Source: Hygrophila difformis (taxonomy: Eukaryota; Streptophyta; Magnoliopsida; Lamiales; Acanthaceae). From it: a DNA stretch of 64,000 nt. Every line of letters begins with the position of its first letter. Within the stretch, counting starts at the first letter, position 1. The stretch spans positions 20,676,444 to 20,740,443 of the forward strand of contig JAOANR010000010.1 in assembly GCA_030278955.1 (NCBI GenBank). The letters run 5' to 3'. The position numbers were made by a program, and so were the translations under genes. Positions 1-64,000 of this stretch are shown here, piece after piece. Under the pieces are notes generated by a model, which was not told where the DNA came from, searched no databases, and saw only the letters and a list, made by a program, of their open reading frames with translations.

Positions 1-1808
1 GACATTCATTAAAGGGACAAACGTGCTGCAGATTATATATGTGTTGCTTGCTCTTGAGGAAACTTGATTACTAAACATTCACCAACAAAAGTGGGAACTG
101 AAAGCCCTAGTTTCCTTAAAAGAATTCAGTGTAATATATGTGGACCTATAGATCCACCATGTAAACCATTTAAATATTTTATGGTGCTATTGATGCATCA
201 ACTCGATGGTCCAATATAACATTGTTATGATCTCGCAACCATGCGTTTGCAAAATTACTTTCTAAAATTCTTAAATTACGAGCACAGTTCTATGATTATA
301 CAATAAAAATATCCATTTAAATAATGGTGGTGAATATTCATCCTAGAGGTTTGATGAATACTGCATGTCAATTGGCATAACAGTTGAGCATCATGTTGCT
401 CATGTCCATACACAAAATGGACTTGCTGAATAATGATATATGGATTGCCATTGAAGGCTTGGGGGCATGCAATACTACATGCATCAAAATTGGTGTGGTT
501 AAGACTAACAAAATCATGAATATTCCCCTACACAACTAATATTTGGGCATGAACCCAATATATCCAATCTCAGAATATATGGTTGTGTAGTATATGTCCC
601 GATTGCACCACCTCAGTGCACAAAGATGGGTCCCCAATGTAGATTGGAAATATATGTCGGTATGGATCACCATTGATTATTCGATATCTTGAACCATTAA
701 GTGGTGATTTATTTATTGCAAAATTCAAAGATTTTCATTTTTACAAATCTCATTTCTCGACATTCGGGGGAGATGAAATCAACCAAAGAAAGAAAATAAA
801 ATCAACTGGAAAACACCGTTAGATTTCTTCAATCCTCGTACAAATTATTATGAACTAGAAGTACAAAGAATTGTACATTTGCAAAATATTGCAAATCAAC
901 TGTCAGACTTATTATGTGACTCTAAAAGAGTAACTAAATCTTACATACCAACAACAAATGTTCCGATCAAAAGTAATGTCCCAGAGGGACCAATTACAAG
1001 TGCCAAAGATGAATCTACTGCATGCTTGAAGTGTGGTAGACCACTAGGTTCCAAAGATAAAAATCCTCAAAAAAAAAAAGGATCACAAATCATTGAAGAT
1101 GATAAAATTATAGAAAATATTCCATAGGAAAAAGTTCTTGAAGAGCAAACAACTCCAGAGGAGTAGGAACTTGAAAATAATGAAATATCAATCACTTTTG
1201 TCACAAGCAGAAATGTTTGGAATCGAGATGCAATGATCATAGATAAGTATAAATGATAACGATGATCATGAACCAAAAACGATTGATGAATGTCGGAAAA
1301 GAAAAGATTGGTCAAAATGGAAAGATGCAATCCAATCTAAATTGGATTCCATGGCTAGATGAAATGTGTTTGGAATGATTGTCAAAACACTAGCAAATAT
1401 AAAGCCAGTCGGATACATATGATTTTTTTTTTATAAGAAAAAGAAACGAGAAAAATGAAATTGTCAGATACAAAGTGAGATTAGTCGCACAAGGTTTCTC
1501 ACATAGACCGGGATTTGATGAAACATATTCCCATGTAATGGATGGAATAATATTTAGATATCTTATCAGTTTGGCAGTCCATCAAAGACTTAAAATGCGA
1601 TTGATGGATGCTATTACTGCATATTTCTATGTAATAAATGCTATTACTGCATAAATATATGAAAATTTAGATACGAATATCTATATGAAGATCCCGGAGG
1701 GATTAAAAATGTCAGAGACAAATCAATCAAATCCTAAATATATGTATTCCATCAAATTACAGAAATCCATAAATGTACTGAAATAGTCCGGGTGAATGTG
1801 CTATAACC
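1..1808 (+). pseudogene. Ty1/copia pol relic: integrase to reverse transcriptase (part 1)
   Basis: Conceptual translation in shifting frames gives the integrase core of a plant copia element (start to about 750: an RIQ-like CGPIDPPC motif, FMVLIDASTRWS-like core, HVHTQNGLAE). A Lys/Arg-rich linker with GRPLGSKDKNP follows at about 1030-1075. The first half of the RVT_2 reverse transcriptase follows at about 1430-1808 (VRLVAQGFS, DETYS, YMKIPEGLKM). Many stops and frameshifts interrupt it, so it is an old, non-functional copy, and its 5' end lies outside the window. The reading continues after two later insertions, at 2555-2665 and 4093-4440. Family assignment rests on recognised motif order; no LTRs were found. 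Confidence 0.85.
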
Positions 1809-2554
1809 CAAGGTTATTAAAATCTAGATTTAAATCTTAAGATCTTACGATCCTACGATCCCACAAAGCCAAAACGATTAAGATCTGTGTGGGATCTAAA
1901 TTAGGGTGAGATCTGGATAAGATCTATAGGATCTAACAAGATCTTAAAATCTTCCAACGATCCGATCCAACTCTCTCTTATTTTTCATCTCATTTTTTCG
2001 TTTTTCAGTCCTCCATTGTTTTCCAAAATCCAGATCTATGGATTTTTTTATTGCATCTCCATCTTCCTCGCATCCCCATCATCTTCCTCTTCCAACAGTC
2101 GCCGTTGTATCTCCTTCATCTTCCTGTTGTTGACATCGCCGTCGTATCCACTTCTCTTCCTATCGTTGCCCTCGCATCCCCTTCATCTTTCTACCGCCCT
2201 CCTTGCCGTAGCTTCCCCTTCCAGCACCCCTACTGATGGAGATCTTAGTCTTAAACCCCCTGCCTAGATGGATGATGATGAATCCAATGAGACAGTGGTT
2301 GAGACTGAGGAAAATGGAGAAAATTCTAATGACAAATTCACTTCAGCTCAAGCATAATGTCTTAAATGCTCAATTATTATTTTTTTAAACAAATTATTGT
2401 CTATTGATATTTGTTATTGTAATTTGCTAATATGCAATATGAATATTATTTTGTTCTTATTTCATAGGATCTTAGGATCTAAATACGATCCTACGATCCC
2501 GATCTTGCAAATGGAAAAACGATCCTACATAAGATCTAGATTTTGATAACCTTG
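1809..2554. mobile_element. hAT-like non-autonomous DNA transposon inserted in the copia relic
   Basis: The terminal inverted repeats read CAAGGTTATTAAAATCTAGA on the left and CAAGGTTATCAAAATCTAGA on the complement of the right end. They are flanked by a perfect 8-bp duplication, CTATAACC (1801-1808 and 2555-2562). An 8-bp TSD with a CAAGG terminus fits the hAT superfamily. The subterminal regions carry repeated GATCCTACGATC / GATCTTA motifs. The interior (about 2000-2270) has Ser/Pro-rich open frames but nothing recognisable as a transposase. The copia reverse transcriptase reading continues in register beyond the second TSD copy. Confidence 0.8.
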
Positions 2555-2665
2555 CTATAACCGACTCAGTGAGTCTTTGGTACAAGAGGGTTATACAAAT
2601 GACCCAATTTGTCCATGTATTCTCATTAATAAAAATGAACCAGAGTTTATAATTATTACAATTTA
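2555..2665 (+). pseudogene. Ty1/copia pol relic: reverse transcriptase (part 2)
   Basis: This short stretch lies between the hAT-like element and the Helitron. Its translation (YNRLSESLVQEGYTNDPICP and following) is the segment of copia reverse transcriptase that normally precedes the catalytic YVDD region. It joins part 1 across the hAT-like insertion and part 3 across the Helitron, which shows that both insertions landed in an existing copia element. Confidence 0.8.
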
Positions 2666-4092
2666 CTAGTATTTCCCCCCGCCCGTATGGGCGGGGATAT
2701 GATAACTATATGTAAAATATTGAATTATATTATTATTGTTACTCCTATAACAATTAAAAAATAACGTAACGTGGTATCGTTGGTAAAAAAGTTTAAATAT
2801 AATCATCATCCATTGAAGATTAGAAATTAGCACCACCGGAATGTGAGTGAATATCGTTTGAAAATTATCGTATGCGTTAGTAATTACTATATGCACAAAT
2901 ATATTTTGCAGACAAAAATCACAATATTTATAAGCGTTGAAGGACTTCTTTGTACACGACATTGGTTGCACACATGGAATTCGAATGACCTTCTTCACAA
3001 ATTAAGACTTTCAAACCATTTGGATTTGTAACTCTCCCAATTACATTTGAAAATACTAATAAAATGGATTACTAACATGGTTAATAAAAATAAATGTTAA
3101 TAATTAAATAAAAGAAGGAATATGTGAACTAACCAAATGCTGTTTCCATTGCTGGGTTGAGTAATTGTTTAATCTCTTCAAAGTTTTTGAATTTCAAAGA
3201 TTCATTTGGAAATTGTGTAGCATCCTCACATCGGAGAATTGTTTTCACTGTGAATTTACTTTTGAAATTACCTTGAGTTAACTTGTAGATTCCCGGGTAG
3301 TTTGTAACAACAAAGCCGAGGATAGAATAAACTTTCTCTTCCTCTAATTTGTTGTCAAATTGACTGATCAGATTTTTTGGTATGAAAAAAAGAAATCTGG
3401 TCCCCTGTATTTGAAATGATTTTTAGTTTTCAAATACTTTTATACGAAAAACTACAAATTTATGCATATGAAATTTTCATAAAACTATGTACCTCTTCAT
3501 CATGAAATATTGCTTCAACAGTGTTGATATCATTTGGGTTGTACTGGGAATTTGTTTTGTATAACCTTATGCATCTTCCCTTTGTGGCCACTGTAACATC
3601 ATTAGGGTGAAGCTCTCTGAAATTCTTCCGAGGAACCATTGTTTTTGAAGATCCGACAATTTGTATAAATGGGTTGTAACATATGTAGCATGTAATAAAA
3701 CTATTAGAAAGAGACAAATGAAGCAGAAAAAATGTATACCTCCAAGCATAGTAGTGGATGTGATTTTTCTTGCAGGATGAAAGAAAATTCTTCAAACCAG
3801 CTGTGATGTGTGAAGATTTAAGAAAGGGAGCATGTTTATTTGTAGTTGAGAATGGCAGCCCATGGATTTGTCTTTTATGAAGTGGTTTCAAATTTGAAAA
3901 TTTTGTATTGATGGCGGCAAAATTGTGCCCTTTCATTTTTAGTGGTAATGAGCCAAAATGAGTAATTGAAATTGTATGTATTGATGGGCTTTGATTGTGT
4001 ACTGTTCATAGCGGCCCAATACTATTCATAGGGAAATGGGAATATACTATTCATAGGGTTTTGCAATAACAACTTTTTTTATAATAAATGGA
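2666..4092 (-). mobile_element. Non-autonomous Helitron carrying an RPA-like gene
   Basis: Read on the minus strand, the element starts with TC and ends with CTAG. A perfect GC-rich hairpin (CCCGCCC ATA CGGGCGGG-type, about 2678-2696) sits roughly 10 bases before the end. It lies between a host A (2665) and T (4093), as Helitrons require, with no target duplication. Its precise removal leaves the copia frame open across the catalytic region, which independently confirms both boundaries. No Rep/helicase gene is present. The cargo is a replication-protein-A-like gene on the same strand. Confidence 0.85.
3129..3639 (-). CDS. RPA1-like single OB-fold protein (Helitron cargo), two exons
   Basis: The model is complement(join(3129..3404,3493..3639)), encoding 140 residues. 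Exon 1 starts at ATG 3639 and ends in a GAG|GTACAT donor. The intron ends in ATACAG at 3405-3407. The phase is 0 and the stop is TAG at 3129-3131. The protein resembles the plant RPA70 DNA-binding OB-fold (DUF223 type): residues 14-49 hold the first strands (VTVATKGRCIRLYK, then VEAIFHDEE), and exon 2 continues with an FFIPKNLISQFD helix and a VYSILGFVVTNYPGIYKL strand pair. Plant Helitrons often carry RPA-like genes thought to help single-strand DNA handling. It has only one OB fold, unlike full-length RPA70. No frameshift or stop was seen. Whether it is expressed is unknown. Confidence 0.6.
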
Positions 4093-4440
4093 TATTGATG
4101 ATCTCAACTTGATTAGAACTCCAGAGGAGCTTCAAAAGGCTGTTGAATATCTGAAAAAGGAGTTTGAAATCAAAGATTTTGGTAAAACCAAATCATGTCT
4201 TGGTTTGTAAATTGAATATTTAAATAATGATACTTTTATCATAAAAAAACTATACTCAGAGAGTATTAAAACAATTTTATATGAAGAAAATACATCCCTT
4301 GAGTACTCTAATTGTTGTAAGGTCACTGGATAAAAAAAAATCTATTTAGACCACAAGAGGAAGGTCAAGAAATTCCTGGACCAGAGGTCTCATATTTAAG
4401 TGTCATAGGTGCTTTAATGTAACTCGCAAACTGCACTAGA
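4093..4440 (+). pseudogene. Ty1/copia pol relic: RT end and start of RNase H region (part 3)
   Basis: The reading resumes immediately after the Helitron with the DDLNLIRTPEELQKAVEYLK block that follows the copia catalytic aspartates. It then degrades through in-frame stops into a block resembling the SAIGALMYLANCTRPDI region (about 4395-4440). Beyond about 4440 no copia similarity can be followed. The segment from there to about 4676 is unassigned. Confidence 0.75.
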
Positions 4441-4676
4441 CAACCATCATTCCGAATGAAATTTCGAATGGAATTTTTGCTTTTACATGTGCGCAATGAA
4501 TCTTCTTCATCATTCACCAAGTAGTCGTTCTCTGTTTTTTTTTCCATATTTTTTTTGTCAAAGAGAACCATTTCTCGTCTATATAAATGATGTTATGTAT
4601 GCTAGCAAACATCGAATCAAGAGGCAAAGAAGTTGAAACAACCATTGACATACAAAATCAAAATCGAGCCTTCTTG

Positions 4677-5792
4677 TTATCCTCCTTCAGATCTGATTTG
4701 ATGGGGTAGGTGTGTCGCTTCAATACTCCCAACTTTGAAGTCTAATAAAGTCTTGCCAATGTGTTTAGCACATGTCAAGGACCTCAAATCTAACATATCT
4801 TTGGATTGTTTCCAAATTAGTTGAACTGCTCGAATAGAAATAGAGAACTGCTCAACCACTTTGGTAGTTGTGTTATGCTTAAGTTTTCCATCAACACTTC
4901 TCATCATCATATTATTGTTTATTGCAAGGCGTCCATCATTTTTCAATTATCGTTTCCTCTTCTTAGATCATATTCGCTGACAAATTTAACCCATCTATAT
5001 TATTCATAAGATTCAAATATGAATTAGCTAAGATTTAAATAATAATATGGATCATTCAAGCATGGGTTCTAGTCTCAATTTTTCACAAGAAACACATAGC
5101 ACATTCAACTATAGATCAATCCCTTCAAAAATAAAATTAGAGATTAAATACATAGTATAATGTCAATCCAATACCGGATCACTTCTAGTAATGTCAATCC
5201 ACAGTTCTTCCCATGCAATTGTATTGGGTGTTAGATGATGGAATGGAAGAAGAGAATTTCTAATTTCTTTCATGATTTTTCTTTTCATGTGTACACTACA
5301 TGCTTAAGGTTAATATTTATACACCTTTACATCATTTCAATAATAGAAATAGGCAAGAATATTTGAAACAGGCATTGAATCGAACATAATGTAAGCATGA
5401 AAAGACCATTGAAAAAAACAAGGAAAATAACTATTAAACATGGATGAATATGTACAACTCATCAAGTATAATTATCAAAACGATTATGTAAAATGAAAAA
5501 ATGAAGATATTACCACTATTCTCAATGGAATTAATTGGGTGATTAATATATCAACTGGGGGATCCTGATGATAAAGATCAAATGCTAGACCTTGGTCATC
5601 GGAATCATTCTAAGTTGTTGCTTCATCAGTTGAATGATAATCCGAACTCGCCACATCGACATTCAAGTCAATGGGAACTCGATCGTATTGATCTCTTTTC
5701 AGTTCGGCAATTTCGATTGTGGAGCTATTGACCGGCGAGCTTACAAATTCAACATTAAGGTCGATTCTAGTAGCCATACAATTGATGTTCAA
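4677..5792 (-). pseudogene. Mariner-like transposase, N-terminal part only
   Basis: Two minus-strand segments look like the front of a plant mariner (MLE) transposase. Positions 5792-5610 encode an acidic N-terminus with IDLNVEF and PIDLNVDVAS repeats, and 4946-4677 encode the helix-turn-helix block (SVDGKLKHNTTTKVVEQFSI, then AVQLIWKQSKD, then a leucine-rich TLLDFKVGSIEATH block). The intervening 660 bp would be an intron or decayed sequence. The DDD catalytic domain is absent, so this is a truncated copy. No Stowaway-type TIR could be matched at either side. Assignment is by motif resemblance. Confidence 0.55.
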
Positions 5793-6394
5793 AGTGATGA
5801 CTAATATCGAAATGGTGGGGTATAAGAATAGTTATCGGAGAAAGGAGGGTGGGACCACTGAAGTATTAAGAATCTCATGGTAGTCCTATTCCTTAAGAAC
5901 TCTCTTTCTTAATGGTTAATTTTTCCTCCACTTATTTCGTATTGGTTGGCTTCAATTCATAAGGATTGAAATGCTTTAATTTTGGTTGGAGATTTGTTGA
6001 CAATATATGGAGTTAAATACTAATGCAGAGACAATTTCTAGGAGAGAAGACAAACCATTTAGTGTGGGGAGGGATAAAAGTGGAAAAATTAGAGTAATGA
6101 TTGTTTTTCCTTGATAAGTGAGATTTTTTGCCTAAACGTAAACGACATATAAAGAACGGAAGCAATATTAAATTTTGTTAAATTTATTATTATAATTACT
6201 TTTATTAAATTATTCTACCTTAATATTGTAATTAATTATTGATAATTATTAAATTTATAAATTATTTACCAATTAATAGATAATTTCATATACTTTGAGA
6301 TAAATTATTTTATAAATATATGCATAAATTTGTATAAAATGATAAATCTATTTAATTTAGAAATAAATAATACCTAATAATAGATCAAATATTT
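5793..6394. other. AT-rich spacer, no gene seen
   Basis: The sequence is AT-rich without a convincing coding frame. No terminal repeat, RNA gene or recognised element was identified. Confidence 0.5.
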
Positions 6395-6795
6395 CAAATT
6401 AAATGTAGACCATTGGATATGACTACCATTATATTTAAACCGTCGGATCTTTATCTTATTCAAAAATATTTTGGATTAAATATTGACCATTGGATTTTGA
6501 TTACCTTTACATTAAACCGTTGTATCATTATCACATCCACACAATTTTCTCATTAAATCTAGCTAGGTCCTTGGATTCAATTGCCATATCTAAACCGTTG
6601 GATCTTTATCCTATCCAAAAAATTCTTTCAGATTAAATATCAGTCATTGGATATTATTGCTTTTACATCAAACTATTTAATCATTATCTTATCCAAAAAT
6701 ATGCAAATTAAATTTACATCGTTGGATACGATTTACTTTAGATCTAAATCGTCCAAAAATAATCTCATCTCAATTCTTTTCATCACCCTCCTCTA
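6395..6795. repeat. Degenerate tandem repeat, about 77-bp unit, about five copies
   Basis: Each unit has the order 'gaccattggat', an AT-rich spacer, 'taaaccgt(c/t)gga', 'tctttatcttatcc', 'caaa', 'ttaaat'. The first motif begins near 6408, 6485, 6566, 6643 and 6718, giving spacings of 77, 81, 77 and about 75. The copies differ strongly from one another, so the array is old. No coding function is visible. Confidence 0.7.
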
Positions 6796-7004
6796 TAAAG
6801 AACACATTTGGGTATGAGTGATTTACGCACTTAGCATATATTTCCAGTTCATTGAGTTATCTCTCTTCCTTTATATTGTTAATTTCTTTTTGTGTATTTC
6901 TTTATAATATTACATTATCGTCAGCTCTAGAAATCAAAATTATACCACTAATGAAGATAAACATATTTGTTATGCATATATAGAGATTCCTCAAGATCTG
7001 AAAA

Positions 7005-7420
7005 TTGGTATACATAAGAAATGACCAATTTTTGGACTTGTGTTATCAGCGCATAAAATTCCACAAGACCAAATTTATCTATGCGAGTATGAGACCCATA
7101 GAAACCCATATACGTCTCATTCTTACTACTACATCAAAATTTAAAAGATGCATGAAACAAATTGAATGTGATAAACCAAGTGGTGCATTCGAACAAGACA
7201 TTGTAAGTCCCCATTAACATTATTTTTTCAATTTACCTTATTAATATACATAAGTTTCATTTAATATGCAGATAACTCGTGCAAAACAATTAATGGCGGT
7301 AGATTAAAAAAATAAAAATCGAAAGGCTTTAAATTTGATAACGTATGGGATATCATAAAAGATTCTGAGAAATTTGATTGCACGGTTCAAAATGATATTG
7401 ATTATTCGGGGATTGTCATT
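7005..7420 (+). pseudogene. Fragment of NAM-associated / Myb-like transposon accessory gene
   Basis: The plus-strand translation shows RPIETHIRLILTTTSKFKRC, then MKQIECDKPSGAFEQDI. After a short gap at about 7300-7400 comes NRKALNLI-like sequence and, in another frame, FDNVWDIIKDSEKFD. This order matches the C-terminal half of plant NAM-associated proteins (often annotated glutathione S-transferase T3-like), which derive from PIF/Harbinger ORF1-like genes. The fragment contains frameshifts and has no start region. The flanks give no termini, so the parent element is unknown. Confidence 0.5.
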
Positions 7421-7529
7421 GTGCAGTTGTGCGATGAACACCCTTGAAAAAATTAATCAATTCACTTAGATTTAAAATGATAGAGCCTTTGTACGGTTCA
7501 ATCTCTGTGCAACCACCTTTTTTTTATGA

Positions 7530-10165
7530 ATGGCTTCCAACTCTTCTTAGGACAACCACCTTTTTTTATTTCTACCTTGAGCACGGCTTGCATATTTGAA
7601 ATGAGTAATAAGGCCATCGTCTATTTCTGGTATACCCCCATCATCGGTTTTTGGCATATTCCTCTCACGTGTGAAAACATGCTTCTCAAAATAGTGAGAG
7701 CAAAATATTGATGCCTCCCGAACCATATACGCATTGCATTTAGAACCCTCAACGTGTGCCTTGTTTCGAACCGTACGTTTCAAATAGTTCAGATACCTGA
7801 AATGCAATACAATGAATGTTTCACATTATAATATACAAAATTATTAGTACAGTTAATACAAAAGCCACGGTTAATCTTATCTCTGGAACGGATACATCCA
7901 CCTAAATTGAATAGGAGCAGCAACACTAGCTTCTCGAGGTAAGTGGACATGTGGTGTTCCATACAGTCGAAGAAAGCAGGTGGAAATATTGTTTCCAATT
8001 TACATAGTACAACTGGATCAGCTTTTTCCAATATATCAATATCTTGCACATTAATTGTTTTCGCAGTTAATGCACGTAATACATTGCTCAATTCTGTTAT
8101 GGCCTCCCACATATGCTTCTGAAGTAATTCCCTCCATTCAATGGGCAGAAGACGTTGCAGGAATACATGGCAATCGTGACTCTTCATCCCAAACATCATG
8201 TGTTTATCAATATCAATGTATTTTCCCAGGTTCGACACACAACCATCTGAAAACTTTAAGCTTGCAACCGAATTCAAAAATACCTCCCTCTTATCCTTAT
8301 TTATTGTGTGCGCGGCCTTCAGATATTTACACGTCCAAGGATACGTACGCAATTCTGGCCTGTGGCATAAGCAACGGATGCCCTCGCGGGCTTTCACATT
8401 GTCCTTTGTCTTCCTTTGGACATCAATTATTGTATTGGATACATTTTCAGATACATTCTTCTCAATGTGGATGACTTCTAGATTGTGACGAACTAATTTA
8501 TCTTCCAGTATGGTAAATCCCAAAAGATGCTCATTTTTTTCCATTCACAAGTCTTACTGATTATTGTTATGCTTCCTCACTACCCACATCATTATACGAT
8601 GGAGATCAAGAAATTCTATATCAGCTAACACCTCTTCTCTGCTTTTATGAAATGGTGGGAATTTGTGCTCTTCACGATCCTTTAAGAATTTTGACTTATC
8701 AAGTCTAAATGGGTGATCCGGCACAAGGAACCTCCGATGACATTCAAATCATGATTGTTTCCCACCCTCCTTTAACCTGATAGATTCTACTCCTTCCATA
8801 CAGACCGGGCATGCTATCTTCCCATATGTACTCCAACCAGACATCATAGCGTAAGCTGTAAAATCTCCTATGGTCCACATCAACGCAAATTTCATTTGAA
8901 AGTTTTGTCTGATAAAGGTGACATACATCGTGATACCTACATCTCACAGCTCCAAAAGCTCATCAAACAGATGTTGTAAATACACATCTATCCTTTGTTT
9001 GCTTGATTTCCCAGGTATTATGCAACTCAAGAACATGTATTCATCGTTCATACGCATTCCAGGAGGTAGGTTATAAGGTGTCAAAATCACTGGCCAACAT
9101 GAGTATTGATAGCCCGACAGGCCAAATGGTTGGAAACCATAGGTACATAACCCCAAACGAACGTTTCGTCCATCTGCTCCAAAGTTTGGATGAATTGTGT
9201 CAAAGTACTTCCATGCCTTGGAGTCGTACGGATGACACCTCTCCAGACAGTCTATGTCCATGGACTACATACCACTCATGTGTTTCGCAGTCGCTTCTGA
9301 TGCGTACACTCGTTTCAAGCGATTTTTTTAGTGGAAAATAGAGCAAATACTTCTTTGTCACATGTAAATTGTTGTTGGATTCTTTAAACCAAGGCCTAAA
9401 AAAAAAACTTACAGTTCTCCAATGACGCATCATCACGCCAATACAACAGATAGCCCTTATCACAAGAATCAATTTTCTTACAAGTAATCCCAACCCCTCT
9501 AGAAGTTTCTTTGCCTTGTAGAAAACTTTCACCATAGAGTTCTCTTCTGGGAGTGTATCAATTATAAGTTGGCATAACGTATCAAAGCATCTCTCGATAG
9601 GTTATATTTGGATTTAATACATACTAACCTCGCAACCATTGACAATAATGTCATTTTCTCACAGCCAGTCCACAAATTCTTGTCAGATGCCTTCAACATA
9701 CCATAGAAAAACTTCTTTTGCAGGTTAGGCTCCTCAGGCGTTGTAGGCTCATCATCCATATTACTTGGTGTAGCATTGGGAATACCAAACCATATTCCAT
9801 CACACACCATTTTGTATGTAATCGTTAAACGGTGCAGTTGTGCCCGCTTGTGTTCCACTTCCAGAAGAACACCTCACATCTATATTATCATGGTATGGGC
9901 GGAAGGTATGTGGTTCTCTGTGACATATCCACCTTTCATAATTTGGGACAAATCTACCCCGATAAAGATGTCCTCGGATGGCCCGATTGGATAAAATATA
10001 TTCTTGGATCTTTTTTTACACGGACATCTTATCTTTCCCCCCGCTATGTCAACATCTGGGTTTTTATAGCAAACCCGTAGAAAGAAATCAACACCTTCTT
10101 TAAACTCGGGTGTAAGCAAGGCCGCGAGGGTGGTACATCAAGCTTCTATCCATCTTTAAAAAAAT
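7530..10165 (-). pseudogene. CACTA (En/Spm) TNP2-type transposase, decayed
   Basis: Minus-strand blocks occur in family order. A Transpos_assoc domain is at about 10119-9990 (TPEFKEGVDFFLRVCY, GGKIRCPCKK). The linker and start of Tnp2 are at 9858-9562. The Tnp2 core is at 9535-8944 (VVHGHRLSGE, YDSKAWKYFDTIHPNFGADG, RLGLCTYGFQPFG, SCWPVILTPYNLPP). A decayed stretch follows, then DUF4218 at 8544-7547 (SHDCHVFLQRLLPIEWR, FPPAFFDCMEHH, KCNAYMVREASIF). At least four frameshifts or stops separate the blocks, so no functional transposase can be made. A probable start is near 10160 (MDRSLMYHPRGLAY). Family assignment is firm from the block order; the 3' boundary is approximate. Confidence 0.85.
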
Positions 10166-11766
10166 TCACCTACATATATCAAATGAGTAGGTAATTTAAT
10201 TTATGAATTATATTTGAGTTTTTGAAGACTTTGTATTTGTGTATTTGTAGGTAATTTATTATGAATATGAGTTTTATTAACTTAATGCATTTGAAAAGTT
10301 GGATTTAGAGCTAATTCAATTCAATTGTATTAACTTAATTCATTTCAAAATCAATTCAATTACTTTTAGAAGGAGGATAACAATTCAATCACTTAATTTC
10401 AAAATGTTAACTTAATGCATTTCAAATGGGCTTAATGCATTTGGATTAAAAATAGAAAAATGACTTATTTGGATTAAAATTTATGCATGTTTACCAAAAA
10501 GTCCGCTACAAGTAATGTCCAAATCCAATTTTTACTTATGATTAAAACATTCATGACGGATTTTGAAATATTTAGTTTCTAAATTAATAGTTCAAATCAT
10601 TTATGATTTTAAAACATTTGTTCTAAATGGAGATGGATTTTGATAGACAAGAATACAAGTATTTAAATCTCTAATCAACTTATTATCATCAGGCATCTCC
10701 AATTAAAGCCAGATGTCCATACATGATTCTCAATTCTACCAAAATAGTATCAATTTAGTATCAATCACAACTAAAAGATTAAACGGTCACAAATACCACA
10801 ATAGTTTATCAATTTAGTTGCACTTGCACAAATATCTCATCACTTTCTCAACAACTAAGAGTACAAAATTGTACCAAATATATCTCATCACAAAATTTGG
10901 CTAAACATTCTCCTCATTCAAACTCTTCCTCTTTCAAAAAAAAAAAAGAAAAAAAGAAAATGCATACCAAATCCAAATTTCTCATAATCCTGATGTTAGA
11001 TACTTAAAGCAAATCCAAATCCAAATCCCAATATCTCACGATCCAAATATCTCAAACAGAAAATGCATACCAAATCCAACTTTGCCTAAGTTCTCACATA
11101 CCAATCCAAAACCGAAATATTTCTGTATGAAACTTAAAGCTTGAGTTTTCATTTTAAAAATGTTTACATGTGCAGAAAGAATGGAGAAGCAGACCTATGC
11201 AATAACTAATATAAAGAACATAGAAGCAGATGAATTGATGGCATGAACTGACAGACAAAACGATGATTCCAAACTTTGTTTTCAATTTGAAGAATACAAT
11301 TATCAATTTCACAAAATCGGTAAAACTTGATTCCAAAGTTCAAACAAATGCCCAAATGAAGAAAATGTAGATACCTATTCAATAGATGCTGGCTGTGGAG
11401 TGTCCAAACAACATCAACCTCCGCGCACCCAACGAAACTAAAAAACGTCGCCAGAGAAGATGGTGGTCCGGAGGAAGGGGATGGAATGGCTACGGTGGTC
11501 CAATGGCTCGAGCAGTTGGGGGTGGCTCGAGGGCTGTGCACGCTGAGAGGCTCGATGTAGGGTGGGCTCGAGGACTGCGCATGTTGGGTCGGAAATGGAG
11601 GTGGTCGGAAAGGTTGGGTGAATCGCGAGTGAAAACGGTAAGATCCAAAGGTTTTGGTGCGTTATCTAAAACTGAATTACAACCGCTTGGAGACGACATA
11701 TAGCCCTAGGCTATCGACCGCAAATGCGGCGGCTGCCGGTCGGGGATCAGGGAAAATCTTGTAGTG
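7530..11766 (-). mobile_element. CACTA transposon, 5' end at 11766, other end not found
   Basis: The right edge reads, on the minus strand, CACTACAAGATTTTCCC (complement of 11750-11766). This is the usual CACTACAAGA-type terminus, and the GC-rich subterminal sequence behind it contains a short inverted repeat (CTATCGACCGC / GCGG around 11711-11730). About 1.6 kb of non-coding or unrecognised leader separates it from the transposase start near 10160. No matching terminus was found on the left side, so the 3' end is probably deleted. The 10166-11740 stretch contains no convincing gene. Confidence 0.55.
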
Positions 11767-11865
11767 CTCCAATATCACCTGATGGTGTGTTCTCTTTTTC
11801 TATCAATTTAAGTGGTAGCAGTGGCGAAGAAAGGTTCAGGATTTTGAAGTTGTGAAAAAAGAAAA

Positions 11866-11958
11866 TTTTTGTAGTGTCTTTTTTTTTTTTTTTTTTTTTT
11901 TTTTTCTTTTTAAAATTCTTGTAGTGTTTTTTTAAAAAGAAAAAAAAGAAAAAAAAAA
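11866..11958. repeat. CACTA-type ends beside a long poly-T/poly-A fold-back
   Basis: Two further TTGTAGTG termini end at 11876 and 11926. They surround a T run (about 11879-11905) and face an A-rich run ending at 11958, giving a large self-complementary stretch. It looks like a pile-up of element ends, or a sequence prone to slippage. Confidence 0.45.
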
Positions 11959-12130
11959 GACTACAAGAATATTTTGTTTTAGAGAGTGAAACAATTTGGT
12001 AGAATTTGGTTACTAAAGATGTTAACGACCGAATTTGCGATCGAAATTTGTTAGCAACCACAATTTTAGCAACCGAAATGAATTAGTTACCAAAATTTTA
12101 TCTACCAAATCTAGAATTTTTCTAATAGTG
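11959..12130. mobile_element. Small CACTA-like MITE
   Basis: The left end is gACTACAAGAATATTTTG, and the right end read in complement is CACTATTAGAAAAATTC. Both are CACTA-style termini. The interior carries several copies of a GGTTRCTAA / TTAGCAACC subterminal-type motif. The left terminal C is mutated or lost. No clear 3-bp TSD was seen. There is no coding capacity. Confidence 0.4.
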
Positions 12131-12443
12131 AAAGTGATTAACATAGCATCGTTACAAAAAACAGTGGATTGTTCCTTTACATTAAAATAGCGTAATGGAA
12201 GGGATGGCAGATGAGCTGCTGCAGGAACAGTTTCCACTACAATGGACGCCATTGCAGAGGCTTTGATGAAGATGCTCTAAATGGAGAAATAAAGAAATTA
12301 AACAATATAATTAGTGAAAAATTACATGTACGTAATAGTATTGGATACTCATACGAGAACATGTGGATTTCCATAACTGGTCGAATATAGCACCCCCACT
12401 ATTTTTCCCATCAAAAGATGTTAATGCTGCATACGCCAACATA

Positions 12444-12725
12444 CTCCCTCTATCCTGCAAAGTTGACCCATTTCTTTTTAGCATCGTAATTTAGGTGATG
12501 GAGTTTAGTAGTTAAAGTGGTGTGTGTATTTTTGTTTAAGATTCAAATAAATTTTGACACTGTTTATTGTTTAATTTTAATTTAATATTATCGTAATTAT
12601 GTAATTGGAGAAAAATATTAAAGTGTGATCATGTTAAAATCGTCTAATCTTGTAGTCTCAGAATATATATTTTATACAATTTTTATTTGTACCAATTTTG
12701 AAATATTAAGAATTAAAGTAGTGCA
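12444..12725. mobile_element. Stowaway-like MITE, truncated (same family as 21871-22363, inverted)
   Basis: It starts with CTCCCTCTATCC after a TA. Its sequence matches the reverse complement of the right half of the complete MITE at 21871-22363 over roughly 280 bp, including the GATGGAGTTTAGT, GTGTGATC and TTTATTTGTACCAATTTT blocks. The other end is missing, and a second MITE begins at 12783. Confidence 0.65.
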
Positions 12726-12894
12726 GGGTATTACTTATCTATCTTTTTTGTCCTCATTCCACTAAATGCATAATATGTTATACTTCCTCCGTCTCAGTAT
12801 AATTGTTACAATTCCCTCCGACACGTGTGTTGATGCACATTTTTAACGGTTAATAATTTATATTATGTACAATTTTTTTTATAAAGTTTATATT

Positions 12895-13585
12895 ACTTCC
12901 TCTGTCGAAATATTTCAAAACTTTTGGACACGCAATCTAATGCATTTATTTAACAGTTAAAATATAAAGAAGTAAAATTATAAAAGAATATATATTCTAA
13001 AACTATGTGAACAAATCCAACAAAATCTCACTTGTCTATATTTCCTCTTATATAACTACAACAAAAATTTTGGTCAAATATGCATAATGAATAGTGTAAA
13101 AAGTCCAAATGAGACATTGCAATTAGGGGTGGGAATAGGCCAGGCTACCCGACAGGGGCCTACGGCCTGGCCTATTATAGGCCTGACCCGGCCTGGCCTT
13201 TTTACCAAATAGGCCAGGCCTAGATAAATTTAGTTAAATAGGCCTAGGCCTAGGCCTTACGAAAAGCCTACTTAGCCTGGTAGGCCGGCCTGTAATTTTT
13301 TAATATAATTTTTTATAATTTATTAACAATACTATTTATTATTTATTTAATATTTGAATATATATTTTTTATAAATTTAAAATTTTATTAAATAGGCTTT
13401 ATAAAGGCTTAAGGCCTGGCCTATTTAGTTAAAAAGGCCAGGCTTAGGCCTAGAAACTAAGCCTATTACAGGCAATAGGCCAGGCCTAGGCCTTACAAAA
13501 CTTAAATAGGCCTAGGCCGTACAAGGCCGGGCCTGGCCTGGCCTGGCCTATTCCCACCCCTAATTGCAATTAGGACGGAGGGAGT
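12895..13585. mobile_element. Stowaway-like MITE (middle level of the nest)
   Basis: The left terminus is ACTTCCTCTGTCGAAA, and the right terminus in complement is TACTCCCTCCGTCCTAA, with TA at the outer edges. It is interrupted by the hAT-like element at 13124-13562. Without that insertion its length is about 245 bp. Confidence 0.65.
13124..13562. mobile_element. hAT-like MITE with AGGCC subterminal repeats (innermost)
   Basis: Perfect terminal inverted repeats TAGGGGTGGGAATAGGCC are flanked by the 8-bp duplication ATTGCAAT (13116-13123 and 13563-13570). Both arms are packed with AGGCC / GGCCT motifs, about two dozen in 439 bp, around an AT-rich centre. There is no coding capacity. The TSD length and TAGGGGTG ends fit the hAT superfamily. 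It is inserted inside the middle Stowaway copy. Confidence 0.9.
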
Positions 13586-13925
13586 ATAAAACTACAATAT
13601 TAGACGACTCTAATAAGATCTCACTTGACTATGACTATGTTATTCTTAAATAACTATGATAAAAAATTAAATCAAAGTTAAACAGTTAATAATGTCAAGA
13701 AATGATCCTTAACATTTACTATACCTTAGACGGGTAGTATATAAGCTTACTAACGTTGTTACACTGCACACACTTACAATTAATGAATAACCCTTTTTAT
13801 TTTTGGAATTTGAAACGGGCCCTACTCCTCAAGCCCGTAAGAAACCCTAACCTACATACACTCAAGAGTCAAGAATCCATCAAAGAACAACGTAAGAAGG
13901 GTATGATCGGTACACGACACTATAT

Positions 13926-14104
13926 ACTACGAAAAAAAGAGTTTTAGTGAGGAAAACAATTGTCATTGACTTGTCACTAAAAACTCTATCACTAGCTTTA
14001 GTGACAAAATTCTGTCACTAAATTCAGAGGTTTTGTCACTAAATCTAGTGACAGATTTTTTAGTGACAATTGTTTTCCTTACTAAAAACCTTTTGTTTCG
14101 TAGT
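13926..14104. mobile_element. MITE with long near-palindromic ends and TTAGTGACA repeats
   Basis: The left arm ACTACGAAAAAAAGAG...GAGGAAAACAATTGTC is answered by an inverted right arm ending GTTTCGTAGT. The interior alternates TTAGTGACA and TGTCACTAA. The ends resemble degenerate CACTA termini. No target duplication could be assigned. Confidence 0.6.
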
Positions 14105-15138
14105 TCAGCCGGCGTGGCGCCGGCTGAATAGGTTAAGGGCCAAACGAGAAGCGATGGTCCATTGCCATTCGGACGTGAATAGCCGAAAGTGGCCTTTGCT
14201 TGTCAGTCGTTTATGGTTGAAAGTGCCTTTGTCCGTTCAGGCGCTTATGGCCGAACGTGCAATCGCCTTTAATTCAACAGATCCAATATGCTTTTGCGAT
14301 CTTATGTTTTTCTCCACTATTGTTCTCTCTTCTTCCATTGATTGTTTCTCCTTGTTGGGTTCAGTATTCAAAGTTGAGATAGAATGAGCGAATTACGTCA
14401 AGTTTTTAGAGTTCAGGGTTTTTGTATAGGCGTTTGGCAGTTGGACCAAAGATTAATGAATGGGTTTGTCTCAGGGTGGGAAGGAAGAAGGAATAAAGAG
14501 ATAGATGTGGGGTATGTTCAATTTCTCTAGGATGTGCATAACTTTTACTCCTCGGCGTGAATATATAACATTAAATTTATGTAGGTGTATGTCAGTGTGA
14601 TTAACATTTATATTTGATAATCGTGGTCAATATTGGTATATTAGGTAGCAAGTGGGTTTTCTCTAAGATTCACCATATATGTAGATATTCGTGGCCTCAT
14701 AAACCAGAAAAGATTCTAACACTTGTCCATCACAGAGATGATTATTAATCTTTTTTAGGCTTGTGGAAATGTGAAGAACATGAATGAATGAATAATAGTA
14801 GTATCAAAAATGAATATAGTGATCAGGTATACAAAGCCGACCTAAGATTAACTATTAGTAATAGTTACAACCCATCCTTACTAGTCACTACATTCAAATA
14901 AATGAATCAAGCTAAGACTAGCTAATCTAAAATTAGAGTCATAAATAAAATGAGGCGTAATAATTTTATTAATGCGGTGGCCTGCCAAGTAGCTAGCGGA
15001 GGGCTGAAGCAAGAGGACGAGACATGAACTTCTTTTATTGGTAAAATCCTTTCCAACTCCCCAAGGAATTATTAAAACTCTCTCTTAGTAACTCAAATCC
15101 AAAACCCTAGAGAAGTGACAATGCTTATAAGTGAATTG

Positions 15139-15142
<4 letters not shown>
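14105..15142. other. Intergenic, no gene recognised
   Basis: An open frame runs on the plus strand through about 14387, partly from the preceding MITE, but it resembles nothing known. The rest is AT-rich with no terminal repeats seen. Confidence 0.4.

Positions 15143-15209
<67 letters not shown>
15143..15209. repeat. (GA)n microsatellite, about 33 units
   Basis: An uninterrupted AG/GA dinucleotide run of about 67 bp. The Ser-Leu repeat in the overlapping minus-strand frame is a by-product of this run and not evidence of a gene. Confidence 0.98.
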
Positions 15210-15212
<3 letters not shown>

Positions 15213-16346
15213 GGTTAAGAGGTGAAAGCTGATTGCCCATGCATGCATGGGAATGTACGTTTATGGTATAGTATTCCCAAACCTGGCCTAAAATTAAAGG
15301 AGGCTGGCCAAGTGGAGAAGAGGAGGATGGAGCAATGGTGGAGCAAGTAGTCTCTGACATTTCTATGAAGAGAGCTTCGATAGATAGCATGGGAGAATAA
15401 TAATAATTGAATGGTGGAGACCCGCACACTACTCCAAACTTGGAGTGGTGTTATAAGGGTGTGGATTGTGTGCTGTCAACAGCAGATACTGGTAAAAATA
15501 TAATGATGGATACGCATAGAACAATGATATCAGAGCAATGAAAAATGATGACTGTGTGAAATGATGTGTGCGCATGAAAAAATGATGAATATTTAAAATA
15601 AACAACATCATTTTTCATGGAGCTAACGTCATTTTTCATAGCATGGACATCATTTAGCATGTACAGACAAATTAATTGTCAATACAGGAACTGGACTGGG
15701 TGTTATAATACTTAAATAAATAATGTGATATTACAGTTACAACCATAACTAAGATTATGACAAAATATTACTAGATGTATGTTTGGGAAATAATTAGAGT
15801 TTAGCTTCTCGACTTTAGAGTCTGGAGTTTGGAATTAATAGTGAAAAATAGTTTTAAATTTGAATAATGATATTTGGTAATGCAATTTTGAATTAGAGTT
15901 TAGAGTCTGGAGTTTGGAAAGCTAAAAGTTGGGGAGAGGAGCGTTCAATGTTTAGATATTAGAGATTAAAATTTGGCGGTTACTGTAATAGTGTTTACTA
16001 TATATAGGAATTTTATGCTATTTTTAGTATGTATTTTAAAATCTAAACTCTAATCGCTAGTATTTTTTCTCAAACGCAACCTAGGAAACAACTGGAAAAC
16101 AAATAAAAATATCTCAACTTTTACTATTGATTATAGAAAAACCATTTCAACATTGCGCCCTCGAGAAAGCTCTTCTCTCTGCAATCAATCAATGGCTTTG
16201 CAATTTGCTGTCACAAAAACCTTTCCATTTGCTGCTATGGTGCTGACGCCGTCTCTCCTATGTACTATCAATGTATCATTCTATTTATGAATGGGTCTTT
16301 TTAACTTCAAAACATAGACACAATTTTACCTCTAATTTATTGGGAC
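15210..16346. other. Intergenic, no gene recognised
   Basis: Contains short imperfect repeats of (g/c)atcatttttcat around 15520-15660 and otherwise AT-rich sequence. No element boundary or coding frame was supported. Confidence 0.4.
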
Positions 16347-17117
16347 CGAAGGTAGTGCTATGCGGATTGTTGTTTATCCGTTCCGTGCGGATTTAATTCC
16401 GCATCGTTGATTCATTTTATCATCCAATGGTTGTAATGATTTGGAGAGGTAGTTTCGTAATTTCACATTTTAGGTATTTTAGTTTGTTGAATTCGCAACA
16501 TATGATATACAATTCAGTGACATGATATACACAACTTAGCGACGGAGCCAATACAATTCAACGACATCGGATATACAATTCAGCAACATTATTATAATAA
16601 TCTCAGCGACATTTGAAGTTAGAGCCGTTTGAAGTTCATTGCGGCCAGTCTCACAATTCAGTGACGAGCATTCTCACATTCAACAACATAACCAATAGTA
16701 TTCAACGACATATGACATGCAATTCAGCGACATTTTTGTATTCATTTTATTGACTATAAATTTCAGCGATATAGTTATGTGTATTTGAATGCATCTCAGC
16801 GATATAGCACACACAATTCAGCGATATGACATATGTGAATTCAGCAACAATGATGATACAATTCAACGACTTGATATAGATCTGCTCAACGACATGCTAT
16901 AATATTTTAAGCGACATATTTATACATACGTTAGCGACATGTTATGCATATCTCAGCGGCATAATAGAGTATATTCAGCGACATGGTAAATGAAGAAACC
17001 ATTACACATTTTTTTGACAATTTTCCCCTTTTAAATTTATAACCGTTAGATCTAATTCAATGGATGAGATTGTATTGTCACCGTGCGAACAAATATAGAA
17101 GTACCATAACCGTTCCC
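16347..17117. mobile_element. MULE-like non-autonomous element filled with a TCAGCGACAT repeat array
   Basis: The element is flanked by a perfect 10-bp direct repeat, TTATTGGGAC (16337-16346 and 17118-17127), the TSD size typical of Mutator-like elements. The ends are weakly inverted: GGTAGTGCTATGCGGATTGT versus, in complement, GGTACTTCTATATTTGTTCG. The core (about 16490-16985) is a degenerate array of units such as AATTCAGCGACATGATATAC, about 20 recognisable copies at irregular 20-35 bp spacing. There is no coding capacity. The superfamily is inferred only from TSD length. Confidence 0.55.
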
Positions 17118-18060
17118 TTATTGGGACTTGACACCCACCTCAGTTCATTATTCCCCTGTCTCATTTAATTTGTCTTATTTTATTTCTGCACATAATATAA
17201 TGTACTTTTTCAACTGTTAATATATCAAAATAAGTATAAAAAAAAGTACTCAACACGAGTATTTAAAATATATATTATAAAACTCTATGATTATACGATT
17301 ATAACAAGACTCAACACGAGTATTTTAAATTAACTGTTTTGTACTTTTCGATTGTGGAGGGGTATATGTTATATTTTTATTTTTTTTTAGAAAATTTAAA
17401 AAATGGTTAAGATTATAAATGACTAAAAATTGAAGGTTGACTTGGTTTTTTTTCTTTTGTTTAGCCGGTTTTAGTATGCTCTGTTGTAGTTCGTTTTTAT
17501 TTCCTTTCTTTTCCATTCTCTGGCCTTTTATGGCTTTTCCAAAAAAAAATAAAAAATAAAAAATTGAAGGTTGTCTACCAAAAATCCAAGATATATGTAG
17601 GAAACTTCTTGAAGGAAAACAGGGAAGTCGTGGAATTGCAGTGGGCAGAGGCGTCTAGAATATTCTGGACTAGCTGGAGGGCAATGCATGTTGAATGAAA
17701 TTAGCGTTCACTTGAGACAAAATATGTGGACATACATACTACTATAAGCCAGGAGGGAGCCACTACATCACGAGATTATTTTATTTTTTGAATTGAATAA
17801 TAAATTTGTGCTCACTGAATTACACGTAAATTGTGGTGATTGGCTGCTCTAATTGTGGCGCATCTTCTTCTACGTGGTACACATGAGTCGATCGATGTAC
17901 ATGTACCTATTTTGTTTGTAGTGTACTAGGACTTGTCCGCATCCCACGTTTCTTCCCCAACAACTTCTTACAATAGAAAGTTAAACTCAACTCTTTTTTT
18001 AAAGAAAAATATCGGAATCATATTGAACTCAAAATTAACATCTCATTGTATATACAAGAA
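17118..18060. other. AT-rich intergenic sequence
   Basis: No gene, terminal repeat or RNA gene was recognised. It contains A/T homopolymer runs only. Confidence 0.4.
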
Positions 18061-20926
18061 CTAGTAAGTAACTCGTCGAGACTCGATGGGTATAACTATA
18101 TATTATATATAATATATATACTTATATCATATGAAACTAATAGAAAATATATAATAATTATAATTTAATTATTTTTCAAACTAATAGAAAAATCATATTA
18201 AAACGTCTTCTTGTGGTTTATCCCGTACAACCTTAGCAATCAATAAAAATAAATAATAAAATTATATTTTATTTAATTTGAAATTTTATTTGAAATTAAA
18301 TAAATTTAAATAAGTATTAATCATGATATGAAAATTTTCCTTACAATTTGCTGAAAATTTCACTTTAAACAACATTTCTTGTAGTATCTTGAATTAATCC
18401 ATCTTAACTAAACACTCCTATTAATACTCTGACTCTCATCTTGCTAAGGTATCGCAACATATAACTGTTTATTGCTAAAAACTGGTTTTGGAAGATAGAG
18501 TTCAACATTCTATAATGATTGTCATTGACTTTTCTTTATATTTATAGCAAAACAAACTGCGAATGAGAATTGTCTCATCTGAAATCGAATGGAGAATTTG
18601 GTTAAATCAGACGGGCTCATAATCATTACCAATCAAGAATTTTCTACTTTCATGGTTTCTCAAAATTAGTTTAACCTCAATTATATGGTTTCACCTCTTG
18701 GTTACTATCAACCTGCTTCCATTGCATAATTTATTTAATGGATCTATATACCTAAAAAGAATGACTATACAACCCTCATTCAACTTTATTTTATGATTCG
18801 GTAGTCCAAAACACTTGATCGTGTTTAGATATTCTGCTGAATATTTCATTATCATTATACATGTTTTCATCTTCTTGACAAATATTTTTAGAACTGAGAT
18901 ATACATTTTTATTTGCAGACAAACATTCTATGATGTAATCATTGATTGTATCAACTTATCTATATTCCTAAGAAGCATGACTATGCAGCCCTCCTTCAAC
19001 TTTATTTCATGATTCGGTAATCCTGAAAGCTTGAGCATACTTTGATATTCCGGTAAAAATATTTTTTCGTCATTATATATACTTTCATCATCTTAACAAA
19101 TATTATTAGAACTTAGATATATTTTTTTATTTGTTGACATATATTCCATGATGTGATCATTGATCGTATCAATATCTCATTTGTAGGGCTAGTCTAGCAA
19201 CATCTTTAAAAATGTCTGGATTTGAAGTGGTGCAATTTATATTTGTATATATAATCTCAACAATTGTCGACCCGTAGAGTTCATAAAAAACCATATTGAA
19301 ATGTCAAACCTGATTGTACATCTCCAGATCAATACCAGTTTTATCAATTACCATCACTTGCATGAAGTATTTATTTTGCAAATTTTTTAGCATATATGAA
19401 TTTCATTGTAAACAACATTTCTTATTGTATCTTGAGTTAATCCATCTTAATTGCATATTAATATTTCGAGTCCCCTCTAAAAACTTGTTCTGGAAGATAG
19501 AATCCAACATTTTAAAGATTGACAATAACTTCTATTTATAGTCATAGCAAAACAAACTGCGAATGAGAAATTTCTCCTCTGAAATCGAATGGGAAATTTG
19601 GTTAAATCAAATGGGCTCATAATCATTATACCAATTAAGAATTTTCATCCCAAATAATGAGCTTTGTTTTAATTAGAAGAGATGTTAAATCATTTTATGG
19701 GGTAATTTTTTTGTAGGTAGAATTCTCATCACAATCTAGTGGAATGTCAAATCTAGAATGTGCAGTCCCACCTCTTGGAAGAAGTAGTGATGCTATTTCA
19801 TTGGATGCTACAAGCAATATAATATCACTCCTCCACGAAGGGCTGAACATAATGGTTTTCAGATAAATGTATTGCTAGTTCCACCATGTAAATAAACAAT
19901 AATCCACCCTCACCACTATCAACTGTAGATATTATCTTATTATAAATATTCTTTGCTCATCAATCAACAAAGGTAATAGCTTAGTATGATCTGTCATCAT
20001 TTTTTTTATATTATAATATGACTCTTCTAATATTAGTAGATTCTCTATTTCAGACGTTAAAACTTCATCCGGTACCGGCATTCCAGAGAAAAGTTTCAAC
20101 CTTATAGAATTTGCAGCAATTAGCTTTTCAATTTTTAACAAAGCTAGATTTTTTATTTGTTATTCTGGCAATTGAAAATCTGTTAAAACATAGATTAATG
20201 AATTCTTCCTTAAAAAATAGATTAAATAAATTTGATTTTCCTTATTTATTTAATAATGGATATATTCGCACTCCACTAACTCTTTATACACTCCATTATT
20301 TTATTTAAATATTTTCACGGAAATAGTTTACTTATTGTAAACCAATTATTCACATAATATGAATTTTTATAATTTTCTTAATAATTATAAAACGTTTTGT
20401 ATAATTTTTAATATAATAAAATATAGTCAAGTGAGATCTTGTTAGATTCGTCTCGTCGTGTAGTTTTTAAATATCGAACTTTTAGAATTTTTACTTGTAC
20501 TGAACTTAAGTTATTCATGATTTAAAATGTGCATTGAACTGTGTGAAAAGTGGGTCCATAAAAAATATTTGAATATAGAAGAAGTATTTATATACAATTA
20601 GAATGATATCAGTACATATTAATTATATATAATATATAAATTGGATTGAAAATTCTATATAAATTTAAAATCCAAAATCTTTCAAATTTTGTTAAATTTT
20701 AAATTTCAAATCTTTCAAATATTTTTAAACGTGAACAATATTGTGGGATTCAAAATTCCATATATTTCAAAAATTAAAAATCTATAATGAATTAATAAAT
20801 AAATGAGAAACTCTAAAATTAATAAATTAAAATATGCAAAAATCTATAAAAATTGGAAATTTGAAATGAAGACACCACATTAAATATAGGATAGGTTGTT
20901 CACTAATGGTTTTATTAATATATAGA
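18061..20926 (-). mobile_element. Helitron with decayed helicase gene
   Basis: Read on the minus strand the element begins TCTATATATTAATAAAACC (complement of 20908-20926) and ends ...TTACTTACTAG at 18061. A hairpin (CGAG T CTCG core, about 18073-18086) lies just before the CTAG. It is bounded by A (18060) and T (20927), as expected for Helitron insertion. It contains fragments of the Helitron PIF1-type helicase on the same strand. The 5' TC end is the best candidate but lacks an independent check; the 3' end is strong. Confidence 0.65.
18680..20145 (-). pseudogene. Helitron PIF1-like helicase, fragmented and internally duplicated
   Basis: Minus-strand blocks in helicase order are: 20141-19932 (LKLFSGMPVPDEVL, then LLIDEQRIFI, the start of the PIF1 domain); about 19890-19740 (VASNEIASLLLPRGGTAHSR, motif Ia region); about 19640-19500 (IRFQRRNFSFAVCFAMTINR, C-terminal region); and 18906-18691 (FGLPNHKIKLNEGC, IDPLNKLCNGSRLIVT). 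Walker A is not visible and the order of the last blocks is disturbed, because an approximately 1-kb segment is duplicated (about 18380-18650 versus 19400-19640). A 215-bp unit is duplicated again inside it (18744 versus 18959). Stops and frameshifts make it non-functional. The Helitron Rep domain was not found. Confidence 0.75.
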
Positions 20927-21255
20927 TTTGCTTAAGCAACAATAAGAAAAAGTGAATTCAGAAAAAGTTATCAAGATCGAGATCTTAGCTTCGATCATCT
21001 TTTTTTCCTCAGGATCGAATTTAGTTCCTAAAGATCCTATCAAATTGTAACAATATATAAAAATAATTATACATATTAACAAGTGAATACATAACATAGA
21101 ATATTATTAGGTAAATGAATCGATAAAGCACTATGAAAAGTCGAAAATTTAATTGAAGACCGATTTTATGATAAACATGGGAGTATATTTCAAATTTTAA
21201 TAAGGACAGATCATATTTGATTGTAAGATCCTACTATTAATATCGAAATTTTACA

Positions 21256-21442
21256 CCAACAACAGTTGACTTGAGTGGATGGGGGCTCTAGTCGCTTAAG
21301 CAAGGTCTCGGGTTCGAGCCTTGTGTATGCAAAAAACTGCTTTGGGAGATTCGCCCTTAATTACTCTTACAGATCCTCGAGGGATTAATCTTGGGTGCAA
21401 TGTGGCCCGGGGATACCCTGGTATTCACCTAAAAAAAAATCA
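21256..21442 (+). mobile_element. tRNA-derived SINE (first)
   Basis: The left part contains a pol III B-box-like sequence, GGTTCGAGCC (about 21310), with an A-box-like stretch about 35 bp upstream. The right end is an A9 tail at 21431. The element is bounded by a 10-bp duplication, AAATTTTACA (21246-21255 and 21443-21452). This layout of tRNA-like head, unrelated body, A-tail and TSD is diagnostic of a SINE. The body contains GATTAATCTTGGGTGCAATG. Confidence 0.8.
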
Positions 21443-21660
21443 AAATTTTACAATTAAGATTGTTATCAAAATCGAGATTCTACTAAATTTAAAATCTTAT
21501 AAAAGATCTTAATCCTTTTTCATAATATCGTAAGATTCTAAAACTAAAATCGAGATACTAATAACTATGAATTCAGCTCTTGTCCAAAACTCCAAATACA
21601 TTTTAGATAAATTTAACTATATTTAAATTCTTGAGTATTTAGAATAAGAAAAAGGTGATA

Positions 21661-21814
21661 GGAATGAGACTTGACTCTAGCGGTCATGTACCATGCTTTT
21701 CAATCATAGATTGGGTTAAATTCTCATCCGCCCATATCCATTCTCTTTATCTCCTTTTGTAATTTATGTGATTGGGCTCATACACAACTTTGTGTGTCAA
21801 TATTAAAAAAAAAA
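21661..21814 (+). mobile_element. tRNA-derived SINE (second, probable)
   Basis: A degenerate A-box-like stretch (GACTCTAGCGGTCATG) and B-box-like stretch (GGGTTAAATTCTC) lie in the first 65 bp. An A10 tail at about 21805-21814 closes the element. Short direct repeats GTGATA flank it (21655-21660 and 21815-21820). It is shorter and more decayed than the SINE 220 bp upstream. Confidence 0.55.
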
Positions 21815-21870
21815 GTGATATGTAGCACGTGTGGGGTGATGAGGTTCATACGTGTGCGATATACGAAGTA

Positions 21871-22363
21871 CTCCCTCCGTCCCACGAATTGTGGCTCGTA
21901 TTCCTCTTTGGGTTGTCCCACGAATTGTGGCCACTTTCCCTTTTTAGATAAATTTACTTAATATAAATATGATTAGAATGTTAATGGTTTCTAAATATCA
22001 TTAAAAGTAATCACTTTTACTATTCTGCACAACTCCCAATACACTTTTATTTTCTACACAAAGTCCCTTGCATTTTTTAAATTCTTCATATTTTAAAATT
22101 GGTACAAATAAAAATTATATAAAATATATATTCTAAATCTAGACGTCTAGACGATTCTAACAAGATCACACTTGAATATTTTTCTCTAATTAAATCATTT
22201 ACAATAATATTTTGTCAAAGTTAAACAATAAAGAAACTCAAAATTCATTACAATTTTAAACACAAATACCCACATTACTTTTAACCACTAAACTCCATCA
22301 TACCCCACCACATAAATTACCGTGCCCAAAAGAAACGAGCCACAATTCCCGGGACGGAGGGAG
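21871..22363. mobile_element. Complete Stowaway-like MITE
   Basis: The terminal inverted repeats begin CTCCCTCCGTCCC at each end, continuing with ...GAATTGTGGCTC on one side and GGGAATTGTGGCTCG on the other. They are flanked by TA dinucleotides (21869-21870 and 22364-22365). The interior is AT-rich and non-coding. It ends about 200 bp upstream of the DUF760 gene start codon. A truncated inverted relative lies at 12444-12725. Confidence 0.9.
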
Positions 22364-22407
22364 TATATTGGATGTTCAGCATTCGGAAATGCTCATTCCC
22401 TGCGTGA

Positions 22408-22413
22408 TATATA
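22408..22413 (+). promoter_or_regulatory. Possible TATA box of the DUF760 gene
   Basis: TATATA lies within GTGATATATAGCC about 155 bp upstream of the start codon and 45 bp after the MITE end. It is placed by position only. Confidence 0.3.
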
Positions 22414-22566
22414 GCCTGATAGTGTTAGCTAAAACCACCGGTTAAACAAAGCATTTCACACTCAACCTTGCTACCTCAACAAACCAAGCGGCGGTCGAAT
22501 CGTGAATCCCAAGAACAAATCAGGTTTAGGAGGTGAGTGGTGGTCTGATTGTGGGCCTGGTTGCTG

Positions 22567-24318
22567 ATGGAAACCGCAGCGGCTTTTCGGGCTTCATTCA
22601 CCACTCTTTCGCCTAATTGTTCCGCCGGATCTGTGCTGGGTCGACCTGCCTTGCCGGTGGGATCCGGGCACCCCTTCTGTAATGCTCTAAAGGTATGATC
22701 TTTACCATGAAAAGGAAAATTGGATTACGCATTTGTGAATTTGGTTTAGTAAATTGGGGGATTTGTGCATTTTCGAAAGTTGTTTTTTGTTTTTCGCGTT
22801 TGGATTATTGAAGTTCTCCATTTTATGATGCGTTTGTTATTGATTTTTATGTTGGTGGAAATTCGAAAAGAACACTGGTGTCGGCCGTTTACCCAATTAT
22901 GGGTTGGGTATTTAGGGTTTCCATGATTACCTTGTCTTTTCCCTTGGTTAATTAACTAATCAATTAATATACTCTGATGTAGTATTTGTGTGCAGTTATG
23001 ATCATTCGTTGAATAATCAATCTTTCTGTCCCTTTTGATTTGCAGAGAAGGCAATGGTTTCCCAGCGTGAAGTTGGGAAGCAGGAATTTGAACGTTTTGA
23101 GCCGGAAGCGGTCTGGAATAAAGGCTTCTATGCAGCCTTCTGATTCTGGCAGCTCAGAAGCTCCCATTGCTCCTCTGCGGTTGGAGTCTCCAGTTGGGCA
23201 ATTTCTCTCTCAAATTTTGGCAAGCCACCCACATCTGGTCCCTGCTGCTGTGGAACAGCAGCTCGATCAGCTTCAGACGGACCGTGATGCTGATCAAAAT
23301 GAAGAGCCATCCACGACTGGTACTGAACTTGTCTTATACAGGTTAGTGATAGCATATTAGCATTTATGGGTCATTTAGTTGCGAGTTCTGTGCAGGCATG
23401 TCTGAAGGATATTGTGATTATTTCTCTCCCAATCTGTTCTTGAATTGGAAAGTGAATTTTGTCTGAGAGGAAAGCTAATTGTTGAGGGGGGTGCTTTTAT
23501 TTAGGAGAATTGCAGAAGTTAAAGCCAATGAAAGGAGAAAGGCCTTAGAAGAGATTTTGTATACATTGGTGGTACAGAAATTCATGGATGCCGATGTTCC
23601 ATTAATTCCTACAGTCACTGGTCGTGTGGATTCTGTGGCCGGTGAAGATGATAAACTAGAACGCCTTCACTCTCCCGAGGCATATGAAATGATTCGGAAC
23701 CATCTGACACTAATTCTTGGAAATCGAATTGTTGATCCGAACACAATAGCTGAAATAAGCAAACTAAGAGCCACCCAAGTTTATGCTGCATCCGTAATGT
23801 TCGGATATTTTCTTAAGCGGGTTGACCAGAGGTTTCAATTAGAGAAGAGCATGAAAGTAATTTCTGATGGCGTTAACAATGAAGAAGACAATGTCCAACA
23901 AATCATAGCTGAGGGGAGACCTGGTGGTGCTGGCGGTGGCGAGTCTTCGAGTAATGCTCCGCTGCATCCTGAAGTGTCTTCATGGACTGAAGATGCTGGA
24001 GATGGTGTTTTTGCTGGGATAAAGCCTTCCAGATTACGATCGTATGTGATGTCATTTGGTCCGGAGACACTCCAAAGATATGCGTCTATCAGGTCTAAAG
24101 AGGCTGTCAGCATCATTGAGAAACACACGGAAGCATTGTTTGGCAGGCCTGAGATTTCTTTCACACCTGAAGGAACTCTCGGTTCTGTCAAAGACGAGTC
24201 CATCAAAATTAGCTTTGGTGGTCTAAAGAGAATTGTTTTGGAAGCTGTGACTTTTGGGTCGTTCCTTTGGGACGTCGAGAGCTATGTCGATTCACGGTAT
24301 CATTTTGTTGCAAACTAG
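22567..24318 (+). CDS. DUF760 protein, UV-B-induced protein At3g17800-like, chloroplast type
   Basis: The model is join(22567..22692,23046..23341,23505..24318), encoding 411 residues and ending in TAG. Exon 1 ends CTAAAG|GTATGA (phase 0). Exon 2 starts after TTTGCAG and ends ACAG|GTTAGT (phase 2). Exon 3 starts after TATTTAG. The N-terminus (METAAAFRASFTTLSPNCSA) is rich in Ser/Thr/Ala and basic residues and has few acidic ones, as in plastid transit peptides. The DUF760-type region covers about residues 155-250 (ALEEILYTLVVQKFMDADVP, VYAASVMFGYFLKRVDQRF), with a second block at about 313-355 (IKPSRLRSYVMSFGPETLQR, then a SKEAVSIIEKHTEALFG helix), separated by a Gly/Ser-rich linker. Length and exon pattern fit the Arabidopsis relative of roughly 420 residues. 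The biochemical role is unknown. The reading frame is intact, and this is the only ordinary host gene in the window. Confidence 0.9.
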
Positions 24319-25017
24319 GCTATCTTGGGAATTAAAAATTCAGGAGCTTCACTGGTAAGCACTCTATAGAATGGGTAGAATTTTTGGGGATAAAGGCCGT
24401 GCTGCTTGAATGGATCTGTATATATATTGCTTTGTTTGAATTTCTGCACTGACATTACTGAATACTACTTGTTGGGTTATTTACTCCATTTCGAACTCAA
24501 AATGTTCAATCTTTGATTAGAGTACTGTTTCATGAAGATTCTGGTTGATTGCAAGGAGCAATTTCAGCACCATTTTATGCTTCCTCTTTATCACATTTCA
24601 CATACCACTTTGGCGAAAAAATTTTCACTGCATGCTCAAGTAAGTCTTTGCCAAGGAACTGCAAATTCTTGATGATACTCTTGTATTGGGGCTGTAGAAT
24701 TTTCAATGTTTCGGAGTGAATGAATTTGCTATCCGCTAGCGGATCCATTTGCTCCTAAACATCCCATTGTGTTCTTATGAGACACTCTGCAATTCATTGT
24801 CCCCCCCCCCCCCATGCATTGTGCTGTGGGTGGCGGGCATGGCTTTTCACTTGGGTGTGCTCCTTCCTAGGTTTTCTTCACTTGTGCTGTTCGTCAAAGA
24901 CCGTCCATTGTGAAAAGAGATGATAACAGATCTTGTTCGTTAGGCCGTGGTGCTTGAATAACGTTGAGGCATGCTAGCAAATCTGATAGCTGTATTTGGT
25001 CCTAAATGTAGCCTTTA
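24319..25017 (+). other. 3' UTR and downstream spacer with a C13 run
   Basis: This is the region after the DUF760 stop codon. It contains an uninterrupted run of 13 C at 24801-24813. No other gene was seen. Confidence 0.6.
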
Positions 25018-25935
25018 CGGTCCGTTTGGTTGGAGGGATCTTGGATTACCAGTGGGAATGTGATTGCTGGGAATGTGAGATGACTGGGAATATAAGATTG
25101 CTGAGAATCTTATTTTTTTGTATTTTAAGATTACTATGTTTGGTTGGATTGAGAATCTCAAATTCCTACATCACATAAATAGGCCATAATACCCTCATCC
25201 CAAAGTTATCACTACTAACCCAGTATGTTCATCAGATGGATTGACGGTGGAAGCAGAACTCTTTATTTGTCTCTTGCGTTGGTATACTAATTTTGGTGAA
25301 GAGATTTTTGACATTGTACTAGAGGTTGTCAACTGGGAATGATCCCTTTTACCATTTAAGGAACATGAATCACCATTATTTCTCCTTCGCTCCAGACAAG
25401 GTTCTTCACAGCCACCTAGATGGTGTTGATGACTTGAATGCAAATGACCCATGAAACCTATTGGTAATTTGGTTCATGAAATTAGAATCTAAGAAAGTCT
25501 TTCAACCTAACAGAAATGGAACTTTGTGTCAGCATTTTGAAGTGATATAATAAACCATCAAGTGGAGTTAACAGAAAGGAATGAACCAACCACCAAAAAA
25601 TCACATGTAAAGAAGCTATTAGGTAAACAAATCTTGCATATCTTACCAAAAAATAAAAAATGAAATATATAAAGAATGAAAACAACATTAATTACTCCAT
25701 GTTGTACATATAGAGAAAAAGTTCACACGATGTCAAGGATTTTTTTACCAATCCCTCTTCTACTCCCAACAGTCTACCCTTCTACCTGCATCATTTCAAC
25801 CTTCTAAGTTCTAACCACATCAATTCCCCCCCATCTCATCGGCAACACTTTCATCAATATTCCCCTTCTATCCTCATCAATCCACCCTCTTACCTTAGAA
25901 ATTTCTTCTAATTCCCTGTCAATCAAACACATGTT
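25018..25935. mobile_element. Possible decayed DNA transposon with GTTTGGTTGG-type ends
   Basis: The left edge GGTCCGTTTGGTTGGAGGGA and the complement of the right edge (TGTTTGATTGACAGGGAATT) are imperfect inverted repeats of a type common in plant hAT and PIF MITEs. The interior contains related CCCTTCTACC / ATCAATCCACCCTC motifs. No TSD was found and there is no recognisable coding sequence. Confidence 0.35.
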
Positions 25936-26727
25936 GAAGGTGTATCAGCACCAAAACCTTTTAGCACATATAGATTCTATTTGGGAAATTCTTATCCACC
26001 AAAGGCATAAAATAAGTAGCAGCCATAATGCACAATTAGTTCAATCTACATTCCAGACACCACCTATTACCTAATTCTGCCAAGCACCGTAATCAGTCAT
26101 CAGGATATTAAAGTCAGGTCTCAGCACATATCAAGTCACAAGCTCATTATATAACATCATTTGCTCCTTTAGGAAACTAAAGTCTAAAAAGGTTTCTCTA
26201 TTATCATAAAGCTTTCCTGTGATTAACCATGCCACCATGGGGAAATACATAGTCAAAAATTTGAGGGGATTGAACTTGGATCATGTGTAGTTTATAATAA
26301 AATAATATACATACATTATATAGAAAATAAGTATAACTGCATAAGACATCAGTCCAAGCACTAGATAACACTAACCCCCATTGAGTAATTGATTGCTCCA
26401 TCTCAATGTGAATATGAAGAATTTATTAAAAAATGCCTAACTTAATGCTTGATGAATTAAAACACTACAGCTACTAGATATCATCTTTCCCGTCCGCAAA
26501 AGGGGAGCACAGATGAAATAAGAAGACACATTCACATGAACACCTCACCTTACAAATTCGACAAAACCCATGAATATGTGAAAGAATATCATCCATCCCA
26601 ATTGCATACATGAATGATGGAAGGAAACAGTATAATTGAACATGATTCATGTGCGCAATACGTTATTTGTGTGTCAAGCGAAAATAATCATAAATAAAAA
26701 AAAAATCCTAAATCCCTCGCTAACCAA
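25936..26727. other. Intergenic, no gene recognised
   Basis: No coding frame or repeat boundary was supported. The left end of the Harbinger element should lie in or near this stretch, but no terminal repeat could be matched. Confidence 0.4.
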
Positions 26728-27987
26728 CTAAGCATCAAAGCTAGGATAGTAGGGATTGCACTCACTTAGCTGCTCTTTCACAAAATCTTCTTTCAACTCA
26801 TCTGGTAGTGCAAAATAGAAATCAATTTTTGATTCATCCTTGAAGATGTGTTGCCCAACCTTCATCATTTCAGGTTTGGTAAGCCATTGAAAACTCATCA
26901 ACTCCTTCACAAGTTCTTTCTTTTTGTCTTTGTCCTCAAACTCCCTCTTGAAGTATGCAGCTATTGTCTTGGTTTCTTCATTTTTTTCTTTATAGGCTGC
27001 TATGTAGTTCTTTATTTCTGCACATAATTCACCAATACCTTCCGTATCGTTTTCCTTTTTTTGGTTTTCTTCTTGCAATTCATAGTCCCATGGGTCAAAT
27101 CTTCTCTGCTTGGTGATTTGAATGCTGGTGCATCAACTTCCTCATTTATTATGACATTTGGAGCTTCTGTTGTAGTTGTTGGTGGTTCTTGAGCTTCAGT
27201 ATCACCTCCTTCATATTCTTCTCTGTTACCATCCTCATATTCGTCATTCTCACGAATACTTTCATTATCCATTGCCTTCACTGAATCTCCTGGAGTTTCA
27301 GCACCTGCCCCCGTAGCGGTATCAGTACCAAAGATGTGCGACAGATCATCATAATGAGGGAATGGCTTGTTCCTAAGTCCTTTAGCCGGGGGATGGCTCT
27401 ACAACATAAAAAAAATAAAAAATTTACAAACATTATCTCCAGGTTGTAAAAGTATATAATGTAAATAAAATATTGAATATGTCTTTATCATTAAAAAAAT
27501 GAAAAAGAAAAAATACCTTGACATAATCTTTAAACACATCTTCATCGCATTGTATACACTTCTCTTTATCACTCCAACCAAAACCACTTGCATTGGTACG
27601 CATTTCCTTAATAGCAGAAAATTGTTTTCTAAGTAGCTTGACTCTTGATAGGATATGTGGATTTACTAATATATTTGCTCCTGGCAGTTTTTCGTTAACC
27701 AACTTCCCAAGGGCTTCATAGTACCCTGACTTCAATCCATTATCTGCTTTCCATTTCATGCTCTCCTTCATCATAATCATACATTCAACCAGTACAGCAT
27801 CCTCTGCTCGAGTCCATTGTTTTTTTGTTACACTAGGTGTAGCAATTTCTACAATGTCGTCATGGTCAATAGCTTCCAAGTTAGAACCTATTTTCTTCCT
27901 TTTCTTTGTTGGTTCGTTGGGACATTGAACATGTGTCTTCCCTTTTCCCCTTCCATTCTTTGGGTGTTGATTGTTTGAAGCCTCCAT
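26728..27987 (-). pseudogene. PIF/Harbinger ORF1: Myb/SANT-like DNA-binding protein, frame broken
   Basis: Translation starts at ATG 27987 (MEASNNQHPKNGRGKGK). A basic tract (TKKRKK) is followed by a Myb/SANT-like domain at about residues 55-150 (KKQWTRAEDAVLVECMIMM, GYYEALGKLVNEKLPGANI, SRVKLLRKQFSAIKEM, GFGWSDKEKCI). An intron probably separates this from an acidic Glu/Asp-rich middle (about 27400-27080) and a helical C-terminus (27078-26728, IAAYFKREFEDKDKKKELV, SFQWLTKPEMMKVGQHIFKD). The acidic and C-terminal parts are in different frames, joined by an indel near 27070 within an A-rich stretch. In this superfamily ORF1 binds element DNA and works with the transposase. The gene lies downstream of, and parallel to, the transposase gene. 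Confidence 0.7.
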
Positions 27988-28107
27988 AATAAACCTTTAT
28001 GAATTATAACAAATGGATGCAGCCCAACAAACTCAAAATGATAAACAAAAGGATATTAATTTATTCATGTTCAGATATAGTAATAAAGAATACTGCATAA
28101 AAAGTTC

Positions 28108-28885
28108 TCAAAAATTCCTAGAAGTTTGCCAATTTGTAAACATTTTTTGGGCTAAATTTTCTCTAAAAGCTGACCAAGTGTCACTGGTCTCACAAAATCG
28201 TATGAAATTTTCATCCTCTTCAATTTGGCTAGTAGGACGAGCTTGTTCATCTTCTGTATCAAGTGGATCCACTGACATTTCATTTCTAATGAAATTATGA
28301 AGCAAACAACATGCAGTGATGATTCGACATTGGGTTTGCACAGGATAAAAGGATTTTTCTCGTAAAATAGCCCATCTAGCTTTCAAGATATCAAAACATC
28401 TCTCAATGCAATTTCTTGCTTGAGAATGTTTCATATTGAAATACTCTTGTGGTGTTGTGGGTTGGTAGCCATGCCTCCATTCATTCAAGTGATATCTCTG
28501 CCCTCTATAAGGTGCCAAAAAGCCCTCCCCATTTGTATATCCAGCATCAACCAAATAGTAACATCCTAATTGAAGATTAAACATAAGTAAAATAATATAT
28601 ATGTAGAAGCATATTTTTAAAATGCGAAATATCAAAGTAATTAGTACAAACTTTGTTTACCTTGTGGGACTTTCAATCCATTCTCTCTATTGAGTGCATC
28701 CCTTATTACTCTCCCATCTGCAGCAGACCCTTCCCAGCCAGGCAAAACATAAATAAACCGCATATCGGGTGTGCATACACCAAGAACATTTGTTGTAATG
28801 TACCTTTTCTATTCCTGTATCTAGGTCTATCATGAATTCCCACGTTTACTTTAATGTGTGTGCCATCTAGAGCCCCAAGACAACC
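28108..28885 (-). pseudogene. PIF/Harbinger DDE transposase, C-terminal part (left of the insertion)
   Basis: Catalytic blocks are recognisable: GCLGALDGTHIKV (first Asp) just inside the insertion junction, YYLVDAGYTNGEGFLAP (second Asp) and QARNCIERCFDILKARW (Glu). A genuine intron lies at about 28562-28660 (CACAAG|GTAAACAAAG ... TTCAATTAG). The C-terminus reads through DENFIRFCETSDTWSAFREN to a stop at 28108. A one-base indel near 28790-28800 shifts the frame between [10 protein letters not shown] and the following block, so the gene was damaged independently of the large insertion. The N-terminal half is 30 kb away at 58896-59434. Confidence 0.85.
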
Positions 28886-31785
28886 TGAAACTTTTGACAA
28901 TTTCCGTCCACGAGCATTTTCTAAAATATACCAGGTTAGATTTATTAAAAGAAAAGAGTTATGATTCACGGGAAAGGGTTTAGGGATGTATCAAGATTAT
29001 TAATCTTTTTATTACTCAAGTATGGTGCTTTGGTTTCAAATGGCGCTGTGGTCCTCTCTGTCATGAAATGTTGACAAATCTCATGGCACAGCCGGGATAG
29101 GTTGACCTTCAGCCTGTCACACTGAGGATCCCCGGCAAATATGCCATGATACTTCTCATCAATTCTTGCCATAAGATTTCCTACCATGAAACTTTTGACT
29201 GATTCCCACTACATGAGTATTTTCCGAAAATTCATGATCCTGGTTTAGATTTTATTTAACGAAATCAATTTATGATGGCGGGGTTGTGATTAGGGATATA
29301 TTTATAAGTAGTCATGTTTTTATTGCTCGTGTTTAAGAAACTGTGGCCCGAAAGCGCACGGTGTCAAAAATTGCAGTAATTTATAGTAAGACCGGATCGT
29401 TCACTGGAGGATGTGCGATAGAAGCAGGGCCCACGTCGTTTTACTAGATTTTCCATTCGTATTGCTCAATAGGTTTGAAAGGTGATTAACAACTACTGAC
29501 ATGAATTTAAACTAGGTTACAAAAGCATTTAAATTACTCTACAAAGCGAATAAATCTATTCTAGAAAGCGGGTAAAGGTTACTCTACGAATGCGATAAAC
29601 ATTATCTATGAAAGCGGGGGAAAAATTACATTGTGCCAACCGTGAAGCTGGATCACAATGTAGACAGAAGGGACAGGAAGAAAAGAATGAAAATTGGACA
29701 AGATTTAGATAAAGCAGTATTAAACTTCCATTTTTATACGCAGATCTTTGTTTGGGATAATTCTATCAGATAGCCAATTCTCATGCTCTCAATAATGCTT
29801 TCCCTTTAACAGACAGGTACTTACAATATGAGTTTACATGTTCTTAAGACCGCAAATTCTAAGATACCACAGATTTGTAACTGCTCTGGCCTGGGTGTGT
29901 TACTTCATCTGTGGTGGAAAAGCAACACCCGACACATCATTTATTGAAATGCCAAGTACTACTATCATTCTCCCATGTCACGCCCAAAGATTCGAATTAA
30001 GCCCTAAACTATCCCTTAACTGTCAATCCTAGTAGCAGTTACACAACTCTCAATACAACCGAGTGACCTCTAATGAAAGCAGTTAAAAGAAAGCGGTAAA
30101 GAAAGCATTTAAAGCCTATCACTCGGAGGTTTTGAAAATCTGACCCTGGTAGTAAGAGACAGCTCCCCATCAAGATGAAGGAGTATGGATCAAGAATTCC
30201 CGGCTCTCAGTGAACCACTAGTGTGTTCACTTCCTTCCGGGTGATTATGAGATACAAACTAATGAAACGGACTAATAAATTAGTTCGTTCCGGATGCACT
30301 CACTCAGGACTCAAAAGTAGGCTTTGGCAGAAGAGGATAGCAGTTGAAAGAAAACTCAACCCTATCTTAGAAAGTAACCAAGGCCTGGATGATGTTCCTC
30401 TAAGATTATTTACTACACTGTATTTGAGTCCAAATGGACCCCATCTCGGTGTAGCACTCAATCTTAGATTTCCATCAACCAGCAATTTTGGAAAATAATG
30501 GATTTGAAAATCATTCCCTATCAGGTACTAGACTCTCAGTTAAAACACAGACCCTTTCAGTCTAAAAGAGACCTAATCGCTGAATCTGTTTCTACTTTCC
30601 CAAAATACAACCCTTGACAGAATATGAATTAGTCATAACTGAAGAATTTATCCCTTACTCAGGTCCGGATTTTATAAAGCGATTTTTGTTGGAAGTCCAT
30701 TACGCAATATCTGTTTAAGATCTAGACTTCTATTGTCCAAGGGAAGGATCCCAAAATAATATAGACCACATTATCTACATAATATTATCATGCATAAGGA
30801 TATAGGGAAGTGTAAAATTAATTGACCCAAAATATAAATGCGGGTCTAGACAGAAGATGAAACACAGACATGAAGTAGTCAAGGGACCAAAGTAATGGCA
30901 GAATAATCAGGTGGACTGTAAACATCTACTGTCCAATTTCCCAATTACTCGGATGGAGCGAATTTAGACAGCTTAGACCCTATAATGGTGGTGTCAACAC
31001 CAGTTGGGCCTCCACTGTCTGTGAATTCGGATAAAAACCTACATGCTTCCCTTCTATAATGATCATCAGTTGGCATTGACTGATGCCAACTGACTCCCAG
31101 TACGGATTGGAATTTGGGTTTGGAAATTAAGATAATAAAAATAAAACTGTATCTGGATGGGAGTCAGCCGAGCAGCTATTATAACCCCGGATGGGTAAAC
31201 CGCCAAGGCTTCCACTGACAGTCATCCAGACCATGCAAAATAACACTTAGTAATTAATACTCAGATTACGAGCTAGTTATCCATGAGGGAATACCCACCA
31301 ACATTAATCTGATGTATTCTTTACTAATTGTTACACACAACACGCAAAGACAAAATCAAAAAGAAAAAGAAATAGAAGGAGATTCCTTGTATGAGAGACA
31401 TTGGTTTCTCATGCAAGGTTGTGGATTGGGTCCACAATTGATGATCTTAAATAATCCTTCCTACCATAATTAATTACAGTCCGGATTATCTGCTTAAGCC
31501 ATCGAGATTTTGTTTATACAAGAGTGTTTTAATGGCAATTGAACAAAGGTCCTTTAATCATGATGATTGTTGATGTTTGATTATTACTAATCTCAATCCT
31601 TAATCATTAATGAGTCAAGGGCTCAATTAATTAAGTGATGCAAATGGAGAATCAAAATTTGGGCAGCATAACACCCTATATTGCAATTCCAGAATTTTAC
31701 ACCTTAACCCGTGGGGTTATGATGTGAGTGTTGCAATATAATATAGAAAGAGAATGGAGATTGTTTAAGATTAAAATAGAGAGAA

Positions 31786-32335
31786 GTGAATCTTTGTCGC
31801 GATACCATAAGTTTTGTCGCGGTCCGAGGTCTGCGACATGGGTATCCCGACAAGTTTTTAGAATTTTTGGCAGCATAACGCCTCTTTGTCGCTATGCAAG
31901 GTTTTGTCGCGGAACGTGGTTCCGCGACAAGAGTGTTTCGCGACAAAGTGTTTTCGGAAAATTCCTAAGGCATTTGAACCTTTGTCGCTATGCATGGAAA
32001 ATTTTGTCGCGGAACGTGGCTCCGCGACAAGGTGTTCCGCGACAAAGTGTTCAAAGATTAAGGAACATGGCATAATTTTTCTGTCTCAGAATGAGATTTT
32101 GTCGCGGAACGTGGTTCCGCGACAAGATGATTCCGCGACAAAAAGCCATGCAGACAAAATGCAAGAGTTTGGCTCCTTTGTCGCTATGCATGGAAGGTTT
32201 TGTCGCGCAACGTGGCTCCGCGACAAGGTATTCCGCGACAAAGGGTTTTAAATTATGGAGACAAGTGTCTTGAAACACCTTGGTCGCGGAACAACCATTT
32301 TGTCGCGGAACGTGGTTCCGCGCCAAAAGGCGGTT
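31786..32335. repeat. GTCGCGGAAC inverted-repeat array, LTR interior copy (3' LTR)
   Basis: About 16 copies of TTTGTCGCGGAAC or its complement GTTCCGCGACAAA lie in 550 bp. Many are paired as hairpins with a 4-base GTGG or GTGC-type loop, interleaved with a TTTGTCGCTATGCATGG variant. The stretch is CpG-rich within an otherwise AT-rich LTR. The identical region in the other LTR is 57077-57626. Confidence 0.9.
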
Positions 32336-32976
32336 GGCGCCCGAGGTGGTTCAGGACAAAAGTCAGAAAAAGCAGAAATGAACAGTGGCATGCAAATAGC
32401 GTGATCTCACCCTATTTCAGATTAAAAAGCTATTCTAAGCTAAAAATAAGCAAGAAACATTCAAAATGAGGAAGAACATGCTTAAACAAAAATAAACAAA
32501 ACTGGGCAGAATATTAAAATAAAGCAAGAGTCCTAATCTAAGGTTTGATCACACATACACACAACATTATCCATAAAATGCTTAACAGTAAACATAAAAA
32601 GGCATAATGGGGGTCAAATGACCCCAAAATGAAAAAGAAAGCATAAATCCATGGGGTGTGAGACCCATTTCATGATTTGGGACACAAATGATGAATGTTT
32701 TCCCATATTATTGAAGGGGTGTTGTTAATACCCATGATTTGGGTATTACAAACCCTAAAAATAAGAGTTTAGAAACCAAAACATGGTGTAAAGTGGCTAT
32801 CTAAGTAACTGTGAACAGTAAAAGCACTAAACTAAACTAAACTAAGAACAAAAATTAAATAATACATGAAAATAAACCTAGACTACTCTACCTAAGGAAG
32901 AACTCCTAAGCTTGCCTTCAAGAGAGCTCAACCAAATTCCAATTTTTCCAACCCTTAGCTTATGGGAGACACCTCA

Positions 32977-32985
32977 TATTTATAG
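32977..32985 (-). promoter_or_regulatory. LTR TATA box (3' LTR copy)
   Basis: On the minus strand the sequence is CTATAAATATGAGG, about 620 bp inside the LTR. It is the best TATA consensus in this part of the LTR and is preceded by the 33057-33300 inverted-repeat array. Confidence 0.6.
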
Positions 32986-33056
32986 AAGTGTAACCCTAAG
33001 CCCATGGGCCTTGATTCTAGCCCATTGTGTCTTAAGACATCACACACATCACAGCT

Positions 33057-33300
33057 TTGTCTCGGAGCATCAAGTTGGTCGCGGAACACACTGCATGTGG
33101 CAAGGCTTCTCGACTGGGTCTTGTGTCTCTAATTGGGTGTCTTGGTCGCGGAGCATGCCTTTGTCGCGGAGCATGCCATCGCGACAAGGGCCATCGCGAC
33201 AAAGGTCATGGCTGGTCTCCTCTTCATCTGAGCTGCTTGGTCGCGGAACCCTCCTTTGTCGCGGAACACTGCATCGCGCCAAGGGGCTTCCGCGACAAAG
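33057..33300. repeat. GTCGCGGAAC inverted-repeat array upstream of the LTR TATA (3' LTR)
   Basis: About nine GTCGCGG or CGCGAC cores (TTGGTCGCGGAAC, TTTGTCGCGGAGC, CATCGCGACAA, TTCCGCGACAAA) lie in 245 bp, ending about 70 bp upstream of the TATA box in the direction of transcription. The same array is at 58348-58591 in the 5' LTR. Confidence 0.9.
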
Positions 33301-33604
33301 GTCTTCCTGGGCCTGCTGGATTGGGCCAGATGGGCCGAAAATATTCTTTTTGTGGGCTTTTCTATCTTTTTCCCATCTTTTTGTTTCCTTTTCTTTTTCT
33401 CATGTTTTTGGATTTTTCTAACATAAATATGTAATAAAATTACATATTTATGTCTTTTTCACACCAGCTTATTATTTTTACAATTATGCATAAATTAGTC
33501 CAATTCGACTGCTTTCTTACTTAATGTAAGACCGGAATGCGATCAAATGCCCGTTTAAGACACGGAAATGGATTGAAAATAATGGTCATTTCTGGCCATT
33601 ATCA

Positions 33605-33619
33605 ACATCCTCACATTTA
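33605..33619 (-). other. Polypurine tract next to the 3' LTR
   Basis: The minus strand reads TAAATGTGAGGATGT directly before the LTR start TGATAATGG. Its position fixes it as the plus-strand primer site. Two further copies of the motif, each again followed by TGAT, lie at 36003-36017 and 37895-37909. Confidence 0.75.
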
Positions 33620-35268
33620 ATACTGATCGTCCCCGAGCAGTCAGAGTCAATGTTCCTAAGAACACGGACTCTACATATTCAATTCATTTTCGTGGCTTCA
33701 TAAATCACATCCTTTTTGGATTGGGATAAGACAATAAAAAACTACAAGTATTAAATTCCCTTGATTGCAGTGTTTAATGAAATGATACTTGCTCACTACA
33801 TCGGGCCTACAAATCAAACATTATTATCAATCCTTCATGAATATCATGTTTGAAAGATGCAAAGATTAAAAATTAGAATTAAGGCATGACATGAACATTC
33901 TTAATGAAGCAGAGCCTCACTTATAAGAGAATCGGAAAATTCACTCACTCTCAATTGGGGTTTAATCATGAACGCTCAAAATCAAATTTAATTAAATTAT
34001 CCCATAAGCTCGCAATCAGACCAACTCGCCACCGGCTCATTTCTTCAAATCGAGATCACGAGGTCTTATTCGAGGGTTATAACGGGGCATACGGTTGTAA
34101 CATTAGGTGGGAAAAGGGAATTATTGGGCTAAGAAGTGGCAAGAATTAATTCTATCATAACTTGGCATTTTTATTTAAAATTTATGATCATCAATGTTTC
34201 TCTTTCTTTTTGATTTTCTTTTGCATGACATTAGACTATTGTCTAATTGCTTGTCATTCACAATTTATTTGTGTTGAAAGGGATTCAGCTCTTTTTTTTT
34301 TTTTTTGAATCGGTTTATGAGATACCGATTTATATGGATTGATGATCATACAATTTAATGCCTTTGATAGAATTTATCCTTGCACACTTGGGTTTGAATT
34401 TTTTTTTTTTGGTCTTTTTATAAGGCTAGCAATAATATAGTGGGCTTCAAAGAAAAATTAGGCTTATAGGCTCAAATTGGTTAATCTTAAAGGGAAAATA
34501 TTTCTGGGTTTGGATTTCAAAAGAAGGCCAAAAATTTGGGTTTTCTAGGTGCCTCGATCATATGCTCGATTTTGGGAATATGGCATGGTCTTGAATCGGT
34601 CCCAATTGCAAGTTCTAGTTTCCTTTAATCAAAATGATTTCACACATCAAAGAAAAAGAATGAGTAAAAGTGACTCATGGCTCAAATCTCACAAGGTTGG
34701 ATTGATTCATGTCATACAATATTCTCAAATTTAATCAAAGCTTAATTCTAACAATTTATTCAATCGAAATCTCTAACATGCAGATTTATTACCCAATAAG
34801 CTGATCGCATCATTAAATTTTTATAGCTCAAAACCTCAGGAATTCATGTCATGCATATTCTCAATTATATTATCCCAATTTAAAAGTTTGAAAATTTAAT
34901 CACAAGCCTAAATTCAACATGTGAATTTAGAGCAAGTTTATGCATATTTTTGCTGGTTATCTAATTTAAAGCAGTAAAGAGGCACTGCTGACATACTAAG
35001 TATGTCAACAGCATATTTTTGGTCTGACAGTCACTTATTCATCTCGGACTGCACAGACATCTTTTTCAAAAGGAAAGCAAGTAAAGATCTGTTCAGTGGT
35101 CTCAAAAACTGAGTTCCAATTTAGGGAAAGCAGTAAATACATCCGAGGCAAGGGATTCTCGTGCAGTTGGTACAAACCTGCACACACAAAAGATGAATCC
35201 CTTGCAGATTACTACTACTAGAATGGAAATAAAATAGAACCTAATAGACTGGGATTCATCTTCTTCCT
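33620..35268. other. Non-coding region between the F-box gene and the 3' LTR
   Basis: No gene was recognised. The region is AT-rich with two poly-T runs (34295-34306 and 34399-34410). It would form the 3' part of the element transcript downstream of the F-box stop codon. Confidence 0.5.
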
Positions 35269-37064
35269 TCAGAATAGGAATCTGGCCCAGTGGATGTAAC
35301 TGGTCAACTCACACCGCAGACACCAGCCATTATGGTTCATCATGGGCTCATGCCTCCTTGGGCAGTAGATCCTGTCCCCTTGATTTGCCCATAGGTATGG
35401 AGTGTCTGGGTCGTCCGTCATCCATGCGAGGACGTTGGTGGACGTATACCTAAAAACTGATCGATCTGTCACCATCCTGTCGATCATTCTGATTCCCTGC
35501 TCAACTTGGCCTTCATCCGTCTTACTCATAAGCATCAATCCGCGGGTGAAGATTGATGTCTTATGGTTGTCCTCAAGTCCCGGGCGTAGCAGTTCACAAG
35601 CGTGCTCCTCATTCCCCTCTGCAAATGCCCTGAGTGTTGGGATGAGCTGAAGATTGAAGTTTCCTGCCGTTGTGCATATTCGCAGGAATCTCTCCTTCTG
35701 CCGACGGATCCTTACTTGCCATCTCTTCACAGTGGAGGTGTTAACCTCGCATCGCTTGTACACGATGGTAAGGTTTCCAGCATCCCTGAGCTTCTTGCAT
35801 ACACGTTGTGCAGCAAACACCTCCCTGATTTCATCCTCCCCTATTCGGGAGAGAATTTCACCAAGGAGTTCGAGCGGTAAGTCCAGCAACTTAGTTCCTT
35901 CTGGTGCAGGATCTGGAATGGGAGGATTACCCCTGAAAAGATAAGAAGTGATGAATCCAAATTTTTATGCAATTTTCAGAAATCATTCAAGTTCAGAAAT
36001 CAACATCCTCACATTTAGAGCTTTGCTCTAGATGTGAGATTATTAAATTTCTGACTTGAATTTTGATTAAAAGCACATGTAAACAATATTTGGTTTTAAA
36101 TGGGCTAAGGGGCCCAAAATACAATTAAATTGGCCATTGGCCTAAAATCTTTTTAATGGGCCATTGGGCCCAAAAGTTTTTCAATTTTATTAAACAAGTC
36201 CGAGACACTTGTTGGAAGTGGAATGGAATGGATAGATGGAAATGGAATGCTCGAATATTGGAATGTGCAATGGAGACGTGGCGGAACGGATCTGCTATTT
36301 CTGGATAGCTTGGACTGTTTGGACAGTTAAAGCATCCCAAAATTTGCAAACACTGTTTTTAGTTTTAAAATGGTTGACTTGTTTTATTTAATAAAAGTGG
36401 GATGTGAGTGGTCCCATTTTTGATTTTGAAAAGGATAGCAGTTGGGTGACAAAAATACTGCTATCTTACTCACACTAGTGTTCCATTGGGAACAAAAGAC
36501 TCAAGTCAAACATTAAACAAAAATAACTCTTTTTGTCTTTTTCTAAAAGGTTGCTTTTATTAAAAGTGGAAGCTTCCCATTGGGTGTTTGTACTATATTT
36601 CCATAAACAAACAAACATTTATTCCCATGAGATTTCTAACATGGGAACAAATGTGCCCAAAGAGATCTTACCTCTTTTATTACACCCACTCAACACTGTG
36701 CACATCACATCAAGATCAATCAAACCAATAACATCAAGATATTCAAAACAATACCCAAATGTTCATCAGTTTGTTCTTTCCAGTTTTCAAACTTCAAAAT
36801 CTTTAAACCATTACCAGTTTCAAAATGGAGTTTCAAATGTTTCAAAATGGTGCTCTCAGCAGAGAGCACTCAAAAACCTCCAAAAATCTAAAGTTAAATG
36901 TGCACACTAACAACACCACACCAAGAACACAACAAAACAAAAACAAAAATGAAGGGTCCGAATGGGTGCTATGAACATGGCGAAAACAGGGTTTACCCTG
37001 CCCTCCTTGGCTCGGGTCTAGGCACGGGTCCAAGGTTTGGGAGGAGTCCATGAAATCGGTCCAT
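35269..37064 (-). CDS. Captured F-box protein gene (At1g67623/At2g35280-like), two exons
   Basis: The model is complement(join(35269..35932,36997..37064)), encoding 243 residues. The ATG at 37064 has a good context (A at -3, G at +4). Exon 1 ends GCAGG|GTAAAC in phase 2. The 1064-bp intron ends TCTTTTCAG, and exon 2 begins in the matching phase. Exon 2 (numbered from LLDLPLELLG at 35889) has an F-box at about residues 3-45 (LPLELLGEILSRIGEDEIRE, VFAAQRVCKKLRDAG). A helical SEL1-like stretch follows at 88-140 (ELLRPGLEDNHKTSIFTRGL), then a C-terminal Cys/His cluster (C176, H180, C190, C193). F-box proteins link substrates to SKP1-CUL1 ubiquitin ligases. The gene is intact and lies on the retrotransposon's strand between pol and the 3' LTR. 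Exon 1 is a prediction without homology support; exon 2 is solid. Confidence 0.75.
36003..36017 (-). repeat. PPT-like motif, second copy (inside the F-box intron)
   Basis: The minus strand reads TAAATGTGAGGATGT followed by TGATTTC, the same 15 bases as the true PPT. An imperfect inverted repeat, CACATTTAGAGC / GCTCTAGATGTG, surrounds it (36010-36037). Confidence 0.8.
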
Positions 37065-37215
37065 AGTTTCCCCTTGAGAAATGGAGTGCAAGATTGCGAA
37101 GAACACGTGGTGTTCGTTCGGATGAGAGAAAAATGGGGGAAAGAAGATGAAGAAGTTGGAGGAAGTTGAAATGACAAGTGAGGGTGAGAAGAAACTGGAG
37201 GGGGTGGGGGGGGGG

Positions 37216-37224
37216 TATAAATAC
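37216..37224 (-). promoter_or_regulatory. TATA-like box upstream of the F-box gene, next to a G/C run
   Basis: The minus strand reads AAGTATTTATACCCCCC, with TATTTATA about 155 bp upstream of the F-box ATG; the leader between them is pyrimidine-rich. The same bases on the plus strand give TATAAATAC after a G10-type run (37201-37215), so the direction of any promoter is ambiguous. Confidence 0.4.
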
Positions 37225-37232
37225 TTGAACTT

Positions 37233-37548
37233 TTGTCGCGGAATCCGAGACTTTGTCGCGGAACAAGGTTCCGCGACAAGGCATGGCGACATCAGAGAGG
37301 TCGCGGAGTCGAGAGTTGGGCGCGGAGTCATGCTCCGCGACAAGGCTATCGCGACAAAGTTCAGTATGGAGACAAGGTCAACGCAGGTTGTGTCGCGGAG
37401 CAGGGCTTGGTCGCGGAGTCACGCTCCGCGACAAAGTGCATCGCGACAACCAACGGGGAAGGGTTAAGAACAAAAGAGGGTTTGTCGCGGAATAGGGCCT
37501 GGTCGCTATGCATGACATCGCGACAAAGGACCTTCCGCGACAAAGAAT
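37233..37548. repeat. GTCGCGGAAC inverted-repeat array upstream of the F-box gene
   Basis: About 14 GTCGCGG or CGCGAC cores lie in 316 bp, including the perfect pairs GTCGCGGAACAAGGTTCCGC and GCGGAGTCATGCTCCGC. The array starts about 346 bp downstream, in minus orientation, of the third PPT-like motif. In the true LTR the comparable array begins about 304 bp after the LTR start. Confidence 0.9.
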
Positions 37549-37894
37549 TTTGAATTTTCAAATTTCTTGGACTGGGCCTGAGTGTGATGTTGGGCCTGAG
37601 TCCATTTTATTTGATTTGAGCTGAATAAATTCAGTCCAAATAAATTCAAAATGCTGGGCTAAAAATTTAAATAATCCACTTGCATAAACTTAGGTTGGGT
37701 CAGTTCCATTTATCTGTGAATTTCATTCCGGGTATTGAATTTCTTCAAATTCCGAGAGCGTTTTCTCAGACTTATGGAACTAATCCAACCAAGAACCTGG
37801 TTTTCCATGTTACTCTTTTCTGCTCCTCTTTTTGGTGGTTCCGAACTTCTGCAAGACAGATGAATGAAACGCATTAGATTTTCTCCAAATATCA

Positions 37895-37909
37895 ACATCC
37901 TCACATTTA
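37895..37909 (-). repeat. PPT-like motif, third copy (just after pol)
   Basis: The minus strand reads TAAATGTGAGGATGT followed by TGATATT. It lies about 140 bp downstream of the pol stop, next to an inverted repeat TTTAGAGT / ACTCTAAA (37905-37926) and an AT microsatellite (37970-38012). Confidence 0.8.
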
Positions 37910-38046
37910 GAGTCTTAGTACTCTAAATGTTCAATTGATCTTTGGGTACTTCCTTGTCGTGAAACAAATACTATAAATATATACTATATATATATACTAT
38001 ATATATATATATAAACTGAAATTTTTGTGTTTTTAAATGCTGTTTC

Positions 38047-41000
38047 TTATTGAATGTAAGCCGGGTCTGCCACTGCTTGGCTTTCTTTCTCCGGATCGAA
38101 CTGTCCGAGGTACTCTTTTAATCGTTGTCCATTCACCACTATATCGCCTCTATCAGTTCGGATCCTGACAGCTCCATTTTTGAACACCTCTAGTACTTCA
38201 TGTGGTCCTTCCCATCTGGATTTGAGCTTTCCGGGGAACAGCTTTAACCTAGTATTGAACAATAACACATGTTGACCAATATAGAAATACTTAGGTTTGA
38301 TCCGGCGATCGTGCAACTTCTGGGTCCGCTCCTTATAAATTCGAGAGCTTTCATAAGCTTGCGCTCGTATTTCCTCAATTTCATTGAGGTCCAACTTACG
38401 TTTGCTCTGAGCAACTTTCGGATCGAAGTTAAGCGTTTTAACGGCCTAGTAAGCTTTATGCTCTAGCTCTACAGGCAAATGACAGGCTTTTCCGAAGACC
38501 AGCCTATATGGAGACATCCCGATGGGAGTCTTATATGCTGTGCGGTATGCCCATAGAGCATCATTGAGCTTACGTGCCCAATCCTTTCGGGTTTTCCCGA
38601 CAGTGGCTTCGAGTATATGTTTGATTTCGCGATTGGATACTTCGACTTGACCACTAGTCTGAGGATGGTAAGGCGTGCCTATCTTATGGAGGATCCCATT
38701 TTTACTCATTAAAGTTTCAAAACCTTTATTAATAAAGTGTGTTCCTCCATCAGATATCACCACCCTAGGTACGCCAAATCGATTGAAAATGTTGTTCTTG
38801 AGGAACTTGATGACTTGGCTACCATCATTGGTCGGTAATGCGACAGCCTCGACCCATTTGGATACGTAATCGACAGCTACCAAGATATAGTAGTTTCCAC
38901 CAGATGGTGGAAACGGTCCCATGAAGTCAATGCCCCATACATCAAAGATCTCAAGAGTGAGAATCCCTTTTTGGGGCATCTCATCCCTCTTGGAGATGTT
39001 TCCTAATCTTTGGCATCTGTCACAGCCTTTCACAAATGTCCTGCAATCCTCATATATGTGAGGCCAATAAAATCCACATTCGAGGACCTTGTGGGCCGTT
39101 CGAGCGGGACCATGGTGACCTCCATATTCTGATTCATGGCATTTTCTGACAATTTGATAGGCTTCATGCTCGGTCACACATCGCCTGATTATTGAATCAG
39201 GGCAGTGTTTGAAGAGATAAGGTTCTTCCCAGAAGTAACTTAATACGTCTCGTTTGAACTTATTCCTCTGATGATAGTTCGAAAACTGTGGGGTTATTCC
39301 GCACGCCAAGAAGTTAGCGATGTCGGAAAACCATGGACAAGCTTGATTATGCAGATGCAATGCGAACAACTGTTCGTCCGGAAACTCTTCATTAACGGCT
39401 TTTTCCTTTTTATCATTATCTAATCGAGATAAGTGGTCAGCAGCACCATTATCTCGACCTCGCCTATCTTTTATTATGATGTCGAATTCTTGCAACAGAA
39501 GTACCCACCTGATTAATCGAGGTTTTGCATCTTGTTTGCTAAACAAGTATCTCAATGCTGTATGATCGGTGTACACTATGGTCTTCGTACCTATCAGATA
39601 CTGTCTGAACTTGTCAAACGCGAAGACTACAACATACATCTCTTTCTCCGTTGTGGTGTAGTTAACTTGGGCTTCATTCAGGGCATGACTTGCGTAATGA
39701 ATTACGCAGTGTCTCCCATCCTTATGTTGTCCAAGAACTGCGCCTACGGCGAGACCACTAGCATCGCACATTACCTCGAAAGGCAGTGACCAATCGGGTG
39801 GTTGCACTATCGGTGCAGAAACCAACATCTTCTTGAGCGTGCCAAAGGCTTGGACACACGCTTCATTTATTAAGAAAGGATTTTCTTTACAAAGCAGATT
39901 AGTGAGCGGCTTGGCAATTTTAGAGAAATCTTTAATGAATCGCCGGTAAAAACCGGCATGCCCTAAGAAGCTCCTAACTGATTTGATCAAGTTAGGAAGA
40001 GGGAGATTGGAAATGATAGAAACTTTGGCTGGATCAACTTCAATGCCTGCACGAGAAATGCGATGACCTAACACTATGCCCTCAGTGACCATAAAATGGC
40101 ACTTTTCCCAATTTAAAACCAAGTTAGTGTCCTCACACCTCTTTGAAATCTTAGCAAGATTGGTCAAACAATCTTCGAACGTATCTCCATACACAGAGAA
40201 GTCATCCATGAAAACTTCAATGCATTTTTCGATAAATTCGGAGAAAATAGACATCATGCATCTTTGAAAAGTAGCAGGTGCATTGCACAAACCAAAAGGC
40301 ATCCGTCGATAGGCAAAAGTGCCGTACGGGCAAGTAAAAGTGGTTTTATCATGGTCTTCACTGGAAATAACAATCTGATTATAACCAGAATAACCATCCA
40401 AAAAGCAATAAAACTCTCTCCCTGCCAACCTCTCGAGCATCTGATCAATGAATGGCAATGGAAAATGGTCCTTGCGTGTGGCCTCGTTCAGCTTCCGGTA
40501 GTCGATACAAACTCTCCATCCGGTCACTGGCCTGGTTGCAACCTCTTCTCCTTGCTCATTCTTGGTTATGCACATCCCTCCTCGTTTGGGTACGACCTGC
40601 ACTGGGCTAACCCATTTGCTATCAGAGATAGGATAGATTATACCAGCATCTAAGAGCTTGATAACTTCTTTCCTTACCACTTCTTGCATAAGGGGATTTA
40701 ATCGCCTCTGAGGTTGACGAGAGGGTTTAAACTCTTCTTCCATTAGAATCCTGTGCATGCAAATAGATGGGCTTATTCCTTTTATATCAGAAATGGTCCA
40801 ACCTATTGCATGTACATGTTTCTTAAGAACGACCACCAGAGCATTTTCTTGCTCTTGGGAGAGCTTAGCCGAAACAATCACGGGTAACTTTTTATGTTCT
40901 GCGAGAAACGCATACTTGAGATGATCGGGTAATGTTTTAAGTTCAAGCTCTGGTGGGCATTCAACGGAAGGGAGTAGTTTGCGAGAAATGGGTAGTGGGA

Positions 41001-41136
41001 GAACAGATTTACCTTCGGGATCCTGCATCAGTACAGGATCCTCTTCTTCCTCTTGGTTGGCGTCATCATGGAATTCGATGCCGTCAAACTCCTTCAGATC
41101 CCCTGTTTCGGGATCGGCAAAGTGAACGGCTTTGCA
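38047..41136 (-). pseudogene. Athila-like pol: RT, RNase H and integrase, two premature stops
   Basis: A single long frame encodes RT ([29 protein letters not shown], catalytic FMDDF near 40200), RNase H ([16 protein letters not shown] near 39765; [10 protein letters not shown]), the integrase zinc finger (H..H..C..C, with CDRCQ, about 39150-39000), the integrase core ([40 protein letters not shown]) and a basic C-terminal domain ending at 38047. Two in-frame stops break it: TGA at 41137-41139 between protease and RT, and TAG at 38446-38448 where the family has a conserved Trp after HKAY. Both look like single G-to-A changes. Gag and protease lie just upstream. Otherwise the frame is intact, which fits a recent insertion. 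Confidence 0.92.
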
Positions 41137-42045
41137 TCATTTGTGCTCCACGCCGGCAGGCTTCAGTACCTGCTTTGATGGTTCATCCAGCATCATTTCA
41201 CAATCGAGTTCAGAGTCAAGCTCTTCCCTAACTATTACATTTTCAAATGAAAAACAAGAACTGTCATTCGGAAATGTCTGCAATTTCTCCATATCAAAGA
41301 TGATCTCCTCGCCATCGACCCTTAAGGTGACCTTTCCGGATTTAGCGTCAATCAGTGCACCACCAGTGGCTAGAAATGGGCGTCCAAGGATAAGCGGCAT
41401 TTCAGAATCTTCTTCAATGTCGAGGACGATGAAGTCGACCGGGAAGAGAACCTGCCCGGTTTTGACCACAACATCCTTAAGGATTCCTACGGGCTGAGTG
41501 ATCGATCTGTCTGCAAGTTGCAGTCTCATCTTGATCGGTTGAATTTCTCCAAGCTTAAGGCGAACAGCCATAGCTAGTGGCATCACATTGATGATTGATC
41601 CTAGATCACAAAGCCCCATACTCACTTTGGCCTTTCCGAATTGTACTGGGAGTGTGCAACATCCGGGGTCCTCTTTCTTTTCAGGCATTCTCCTCTGAAC
41701 GATGGCACTGCATGTGCTGTTGAGAATAATTACCTCTTCCTGCTCAACCTGCCTTTTTCCTGAAATCAATTCTTTCAAGAACTTAGCATAGATGGGCATT
41801 TCGGAAATCATTTCTGTGAGAGGAATGGTTATCTCTACAGACTTTAATCGTTGCAGAAATTTCTTGAATTTAAGATCATGTTCTTTATTTTTAAGACGCG
41901 CAGGATAAGGAATCCTGGGCATGTACTTGTTATTAGCAATTTTTGGTGGTGAAGGGAAGGAAGTTGTACCTTCACCTGTACCCTTATCTGCTTCAGCCGT
42001 TTCAGGCGCAGTACTCTTCCAGATTTCAAGGTTATTGCCTTGCAT
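41137..42045 (-). pseudogene. Athila-like protease region
   Basis: The frame runs from an overlap with gag to the TGA at 41137. It contains the pre-protease block (MPRIPYPARLKNKEHDLKFK, FLQRLKSVEITIPLTEMISE, MPIYAKFLKELISGKR) and a retroviral-type aspartic protease (CTLPVQFGKAKVSMGLCDLG, with the catalytic Asp in CDLGSIINVMP, and the DMPLILGRPFL-like EMPLILGRPFL flap/C-terminal motif near 41400). Part of the N-terminus may be out of frame: the frame change from gag lies near 42010-42025 and is equivalent to a single indel. The downstream stop makes translation into RT impossible without readthrough. Confidence 0.85.
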
Positions 42046-43880
42046 TGCGGGTTCTTTTCCGCAGTGCTTGGCAATGTACCTTTGTCCCTTTTCTGCATCT
42101 CATTAGCCATCTGTGTAACTTGGGTCTCCACATTTCTGATGGAGGCCTGCAGTTGATTGTTGATCTCTTTCTGACTAGTGATGAAATCAGTCATCAGATT
42201 CTCAAGCCTTGAAGGAGGCTTTTGATTCTGATTCTGATTTTGATTCTGATTCTGATTCCACTGGCCTTGGTTTGGGACAAACTGAGGCTGGAAACTCTGA
42301 TTGGGCTGAAAGTTCTGGAAGTTCTGAGGCGGCCTCTGCTGGATTTGAGGTTGGAAACCTGGATTCTGAAAGTGTTGGCCCCTGTTCTGAACAAATCCCT
42401 GATTCTGCTGAGGGTTGAACTGTTGTTGCTGTGGCTTGTTTAAGAGATGTGAATTCAGGGCGTTGTTGTTTGAATAAGACAAATTCGGGTGTCTATTTGG
42501 AAAGGCTCCTGCATAGTTACAGCTCTCAGCTGTGATTTGCTCGCATGTGTCAGTTGCATGAGCACCTTGACACAGTCCACAGATCACATCAGTTTGCTGT
42601 CCCTGCGCAGAACTTCCGACTCCTTGATTTACAGACAACGCTGCCACTTGCTCTTGAAGCTTTTCAATGTCTGACTTCTCTACTGTACCTACAGCACATA
42701 AACCACGAGGGGGAGTGAGATTACCATCATCAGTTAGAACAGAACGGTTTACACTCATGGCTTCAATCTTTGCCCAGGCTTGGTCCATCGGTATGTAGAG
42801 CAAATGTTGACCACCAGCAGCATCGAGCATGGATTTCCATGCTGGGGTCAGACCACTGTAGAACTTTCTCAGTCTCTCCCAGTCATGGAAACCATGTTGA
42901 GGACACTTCCTGAGCAGGTTGAAGAATCTTTCCTTTGCATCATACAAGGACTCGTCTGGTTTCATTTTGAATTCCGCAATTTTGGAGCGGCATTCATCCA
43001 CCTTGGACTCCGGGAAGTATTTTGCTAGGAAGTTTCTGATCACATCTTCCCATGTAGACTTCTGATTTACAGGCAGTGACTTGTACCATGTTCGTGCCCC
43101 GCTTGTCAGAGAGAAGGGAAATAGCCTTAGTCGAATAGTGTTTGCAGGTACATCACGATTTTTAATCATGTCACACAATTCTAGGAAGGTTTGCAGGTGA
43201 TCATGGGGGTCTTCATGGCTTGCTCCGGCAAACTGGTTGCTCTGGACTAGATTGATTAGGGCCGGTTTCAATTCGAAGTTCCTGGCCAAGAATGGAGCTT
43301 GTCCAGGAATATTCAGATATGGCTCTAAAATCGGCTGCATGTAATCAGCAGCAGCTGCTGCTTGATGATTGTTCTCAGGCCCGCCTTGGTACTGCTGTGG
43401 GTAGTAGTTCTGAGGCATGAAATAGTTCCTCGGGTCATTGAAATCATTCGGATTCGGGGGATTCTGATGGGGGTTATGGTATTGCTGATTTTGCTGGTTT
43501 TGGAAATTTTGCTGATTTGGTTGGTTCTGGTTGTTTGGTGGGTTTTGGTTCGGATTGGGAGGGGGTGCCTCGAAGTGTTGCTGCTCCATGTTTGGTGGGT
43601 TCCCACCTCCTTGTATGATCTGGGGAGGGGGATCATCCAAATCATCGTTATCAGCATCTTCGGGGTCTTCCTCAATGTTGTGAAGTGGGGGATTGGGTTG
43701 AATGATTGGTGGGATGTCAGGGTTTGCCATCTCGGAAATATCGCTGCTGGTGCTTGGCGAAAGTAATGCCTGTCGTTCCCGTTCCCTTCTTCGTTTAGTC
43801 TCCGCCCTAAGACGTCGAGCTGTCTTTTCTATCTCTGAATTAAACGGGATCTCGGCTGGCGTCTGCTTCCTCCTTTGCAT
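41844..43880 (-). CDS. Athila-like Gag
   Basis: The frame has 678 codons. The start at 43880 is 160 bp after the 5' LTR. The N-terminus is basic (ARRLRAETKRRRERERQ), followed by a long Pro/Asn/Gln-rich region (about 60-180). The Retrotrans_gag capsid domain is at about residues 215-350 (GASHEDPHDHLQTFLELCDM, LRLFPFSLTSGARTWYKSLP, WEDVIRNFLAKYFPESK, KMKPDESLYDAKERFFNLLR). A Cys/His motif follows at 434-446 (CGLCQGAHATDTC, CX2CX3HX4C), then a Gln/Asn-rich tail. Gag forms the particle that packages element RNA. Its last 60 or so codons are probably a wrong-frame extension after the frame change near 42020. Confidence 0.9.
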   Translation of the reverse strand: MQRRKQTPAEIPFNSEIEKTARRLRAETKRRRERERQALLSPSTSSDISEMANPDIPPIIQPNPPLHNIEEDPEDADNDDLDDPPPQIIQGGGNPPNMEQQHFEAPPPNPNQNPPNNQNQPNQQNFQNQQNQQYHNPHQNPPNPNDFNDPRNYFMPQNYYPQQYQGGPENNHQAAAAADYMQPILEPYLNIPGQAPFLARNFELKPALINLVQSNQFAGASHEDPHDHLQTFLELCDMIKNRDVPANTIRLRLFPFSLTSGARTWYKSLPVNQKSTWEDVIRNFLAKYFPESKVDECRSKIAEFKMKPDESLYDAKERFFNLLRKCPQHGFHDWERLRKFYSGLTPAWKSMLDAAGGQHLLYIPMDQAWAKIEAMSVNRSVLTDDGNLTPPRGLCAVGTVEKSDIEKLQEQVAALSVNQGVGSSAQGQQTDVICGLCQGAHATDTCEQITAESCNYAGAFPNRHPNLSYSNNNALNSHLLNKPQQQQFNPQQNQGFVQNRGQHFQNPGFQPQIQQRPPQNFQNFQPNQSFQPQFVPNQGQWNQNQNQNQNQNQKPPSRLENLMTDFITSQKEINNQLQASIRNVETQVTQMANEMQKRDKGTLPSTAEKNPQCKAITLKSGRVLRLKRLKQIRVQVKVQLPSLHHQKLLITSTCPGFLILRVLKIKNMILNSRNFCND

Positions 43881-44022
43881 AGAACAACGGCTTCAATGAT
43901 GACAGTACCTGTACAATCCCCAGGTTAGAATTGGTTCTGAAGGTGAGTATTTATAATTATATGTATAGGCTAATCTAGGAGCAATGAGGAATGTAATTCT
44001 CTAATAAAACGGCGCTGCATCC

Positions 44023-44040
44023 TCCCCGGCAACGGCGCCA
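44023..44040 (-). other. Primer binding site, tRNA-Asp type
   Basis: The minus strand reads TGGCGCCGTTGCCGGGGA immediately after the 5' LTR end. This is the standard tRNA-Asp PBS of Athila-type elements. The leader from here to gag is only about 140 bp. Confidence 0.9.
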
Positions 44041-45817
44041 TGAAACTTTTGACAATTTCCGTCCACGAGCATTTTCTAAAATATACCAGGTTAGATTTAT
44101 TAAAAGAAAAGAGTTATGATTCACGGGAAAGGGTTTAGGGATGTATCAAGATTATTAATCTTTTTATTACTCAAGTATGGTGCTTTGGTTTCAAATGGCG
44201 CTGTGGTCCTCTCTGTCATGAAATGTTGACAAATCTCATGGCACAGCCGGGATAGGTTGACCTTCAGCCTGTCACACTGAGGATCCCCGGCAAATATGCC
44301 ATGATACTTCTCATCAATTCTTGCCATAAGATTTCCTACCATGAAACTTTTGACTGATTCCCACTACATGAGTATTTTCCGAAAATTCATGATCCTGGTT
44401 TAGATTTTATTTAACGAAATCAATTTATGATGGCGGGGTTGTGATTAGGGATATATTTATAAGTAGTCATGTTTTTATTGCTCGTGTTTACGAAACTGTG
44501 GCCCGAAAGCGCACGGTGTCAAAAATTGCAGTAATTTATAGTAAGACCGGATCGTTCACTGGAGGATGTGCGATAGAAGCAGGGCCCACGTCGTTTTACT
44601 AGATTTTCCATTCGTATTGCTCAATAGGTTTGAAAGGTGATTAACAACTACTGACATGAATTTAAACTAGGTTACAAAAGCATTTAAATTACTCTACAAA
44701 GCGAATAAATCTATTCTAGAAAGCGGGTAAAGGTTACTCTACGAATGCGATAAACATTATCTATGAAAGCGGGGGAAAAATTACATTGTGCCAACCGTGA
44801 AGCTGGATCACAATGTAGACAGAAGGGACAGGAAGAAAAGAATGAAAATTGGACAAGATTTAGATAAAGCAGTATTAAACTTCCATTTTTATACGCAGAT
44901 CTTTGTTTGGGATAATTCTATCAGATAGCCAATTCTCATGCTCTCAATAATGCTTTCCCTTTAACAGACATGTACTTACAATATGAGTTTACATGTTCTT
45001 AAGACCGCAAATTCTAAGATACCACAGATTTGTAACTGCTCTGGCCTGGGTGTGTTACTTCATCTGTGGTGGAAAAGCAACACCCGACACATCATTTATT
45101 GAAATGCCAAGTACTACTATCATTCTCCCATGTCACGCCCAAAGATTCGAATTAAGCCCTAAACTATCCCTTAACTGTCAATCCTAGTAGCAGTTACACA
45201 ACTCTCAATACAACCGAGTGACCTCTAATGAAAGCAGTTAAAAGAAAGCGGTAAAGAAAGCATTTAAAGCCTATCACTCGGAGGTTTTGAAAATCTGACC
45301 CTGGTAGTAAGAGACAGCTCCCCATCAAGATGAAGGAGTATGGATCAAGAATTCCCGGCTCTCAGTGAACCACTAGTGTGTTCACTTCCTTCCGGGTGAT
45401 TATGAGATACAAACTAATGAAACGGACTAATAAATTAGTTCGTTCCGGATGCACTCACTCAGGACTCAAAAGTAGGCTTTGGCAGAAGAGGATAGCAGTT
45501 GAAAGAAAACTCAACCCTATCTTAGAAAGTAACCAAGGCCTGGATGATGTTCCTCTAAGATTATTTACTACACTGTATTTGAGTCCAAATGGACCCCATC
45601 TCGGTGTAGCACTCAATCTTAGATTTCCATCAACCAGCAATTTTGGAAAATAATGGATTTGAAAATCATTCCCTATCAGGTACTAGACTCTCAATTAAAA
45701 CACAGACCCTTTCAGTCTAAAAGAGACCTAATCGCTGAATCTGTTTCTACTTTCCCAAAATACAACCCTTGACAGAATATGAATTAGTCATAACTGAAGA
45801 ATTTATCCCTTACTCAG

Positions 45818-47983
45818 TGTGATGCCCAATAATTATTAATTGGAAATATAGGATTTAATTTATTTTTGGCTGACTTTATTTTAATATATATATGTATATG
45901 TATATATATATAAAGAAAAGGAAATTGGTCTGCAAGACTTGGTGAATGAGTCTCCAATCTAGTAACTGCTACATATTTTCAGGAAAAATCGTTTCCCCAC
46001 TTTTGACCCACTTTCCAAGATTCTCTCACTCGTATTCAGTATCCAGTATTCAGTTGAAACCCCATTGAGCTTATTTTAAATACCCACTCTTCAGTCTGCT
46101 TTCCCTATTCCGTCCAGAGATTGCAAGTGGTGGGTATACTTCTAATTCGTTCCTGTTCTTCCTCATCATTGTGATGATGCTAACTTTCATTTCTCGTTTT
46201 CCTTTCTCGTGGATAATTCTTACAGTTTCTTTGTGAGGGTTTGTGGTACTTCTTCAAGCTTCAATCTTGTCAACCCGTTGCAGATTCGTTCATACCAAAG
46301 ATTTGTAAGTCAATTTCCCTCTTCTTCACTGCCGTTTCCACATCCCTTATTTTCTGAGAATTGGATTATGTGTCATGACTTGAAATTGTGTGGAAATTCT
46401 TGAACCCAGCCTCGGTCATGCGTTCATGTTTGGTGTTTGCTTACTATTGAATCGACAAAACCCCATATTCCTAAAGATCTGTTTCATTGCCCTTCTGTTG
46501 ATTTGCTCTTGTTTATCTTACTATCAAATTCCATTTTTGTATCAGTTTTGTATAAGAATTCGTGTATGTGTCCTATGTCATCCTCTTCTTCAAACTTCAA
46601 TTTTTCCTGGCACCTTGGTTGCATTTGTTTATTTTTCACTTATCTGCAGACCATTTCGTTGAATCTTAGAATTTATCCGGTCATGAATATGTCGTGCTTC
46701 CTCACTCCCTTCTGTTTTACTTATTAAAGTGCCAAATTCCAATTTTTGATTCAGCCATGTATGTGTAATGGAGAATTCTGGGTTCTGTCTCTTTTTCACT
46801 TACGGTCTTCTCGTGCTCAATTTTCTTTATTCCCAGATTTGCTTCAGAGATGCACAAATTCGCCATAGTTATACATACATCTATATGGGTCTGTGTCTAT
46901 TTGTGTAGGTGTACTCTTTTTCCCAGCAACCAAACTTCAATTGATGGATTACACTATTATGTGGGCCAGAAAGTTTTATTTTAATTTTTATTTGCCCTTC
47001 TTCGTGTCATTCTCGGTCAAGTATCGAAGATGGAGACAAATTCTCACAATGTTCCATGTTTGTCTTGATATGTGGGTCAGGGAGCACTAGGATTAATTTC
47101 AATGGTTGCTTTTCATTTTCTGCAATCTATCTAGTTCTTGGCAGTGATGGTTTAATTGAAATTATCATGGAATTGGTTTCTATATTTTGAGAAAATTTCG
47201 GTGATTAATAAAATTTAAGTGTTCGGTCTTTGGCACGGTTTTTGGTAAAATCTATGTCTAATGAAACCAATGCATGATGTATGGCTATTTGAATATTGGA
47301 TATTGGATGAGGGTAATTGTCCCTCCTATGGGTAGAGCCTGCATGTGTCTATAACCCTAGACAGTCGGAGTACTAGTCTAGGACACCGGTGTTAGTAGTT
47401 ATAGAGTCCTCTGCATGGCGAGAGATGATATATGTGATTATTGGATCGGTATGGTGCATTGGATTGGTTTCATTAACATATGTGTTACCTACATTATAAA
47501 TTTTTGGAATTTAAATTCGGTAAATTATCACTGTCGGTATATAATTATTCTTTTGTGTCGTTGAGTCAACCCTAAGTCTCCAGCATGTGTGGGATAGGGG
47601 ATTGACTTACTCAGCATTGCTGATGTTGTTGCTTTCACTCTTTTTCAGGATAGGTGACTGAGATTGACATGGCATTTGCATTGAGATTTTGGGGATTTTC
47701 TCGAAATAAGCTTTTATGTCGTACTATTTCGTTTCGACCCTGCGAGGTCAAATTGGTATTTTAAATAATTACTTACATTTTTACCGTGAACTTTATATTT
47801 ATCAGCATATGTACTAATACGATTTTGAGAAATTATTATCTTATGGCTAGCAACTATGGTTTTAAATGTATTTTAAATTTTAGCCTTAGCATTTTCTATT
47901 TAAGTTAACTTGGTGGTGAGCTTAAATAGAAAATGTGGCGGTAACACCCTTTCTTCCGCTGTTTTAAAATGGGGGGTGTTACA
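45818..47983 (+). repeat. 5' LTR of the chromovirus (2166 bp)
   Basis: It runs from TGTGATGCCC to GGTGTTACA and is matched by 53783-55948. By eye I count about 11 differences, including two compensating 1-bp indels and a changed second base in the right copy (TT for TG). It contains a TATA-like AT run near 45901. Confidence 0.95.
45901..45914 (+). promoter_or_regulatory. LTR TATA-like region of the chromovirus
   Basis: TATATATATATAAAG lies about 90 bp into the LTR, followed by a purine-rich stretch. The right LTR has the same at about 53868-53881. It is positioned like a promoter, though the AT dinucleotide run makes it uncertain. Confidence 0.4.
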
Positions 47984-47986
47984 AAG

Positions 47987-47997
47987 TGGTATCAGAG
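47987..47997 (+). other. Primer binding site, tRNA-Met type
   Basis: TGGTATCAGAG lies three bases after the 5' LTR end. This is the usual initiator tRNA-Met primer site of chromoviruses. Confidence 0.85.
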
Positions 47998-48431
47998 ACA
48001 GGTTATTTTAAATATATTAAATATATATTTTTAATTATTCTTCTAGTATGTTTTAAAAATTATTTACGTTTTTTTTTCTAACAAATATTAAATATTTCCT
48101 CATACTACTAGCATTTTAAAACTGTGTATTTTTACTTTATTTAGTATGCTATCTGACATGATTTATACACATTTGCTAGTACAAAATCTATTTTAACAGT
48201 GGATACTTATAATTTTGTCGAATTTATATAATTAGTACGGTAACGTTGATATAATTTTTAGCATATAGTGCGTAAATGTTTAAATACATAGTAAATTATA
48301 AATATTTGTTGCATTAAATTATAATTTAAACATTTTTAAATTTTGGGGGGTGGGCATTTGCATCCATATTGCACATCTGACTTGTTGATAATTATGGATA
48401 TATAATATGATGTTGGAATTGGATTATTTAG

Positions 48432-48761
48432 ATGGCTGATGGAAATAGTCGGGATAAGGTCATTGATGATCTTTTGGGTATGGTACCACACCTCGTAAAG
48501 AGGTTAGATGAAACTCAAGAAGAGCTGAAACGATCCAATGAGCGGAACCAAAGGCTTCAGCAAAGAAACGAAACCTTAATGGCAACACTCGAGGAACGTG
48601 TGAACAAACGCATAGAGGATGCCCGCAACTTTGTTGCGGAAGCCAAGAAGGATAGGGCCGCTACCAATACCCGGTTGACGGAAATTAAAACGCGCATACT
48701 ACAATGTGTAGCAAATCAAAGTGACTCAACCCCGAGGAGGAGTACGAAGAGGAGTGAATGA
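48432..48761 (+). CDS. Small coiled-coil ORF upstream of gag, unknown function
   Basis: An intact 109-codon frame lies between the PBS and gag of the chromovirus and starts at ATG 48432. No known domain is recognised. The protein is charged and predicted helical: hydrophobic heptads at about residues 10-95 (VIDDLLGMVPHLVKRLDETQ, EELKRSNERNQRLQQRNETL, RIEDARNFVAEAKKDRAATN) suggest a long coiled coil, and the tail is basic (TPRRSTKRSE). It ends 230 bp before gag and is in a different frame from it. It might be an accessory protein or a former gag N-terminus. Preservation beside a damaged pol is notable, but the element is young, so intactness alone is weak evidence of function. Confidence 0.55.
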   Translation: MADGNSRDKVIDDLLGMVPHLVKRLDETQEELKRSNERNQRLQQRNETLMATLEERVNKRIEDARNFVAEAKKDRAATNTRLTEIKTRILQCVANQSDSTPRRSTKRSE

Positions 48762-48991
48762 TCACTTCTACTATTATAATTCAGTTTCATACTTATGATT
48801 AATTCTATGTTGCTTTTGGCTTATTTATTTTGATATTGACTGCTAGTTATTGCTTGGTATTGTTTTTGGCCATTTTTGGTGGACTACTTGTTTTTTTTTT
48901 TATTATCTTATGTCTATGTTCCTTTTTATATCTGCTACATTCTCTCAAATACTCAAACAAGAACTTATGTATTGTGTGCGTGTGAAGCAGA

Positions 48992-50335
48992 ATGGCCAAC
49001 AATCAGGCAGATGACCACGAAGTTGACCCAGTTGGAGATCAACCTAATCCTTTCAATGCACCTCTTCCAAACAATGATAGGGAACGATTAAGGGTTCTTG
49101 AACAAATGGTGGTTATGCTGAGTGCCGACCTTCATAGGCAAAGGGGTGATACACAAGCTGCTCCTGTCATACCACCAACACCGGCGCCAATTGACTACCT
49201 CGATGTGGTTCTCAAACATCGGCCCCCAACTTATGAAGGACAGGAAGACCCTGAAAAGCTGGAAGAATGGATTGATACACTGGATAAGCTACTCACAGCA
49301 ATAAAGTGTCCGGATGACCAAAGGGTGGAGGTAGCAACCTACTTCCTAAGAAAAACAGCTGATAAGTGGTGGAGACTACACATCCAAGATCAACTGGAAG
49401 GGTATGGATGGGATGAGTTCAAGGAGGCCTTAAGGAAGAGATTCTATCCGATGAGCGTTAAAAATGCAAAATATGAGGAGTTCATAACGTTGCGACAAGG
49501 AAAGATGAGTGTGCATGAATACTACGTGCAGTTCACTGAGCTACTGAATTTTGCTCCAGCTTTGGTGCCAACTGATCATGACAAGGCACAAAAGTTTGAG
49601 TTGGGTCTGAACTTGGCAATTCGAGAAGGATTGGGAGGTAAACAATTCTCAAGTCTCCAGAAGATCTATGATCGGGCATGTGCAGTTGCTCGAGTCCAAG
49701 AGCATAAAAGGAAACTGAATGAGAGGCAGACTCAAGAGAAAAGAGGAAGGATTGAGATTGGAAGGAATGATAACAACCCTCCAAGGCAAGAACGTGACAA
49801 CAGAGGTGGAGGACAAAGAAGGGAAGAAAGGGGAAGAATCTTGACCCCTTGTTCGAGGTGCAATCGGCGACATTTGGTGAAAGAATGCCCCAGCCCAACA
49901 GCATGTAACCGATGCGGCAAAGAGGGACACTTTGCTAAGGAGTGCCACACTCGCATTGATAGGATCACGATACGAGAGGATCTGAACAGAGGTCCGAGAC
50001 AGCAACAACAGCAATACCAGCAAGGACAGAATAATCAGTATCGGAGGAATGGAAATGAGAATTGGGATGGAAATAGGAACTGGAACGGAAACCGCAATGG
50101 AAATAATCAGCGTCCATATCAGCAGCAACAAGGAAATGGAAATCGGGGTGGTAATGATCAGAACCGTGGAGGAAACCGATTCGAGCAGCAGGGACGCCTC
50201 AATGTGATTAATCAGGCGGATTTACCGGAGCAACAAGACAATGTCTTGCAAGGTACATTTTTAATACTTGGTGTACCTGTTCATATATTATTTTTCTGGT
50301 GCAAGCTGTTCGTTTATGGCATCTCGAGTAGTTAA
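48992..50335 (+). CDS. Chromovirus Gag with zinc knuckle
   Basis: The frame starts at ATG 48992 ([13 protein letters not shown]). The Retrotrans_gag capsid domain is at about residues 75-215 ([76 protein letters not shown]). A basic linker follows, then two Cys/His boxes: CSRC...HLVKEC (287-299, CX2CX3HX4C) and [14 protein letters not shown] (305-318, canonical CX2CX4HX4C). The Gln/Asn/Gly-rich tail runs into the protease start. In this lineage gag and pol are normally one frame. Here the frame ends at 50335 because of an indel at the protease active site near 50290-50300, so the last 15 or so residues are wrong-frame. Confidence 0.9.
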
Positions 50336-53300
50336 GAGTCTACAACTTCCACCACCTAAGTCTATCACACTAGGGATTTCTCTACCATCAGGGGACGTAA
50401 TTCCCTGTAAGAAAAGATATACTGATGTCCCTATCACCATAGAAGGAGTAGTCTTTCCGGCATCAGTGGCAGAATTTGATCTGAGGGATTTCGACATTAT
50501 CCTTGGGATGGATTGGCTAACACAATTCAAGGCAAGGATCGACTGTCAGAAGCAGAAGGTGGTCCTACGAGGACCAAAGGGAGAGAAGGTGGCATACTAT
50601 GTGAACCCGCGTAAGCCGACTACCAAGTGGGTGACAGCTCCACAATTGGGAACGATGCTACGTAAAGGATACCCACTGTTTATGTGTCATGTGCACAACA
50701 TGCAAGCTAAGGAAGAAGGATTGGAGTCGATACCAGTGATCAAGAAATACCCGGACATCTTTCCTGAAGAGATACCAGGGATGCCACCTGTTCGAGATGT
50801 AGACTTCACAATTGATGTGGTGCCTGGAACAGAGCCAATCTCAAAAGCTCCATATCGATTAGCTCCGGCTGAGATGAAAGAATTGAAAGATCAATTAGAA
50901 GAGTTGCTGAGTAAAGGATATATTCGACCGAGCACTTCACCGTGGGGAGCTCCAGTGCTCTTTGTCAGAAAGAAGGATGGAGGGATGAGGGTATGCATTG
51001 ATTATCGGGGACTGAACCAAGTAACAATTAAAAACAAGTATCCCCTCCCACGGATCGACGACCTGTTCGACCAGTTAAAGGGTGCAAGAGTCTTTTCAAA
51101 AATTGACCTGCGATCAGGGTATCACCAGTTGCGAGTGGCAGAGAGAGATATACCTAAGACAACATTTCGTACAAGGTACGACCACTATGAATTTACGGTG
51201 ATGTCATTCGGATTGAAGAATGCACCAGCAGCCTTTATGGGACTGATGAACAATGTCTTTCGGGAACTGTTGGACCAATGCGTAGTCGTCTTCATTGATG
51301 ATATCTTGATATACTCAAGGAATGCAGAGGAGCATGCGCAGCACTTACACCAAGTGTTGGAATTGTTGAGGAAGCACCAACTCTATGCTAAACTGTCGAA
51401 ATGCGAGTTTTGGCTAGATAAAGTGGCATTCTTAGGTCACATTGTTTCAGCTGAAGGAGTATCAGTGGATCCGACAAAGGTAGCAGCAGTCGCTGAATGG
51501 CCTGTACCAAAGAGCCAAACGGAGATTCGAAGTTTTCTGGGTTTGGCAGGATACTATCGAAGGTTTATTAAGGACTTCTCCAAAATTTCTCGACCTTTGA
51601 ATCAAATGCTGAAAAAAGGGTTGAGGTATCAATGGACGGAGCAGTGTGGACAAGCCTTTGAAGAGCTAAAGAAGTTGCTCACATCAGCACCTGTTCTCAC
51701 TTTGCCAAACGACAAAGAAGACTTTGAGATATACAGCGATGCATCAAAATTTGGACTTGGTTGTGTTCTGATGCAACAACGGAAGGTCATAGCTTATGCC
51801 TCGCGACAATTGAGGCCACATGAGGAAAATTATCCTACACACGACTTGGAACTAGCTGCTGTGGTGTTCGCTTTAAAGATCTGGCGGCACTACCTATATG
51901 GGCGAACATGTAGGATATTTACTGATCATAAGAGCTTGAAATACATCTTCACACAAGAAGAGTTGAATATGAGGCAAAGACGGTGGCTCGAGCTCATTAA
52001 AGACTATGACCTAGACATTGCTTACCATGAAGGGAAGGCAAATGTGGTGGCTGATGCACTAAGTCGTAAGACGAAACATTTGACAAGCACAAGAATATTG
52101 CCTTCAGAGCTCTATATGGATTTGGTTCGATTGGATATTGAGCTTGTTCATCAAGGAACAGTGTCAGCGTTATTGAATAACTTAACCATCAAACCAACAC
52201 TATTCGATGAGATCCGCGAAGCTCAACCTGGTGATGTGAAACTTGAAAGAATCAAGGAGAAGATAGCACAAGGCAAGGCTGATGAGTTCAAAATTCACGA
52301 AGATGGCACTATTCGTTACCAAGGACGATGGTGCGTACCGCAAAAGTGTGTGGAGTTGAAACAAAGGATCATGGAGGAAGGGCACAACACACCATATTCA
52401 GTGCACCCAGGAGAAGGCAAATTATACAAAGATCTGAAAGAAGTGTTCTGGTGGCCAAGAATGAAGCAAGAAGTAAGCGAGTTCGTATCAAAGTGCTTGA
52501 CATGTTAGAAAGTAAAAGCTGAGCGTAAGAAGCCGTTGGGCTTTATGCAACCATTGGAGATTCCATCATGGAAATGGGAGAGCATCTCTATGGATTTCAT
52601 ATCCGGACTACCGAAGACATTGAGGGGTATGAACAAAATATGGGTAATTGTTGACCGACTCACTAAAGCTGCTATTTTTATACCCATGAAGGACACATGG
52701 ACCATGGATCAACTAGCGAAGGCATATGTTGATAATGTGGTGAGAAGGCATGGAATACCTCAAGACATTGTGTCTGATCGAGATAGCCGATTTGTCTCTA
52801 ATTTCTGGATGAAGTTACAAGAAGCTTTTGGAACTAAGTTGAAGATGAGCACTGCATTCCATCCCATGACAGACGGTCAAACTGAAAGGACAATACAAAC
52901 ACTGGAGGACATGTTACGGGCATGCGTCCTAGAATTCAAAGGTAGTTGGGAAGATCGATTGCCTCTAATCGAGTTTTCCTATAATAATAGCTACCACTCA
53001 AGTATTGGAATGGCACCATTTGAAGCATTATATGGACAGAGGTGTCGAAGCCCACTATGTTGGAGAGATAATACAAAGACAGTGGTCGTGGGACCACAAC
53101 TTATTGATGACTCAGTCGAAGCAATTAAGGTCATTCAGCAAAAGATGAAAGCAGCTCAAGATCGACAAAAGAGCTATGCCGATCAACGACGCCAAACGGG
53201 TGAATTTGCGGCTGGTGATAAGGTCCTCTTAAAAATATCGCCGATGCGAGGAGTGATGCGCTTTGGAAAGCGTGGGAAGTTAAGCCCACGATATATTGGC

Positions 53301-53657
53301 CCTTACGAGATTGTCGAGCGAGTAGGAAATCTTGCCTACCGACTTGCCTTACCGGTGGAGCTTGCACGAGTACATAATGTTTTTCATGTATCTCAATTGA
53401 AGAAATATCATCATGACCCCTCTCATATTCTCCAACCGGAAGTCATTGAGTTGGACGAAGACTTGACATACGAGGTACGTCCGGTGCGCATCCTGGATAC
53501 AAAAGAGAGAGCAACAAGGAATCGAACAATCCGCATGGTTAAAGTCCTATGGTCAAACCACGACTATGAAGAAGCTACATGGGAGATGGAAGAAGATGTA
53601 AAGGAAAAATACCCAGAATTATTCATCGAAGCTAGCGAACAAGTTATGCGGACATAA
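50296..53657 (+). pseudogene. Chromovirus pol: protease, RT, RNase H, integrase, chromodomain
   Basis: The order is: aspartic protease ([23 protein letters not shown] near 50490), RT ([39 protein letters not shown] near 51290), RNase H ([18 protein letters not shown] near 51725; [20 protein letters not shown]), integrase zinc finger (to SKCLTC at 52505), core ([43 protein letters not shown]) and a C-terminal chromodomain (about 53470-53625; [16 protein letters not shown]). There are two defects. An indel equivalent to a 2-base loss at about 50290-50300 removes the catalytic Asp codon before SGAS and shifts the frame from gag. A TAG at 52506-52508 follows the integrase zinc finger. The rest is open. 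Confidence 0.93.
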
Positions 53658-53769
53658 CTATTTATCCAAGGTGGGGAGGACGTGACGACTTGACAATATA
53701 AGGTTAGTATTCAACGACTAATTTTGGAAACGACATATTCTAACAAACTTCGAGGACGAAGTTTTTGTT

Positions 53770-53782
53770 AAGGTGGGTAGAT
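53770..53782 (+). other. Polypurine tract of the chromovirus
   Basis: AAGGTGGGTAGAT lies directly before the right LTR, the expected position of the plus-strand primer. Confidence 0.75.
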
Positions 53783-55948
53783 TTTGATGCCCAATAATTA
53801 TTAATTGGAAAATATAGGATTTAATTTATTTTTGGCTGACTTTATTTTAATATATATATTTATATGTATATATATATAAAGAAAAGGAAATTGGTCCGCA
53901 AGACTTGGTGAATGAGTCTCCAATCTAGTAACTGCTACATATTTTCAGGAAAAATCGTTTCCCCACTTTTGACCCACTTTCCAAGATTCTCTCACTCGTA
54001 TTCAGTATCCAGTATTCAGTTGAAACCCCATTGAGCTTATTTTAAATACCCACTCTTCAGTCTGCTTTCCCTATTCCGTCCAGAGATTGCAAGTGGTGGG
54101 TATACTTCTAATTCGTTCCTGTTCTTCCTCATCATTGTGATGATGCTAACTTTCATTTCTCGTTTTCCTTTCTCGTGGATAATTCTTACAGTTTTTTTGT
54201 GAGGGTTTGTGGTACTTCTTCAAGCTTCAATCTTGTCAACCCATTGCAGATTCGTTCATACCAAAGATTTGTAAGTCAATTTCCCTCTTCTTCACTGCCG
54301 TTTCCACATCCCTTATTTTCTGAGAATTGGATTATGTGTCATGACTTGAAATTGTGTGGAAATTCTTGAACCCAGCCTCGGTCGTGCGTTCATGTTTGGT
54401 GTTTGCTTACTATTGAATCGACAAAACCCCATATTCCTAAAGATCTGTTTCATTGCCCTTCTGTTGATTTGCTCTTGTTTATCTTACTATCAAATTCCAT
54501 TTTTGTATCAGTTTTGTATAAGAATTCGTGTATGTGTCCTATGTCATCCTCTTCTTCAAACTTCAATTTTTCCTGGCACCTTGGTTGCATTTGTTTATTT
54601 TTCACTTATCTGCAGACCATTTCGTTGAATCTTAGAATTTATCCGGTCATGAATATGTCGTGCTTCCTCACTCCCTTCTGTTTTACTTATTAAAGTGCCA
54701 AATTCCAATTTTTGATTCAGCCATGTATGTGTAATGGAGAATTCTGGGTTCTGTCTCTTTTTCACTTACGGTCTTCTCGTGCTCAATTTTCTTTATTCCC
54801 AGATTTGCTTCAGAGATGCACAAATTCGCCATAGTTATACATACATCTATATGGGTCTGTGTCTATTTGTGTAGGTGTACTCTTTTTCCCAGCAACCAAA
54901 CTTCAATTGATGGATTACACTATTATGTGGGCCAGAAAGTTTTATTTTAATTTTTATTTTCCCTTCTTCGTGTCATTCTCGGTCAAGTATCGAAGATGGA
55001 GACAAATTCTCACAATGTTCCATGTTTGTCTTGATATGTGGGTTAGGGAGCACTAGGATTAATTTCAATGGTTGCTTTTCATTTTCTGCAATCTATCTAG
55101 TTCTTGGCAGTGATGGTTTAATTGAAATTATCATGGAATTGGTTTCTATATTTTGAGAAAATTTCGGTGATTAATAAAATTTAAGTGTTCGGTCTTTGGC
55201 ACGGTTTTTGGTAAAATCTATGTCTAATGAAACCAATGCATGATGTATGGCTATTTGAATATTGGATATTGGATGAGGGTAATTGTCCCTCCTATGGGTA
55301 GAGCCTGCATGTGTCTATAACCCTAGACAGTCGGAGTACTAGTCTAGGACACCGGTGTTAGTAGTTATAGAGTCCTCTGCATGGCGAGAGATGATATATG
55401 TGATTATTGGATCGGTATGGTGCATTGGATTGGTTTCATTAACATATGTGTTACCTACATTATAAATTTTTGGAATTTAAATTCGGTAAATTATCACTGT
55501 CGGTATATAATTATTCTTTTGTGTCGTTGAGTCAACCCTAAGTCTCCAGCATGTGTGGGATAGGGGATTGACTTACTCAGCATTGCTGATGTTGTTGCTT
55601 TCACTCTTTTCAGGATAGGTGACTGAGATTGACATGGCATTTGCATTGGGATTTTGGGGATTTTCTCGAAATAAGCTTTTATGTCGTACTATTTCGTTTC
55701 GACCCTGCGAGGTCAAATTGGTATTTTAAATAATTACTTACATTTTTACCGTGAACTTTATATTTATCAGCATATGTACTAATACGATTTTGAGAAATTA
55801 TTATCTTATGGCTAGCAACTATGGTTTTAAATGTATTTTAAATTTTAGCCTTAGCATTTTCTATTTAAGTTAACTTGGTGGTGAGCTTAAATAGAAAATG
55901 TGGCGGTAACACCCTTTCTTCCGCTGTTTTAAAATGGGGGGTGTTACA
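53783..55948 (+). repeat. 3' LTR of the chromovirus (2166 bp)
   Basis: It has the same length as the left LTR and is nearly identical. Its first two bases read TT instead of TG by alignment with the left copy. It ends GTGTTACA next to the CTCAG duplication. Confidence 0.95.
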
Positions 55949-57076
55949 CTCAGGTCCGGATTTTATAAAGCGATTTTTGTTGGAAGTCCATTACGCAATA
56001 TCTGTTTAAGATCTAGACTTCTATTGTCCAAGGGAAGGATCCCAAAATAATATAGACCACATTATCTACATAATATTATCATGCATAAGGATATAGGGAA
56101 GTGTAAAATTAATTGACCCAAAATATAAATGCGGGTCTAGACAGAAGGTGAAACACAGACATGAAGTAGTCAAGGGACCAAAGTAATGGCAGAATAATCA
56201 GGTGGACTGTAAACATCTACTGTCCAATTTCCCAATTACTCGGATGGAGCGAATTTAGACAGCTTAGACCCTATAATGGTGGTGTCAACACCAGTTGGGC
56301 CTCCACTGTCTGTGAATTCGGATAAAAACCTACATGCTTCCCTTTTATAATGATCATCAGTTGGCATTGACTGATGCCAACTGACTCCCAGTACGGATTG
56401 GAATTTGGGTTTGGAAATTAAGATAATAAAAATAAAACTGTATCTGGATGGGAGTCAGCCGAGCAGCTATTATAACCCCGGATGGATAAACCGCCAAGGC
56501 TTCCACTGACAGTCATCCAGACCATGCAAAATAACACTTAGTAATTAATACTCAGATTACGAGCTAGTTATCCATGAGGGAATACCCACCAACATTAATC
56601 TGATGTATTATTTACTAATTGTTACACACAACACGCAAAGACAAAATCAAAAAGAAAAAGAAATAGAAGGAGATTCCTTGTATGAGAGACATTGGTTTCT
56701 CATGCAAGGTTGTGGATTGGGTCCACAATTGATGATCTTAAATAATCCTTCCTACCATAATTAATTACAGTCCGGATTATCTGCTTAAGCCATCGAGATT
56801 TTGTTTATACAAGAGTGTTTTAATGGCAATTGAACAAAGGTCCTTTAATCATGATGATTGTTGATGTTTGATTATTACTAATCTCAATCCTTAATCATTA
56901 ATGAGTCAAGGGTTCAATTAATTAAGTGATGCAAATGGAGAATCAAAATTTGGGCAGCATAACACCCTATATTGCAATTCCAGAATTTTACACCTTAACC
57001 CGTGGGGTTATGATGTGAGTGTCGCAATATAATATAGAAAGAGAATGGAGATTGTTTAAGATTAAAATAGAGAGAA

Positions 57077-57626
57077 GTGAATCTTTGTCGCGATACCATA
57101 AGTTTTGTCGCGGTCCGAGGTCTGCGACATGGGTATCCCGACAAGTTTTTAGAATTTTTGGCAGCATAACGCCTCTTTGTCGCTATGCAAGGTTTTGTCG
57201 CGGAACGTGGTTCCGCGACAAGAGTGTTTCGCGACAAAGTGTTTTCGGAAAATTCCTAAGGCATTTGAACCTTTGTCGCTATGCATGGAAAATTTTGTCG
57301 CGGAACGTGGCTCCGCGACAAGGTGTTCCGCGACAAAGTGTTCAAAGATTAAGGAACATGGCATAATTTTTCTGTCTCAGAATGAGATTTTATCGCGGAA
57401 CGTGGTTCCGCGACAAGATGATTCCGCGACAAAAAGCCATGCAGACAAAATGCAAGAGTTTGGCTCCTTTGTCGCTATGCATGGAAGGTTTTGTCGCGGA
57501 ACGTGGCTCCGCGACAAGGTATTCCGCGACAAAGGGTTTTAAATTATGGAGACAAGTGTCTTGAAACACCTTGGTCGCGGAACAACCATTTTGTCGCGGA
57601 ACGTGGTTCCGCGCCAAAAGGCGGTT
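57077..57626. repeat. GTCGCGGAAC inverted-repeat array, LTR interior copy (5' LTR)
   Basis: Counterpart of 31786-32335. Differences seen by eye include one TGTCGCGG changed to TATCGCGG (near 57392), and a GTCGCGG here (near 57493) where the other LTR has GTCGCGC. Confidence 0.9.
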
Positions 57627-58267
57627 GGCGCCCGAGGTGGTTCAGGACAAAAGTAAGAAAAAGCAGAAATGAACAGTGGCATGCAAACAGCGTGATCTCA
57701 CCCTATTTCAGATTAAAAAGCTATTCTAAGCTAAAAATAAGCAAGAAACATTCAAAATGAGGAAGAACATGCTTAAACAAAAATAAACAAAACTGGGCAG
57801 AATATTAAAATAAAGCAAGAGTCCTAATCTAAGGTTTGATCACACATACACACAACATTATCCATAAAATGCTTAACAGTAAACATAAAAAGGCATAATG
57901 GGGGTCAAATGACCCCAAAACGAAAAAGAAAGCATAAATCCATGGGGTGTGAGACCCATTTCATGATTTGGGACACAAATGATGAATGTTTTCCCATATT
58001 ATTGAAGGGGTTTTGTTAATACCCATGATTTGGGTATTACAAACCCTAAAAATAAGAGTTTAGAAACCAAAACATGGTGTAAAGTGGCTATCTAAGTAAC
58101 TGTGAACAGTAAAAGCACTAAACTAAACTAAACTAAGAACAAAAATTAAATAATACATGAAAATAAACCTAGACTACTCTACCTAAGGAAGAACTCCTAA
58201 GCTTGCCTTCAAGAGAGCTCAACCAAATTCCAATTTTTCCAACCCTTAGCTTATGGGAGACACCTCA

Positions 58268-58276
58268 TATTTATAG
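58268..58276 (-). promoter_or_regulatory. LTR TATA box (5' LTR, element promoter)
   Basis: On the minus strand CTATAAATATGAGG lies about 620 bp inside the LTR. As the 5' LTR copy it should direct transcription of the element leftward. The array at 58348-58591 lies just upstream of it. Confidence 0.6.
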
Positions 58277-58347
58277 AAGTGTAACCCTAAGCCCATGGGC
58301 CTTGATTCTAGCCCATTGTGTCTTAAGACATCACACACATCACAGCT

Positions 58348-58591
58348 TTGTCTCGGAGCATCAAGTTGGTCGCGGAACACACTGCATGTGGCAAGGCTTC
58401 TCGACTGGGTCTTGTGTCTCTAATTGGGTGTCTTGGTCGCGGAGCATGCCTTTGTCGCGGAGCATGCCATCGCGACAAGGGCCATCGCGACAAAGGTCAT
58501 GGCTGGTCTCCTCTTCATCTGAGCTGCTTGGTCGCGGAACCCTCCTTTGTCGCGGAACACTGCATCGCGCCAAGGGGCTTCCGCGACAAAG
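58348..58591. repeat. GTCGCGGAAC inverted-repeat array upstream of the LTR TATA (5' LTR)
   Basis: Counterpart of 33057-33300, with no difference seen by eye. Confidence 0.9.
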
Positions 58592-58895
58592 GTCTTCCTG
58601 GGCCTGCTGGATTGGGCCAGATGGGCCGAAAATATTCTTTTTGTGGGCTTTTCTATCTTTTTCCCATCTTTTTGTTTCCTTTTCTTTTTCTCATATTTTT
58701 GGATTTTTCTAACATAAATATGTAATAAAATTACATATTTATGTCTTTTTCACACCAGCTTATTATTTTTACAATTATGCATAAATTAGTCCAATTCGAC
58801 TGCTTTCTTACTTAATGTAAGACCGGAATGCGATCAAATGCCCGTTTAAGACACGGAAATGGATTGAAAATAATGGTCATTTCTGGCCATTATCA

Positions 58896-59434
58896 CAACC
58901 CCTAAAATACTTCCACCTTCCATCAAGATGATTATCTGGGATAGGTTCAGGCTTAGCAAGTAGCAAGTTGTGCAATTTTAATACGGCTTTCAAAACTGCA
59001 TGAAATTGCCTACTTATTGTCTCACCACTTCTAGCTACTTGTCTATTGACTACTCTATTCTTAATATGGTGAGCAAGGATGTGTAGGAAACTAACTACCA
59101 TTTCATCTATATTCATGTTCCTATTTGATCTCAGACCCCCTTGAGTTTGTAACAAATAACAAAGCTTATGAAAAGCTTTTCTATCCATTCTACAGTTATC
59201 AATTGATGCCTTATCACTTTCAAAAAGCATTTTGTTCATATTACTTGTTCTCAATATTGACCTAGGTAAATATTGACCAGCATATGTGATCTTGTCCCTT
59301 CTAACCTTATTTATTGCAACCATAGCAATACCACGCAAGATTAACATAATAGTGAACTCTTCTATTCTCTCCATCTGTGAATATATACTACATACTACCA
59401 TTCTCATCTTCTTTTTTACCATCAAACGAGGCAT
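58896..59434 (-). pseudogene. PIF/Harbinger DDE transposase, N-terminal part (right of the insertion)
   Basis: Translation from ATG 59434 gives the start of a Harbinger (HARBI1-like) transposase: RGIAMVAINKVRRDKITYAG, then the helix-turn-helix region (MDRKAFHKLCYLLQTQGGLR, NIDEMVVSFLHILAHHIKNR, SGETISRQFHAVLKAVLKLH), then DNHLDGRWKYFRG up to the retrotransposon junction. The rest is at 28885-28108. The two halves meet at the CAACC duplication in register within the GxLGALDGTH block. No stop was seen in this half. A copia-type LTR begins 44 bp upstream of the start codon, at 59478, so the promoter side of the Harbinger element is also disturbed. Confidence 0.85.
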
Positions 59435-59477
59435 AACTGTTTAGGAATAAAATAAATACCCATCAAAATTGAATGAT

Positions 59478-60607
59478 TGTAACAGGTCCCCTCGAGAACA
59501 GAAAATTCTAAAGATGGGCAAAAACCAATACCAAACAGAGTATATTGTTTCCCAGTTGTCAAGATAATAAATCAGTGCGGAAACGATGTTTGAGCGTTAT
59601 CCCAACAACCAGTCAACAACCAACAGAACAGAGTGCGAAAATAAAACTAAGAACACCAGAAAATTGTTCACCCAGTTCGATCCACCGATCTACATCTGGG
59701 GGCTCCAAGCCAGGTTTTCACTAAATCTCCACCAAACAGATTGAACAAGAGTCAACCAAACCCTACACACCCTTACATTCCAGTGAACTCTCCTATCTAC
59801 CCAAATAGACTAGAAGAACACATGGGAGCTTCAACTATCTACCCAAATGCACTCAATTCACCAGCAGGTGTTAAGGTGGTGTTTGTGGAATCTAGCTACT
59901 CAAACAGATCAAGCCCAATGGTGCTAAAACACCTACAATACACACGGATTGTGTCTACAAAAGATAAACCTAGAAATGCTTAAACACAATCCCCAAATCT
60001 TATCAAAAGTAAGAGACACAACAACTAAAAGTTATACCAGCAACAGAATGGTTGTTGGTGTCTCCTGGCAACAACGAATTGCAGGGGATTTCTTCAGCAG
60101 CTCCAAATCGCCATAATCACAGCTGGGAATCCGCAAATGCTCTGTAAATTGAGCTGTGATTGCGGCTACAAGATGCTTAAATTGTGTTTACTAGAGATAT
60201 GCCAAGAAATGCATAAACACAAACTCAAATCCCCATAAGAATGCAGCAGTCAGAACAACAAAGAAATACCCAGCTGTAGAATGGTTGTTCCTGCCTACTG
60301 TCAACAACAAACTGGGGGGATTATGGCTCCAGCTTCCCTTAGATCACCATGGCAGAGAAGGACCTTGAAGAATGCTCTGTTTTCTATCCTTTGCTGCTGG
60401 AATAAGTCTTAAGAAGAATGGAGGACGAAAACAGGTATTTATAGATGTGCAAGGCCCATTAGAAAACCCTAAAAGCCTGCTAAGGGAAGTGGCCACGTCA
60501 CTGTACTATTCTGTGCTTTTTCCAGTGAAGAGAATAAAGCGTTGTTGGCAAGATGTTGCAACAACGGTAAATATCACGAACATCTTCACAATAATATATC
60601 CCTAACA
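59478..60607 (-). repeat. Copia-type LTR (1130 bp), 3' LTR side of a minus-strand element
   Basis: On the minus strand it begins TGTTAGGGATATATT and ends GGGACCTGTTACA, giving inverted TGTTA...TAACA-type ends. Immediately before it is a polypurine tract, AAAGGGGGAGAT (60608-60619), typical of copia elements. A TATA box (CTATAAATACC, 60436-60445) lies about 165 bp inside. Two segments (about 59965-60075 and 60200-60310) are imperfect direct repeats. No second LTR or coding region was found in the window, so the rest of the element is truncated or replaced. Confidence 0.65.
60436..60445 (-). promoter_or_regulatory. TATA box of the copia-type LTR
   Basis: The minus strand reads CATCTATAAATACCTG, positioned as expected about 165 bp from the LTR start. 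Confidence 0.5.
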
Positions 60608-61137
60608 ATCTCCCCCTTTGTGGAGATGATCGGGCCAAGTAGTCAAAACAGTGGAGGAAGCACAGAAAGACAATATCAAATCAGAGAGCATCAAAACTGT
60701 TGTACAAACTATGCCACGTCAGCGTCCCTTGTTGTCCTTTCTCCACTATCAGATTGCGTTGTTCATGAGTCGTCGTCACAACTATAGAACAACGTTGATC
60801 ATCTTCACAACATAGGACTCAAGGACTTAACAGATTGAAATATATAAGTAAAGTTTAAAACATTAAAATTACAATTAAGAACAACTGACTAAACATTTTA
60901 CATAATTGAGCCAAAACAGCTAAGATATCACGAGCACCAAGGGCAACAAGTTCACAAGTTCTATTACCAGACAGGAAAAAGCAATAAAGGGATCAATTTT
61001 GTGAAATGCTTGGTACCTGCATATAGGGTTGTGTACACTACATTAATAAGTTTTGTATCACATTTGTGGAATTGAAACCAAAGTGCGTCTTCAGAGATGG
61101 GGTTACTAACACTCAGGAAAGAAGGGGAAAAAAAAGC
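60608..61137. other. Polypurine tract and unassigned sequence
   Basis: It begins with the copia PPT (60608-60619). The rest, up to the LINE tail, has no recognisable coding sequence and is probably a remnant of the copia interior. Confidence 0.4.
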
Positions 61138-64000
61138 TTCTTTTTTTTTTTCGAAAAAAGGGGGGGCCGAGGCCATTTTATTGCAAAACTTGAAGAGTTT
61201 GATACAGACCTAACCGGTCAACAAAAAGAGCATCAATAACAAAATCGGGAGGCCGGGTGAAATGTTGCACATTGCCAAGCCAAGGCCGGCCCTTGATGAA
61301 ACAATCAGCAGCCATGTTGCAGGTACGAGGAACATGAACCAAACGGATAGACCAATCCCAAGCAAGCATATCACGAATGCGAGAAGTCCAGAAAAGTGAA
61401 GGGCCTAACACAGCAGCAGAAGAAGTGATGAGATGGATAGCTTCAAAACTATCCGATTCTAATTCCAGAAGACGAATTCCAGACGACCAGGCTAACTGCA
61501 AGGTAATAAGAATAGCTTTCAATTCAGCATGAAGAACGTCAGAAAGGTGCTCCTTAACCCGAATACCTTCAAGCCACTGCCCATTAGAATCACGGAGTAT
61601 CCCTCCAGAATAGCTACAATTACGTTGGATGCTTCCATCACAGTTGGCTTTCGTCCAATTCTCCGGCGGCCGCTCCCAACGAGCCCTACCACAATGCCAT
61701 GTCTTGATACCAAACAATCGGAATTCCTTTCTGGCAGCAAGAAATTGGCTAGTGGATCTTCTAATAGTGAATGGAACAGTAGACCATTGAATCGGTTCGG
61801 TGCCATAGAGCTCCATGCATCGCGTCTTCCAAATGAGCCAAATCCCAAAAGCAAACAATGAGGCTTTGGATTCACCAACTTCAGTACACTGCATAGCAGC
61901 AATCCACTCCATCAAATCAAGAGACCAAAAATTAGGCAAGGAGGAAAAACCCAAACTGATCCACGTTGTAGCTGAAGAAGAACAGTCCCTCAAAGCATGC
62001 AGACAGCTCTCAGGTTCACCACACTTCCAGCATGTGTTATCAGGAGAAATAAGACGCTTGTGCCTTTCCATCCCCGTGAGTAACTTGTTATGCAAAACTA
62101 ACCAAAGAAACATCCGCACACGAAAAGAGGTAGGCCACTTCCATGCAATCTTCCAGATATCGGATGAGGTGACAGAAGGCCTTGCATTGAGTTTATCCAT
62201 GGTACTACCAATGGAAAATATGCCATTTGAAGCTGGACGCCAGAAAGGCCTATCCGAGAGATCCGGCTTTTGAGGGGTTGAACATCGCATAAGGATATCC
62301 AGTCCTTCATCAGTGAGAATAGGACTGAGCTCCTGGAGATTCCAAAAGCAACCCGAGGAGTAGGAATGCACCGTTCTGTCCAGCTCTTCCTGGGACAAGG
62401 GTCTGGTAGTGAAATCCTGCAAAAGAATATCGCAATGAGTCCACTTATCTTTCCAAAAAAGAGTATTCTTACCACTCTCAATCTTCCAACCAAGCATGGA
62501 GTGGAAGGACTGGCTGGAGGAATTAAGATCCTTAGCAAATTGGGAAAGCGAAGAAGCATGGTGAGTAAATCGGTTGCCTCTCCAACCATGGCGCAGCTTC
62601 ATAAGTCTAGTCCATAAGGTATCTCTGGTAATGAGGCTCCACCAACTCTTCATCAATAACGCCTCATTGAAATCTTTGAGGTTGCGGATGCCAAGTCCAC
62701 CATACTCAATTTTTGTAGTAAGCTTGTCCCATGCAATGAGATGAACTTTGCGATTATTATTGTTGGAGCCCCAAAGGAAGTCTCTACAAATCTTCTCAAT
62801 GTCATGGATGGTCTTCACTGGAAGGCGAATGACTTGCATGATGTACATGCAAATAGGATGAAGGACCGATTTGAGAAGGGTAGTTCTGCCGGCTAAACTA
62901 AGATGACGATGGAACCAACTATTGAGCTTGGACTTGAGCTTGTCAATGAGAAATCTGAAATCAGAACTAGAAAGCTTGTTAGTAGACATAGGAATACCAA
63001 GATAAACACCAAGATTTTGAACATTAGGGAAACCAAGAATAGTAGTAATCTGACGTCTATCCTCTCTATTGACAATATTGCCAAACACAATGCGGGATTT
63101 AGAGCTGCTAACCACCAAACCAGATAACGAGCTAAAATAATCAAGAATGCCTTTGATGTGAATAGCTTGATCAGAGGAAGCTTTGGCAAAAAGCATAATG
63201 TCATCTGCAAAGAATATGTAAGGAATCTTAAGGTTCCCTTTATCCCATTGAGGTGGTGACCATCTCTTGTCAGTGACCGCTTGATTGATCATGGCTCCAA
63301 GCCTCTCCATGCACATGATAAAAATGTAGGGAGATAAAGGATCCCCTTGGCGAATACCCCGAGAAGGTTTAAATTGGTAAGAGGGCTTCCCATTCCAAAG
63401 AACCTGCATGGATGAAGAAGTGATACAATGCATAATAATATGGATAATAGAACTGGGAAAACCAAAACTAACGAGAGTATCATTGATAAAACTCCATTCA
63501 AGTTTATCATAGGCCTTCTCTAGATCAAGTTTGAGGATCATATAACCAGGCTTGGCTGCGGATTTGCTGAGAAAATGAGAGAGTTCATGGCAAATAATGA
63601 TGTTGTCTTGAATAACACGGCCTTTAAGAAAGCTAGACTGCCCTTGACTGATCAAGCGGGGAAGAATGGAAGTGAGCCGATTGACAAGGACTTTGGTGAT
63701 GACCTTATACACCACATTGCAAAGGCTTATAGGACGGAATTGAGTTACTGAGTTCGGATTAGCCACCTTAGGAATCAAAACAATGGAAGTCTGATTAATA
63801 GAAGCCAAGTCAAGCTGATCACTAAAACAATTCTGAACAAAATGGAAAACTGAATCACCAACACAGGACCAATTCTGAACATAAAAACTGGCATGAAGAC
63901 CATCCGGCCCCGGAGCTTTCAAAGGGGCCATGTTTTTAATAGCCTGGAGAACTTCACACTTAGTAGGAGCTAAACTTAGCAATTGAATCTCAGAATTGGA
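61138..64000 (-). mobile_element. L1-type LINE, 3' part, running off the window
   Basis: On the minus strand the element ends with a short 3' UTR (about 40 bp, containing AATAAAA) and an A-rich tail (the complement is the T run at about 61140-61151). ORF2 is open to the window edge. The 5' half lies beyond 64000, so the full length and the TSD cannot be judged. Confidence 0.85.
61178..64000 (-). CDS. L1-type LINE ORF2: reverse transcriptase and RNase H (5' part outside the window)
   Basis: The frame is open from the window edge to the stop at 61178, over 930 codons with no break. RT motifs from the first Met at 63982 are: APGPDGLHASFY, RPISLCNVVYKVITKVLVNR, QGQSSFLKGRVIQDN, LDLEKAYDKLEW, SRGIRQGDPLSPYIF and the catalytic FADDIMLF near 63200. 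A zf-RVT domain follows (FLWLVLHNKLLTGMERHKRL, CWKCGEPESCLHALRDC). A plant-type RNase H is at the C-terminus (NCDGSIQRNCSYSGGILRDS, HAELKAILITL, LESDSFEAI, HVPRTCNMAAD). ORF2 nicks the target and copies element RNA in place. The endonuclease domain must lie beyond the window. The intact frame suggests a recent copy. Confidence 0.92.
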   Translation of the reverse strand, partial: SNSEIQLLSLAPTKCEVLQAIKNMAPLKAPGPDGLHASFYVQNWSCVGDSVFHFVQNCFSDQLDLASINQTSIVLIPKVANPNSVTQFRPISLCNVVYKVITKVLVNRLTSILPRLISQGQSSFLKGRVIQDNIIICHELSHFLSKSAAKPGYMILKLDLEKAYDKLEWSFINDTLVSFGFPSSIIHIIMHCITSSSMQVLWNGKPSYQFKPSRGIRQGDPLSPYIFIMCMERLGAMINQAVTDKRWSPPQWDKGNLKIPYIFFADDIMLFAKASSDQAIHIKGILDYFSSLSGLVVSSSKSRIVFGNIVNREDRRQITTILGFPNVQNLGVYLGIPMSTNKLSSSDFRFLIDKLKSKLNSWFHRHLSLAGRTTLLKSVLHPICMYIMQVIRLPVKTIHDIEKICRDFLWGSNNNNRKVHLIAWDKLTTKIEYGGLGIRNLKDFNEALLMKSWWSLITRDTLWTRLMKLRHGWRGNRFTHHASSLSQFAKDLNSSSQSFHSMLGWKIESGKNTLFWKDKWTHCDILLQDFTTRPLSQEELDRTVHSYSSGCFWNLQELSPILTDEGLDILMRCSTPQKPDLSDRPFWRPASNGIFSIGSTMDKLNARPSVTSSDIWKIAWKWPTSFRVRMFLWLVLHNKLLTGMERHKRLISPDNTCWKCGEPESCLHALRDCSSSATTWISLGFSSLPNFWSLDLMEWIAAMQCTEVGESKASLFAFGIWLIWKTRCMELYGTEPIQWSTVPFTIRRSTSQFLAARKEFRLFGIKTWHCGRARWERPPENWTKANCDGSIQRNCSYSGGILRDSNGQWLEGIRVKEHLSDVLHAELKAILITLQLAWSSGIRLLELESDSFEAIHLITSSAAVLGPSLFWTSRIRDMLAWDWSIRLVHVPRTCNMAADCFIKGRPWLGNVQHFTRPPDFVIDALFVDRLGLYQTLQVLQ

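Follow-up and report, generated by a model that had tools for sequence, protein, structure and literature searches.

A predicted F-box gene resident in the env slot of a high-copy family of Athila-like retrotransposons in Hygrophila difformis

An open F-box gene with a predicted intron, lying between pol and the 3′ LTR of a plant retrotransposon, raises the question of whether a single copy happened to capture a host gene or whether the gene belongs to the element. We addressed this question in a window of 64,000 nt from Hygrophila difformis (JAOANR010000010.1, positions 20,676,444–20,740,443, forward strand; all positions given below are window-based) and by searching the 915 Mb host assembly. 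Our reading, to which we assign a probability of about 0.85, is that the F-box gene is the third gene of a high-copy Athila-like family, with which it has spread, and that it has split into alleles and has been kept by purifying selection.

Element A and its F-box gene

Self-comparison with blastn, boundary read-out and Pfam delimited an Athila-like Ty3 LTR retrotransposon, element A, at 28886–58895 on the minus strand. It has LTRs with TG..CA ends, a 5-bp TSD (CAACC, at 28881–28885 and 58896–58900), a primer binding site (TGGCGCCGTTGCCGGG, 44025–44040, by sequence read-out), which we take to be of the tRNA-Asp type, a gag and a pol with the order RT-RNaseH-IN. The 3′ LTR spans 28886–33604 (4719 nt), and the 5′ LTR (44041–45817 plus 55954–58895) is split by a nested element, designated B; a delimitation of the LTRs as 28886–30662 was dropped with the recognition of element B inside the 5′ LTR. 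The Pfam matches (gag, RVT_1, RNase H and rve, with no chromodomain among them) place a gag and protease region at 41137–43892, where the two genes occupy different frames in the window copy, and the RT, RNase H and integrase of pol at 38047–41136, all on the minus strand. Relatives of this pol were found in many plants in a protein collection, none of them named Athila among the matches listed; we class the element as Athila-like. An Rfam scan of 28886–44040 gave no match at gathering cut-offs. The LTRs differ at 3 of 1776 plus 13 of 2946 compared sites (16 of 4722 in total), indicating a young insertion.

Element B (45818–55948, plus strand; TSD CTCAG) is itself a Ty3 element, with gag and pol ORFs and LTRs that are 99.5% identical. 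Because it sits downstream of the TATA-like box of the LTR, a full-length RNA of element A from the window copy would need to cross 10 kb. Element A in turn interrupts a PIF/Harbinger-type transposase gene (26728–28885 plus 58896–59440, minus strand), with a DDE domain in its left part according to Pfam and a right part (ORF 58877–59440) assigned by reading only. At 61178–64000, also on the minus strand, there is a 940-codon open frame that by eye resembles a LINE reverse transcriptase.

The initial annotation described a two-exon F-box gene of 243 codons, with phase-matched splice sites and no stop, located in the linker that separates pol from the 3′ LTR and oriented like the element. The gene model was borne out by the joining of the exons, and its position by Pfam and the LTR boundaries. 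Exon 1 (37064–36997, 68 nt) and exon 2 (35932–35269), both on the minus strand, join in phase into 243 codons plus a stop, with no internal stop, across a predicted intron of 1064 nt (35933–36996, minus strand; donor AGG/GTAAAC, acceptor TTATCTTTTCAG). Exon 1 opens at the first ATG downstream of a TATA box (TATTTATA, 37223–37216), behind which the start codon is preceded by 154 nt without ATG (box plus leader at 37065–37223, minus strand, by sequence read-out), and exon 2 contains the F-box, a TPR_27 domain, a Cys/His-rich C-terminus and the stop. In Pfam, the deduced protein scored 21.9 bits for the F-box, only narrowly over the curated cut-off of 20.5, and 30 bits for TPR_27 (PF23310; cut-off 27). 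NCBIfam gave no match, solved structures compared by sequence yielded nothing relevant, and AlphaFold, run with the single sequence of exon 2 alone, returned a poor model (pLDDT 40). None of 10 other ORFs in the linker had a Pfam match over the cut-off.

By ad hoc splice-site scores, the acceptor of exon 2 ranks first among the 242 AGs in the linker. Of the 100 GTs found from 36000 to 37895, the donor of exon 1 ranks fifth, with a stronger one at 36671, and is the top-scoring donor that closes an in-phase ATG exon. The G+C content of exon 2 is 51%, versus 34–35% in the flanking intron and linker, and in Markov simulations open frames of 220 codons or more appeared in 2 of 1000 sequences of 696 nt with the composition of exon 2 and in 1 of 1000 sequences of 4431 nt with that of the linker. 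We regard the F-box gene of the window copy as confirmed at the level of sequence, as a real gene with two predicted exons, open and phase-matched.

The gene is surrounded by repeated motifs of the element. A 15-mer that runs from the PPT into the 3′ LTR, of which it takes in the first four bases, has three copies in the window, always within element A: at the true junction (TGTGAGGATGT/TGAT, 33601–33615, minus strand, by sequence read-out), inside the intron at a distance of 66 nt from exon 2 (35999–36013) and just after pol (37891–37905). The two inner copies are carried by hairpins (35985–36065, inside the intron, fold z −6.8; 37885–37935, z −3.3; both minus strand) that stand ahead of acceptor-like sites, near 37849 in the case of the second, unlike the true junction, which has no special fold (z 0.01). 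Additionally, an array of palindromes (TTGTCGCGG/CCGCGACAA) at 37225–37560 (minus strand) also occurs in the LTR, where it stands partly just ahead of the TATA-like box; there are 10 palindrome cores in the 831 nt before the F-box TATA and 19 in the 3′ LTR, with none in gag-pol and none in 33616–36996. When the promoter block of the F-box gene was compared with the LTR, the CGCG array aligned beyond chance (0 of 300 shuffles as good) and the stretches on either side of it did not (125 and 182 of 300 shuffles as good); the idea that the block is a whole, diverged LTR was rejected, the CGCG array alone aligning beyond chance. The 27-bp CGCG palindromes common to the LTR (31884–33300) and the inner promoter (37225–37560) are a possible regulatory or methylation target.

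Considering the CGCG array and the PPT copies, the F-box gene lies in the env slot amid the signals proper to that slot. The layout is comparable in Sireviruses, for which passages of PMC2829016 describe repeated PPT copies together with palindromes rich in CG, both close to the TATA of the LTR and ahead of the third ORF; for Athila4 and Calypso, they describe an extra PPT in the linker. Sireviruses belong to another superfamily (Ty1/copia) and have other sequences, and their likeness to element A is in layout only.

Copies across the host genome and selection on the F-box exon

Searches of the host assembly with exon 2 produced 2060 first-look candidates as DNA and 6313 as protein, figures that are not counts of confirmed copies. 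The 40 DNA matches scored were all 92–100% identical over 674–692 of 692 bases, and the 150 protein matches scored, of which 136 were free of stops, all covered 218 or more of the 220 residues at 85–100% identity. Five longer copies, from the lower ranks of the protein listing, had an identical layout (pol, hairpin-PPT, CGCG array, leader, exon 1, intron, hairpin-PPT, exon 2, linker, PPT and LTR), with the PPT core GTGAGGATGT at all three places in every one of them. Since these copies had been picked by exon 2, we added anchors in the intron and in the pol tail. With the intron as query (2855 candidates), the 40 matches scored were all full length, and exon 2 was present at the 20 best intron-anchored places, the window included. 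Its frame was open in 14 of the 20, had one nonsense codon in four and a frameshift in two; the donor AGGGTAAAC was kept in 19, and the acceptor was identical in 17, changed in two and not found in one. The pol tail with the first hairpin was scored at 40 places; 15 are co-listed with an exon 2 or intron match at the right distance and two further ones, when read, both contained exon 2, so that this check covers 17 of the 40. Exon 1 had 68 nt in 28 of 30 copies and the TATTTATA TATA was present in 26, counts in which one copy read in the wrong orientation (L035) and one with other sequence upstream (L014) are scored as misses. Ten other copies were scanned with Pfam: all 10 exceeded the TPR_27 cut-off, two exceeded the PF00646 cut-off for the F-box, and three had no F-box match at E 0.01.

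The predicted F-box gene is, then, a resident gene of a high-copy Athila-like family and not a one-off capture. The initial annotation had portrayed it as an intact host gene captured with its intron; the intact frame and the predicted intron stand, but the portrayal is too simple for a resident gene that lies among CGCG palindromes common with the LTR and PPT-like hairpins, including one within the intron itself.

Retention across copies together with a dN/dS below 1, the test that the initial annotation had proposed, gave a positive outcome, with exon 2 in 20 of 20 intron-anchored copies and dN/dS values of 0.19–0.22, which derive from samples of best-scoring copies and are biased low to an unquantified degree. 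In the protein-ranked set (28 of 30 copies, two with indels being excluded; internal stop in 6 of 28), dN was 0.037 and dS 0.206, a ratio of 0.18. With 33 copies the ratio was 0.186 (codon bootstrap 0.134–0.255), and by parts it was 0.20 for the F-box, 0.16 for TPR_27, 0.17 for the C-terminus and 0.70 for the 22 codons between F-box and TPR. Sixteen of the 20 intron-anchored copies were comparable and gave 0.217 for codons 1–194, codons 195–219 being left out because the comparison is out of register there; the value for all codons, 0.343 (0.251–0.475), is inflated by this register shift at the end, one allele being a codon shorter. Shared variants had an N:S ratio of 51:74 and singletons one of 48:56, both far below a neutral expectation for N/S of 2.53, computed with the mutation spectrum of the intron, CpG included; the low ratio of the singletons reveals a sampling bias toward open copies. 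In six copies, pol had a dN/dS of 0.078 versus 0.20 for exon 2, and the pol piece was open as one frame in two of five other copies. Purifying selection on the predicted F-box protein, weaker than that on pol, is well supported by these comparisons.

A further argument of the initial annotation was the contrast between two stops in pol and the open F-box frame of the same copy. Both stops are there, at 41137 and 38446, in frame and absent from five other copies, and the contrast is true as observed; it is, however, weak evidence, because the LTR differences (16/4722) lead to an estimate of about one substitution expected since insertion in the 732-nt coding sequence, and we rejected it as a sign of selection at the age of element A.

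A second family with five F-box ORFs

As a profile, TPR_27 gave 150 scored matches at 50–55 bits in the host assembly, of which 147 were stop-free and 119 had a 260-codon frame by our own count, and one match, below the cut-off, among 14 control genomes. Three matches were read, including L064 and L066. In L064, an Athila-like pol tail (54% identical) is followed by a same-strand series of five distinct ORFs of the F-box/TPR_27 type, designated F1 to F5, with 257, 257, 247, 272 and 260 codons from stop to stop. Beyond F5 there are two hairpins with the CTCTAAATGTGAG motif, as in the window, and then a long charged ORF with one stop; upstream, pol is 75% identical to that of the window over 894 residues, with one stop. 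Matches over the cut-off were F-box or F-box-like in F1, F4 and F5 and TPR_27 in F4 and F5, the remainder falling below it. The window protein is 32–35% identical to F1–F5 (E 1e-38 to 1e-24), and these are 26–50% identical among themselves.

Ahead of both F2 and F3 there is a 17-nt ATG exon that ends in GTAAGC and, by reading, the acceptors of F2–F5 have the same phase as that of the window gene. The space available to F4 and to F5 is too short to hold a separate first exon for either, and these two ORFs may serve as alternative last exons. The common splice phase suggests that an intron-bearing gene was captured before the two families parted, or that such a capture happened twice.

All five ORFs are present in order in L069, with F1 and F5 open, and F2–F5 are present in L065, with F3 and F5 open and no match to F1; pooled pN/pS values relative to L064 were 0.196 and 0.185, respectively. 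Pairs of F1 and F5 at a similar spacing occur four times among the matches listed, L069 being one of them, and from frame length and score we infer that the remaining TPR_27 matches belong to the five-gene family. In L064 and L068, two hairpin-PPT motifs are followed by a long charged ORF of env-like character; the part of it that was scanned had no Pfam match, and comparison of the ORF with the window gave no relative at E < 0.1. A viral contig collection searched with the F-box exon, pol and F5 of the second family gave no matches. As to L066 (C10:34088200–34090700), its TPR_27 match of 52 bits is split over two frames and does not resemble the element genes; it is not an element of the five-gene type and is perhaps a host gene of the TPR_27 family.

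Possible function, rival readings and related elements

The F-box gene most likely encodes a receptor that would recruit substrates to the SCF ubiquitin ligase of the host. Transcription would probably start from the TATA inside element A, at the env slot, and the short first exon would be spliced to the F-box exon; in the protein, the F-box would dock on the host SKP1 and the TPR-like and Cys/His parts would bind a target, a host or element protein that would thereby be brought to the SCF ubiquitin ligase and ubiquitinated. Viral F-box proteins act on silencing, which makes counter-defence a natural guess; the silencing suppressors P0 of poleroviruses and p22 of criniviruses, in the accounts of them drawn on here, are likewise F-box proteins from a plant parasite, although the likeness is one of description only. 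By analogy, a host silencing or restriction factor would be our leading guess for the target, a tentative one, followed by control of the element's own proteins. It is also possible, although we would not expect it on balance, that Athila-like elements carry diversified putative SCF receptors, one or five in tandem, against host silencing or restriction, as an arsenal replacing env or standing beside it.

Alternatively, the F-box protein might act for the element itself and not against host defence; degradation of the element's Gag or integrase, as a means of setting copy number or timing, would be one example. The promoter-like block of the gene, with the CGCG array of the LTR, agrees with this, as production of the protein could be independent of the genomic RNA; yet outside that array the block has no likeness to the LTR beyond chance. 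We consider such a service rather unlikely.

Less probable still is that the low dN/dS mostly accrued in host genes, by repeated pick-up or by exon swaps with a diverse host family, without the element needing them. Exon 2 of the window copy does seem exchanged relative to its own intron: it differs from those of L039–L042 by 6–14% per 200 nt, versus 1.5–7.5% in the last 800 nt of the intron, while L039–L042 differ among themselves by 0–9.5% in exon 2 for the pairs compared. This points to an exchange of exon 2 between elements, the window copy being a probable mosaic at 35246–35850. Likewise, exon dS is about four times the mean intron divergence in the family (0.20 versus 0.05), and the protein exists in two C-terminal forms, of 220 and 219 residues, both with conserved YCP and WCLRC; of 19 intron-anchored copies that were read, 7 have the shorter form. 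A host source is, however, at odds with exon–intron junctions and flanks that are common to all checked copies and with alleles that are 85–100% identical to each other. No other protein scored as a relative in a collection with many plants (0 of 276 candidates scored at E 0.001 and 0 of 161 at E 10), a negative that excludes fairly close relatives only, because the method needs shared exact words, and a non-exhaustive search found no host donors. The At1g67623-like label given in the initial annotation is best taken as tentative.

That the gene is a mere passenger, a captured host F-box gene carried without function, was rejected as highly improbable on copy number and dN/dS: although F-box scores are weak in many copies and passages of PMC7264820 report transduced genes of plant LTR elements mostly in one or few copies, the gene is in every copy that could be checked, with a dN/dS of about 0.2 and its splice sites kept, and a second family carries five of them.

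The preferred reading, a third gene kept by a whole family, has partial parallels. The Athila/Calypso/Diaspora clade appears to share the pol type and has long LTRs and a third-ORF slot in the same place, but its slot holds an env-like or ORF-1 protein, whereas here we find an F-box/TPR_27 gene that has a TATA and a predicted intron to itself and, in the second family, five F-box ORFs plus a long charged ORF. Another parallel is provided by the eORFs and aORFs of plant LTR elements, additional ORFs, some with host-type domains, that are kept in many copies of a lineage; an example is the plant mobile domain of Ogre, present in 57% of these elements according to sections of PMC6317226. Extra ORFs in the env slot are described in parts of PMC6317226 and PMC7264820 as heterogeneous and mostly without a known domain. 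Captured host-type genes occur inside LTR elements of rice, sorghum and maize (excerpts of PMC8764390 and PMC3726574), and the former mentions one F-box "LTR-gene" in Thlaspi arvense; those are single captures, in contrast to the family-wide resident gene under selection reported here. The portions of the main texts of PMC6317226 and PMC7264820 consulted do not mention an F-box, and none of the papers listed in the literature searches describes an LTR family in which an F-box gene is resident. Extra env-slot ORFs and single captured genes are, in sum, already known.

The function of the third ORF in plant elements with an env slot is called speculative in a passage of PMC6317226; here, with recognizable domains, measurable selection and a natural series of one and five genes, it becomes testable by simple binding and degradation assays. 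Our results also suggest that the F-box genes annotated in plant genomes include some that belong to transposons. Finally, the survey in PMC6317226, as described in its text sections, counted ORFs of at least 250 codons, a threshold that exceeds the 243 codons of the F-box gene, suggesting that surveys with this limit miss such ORFs.
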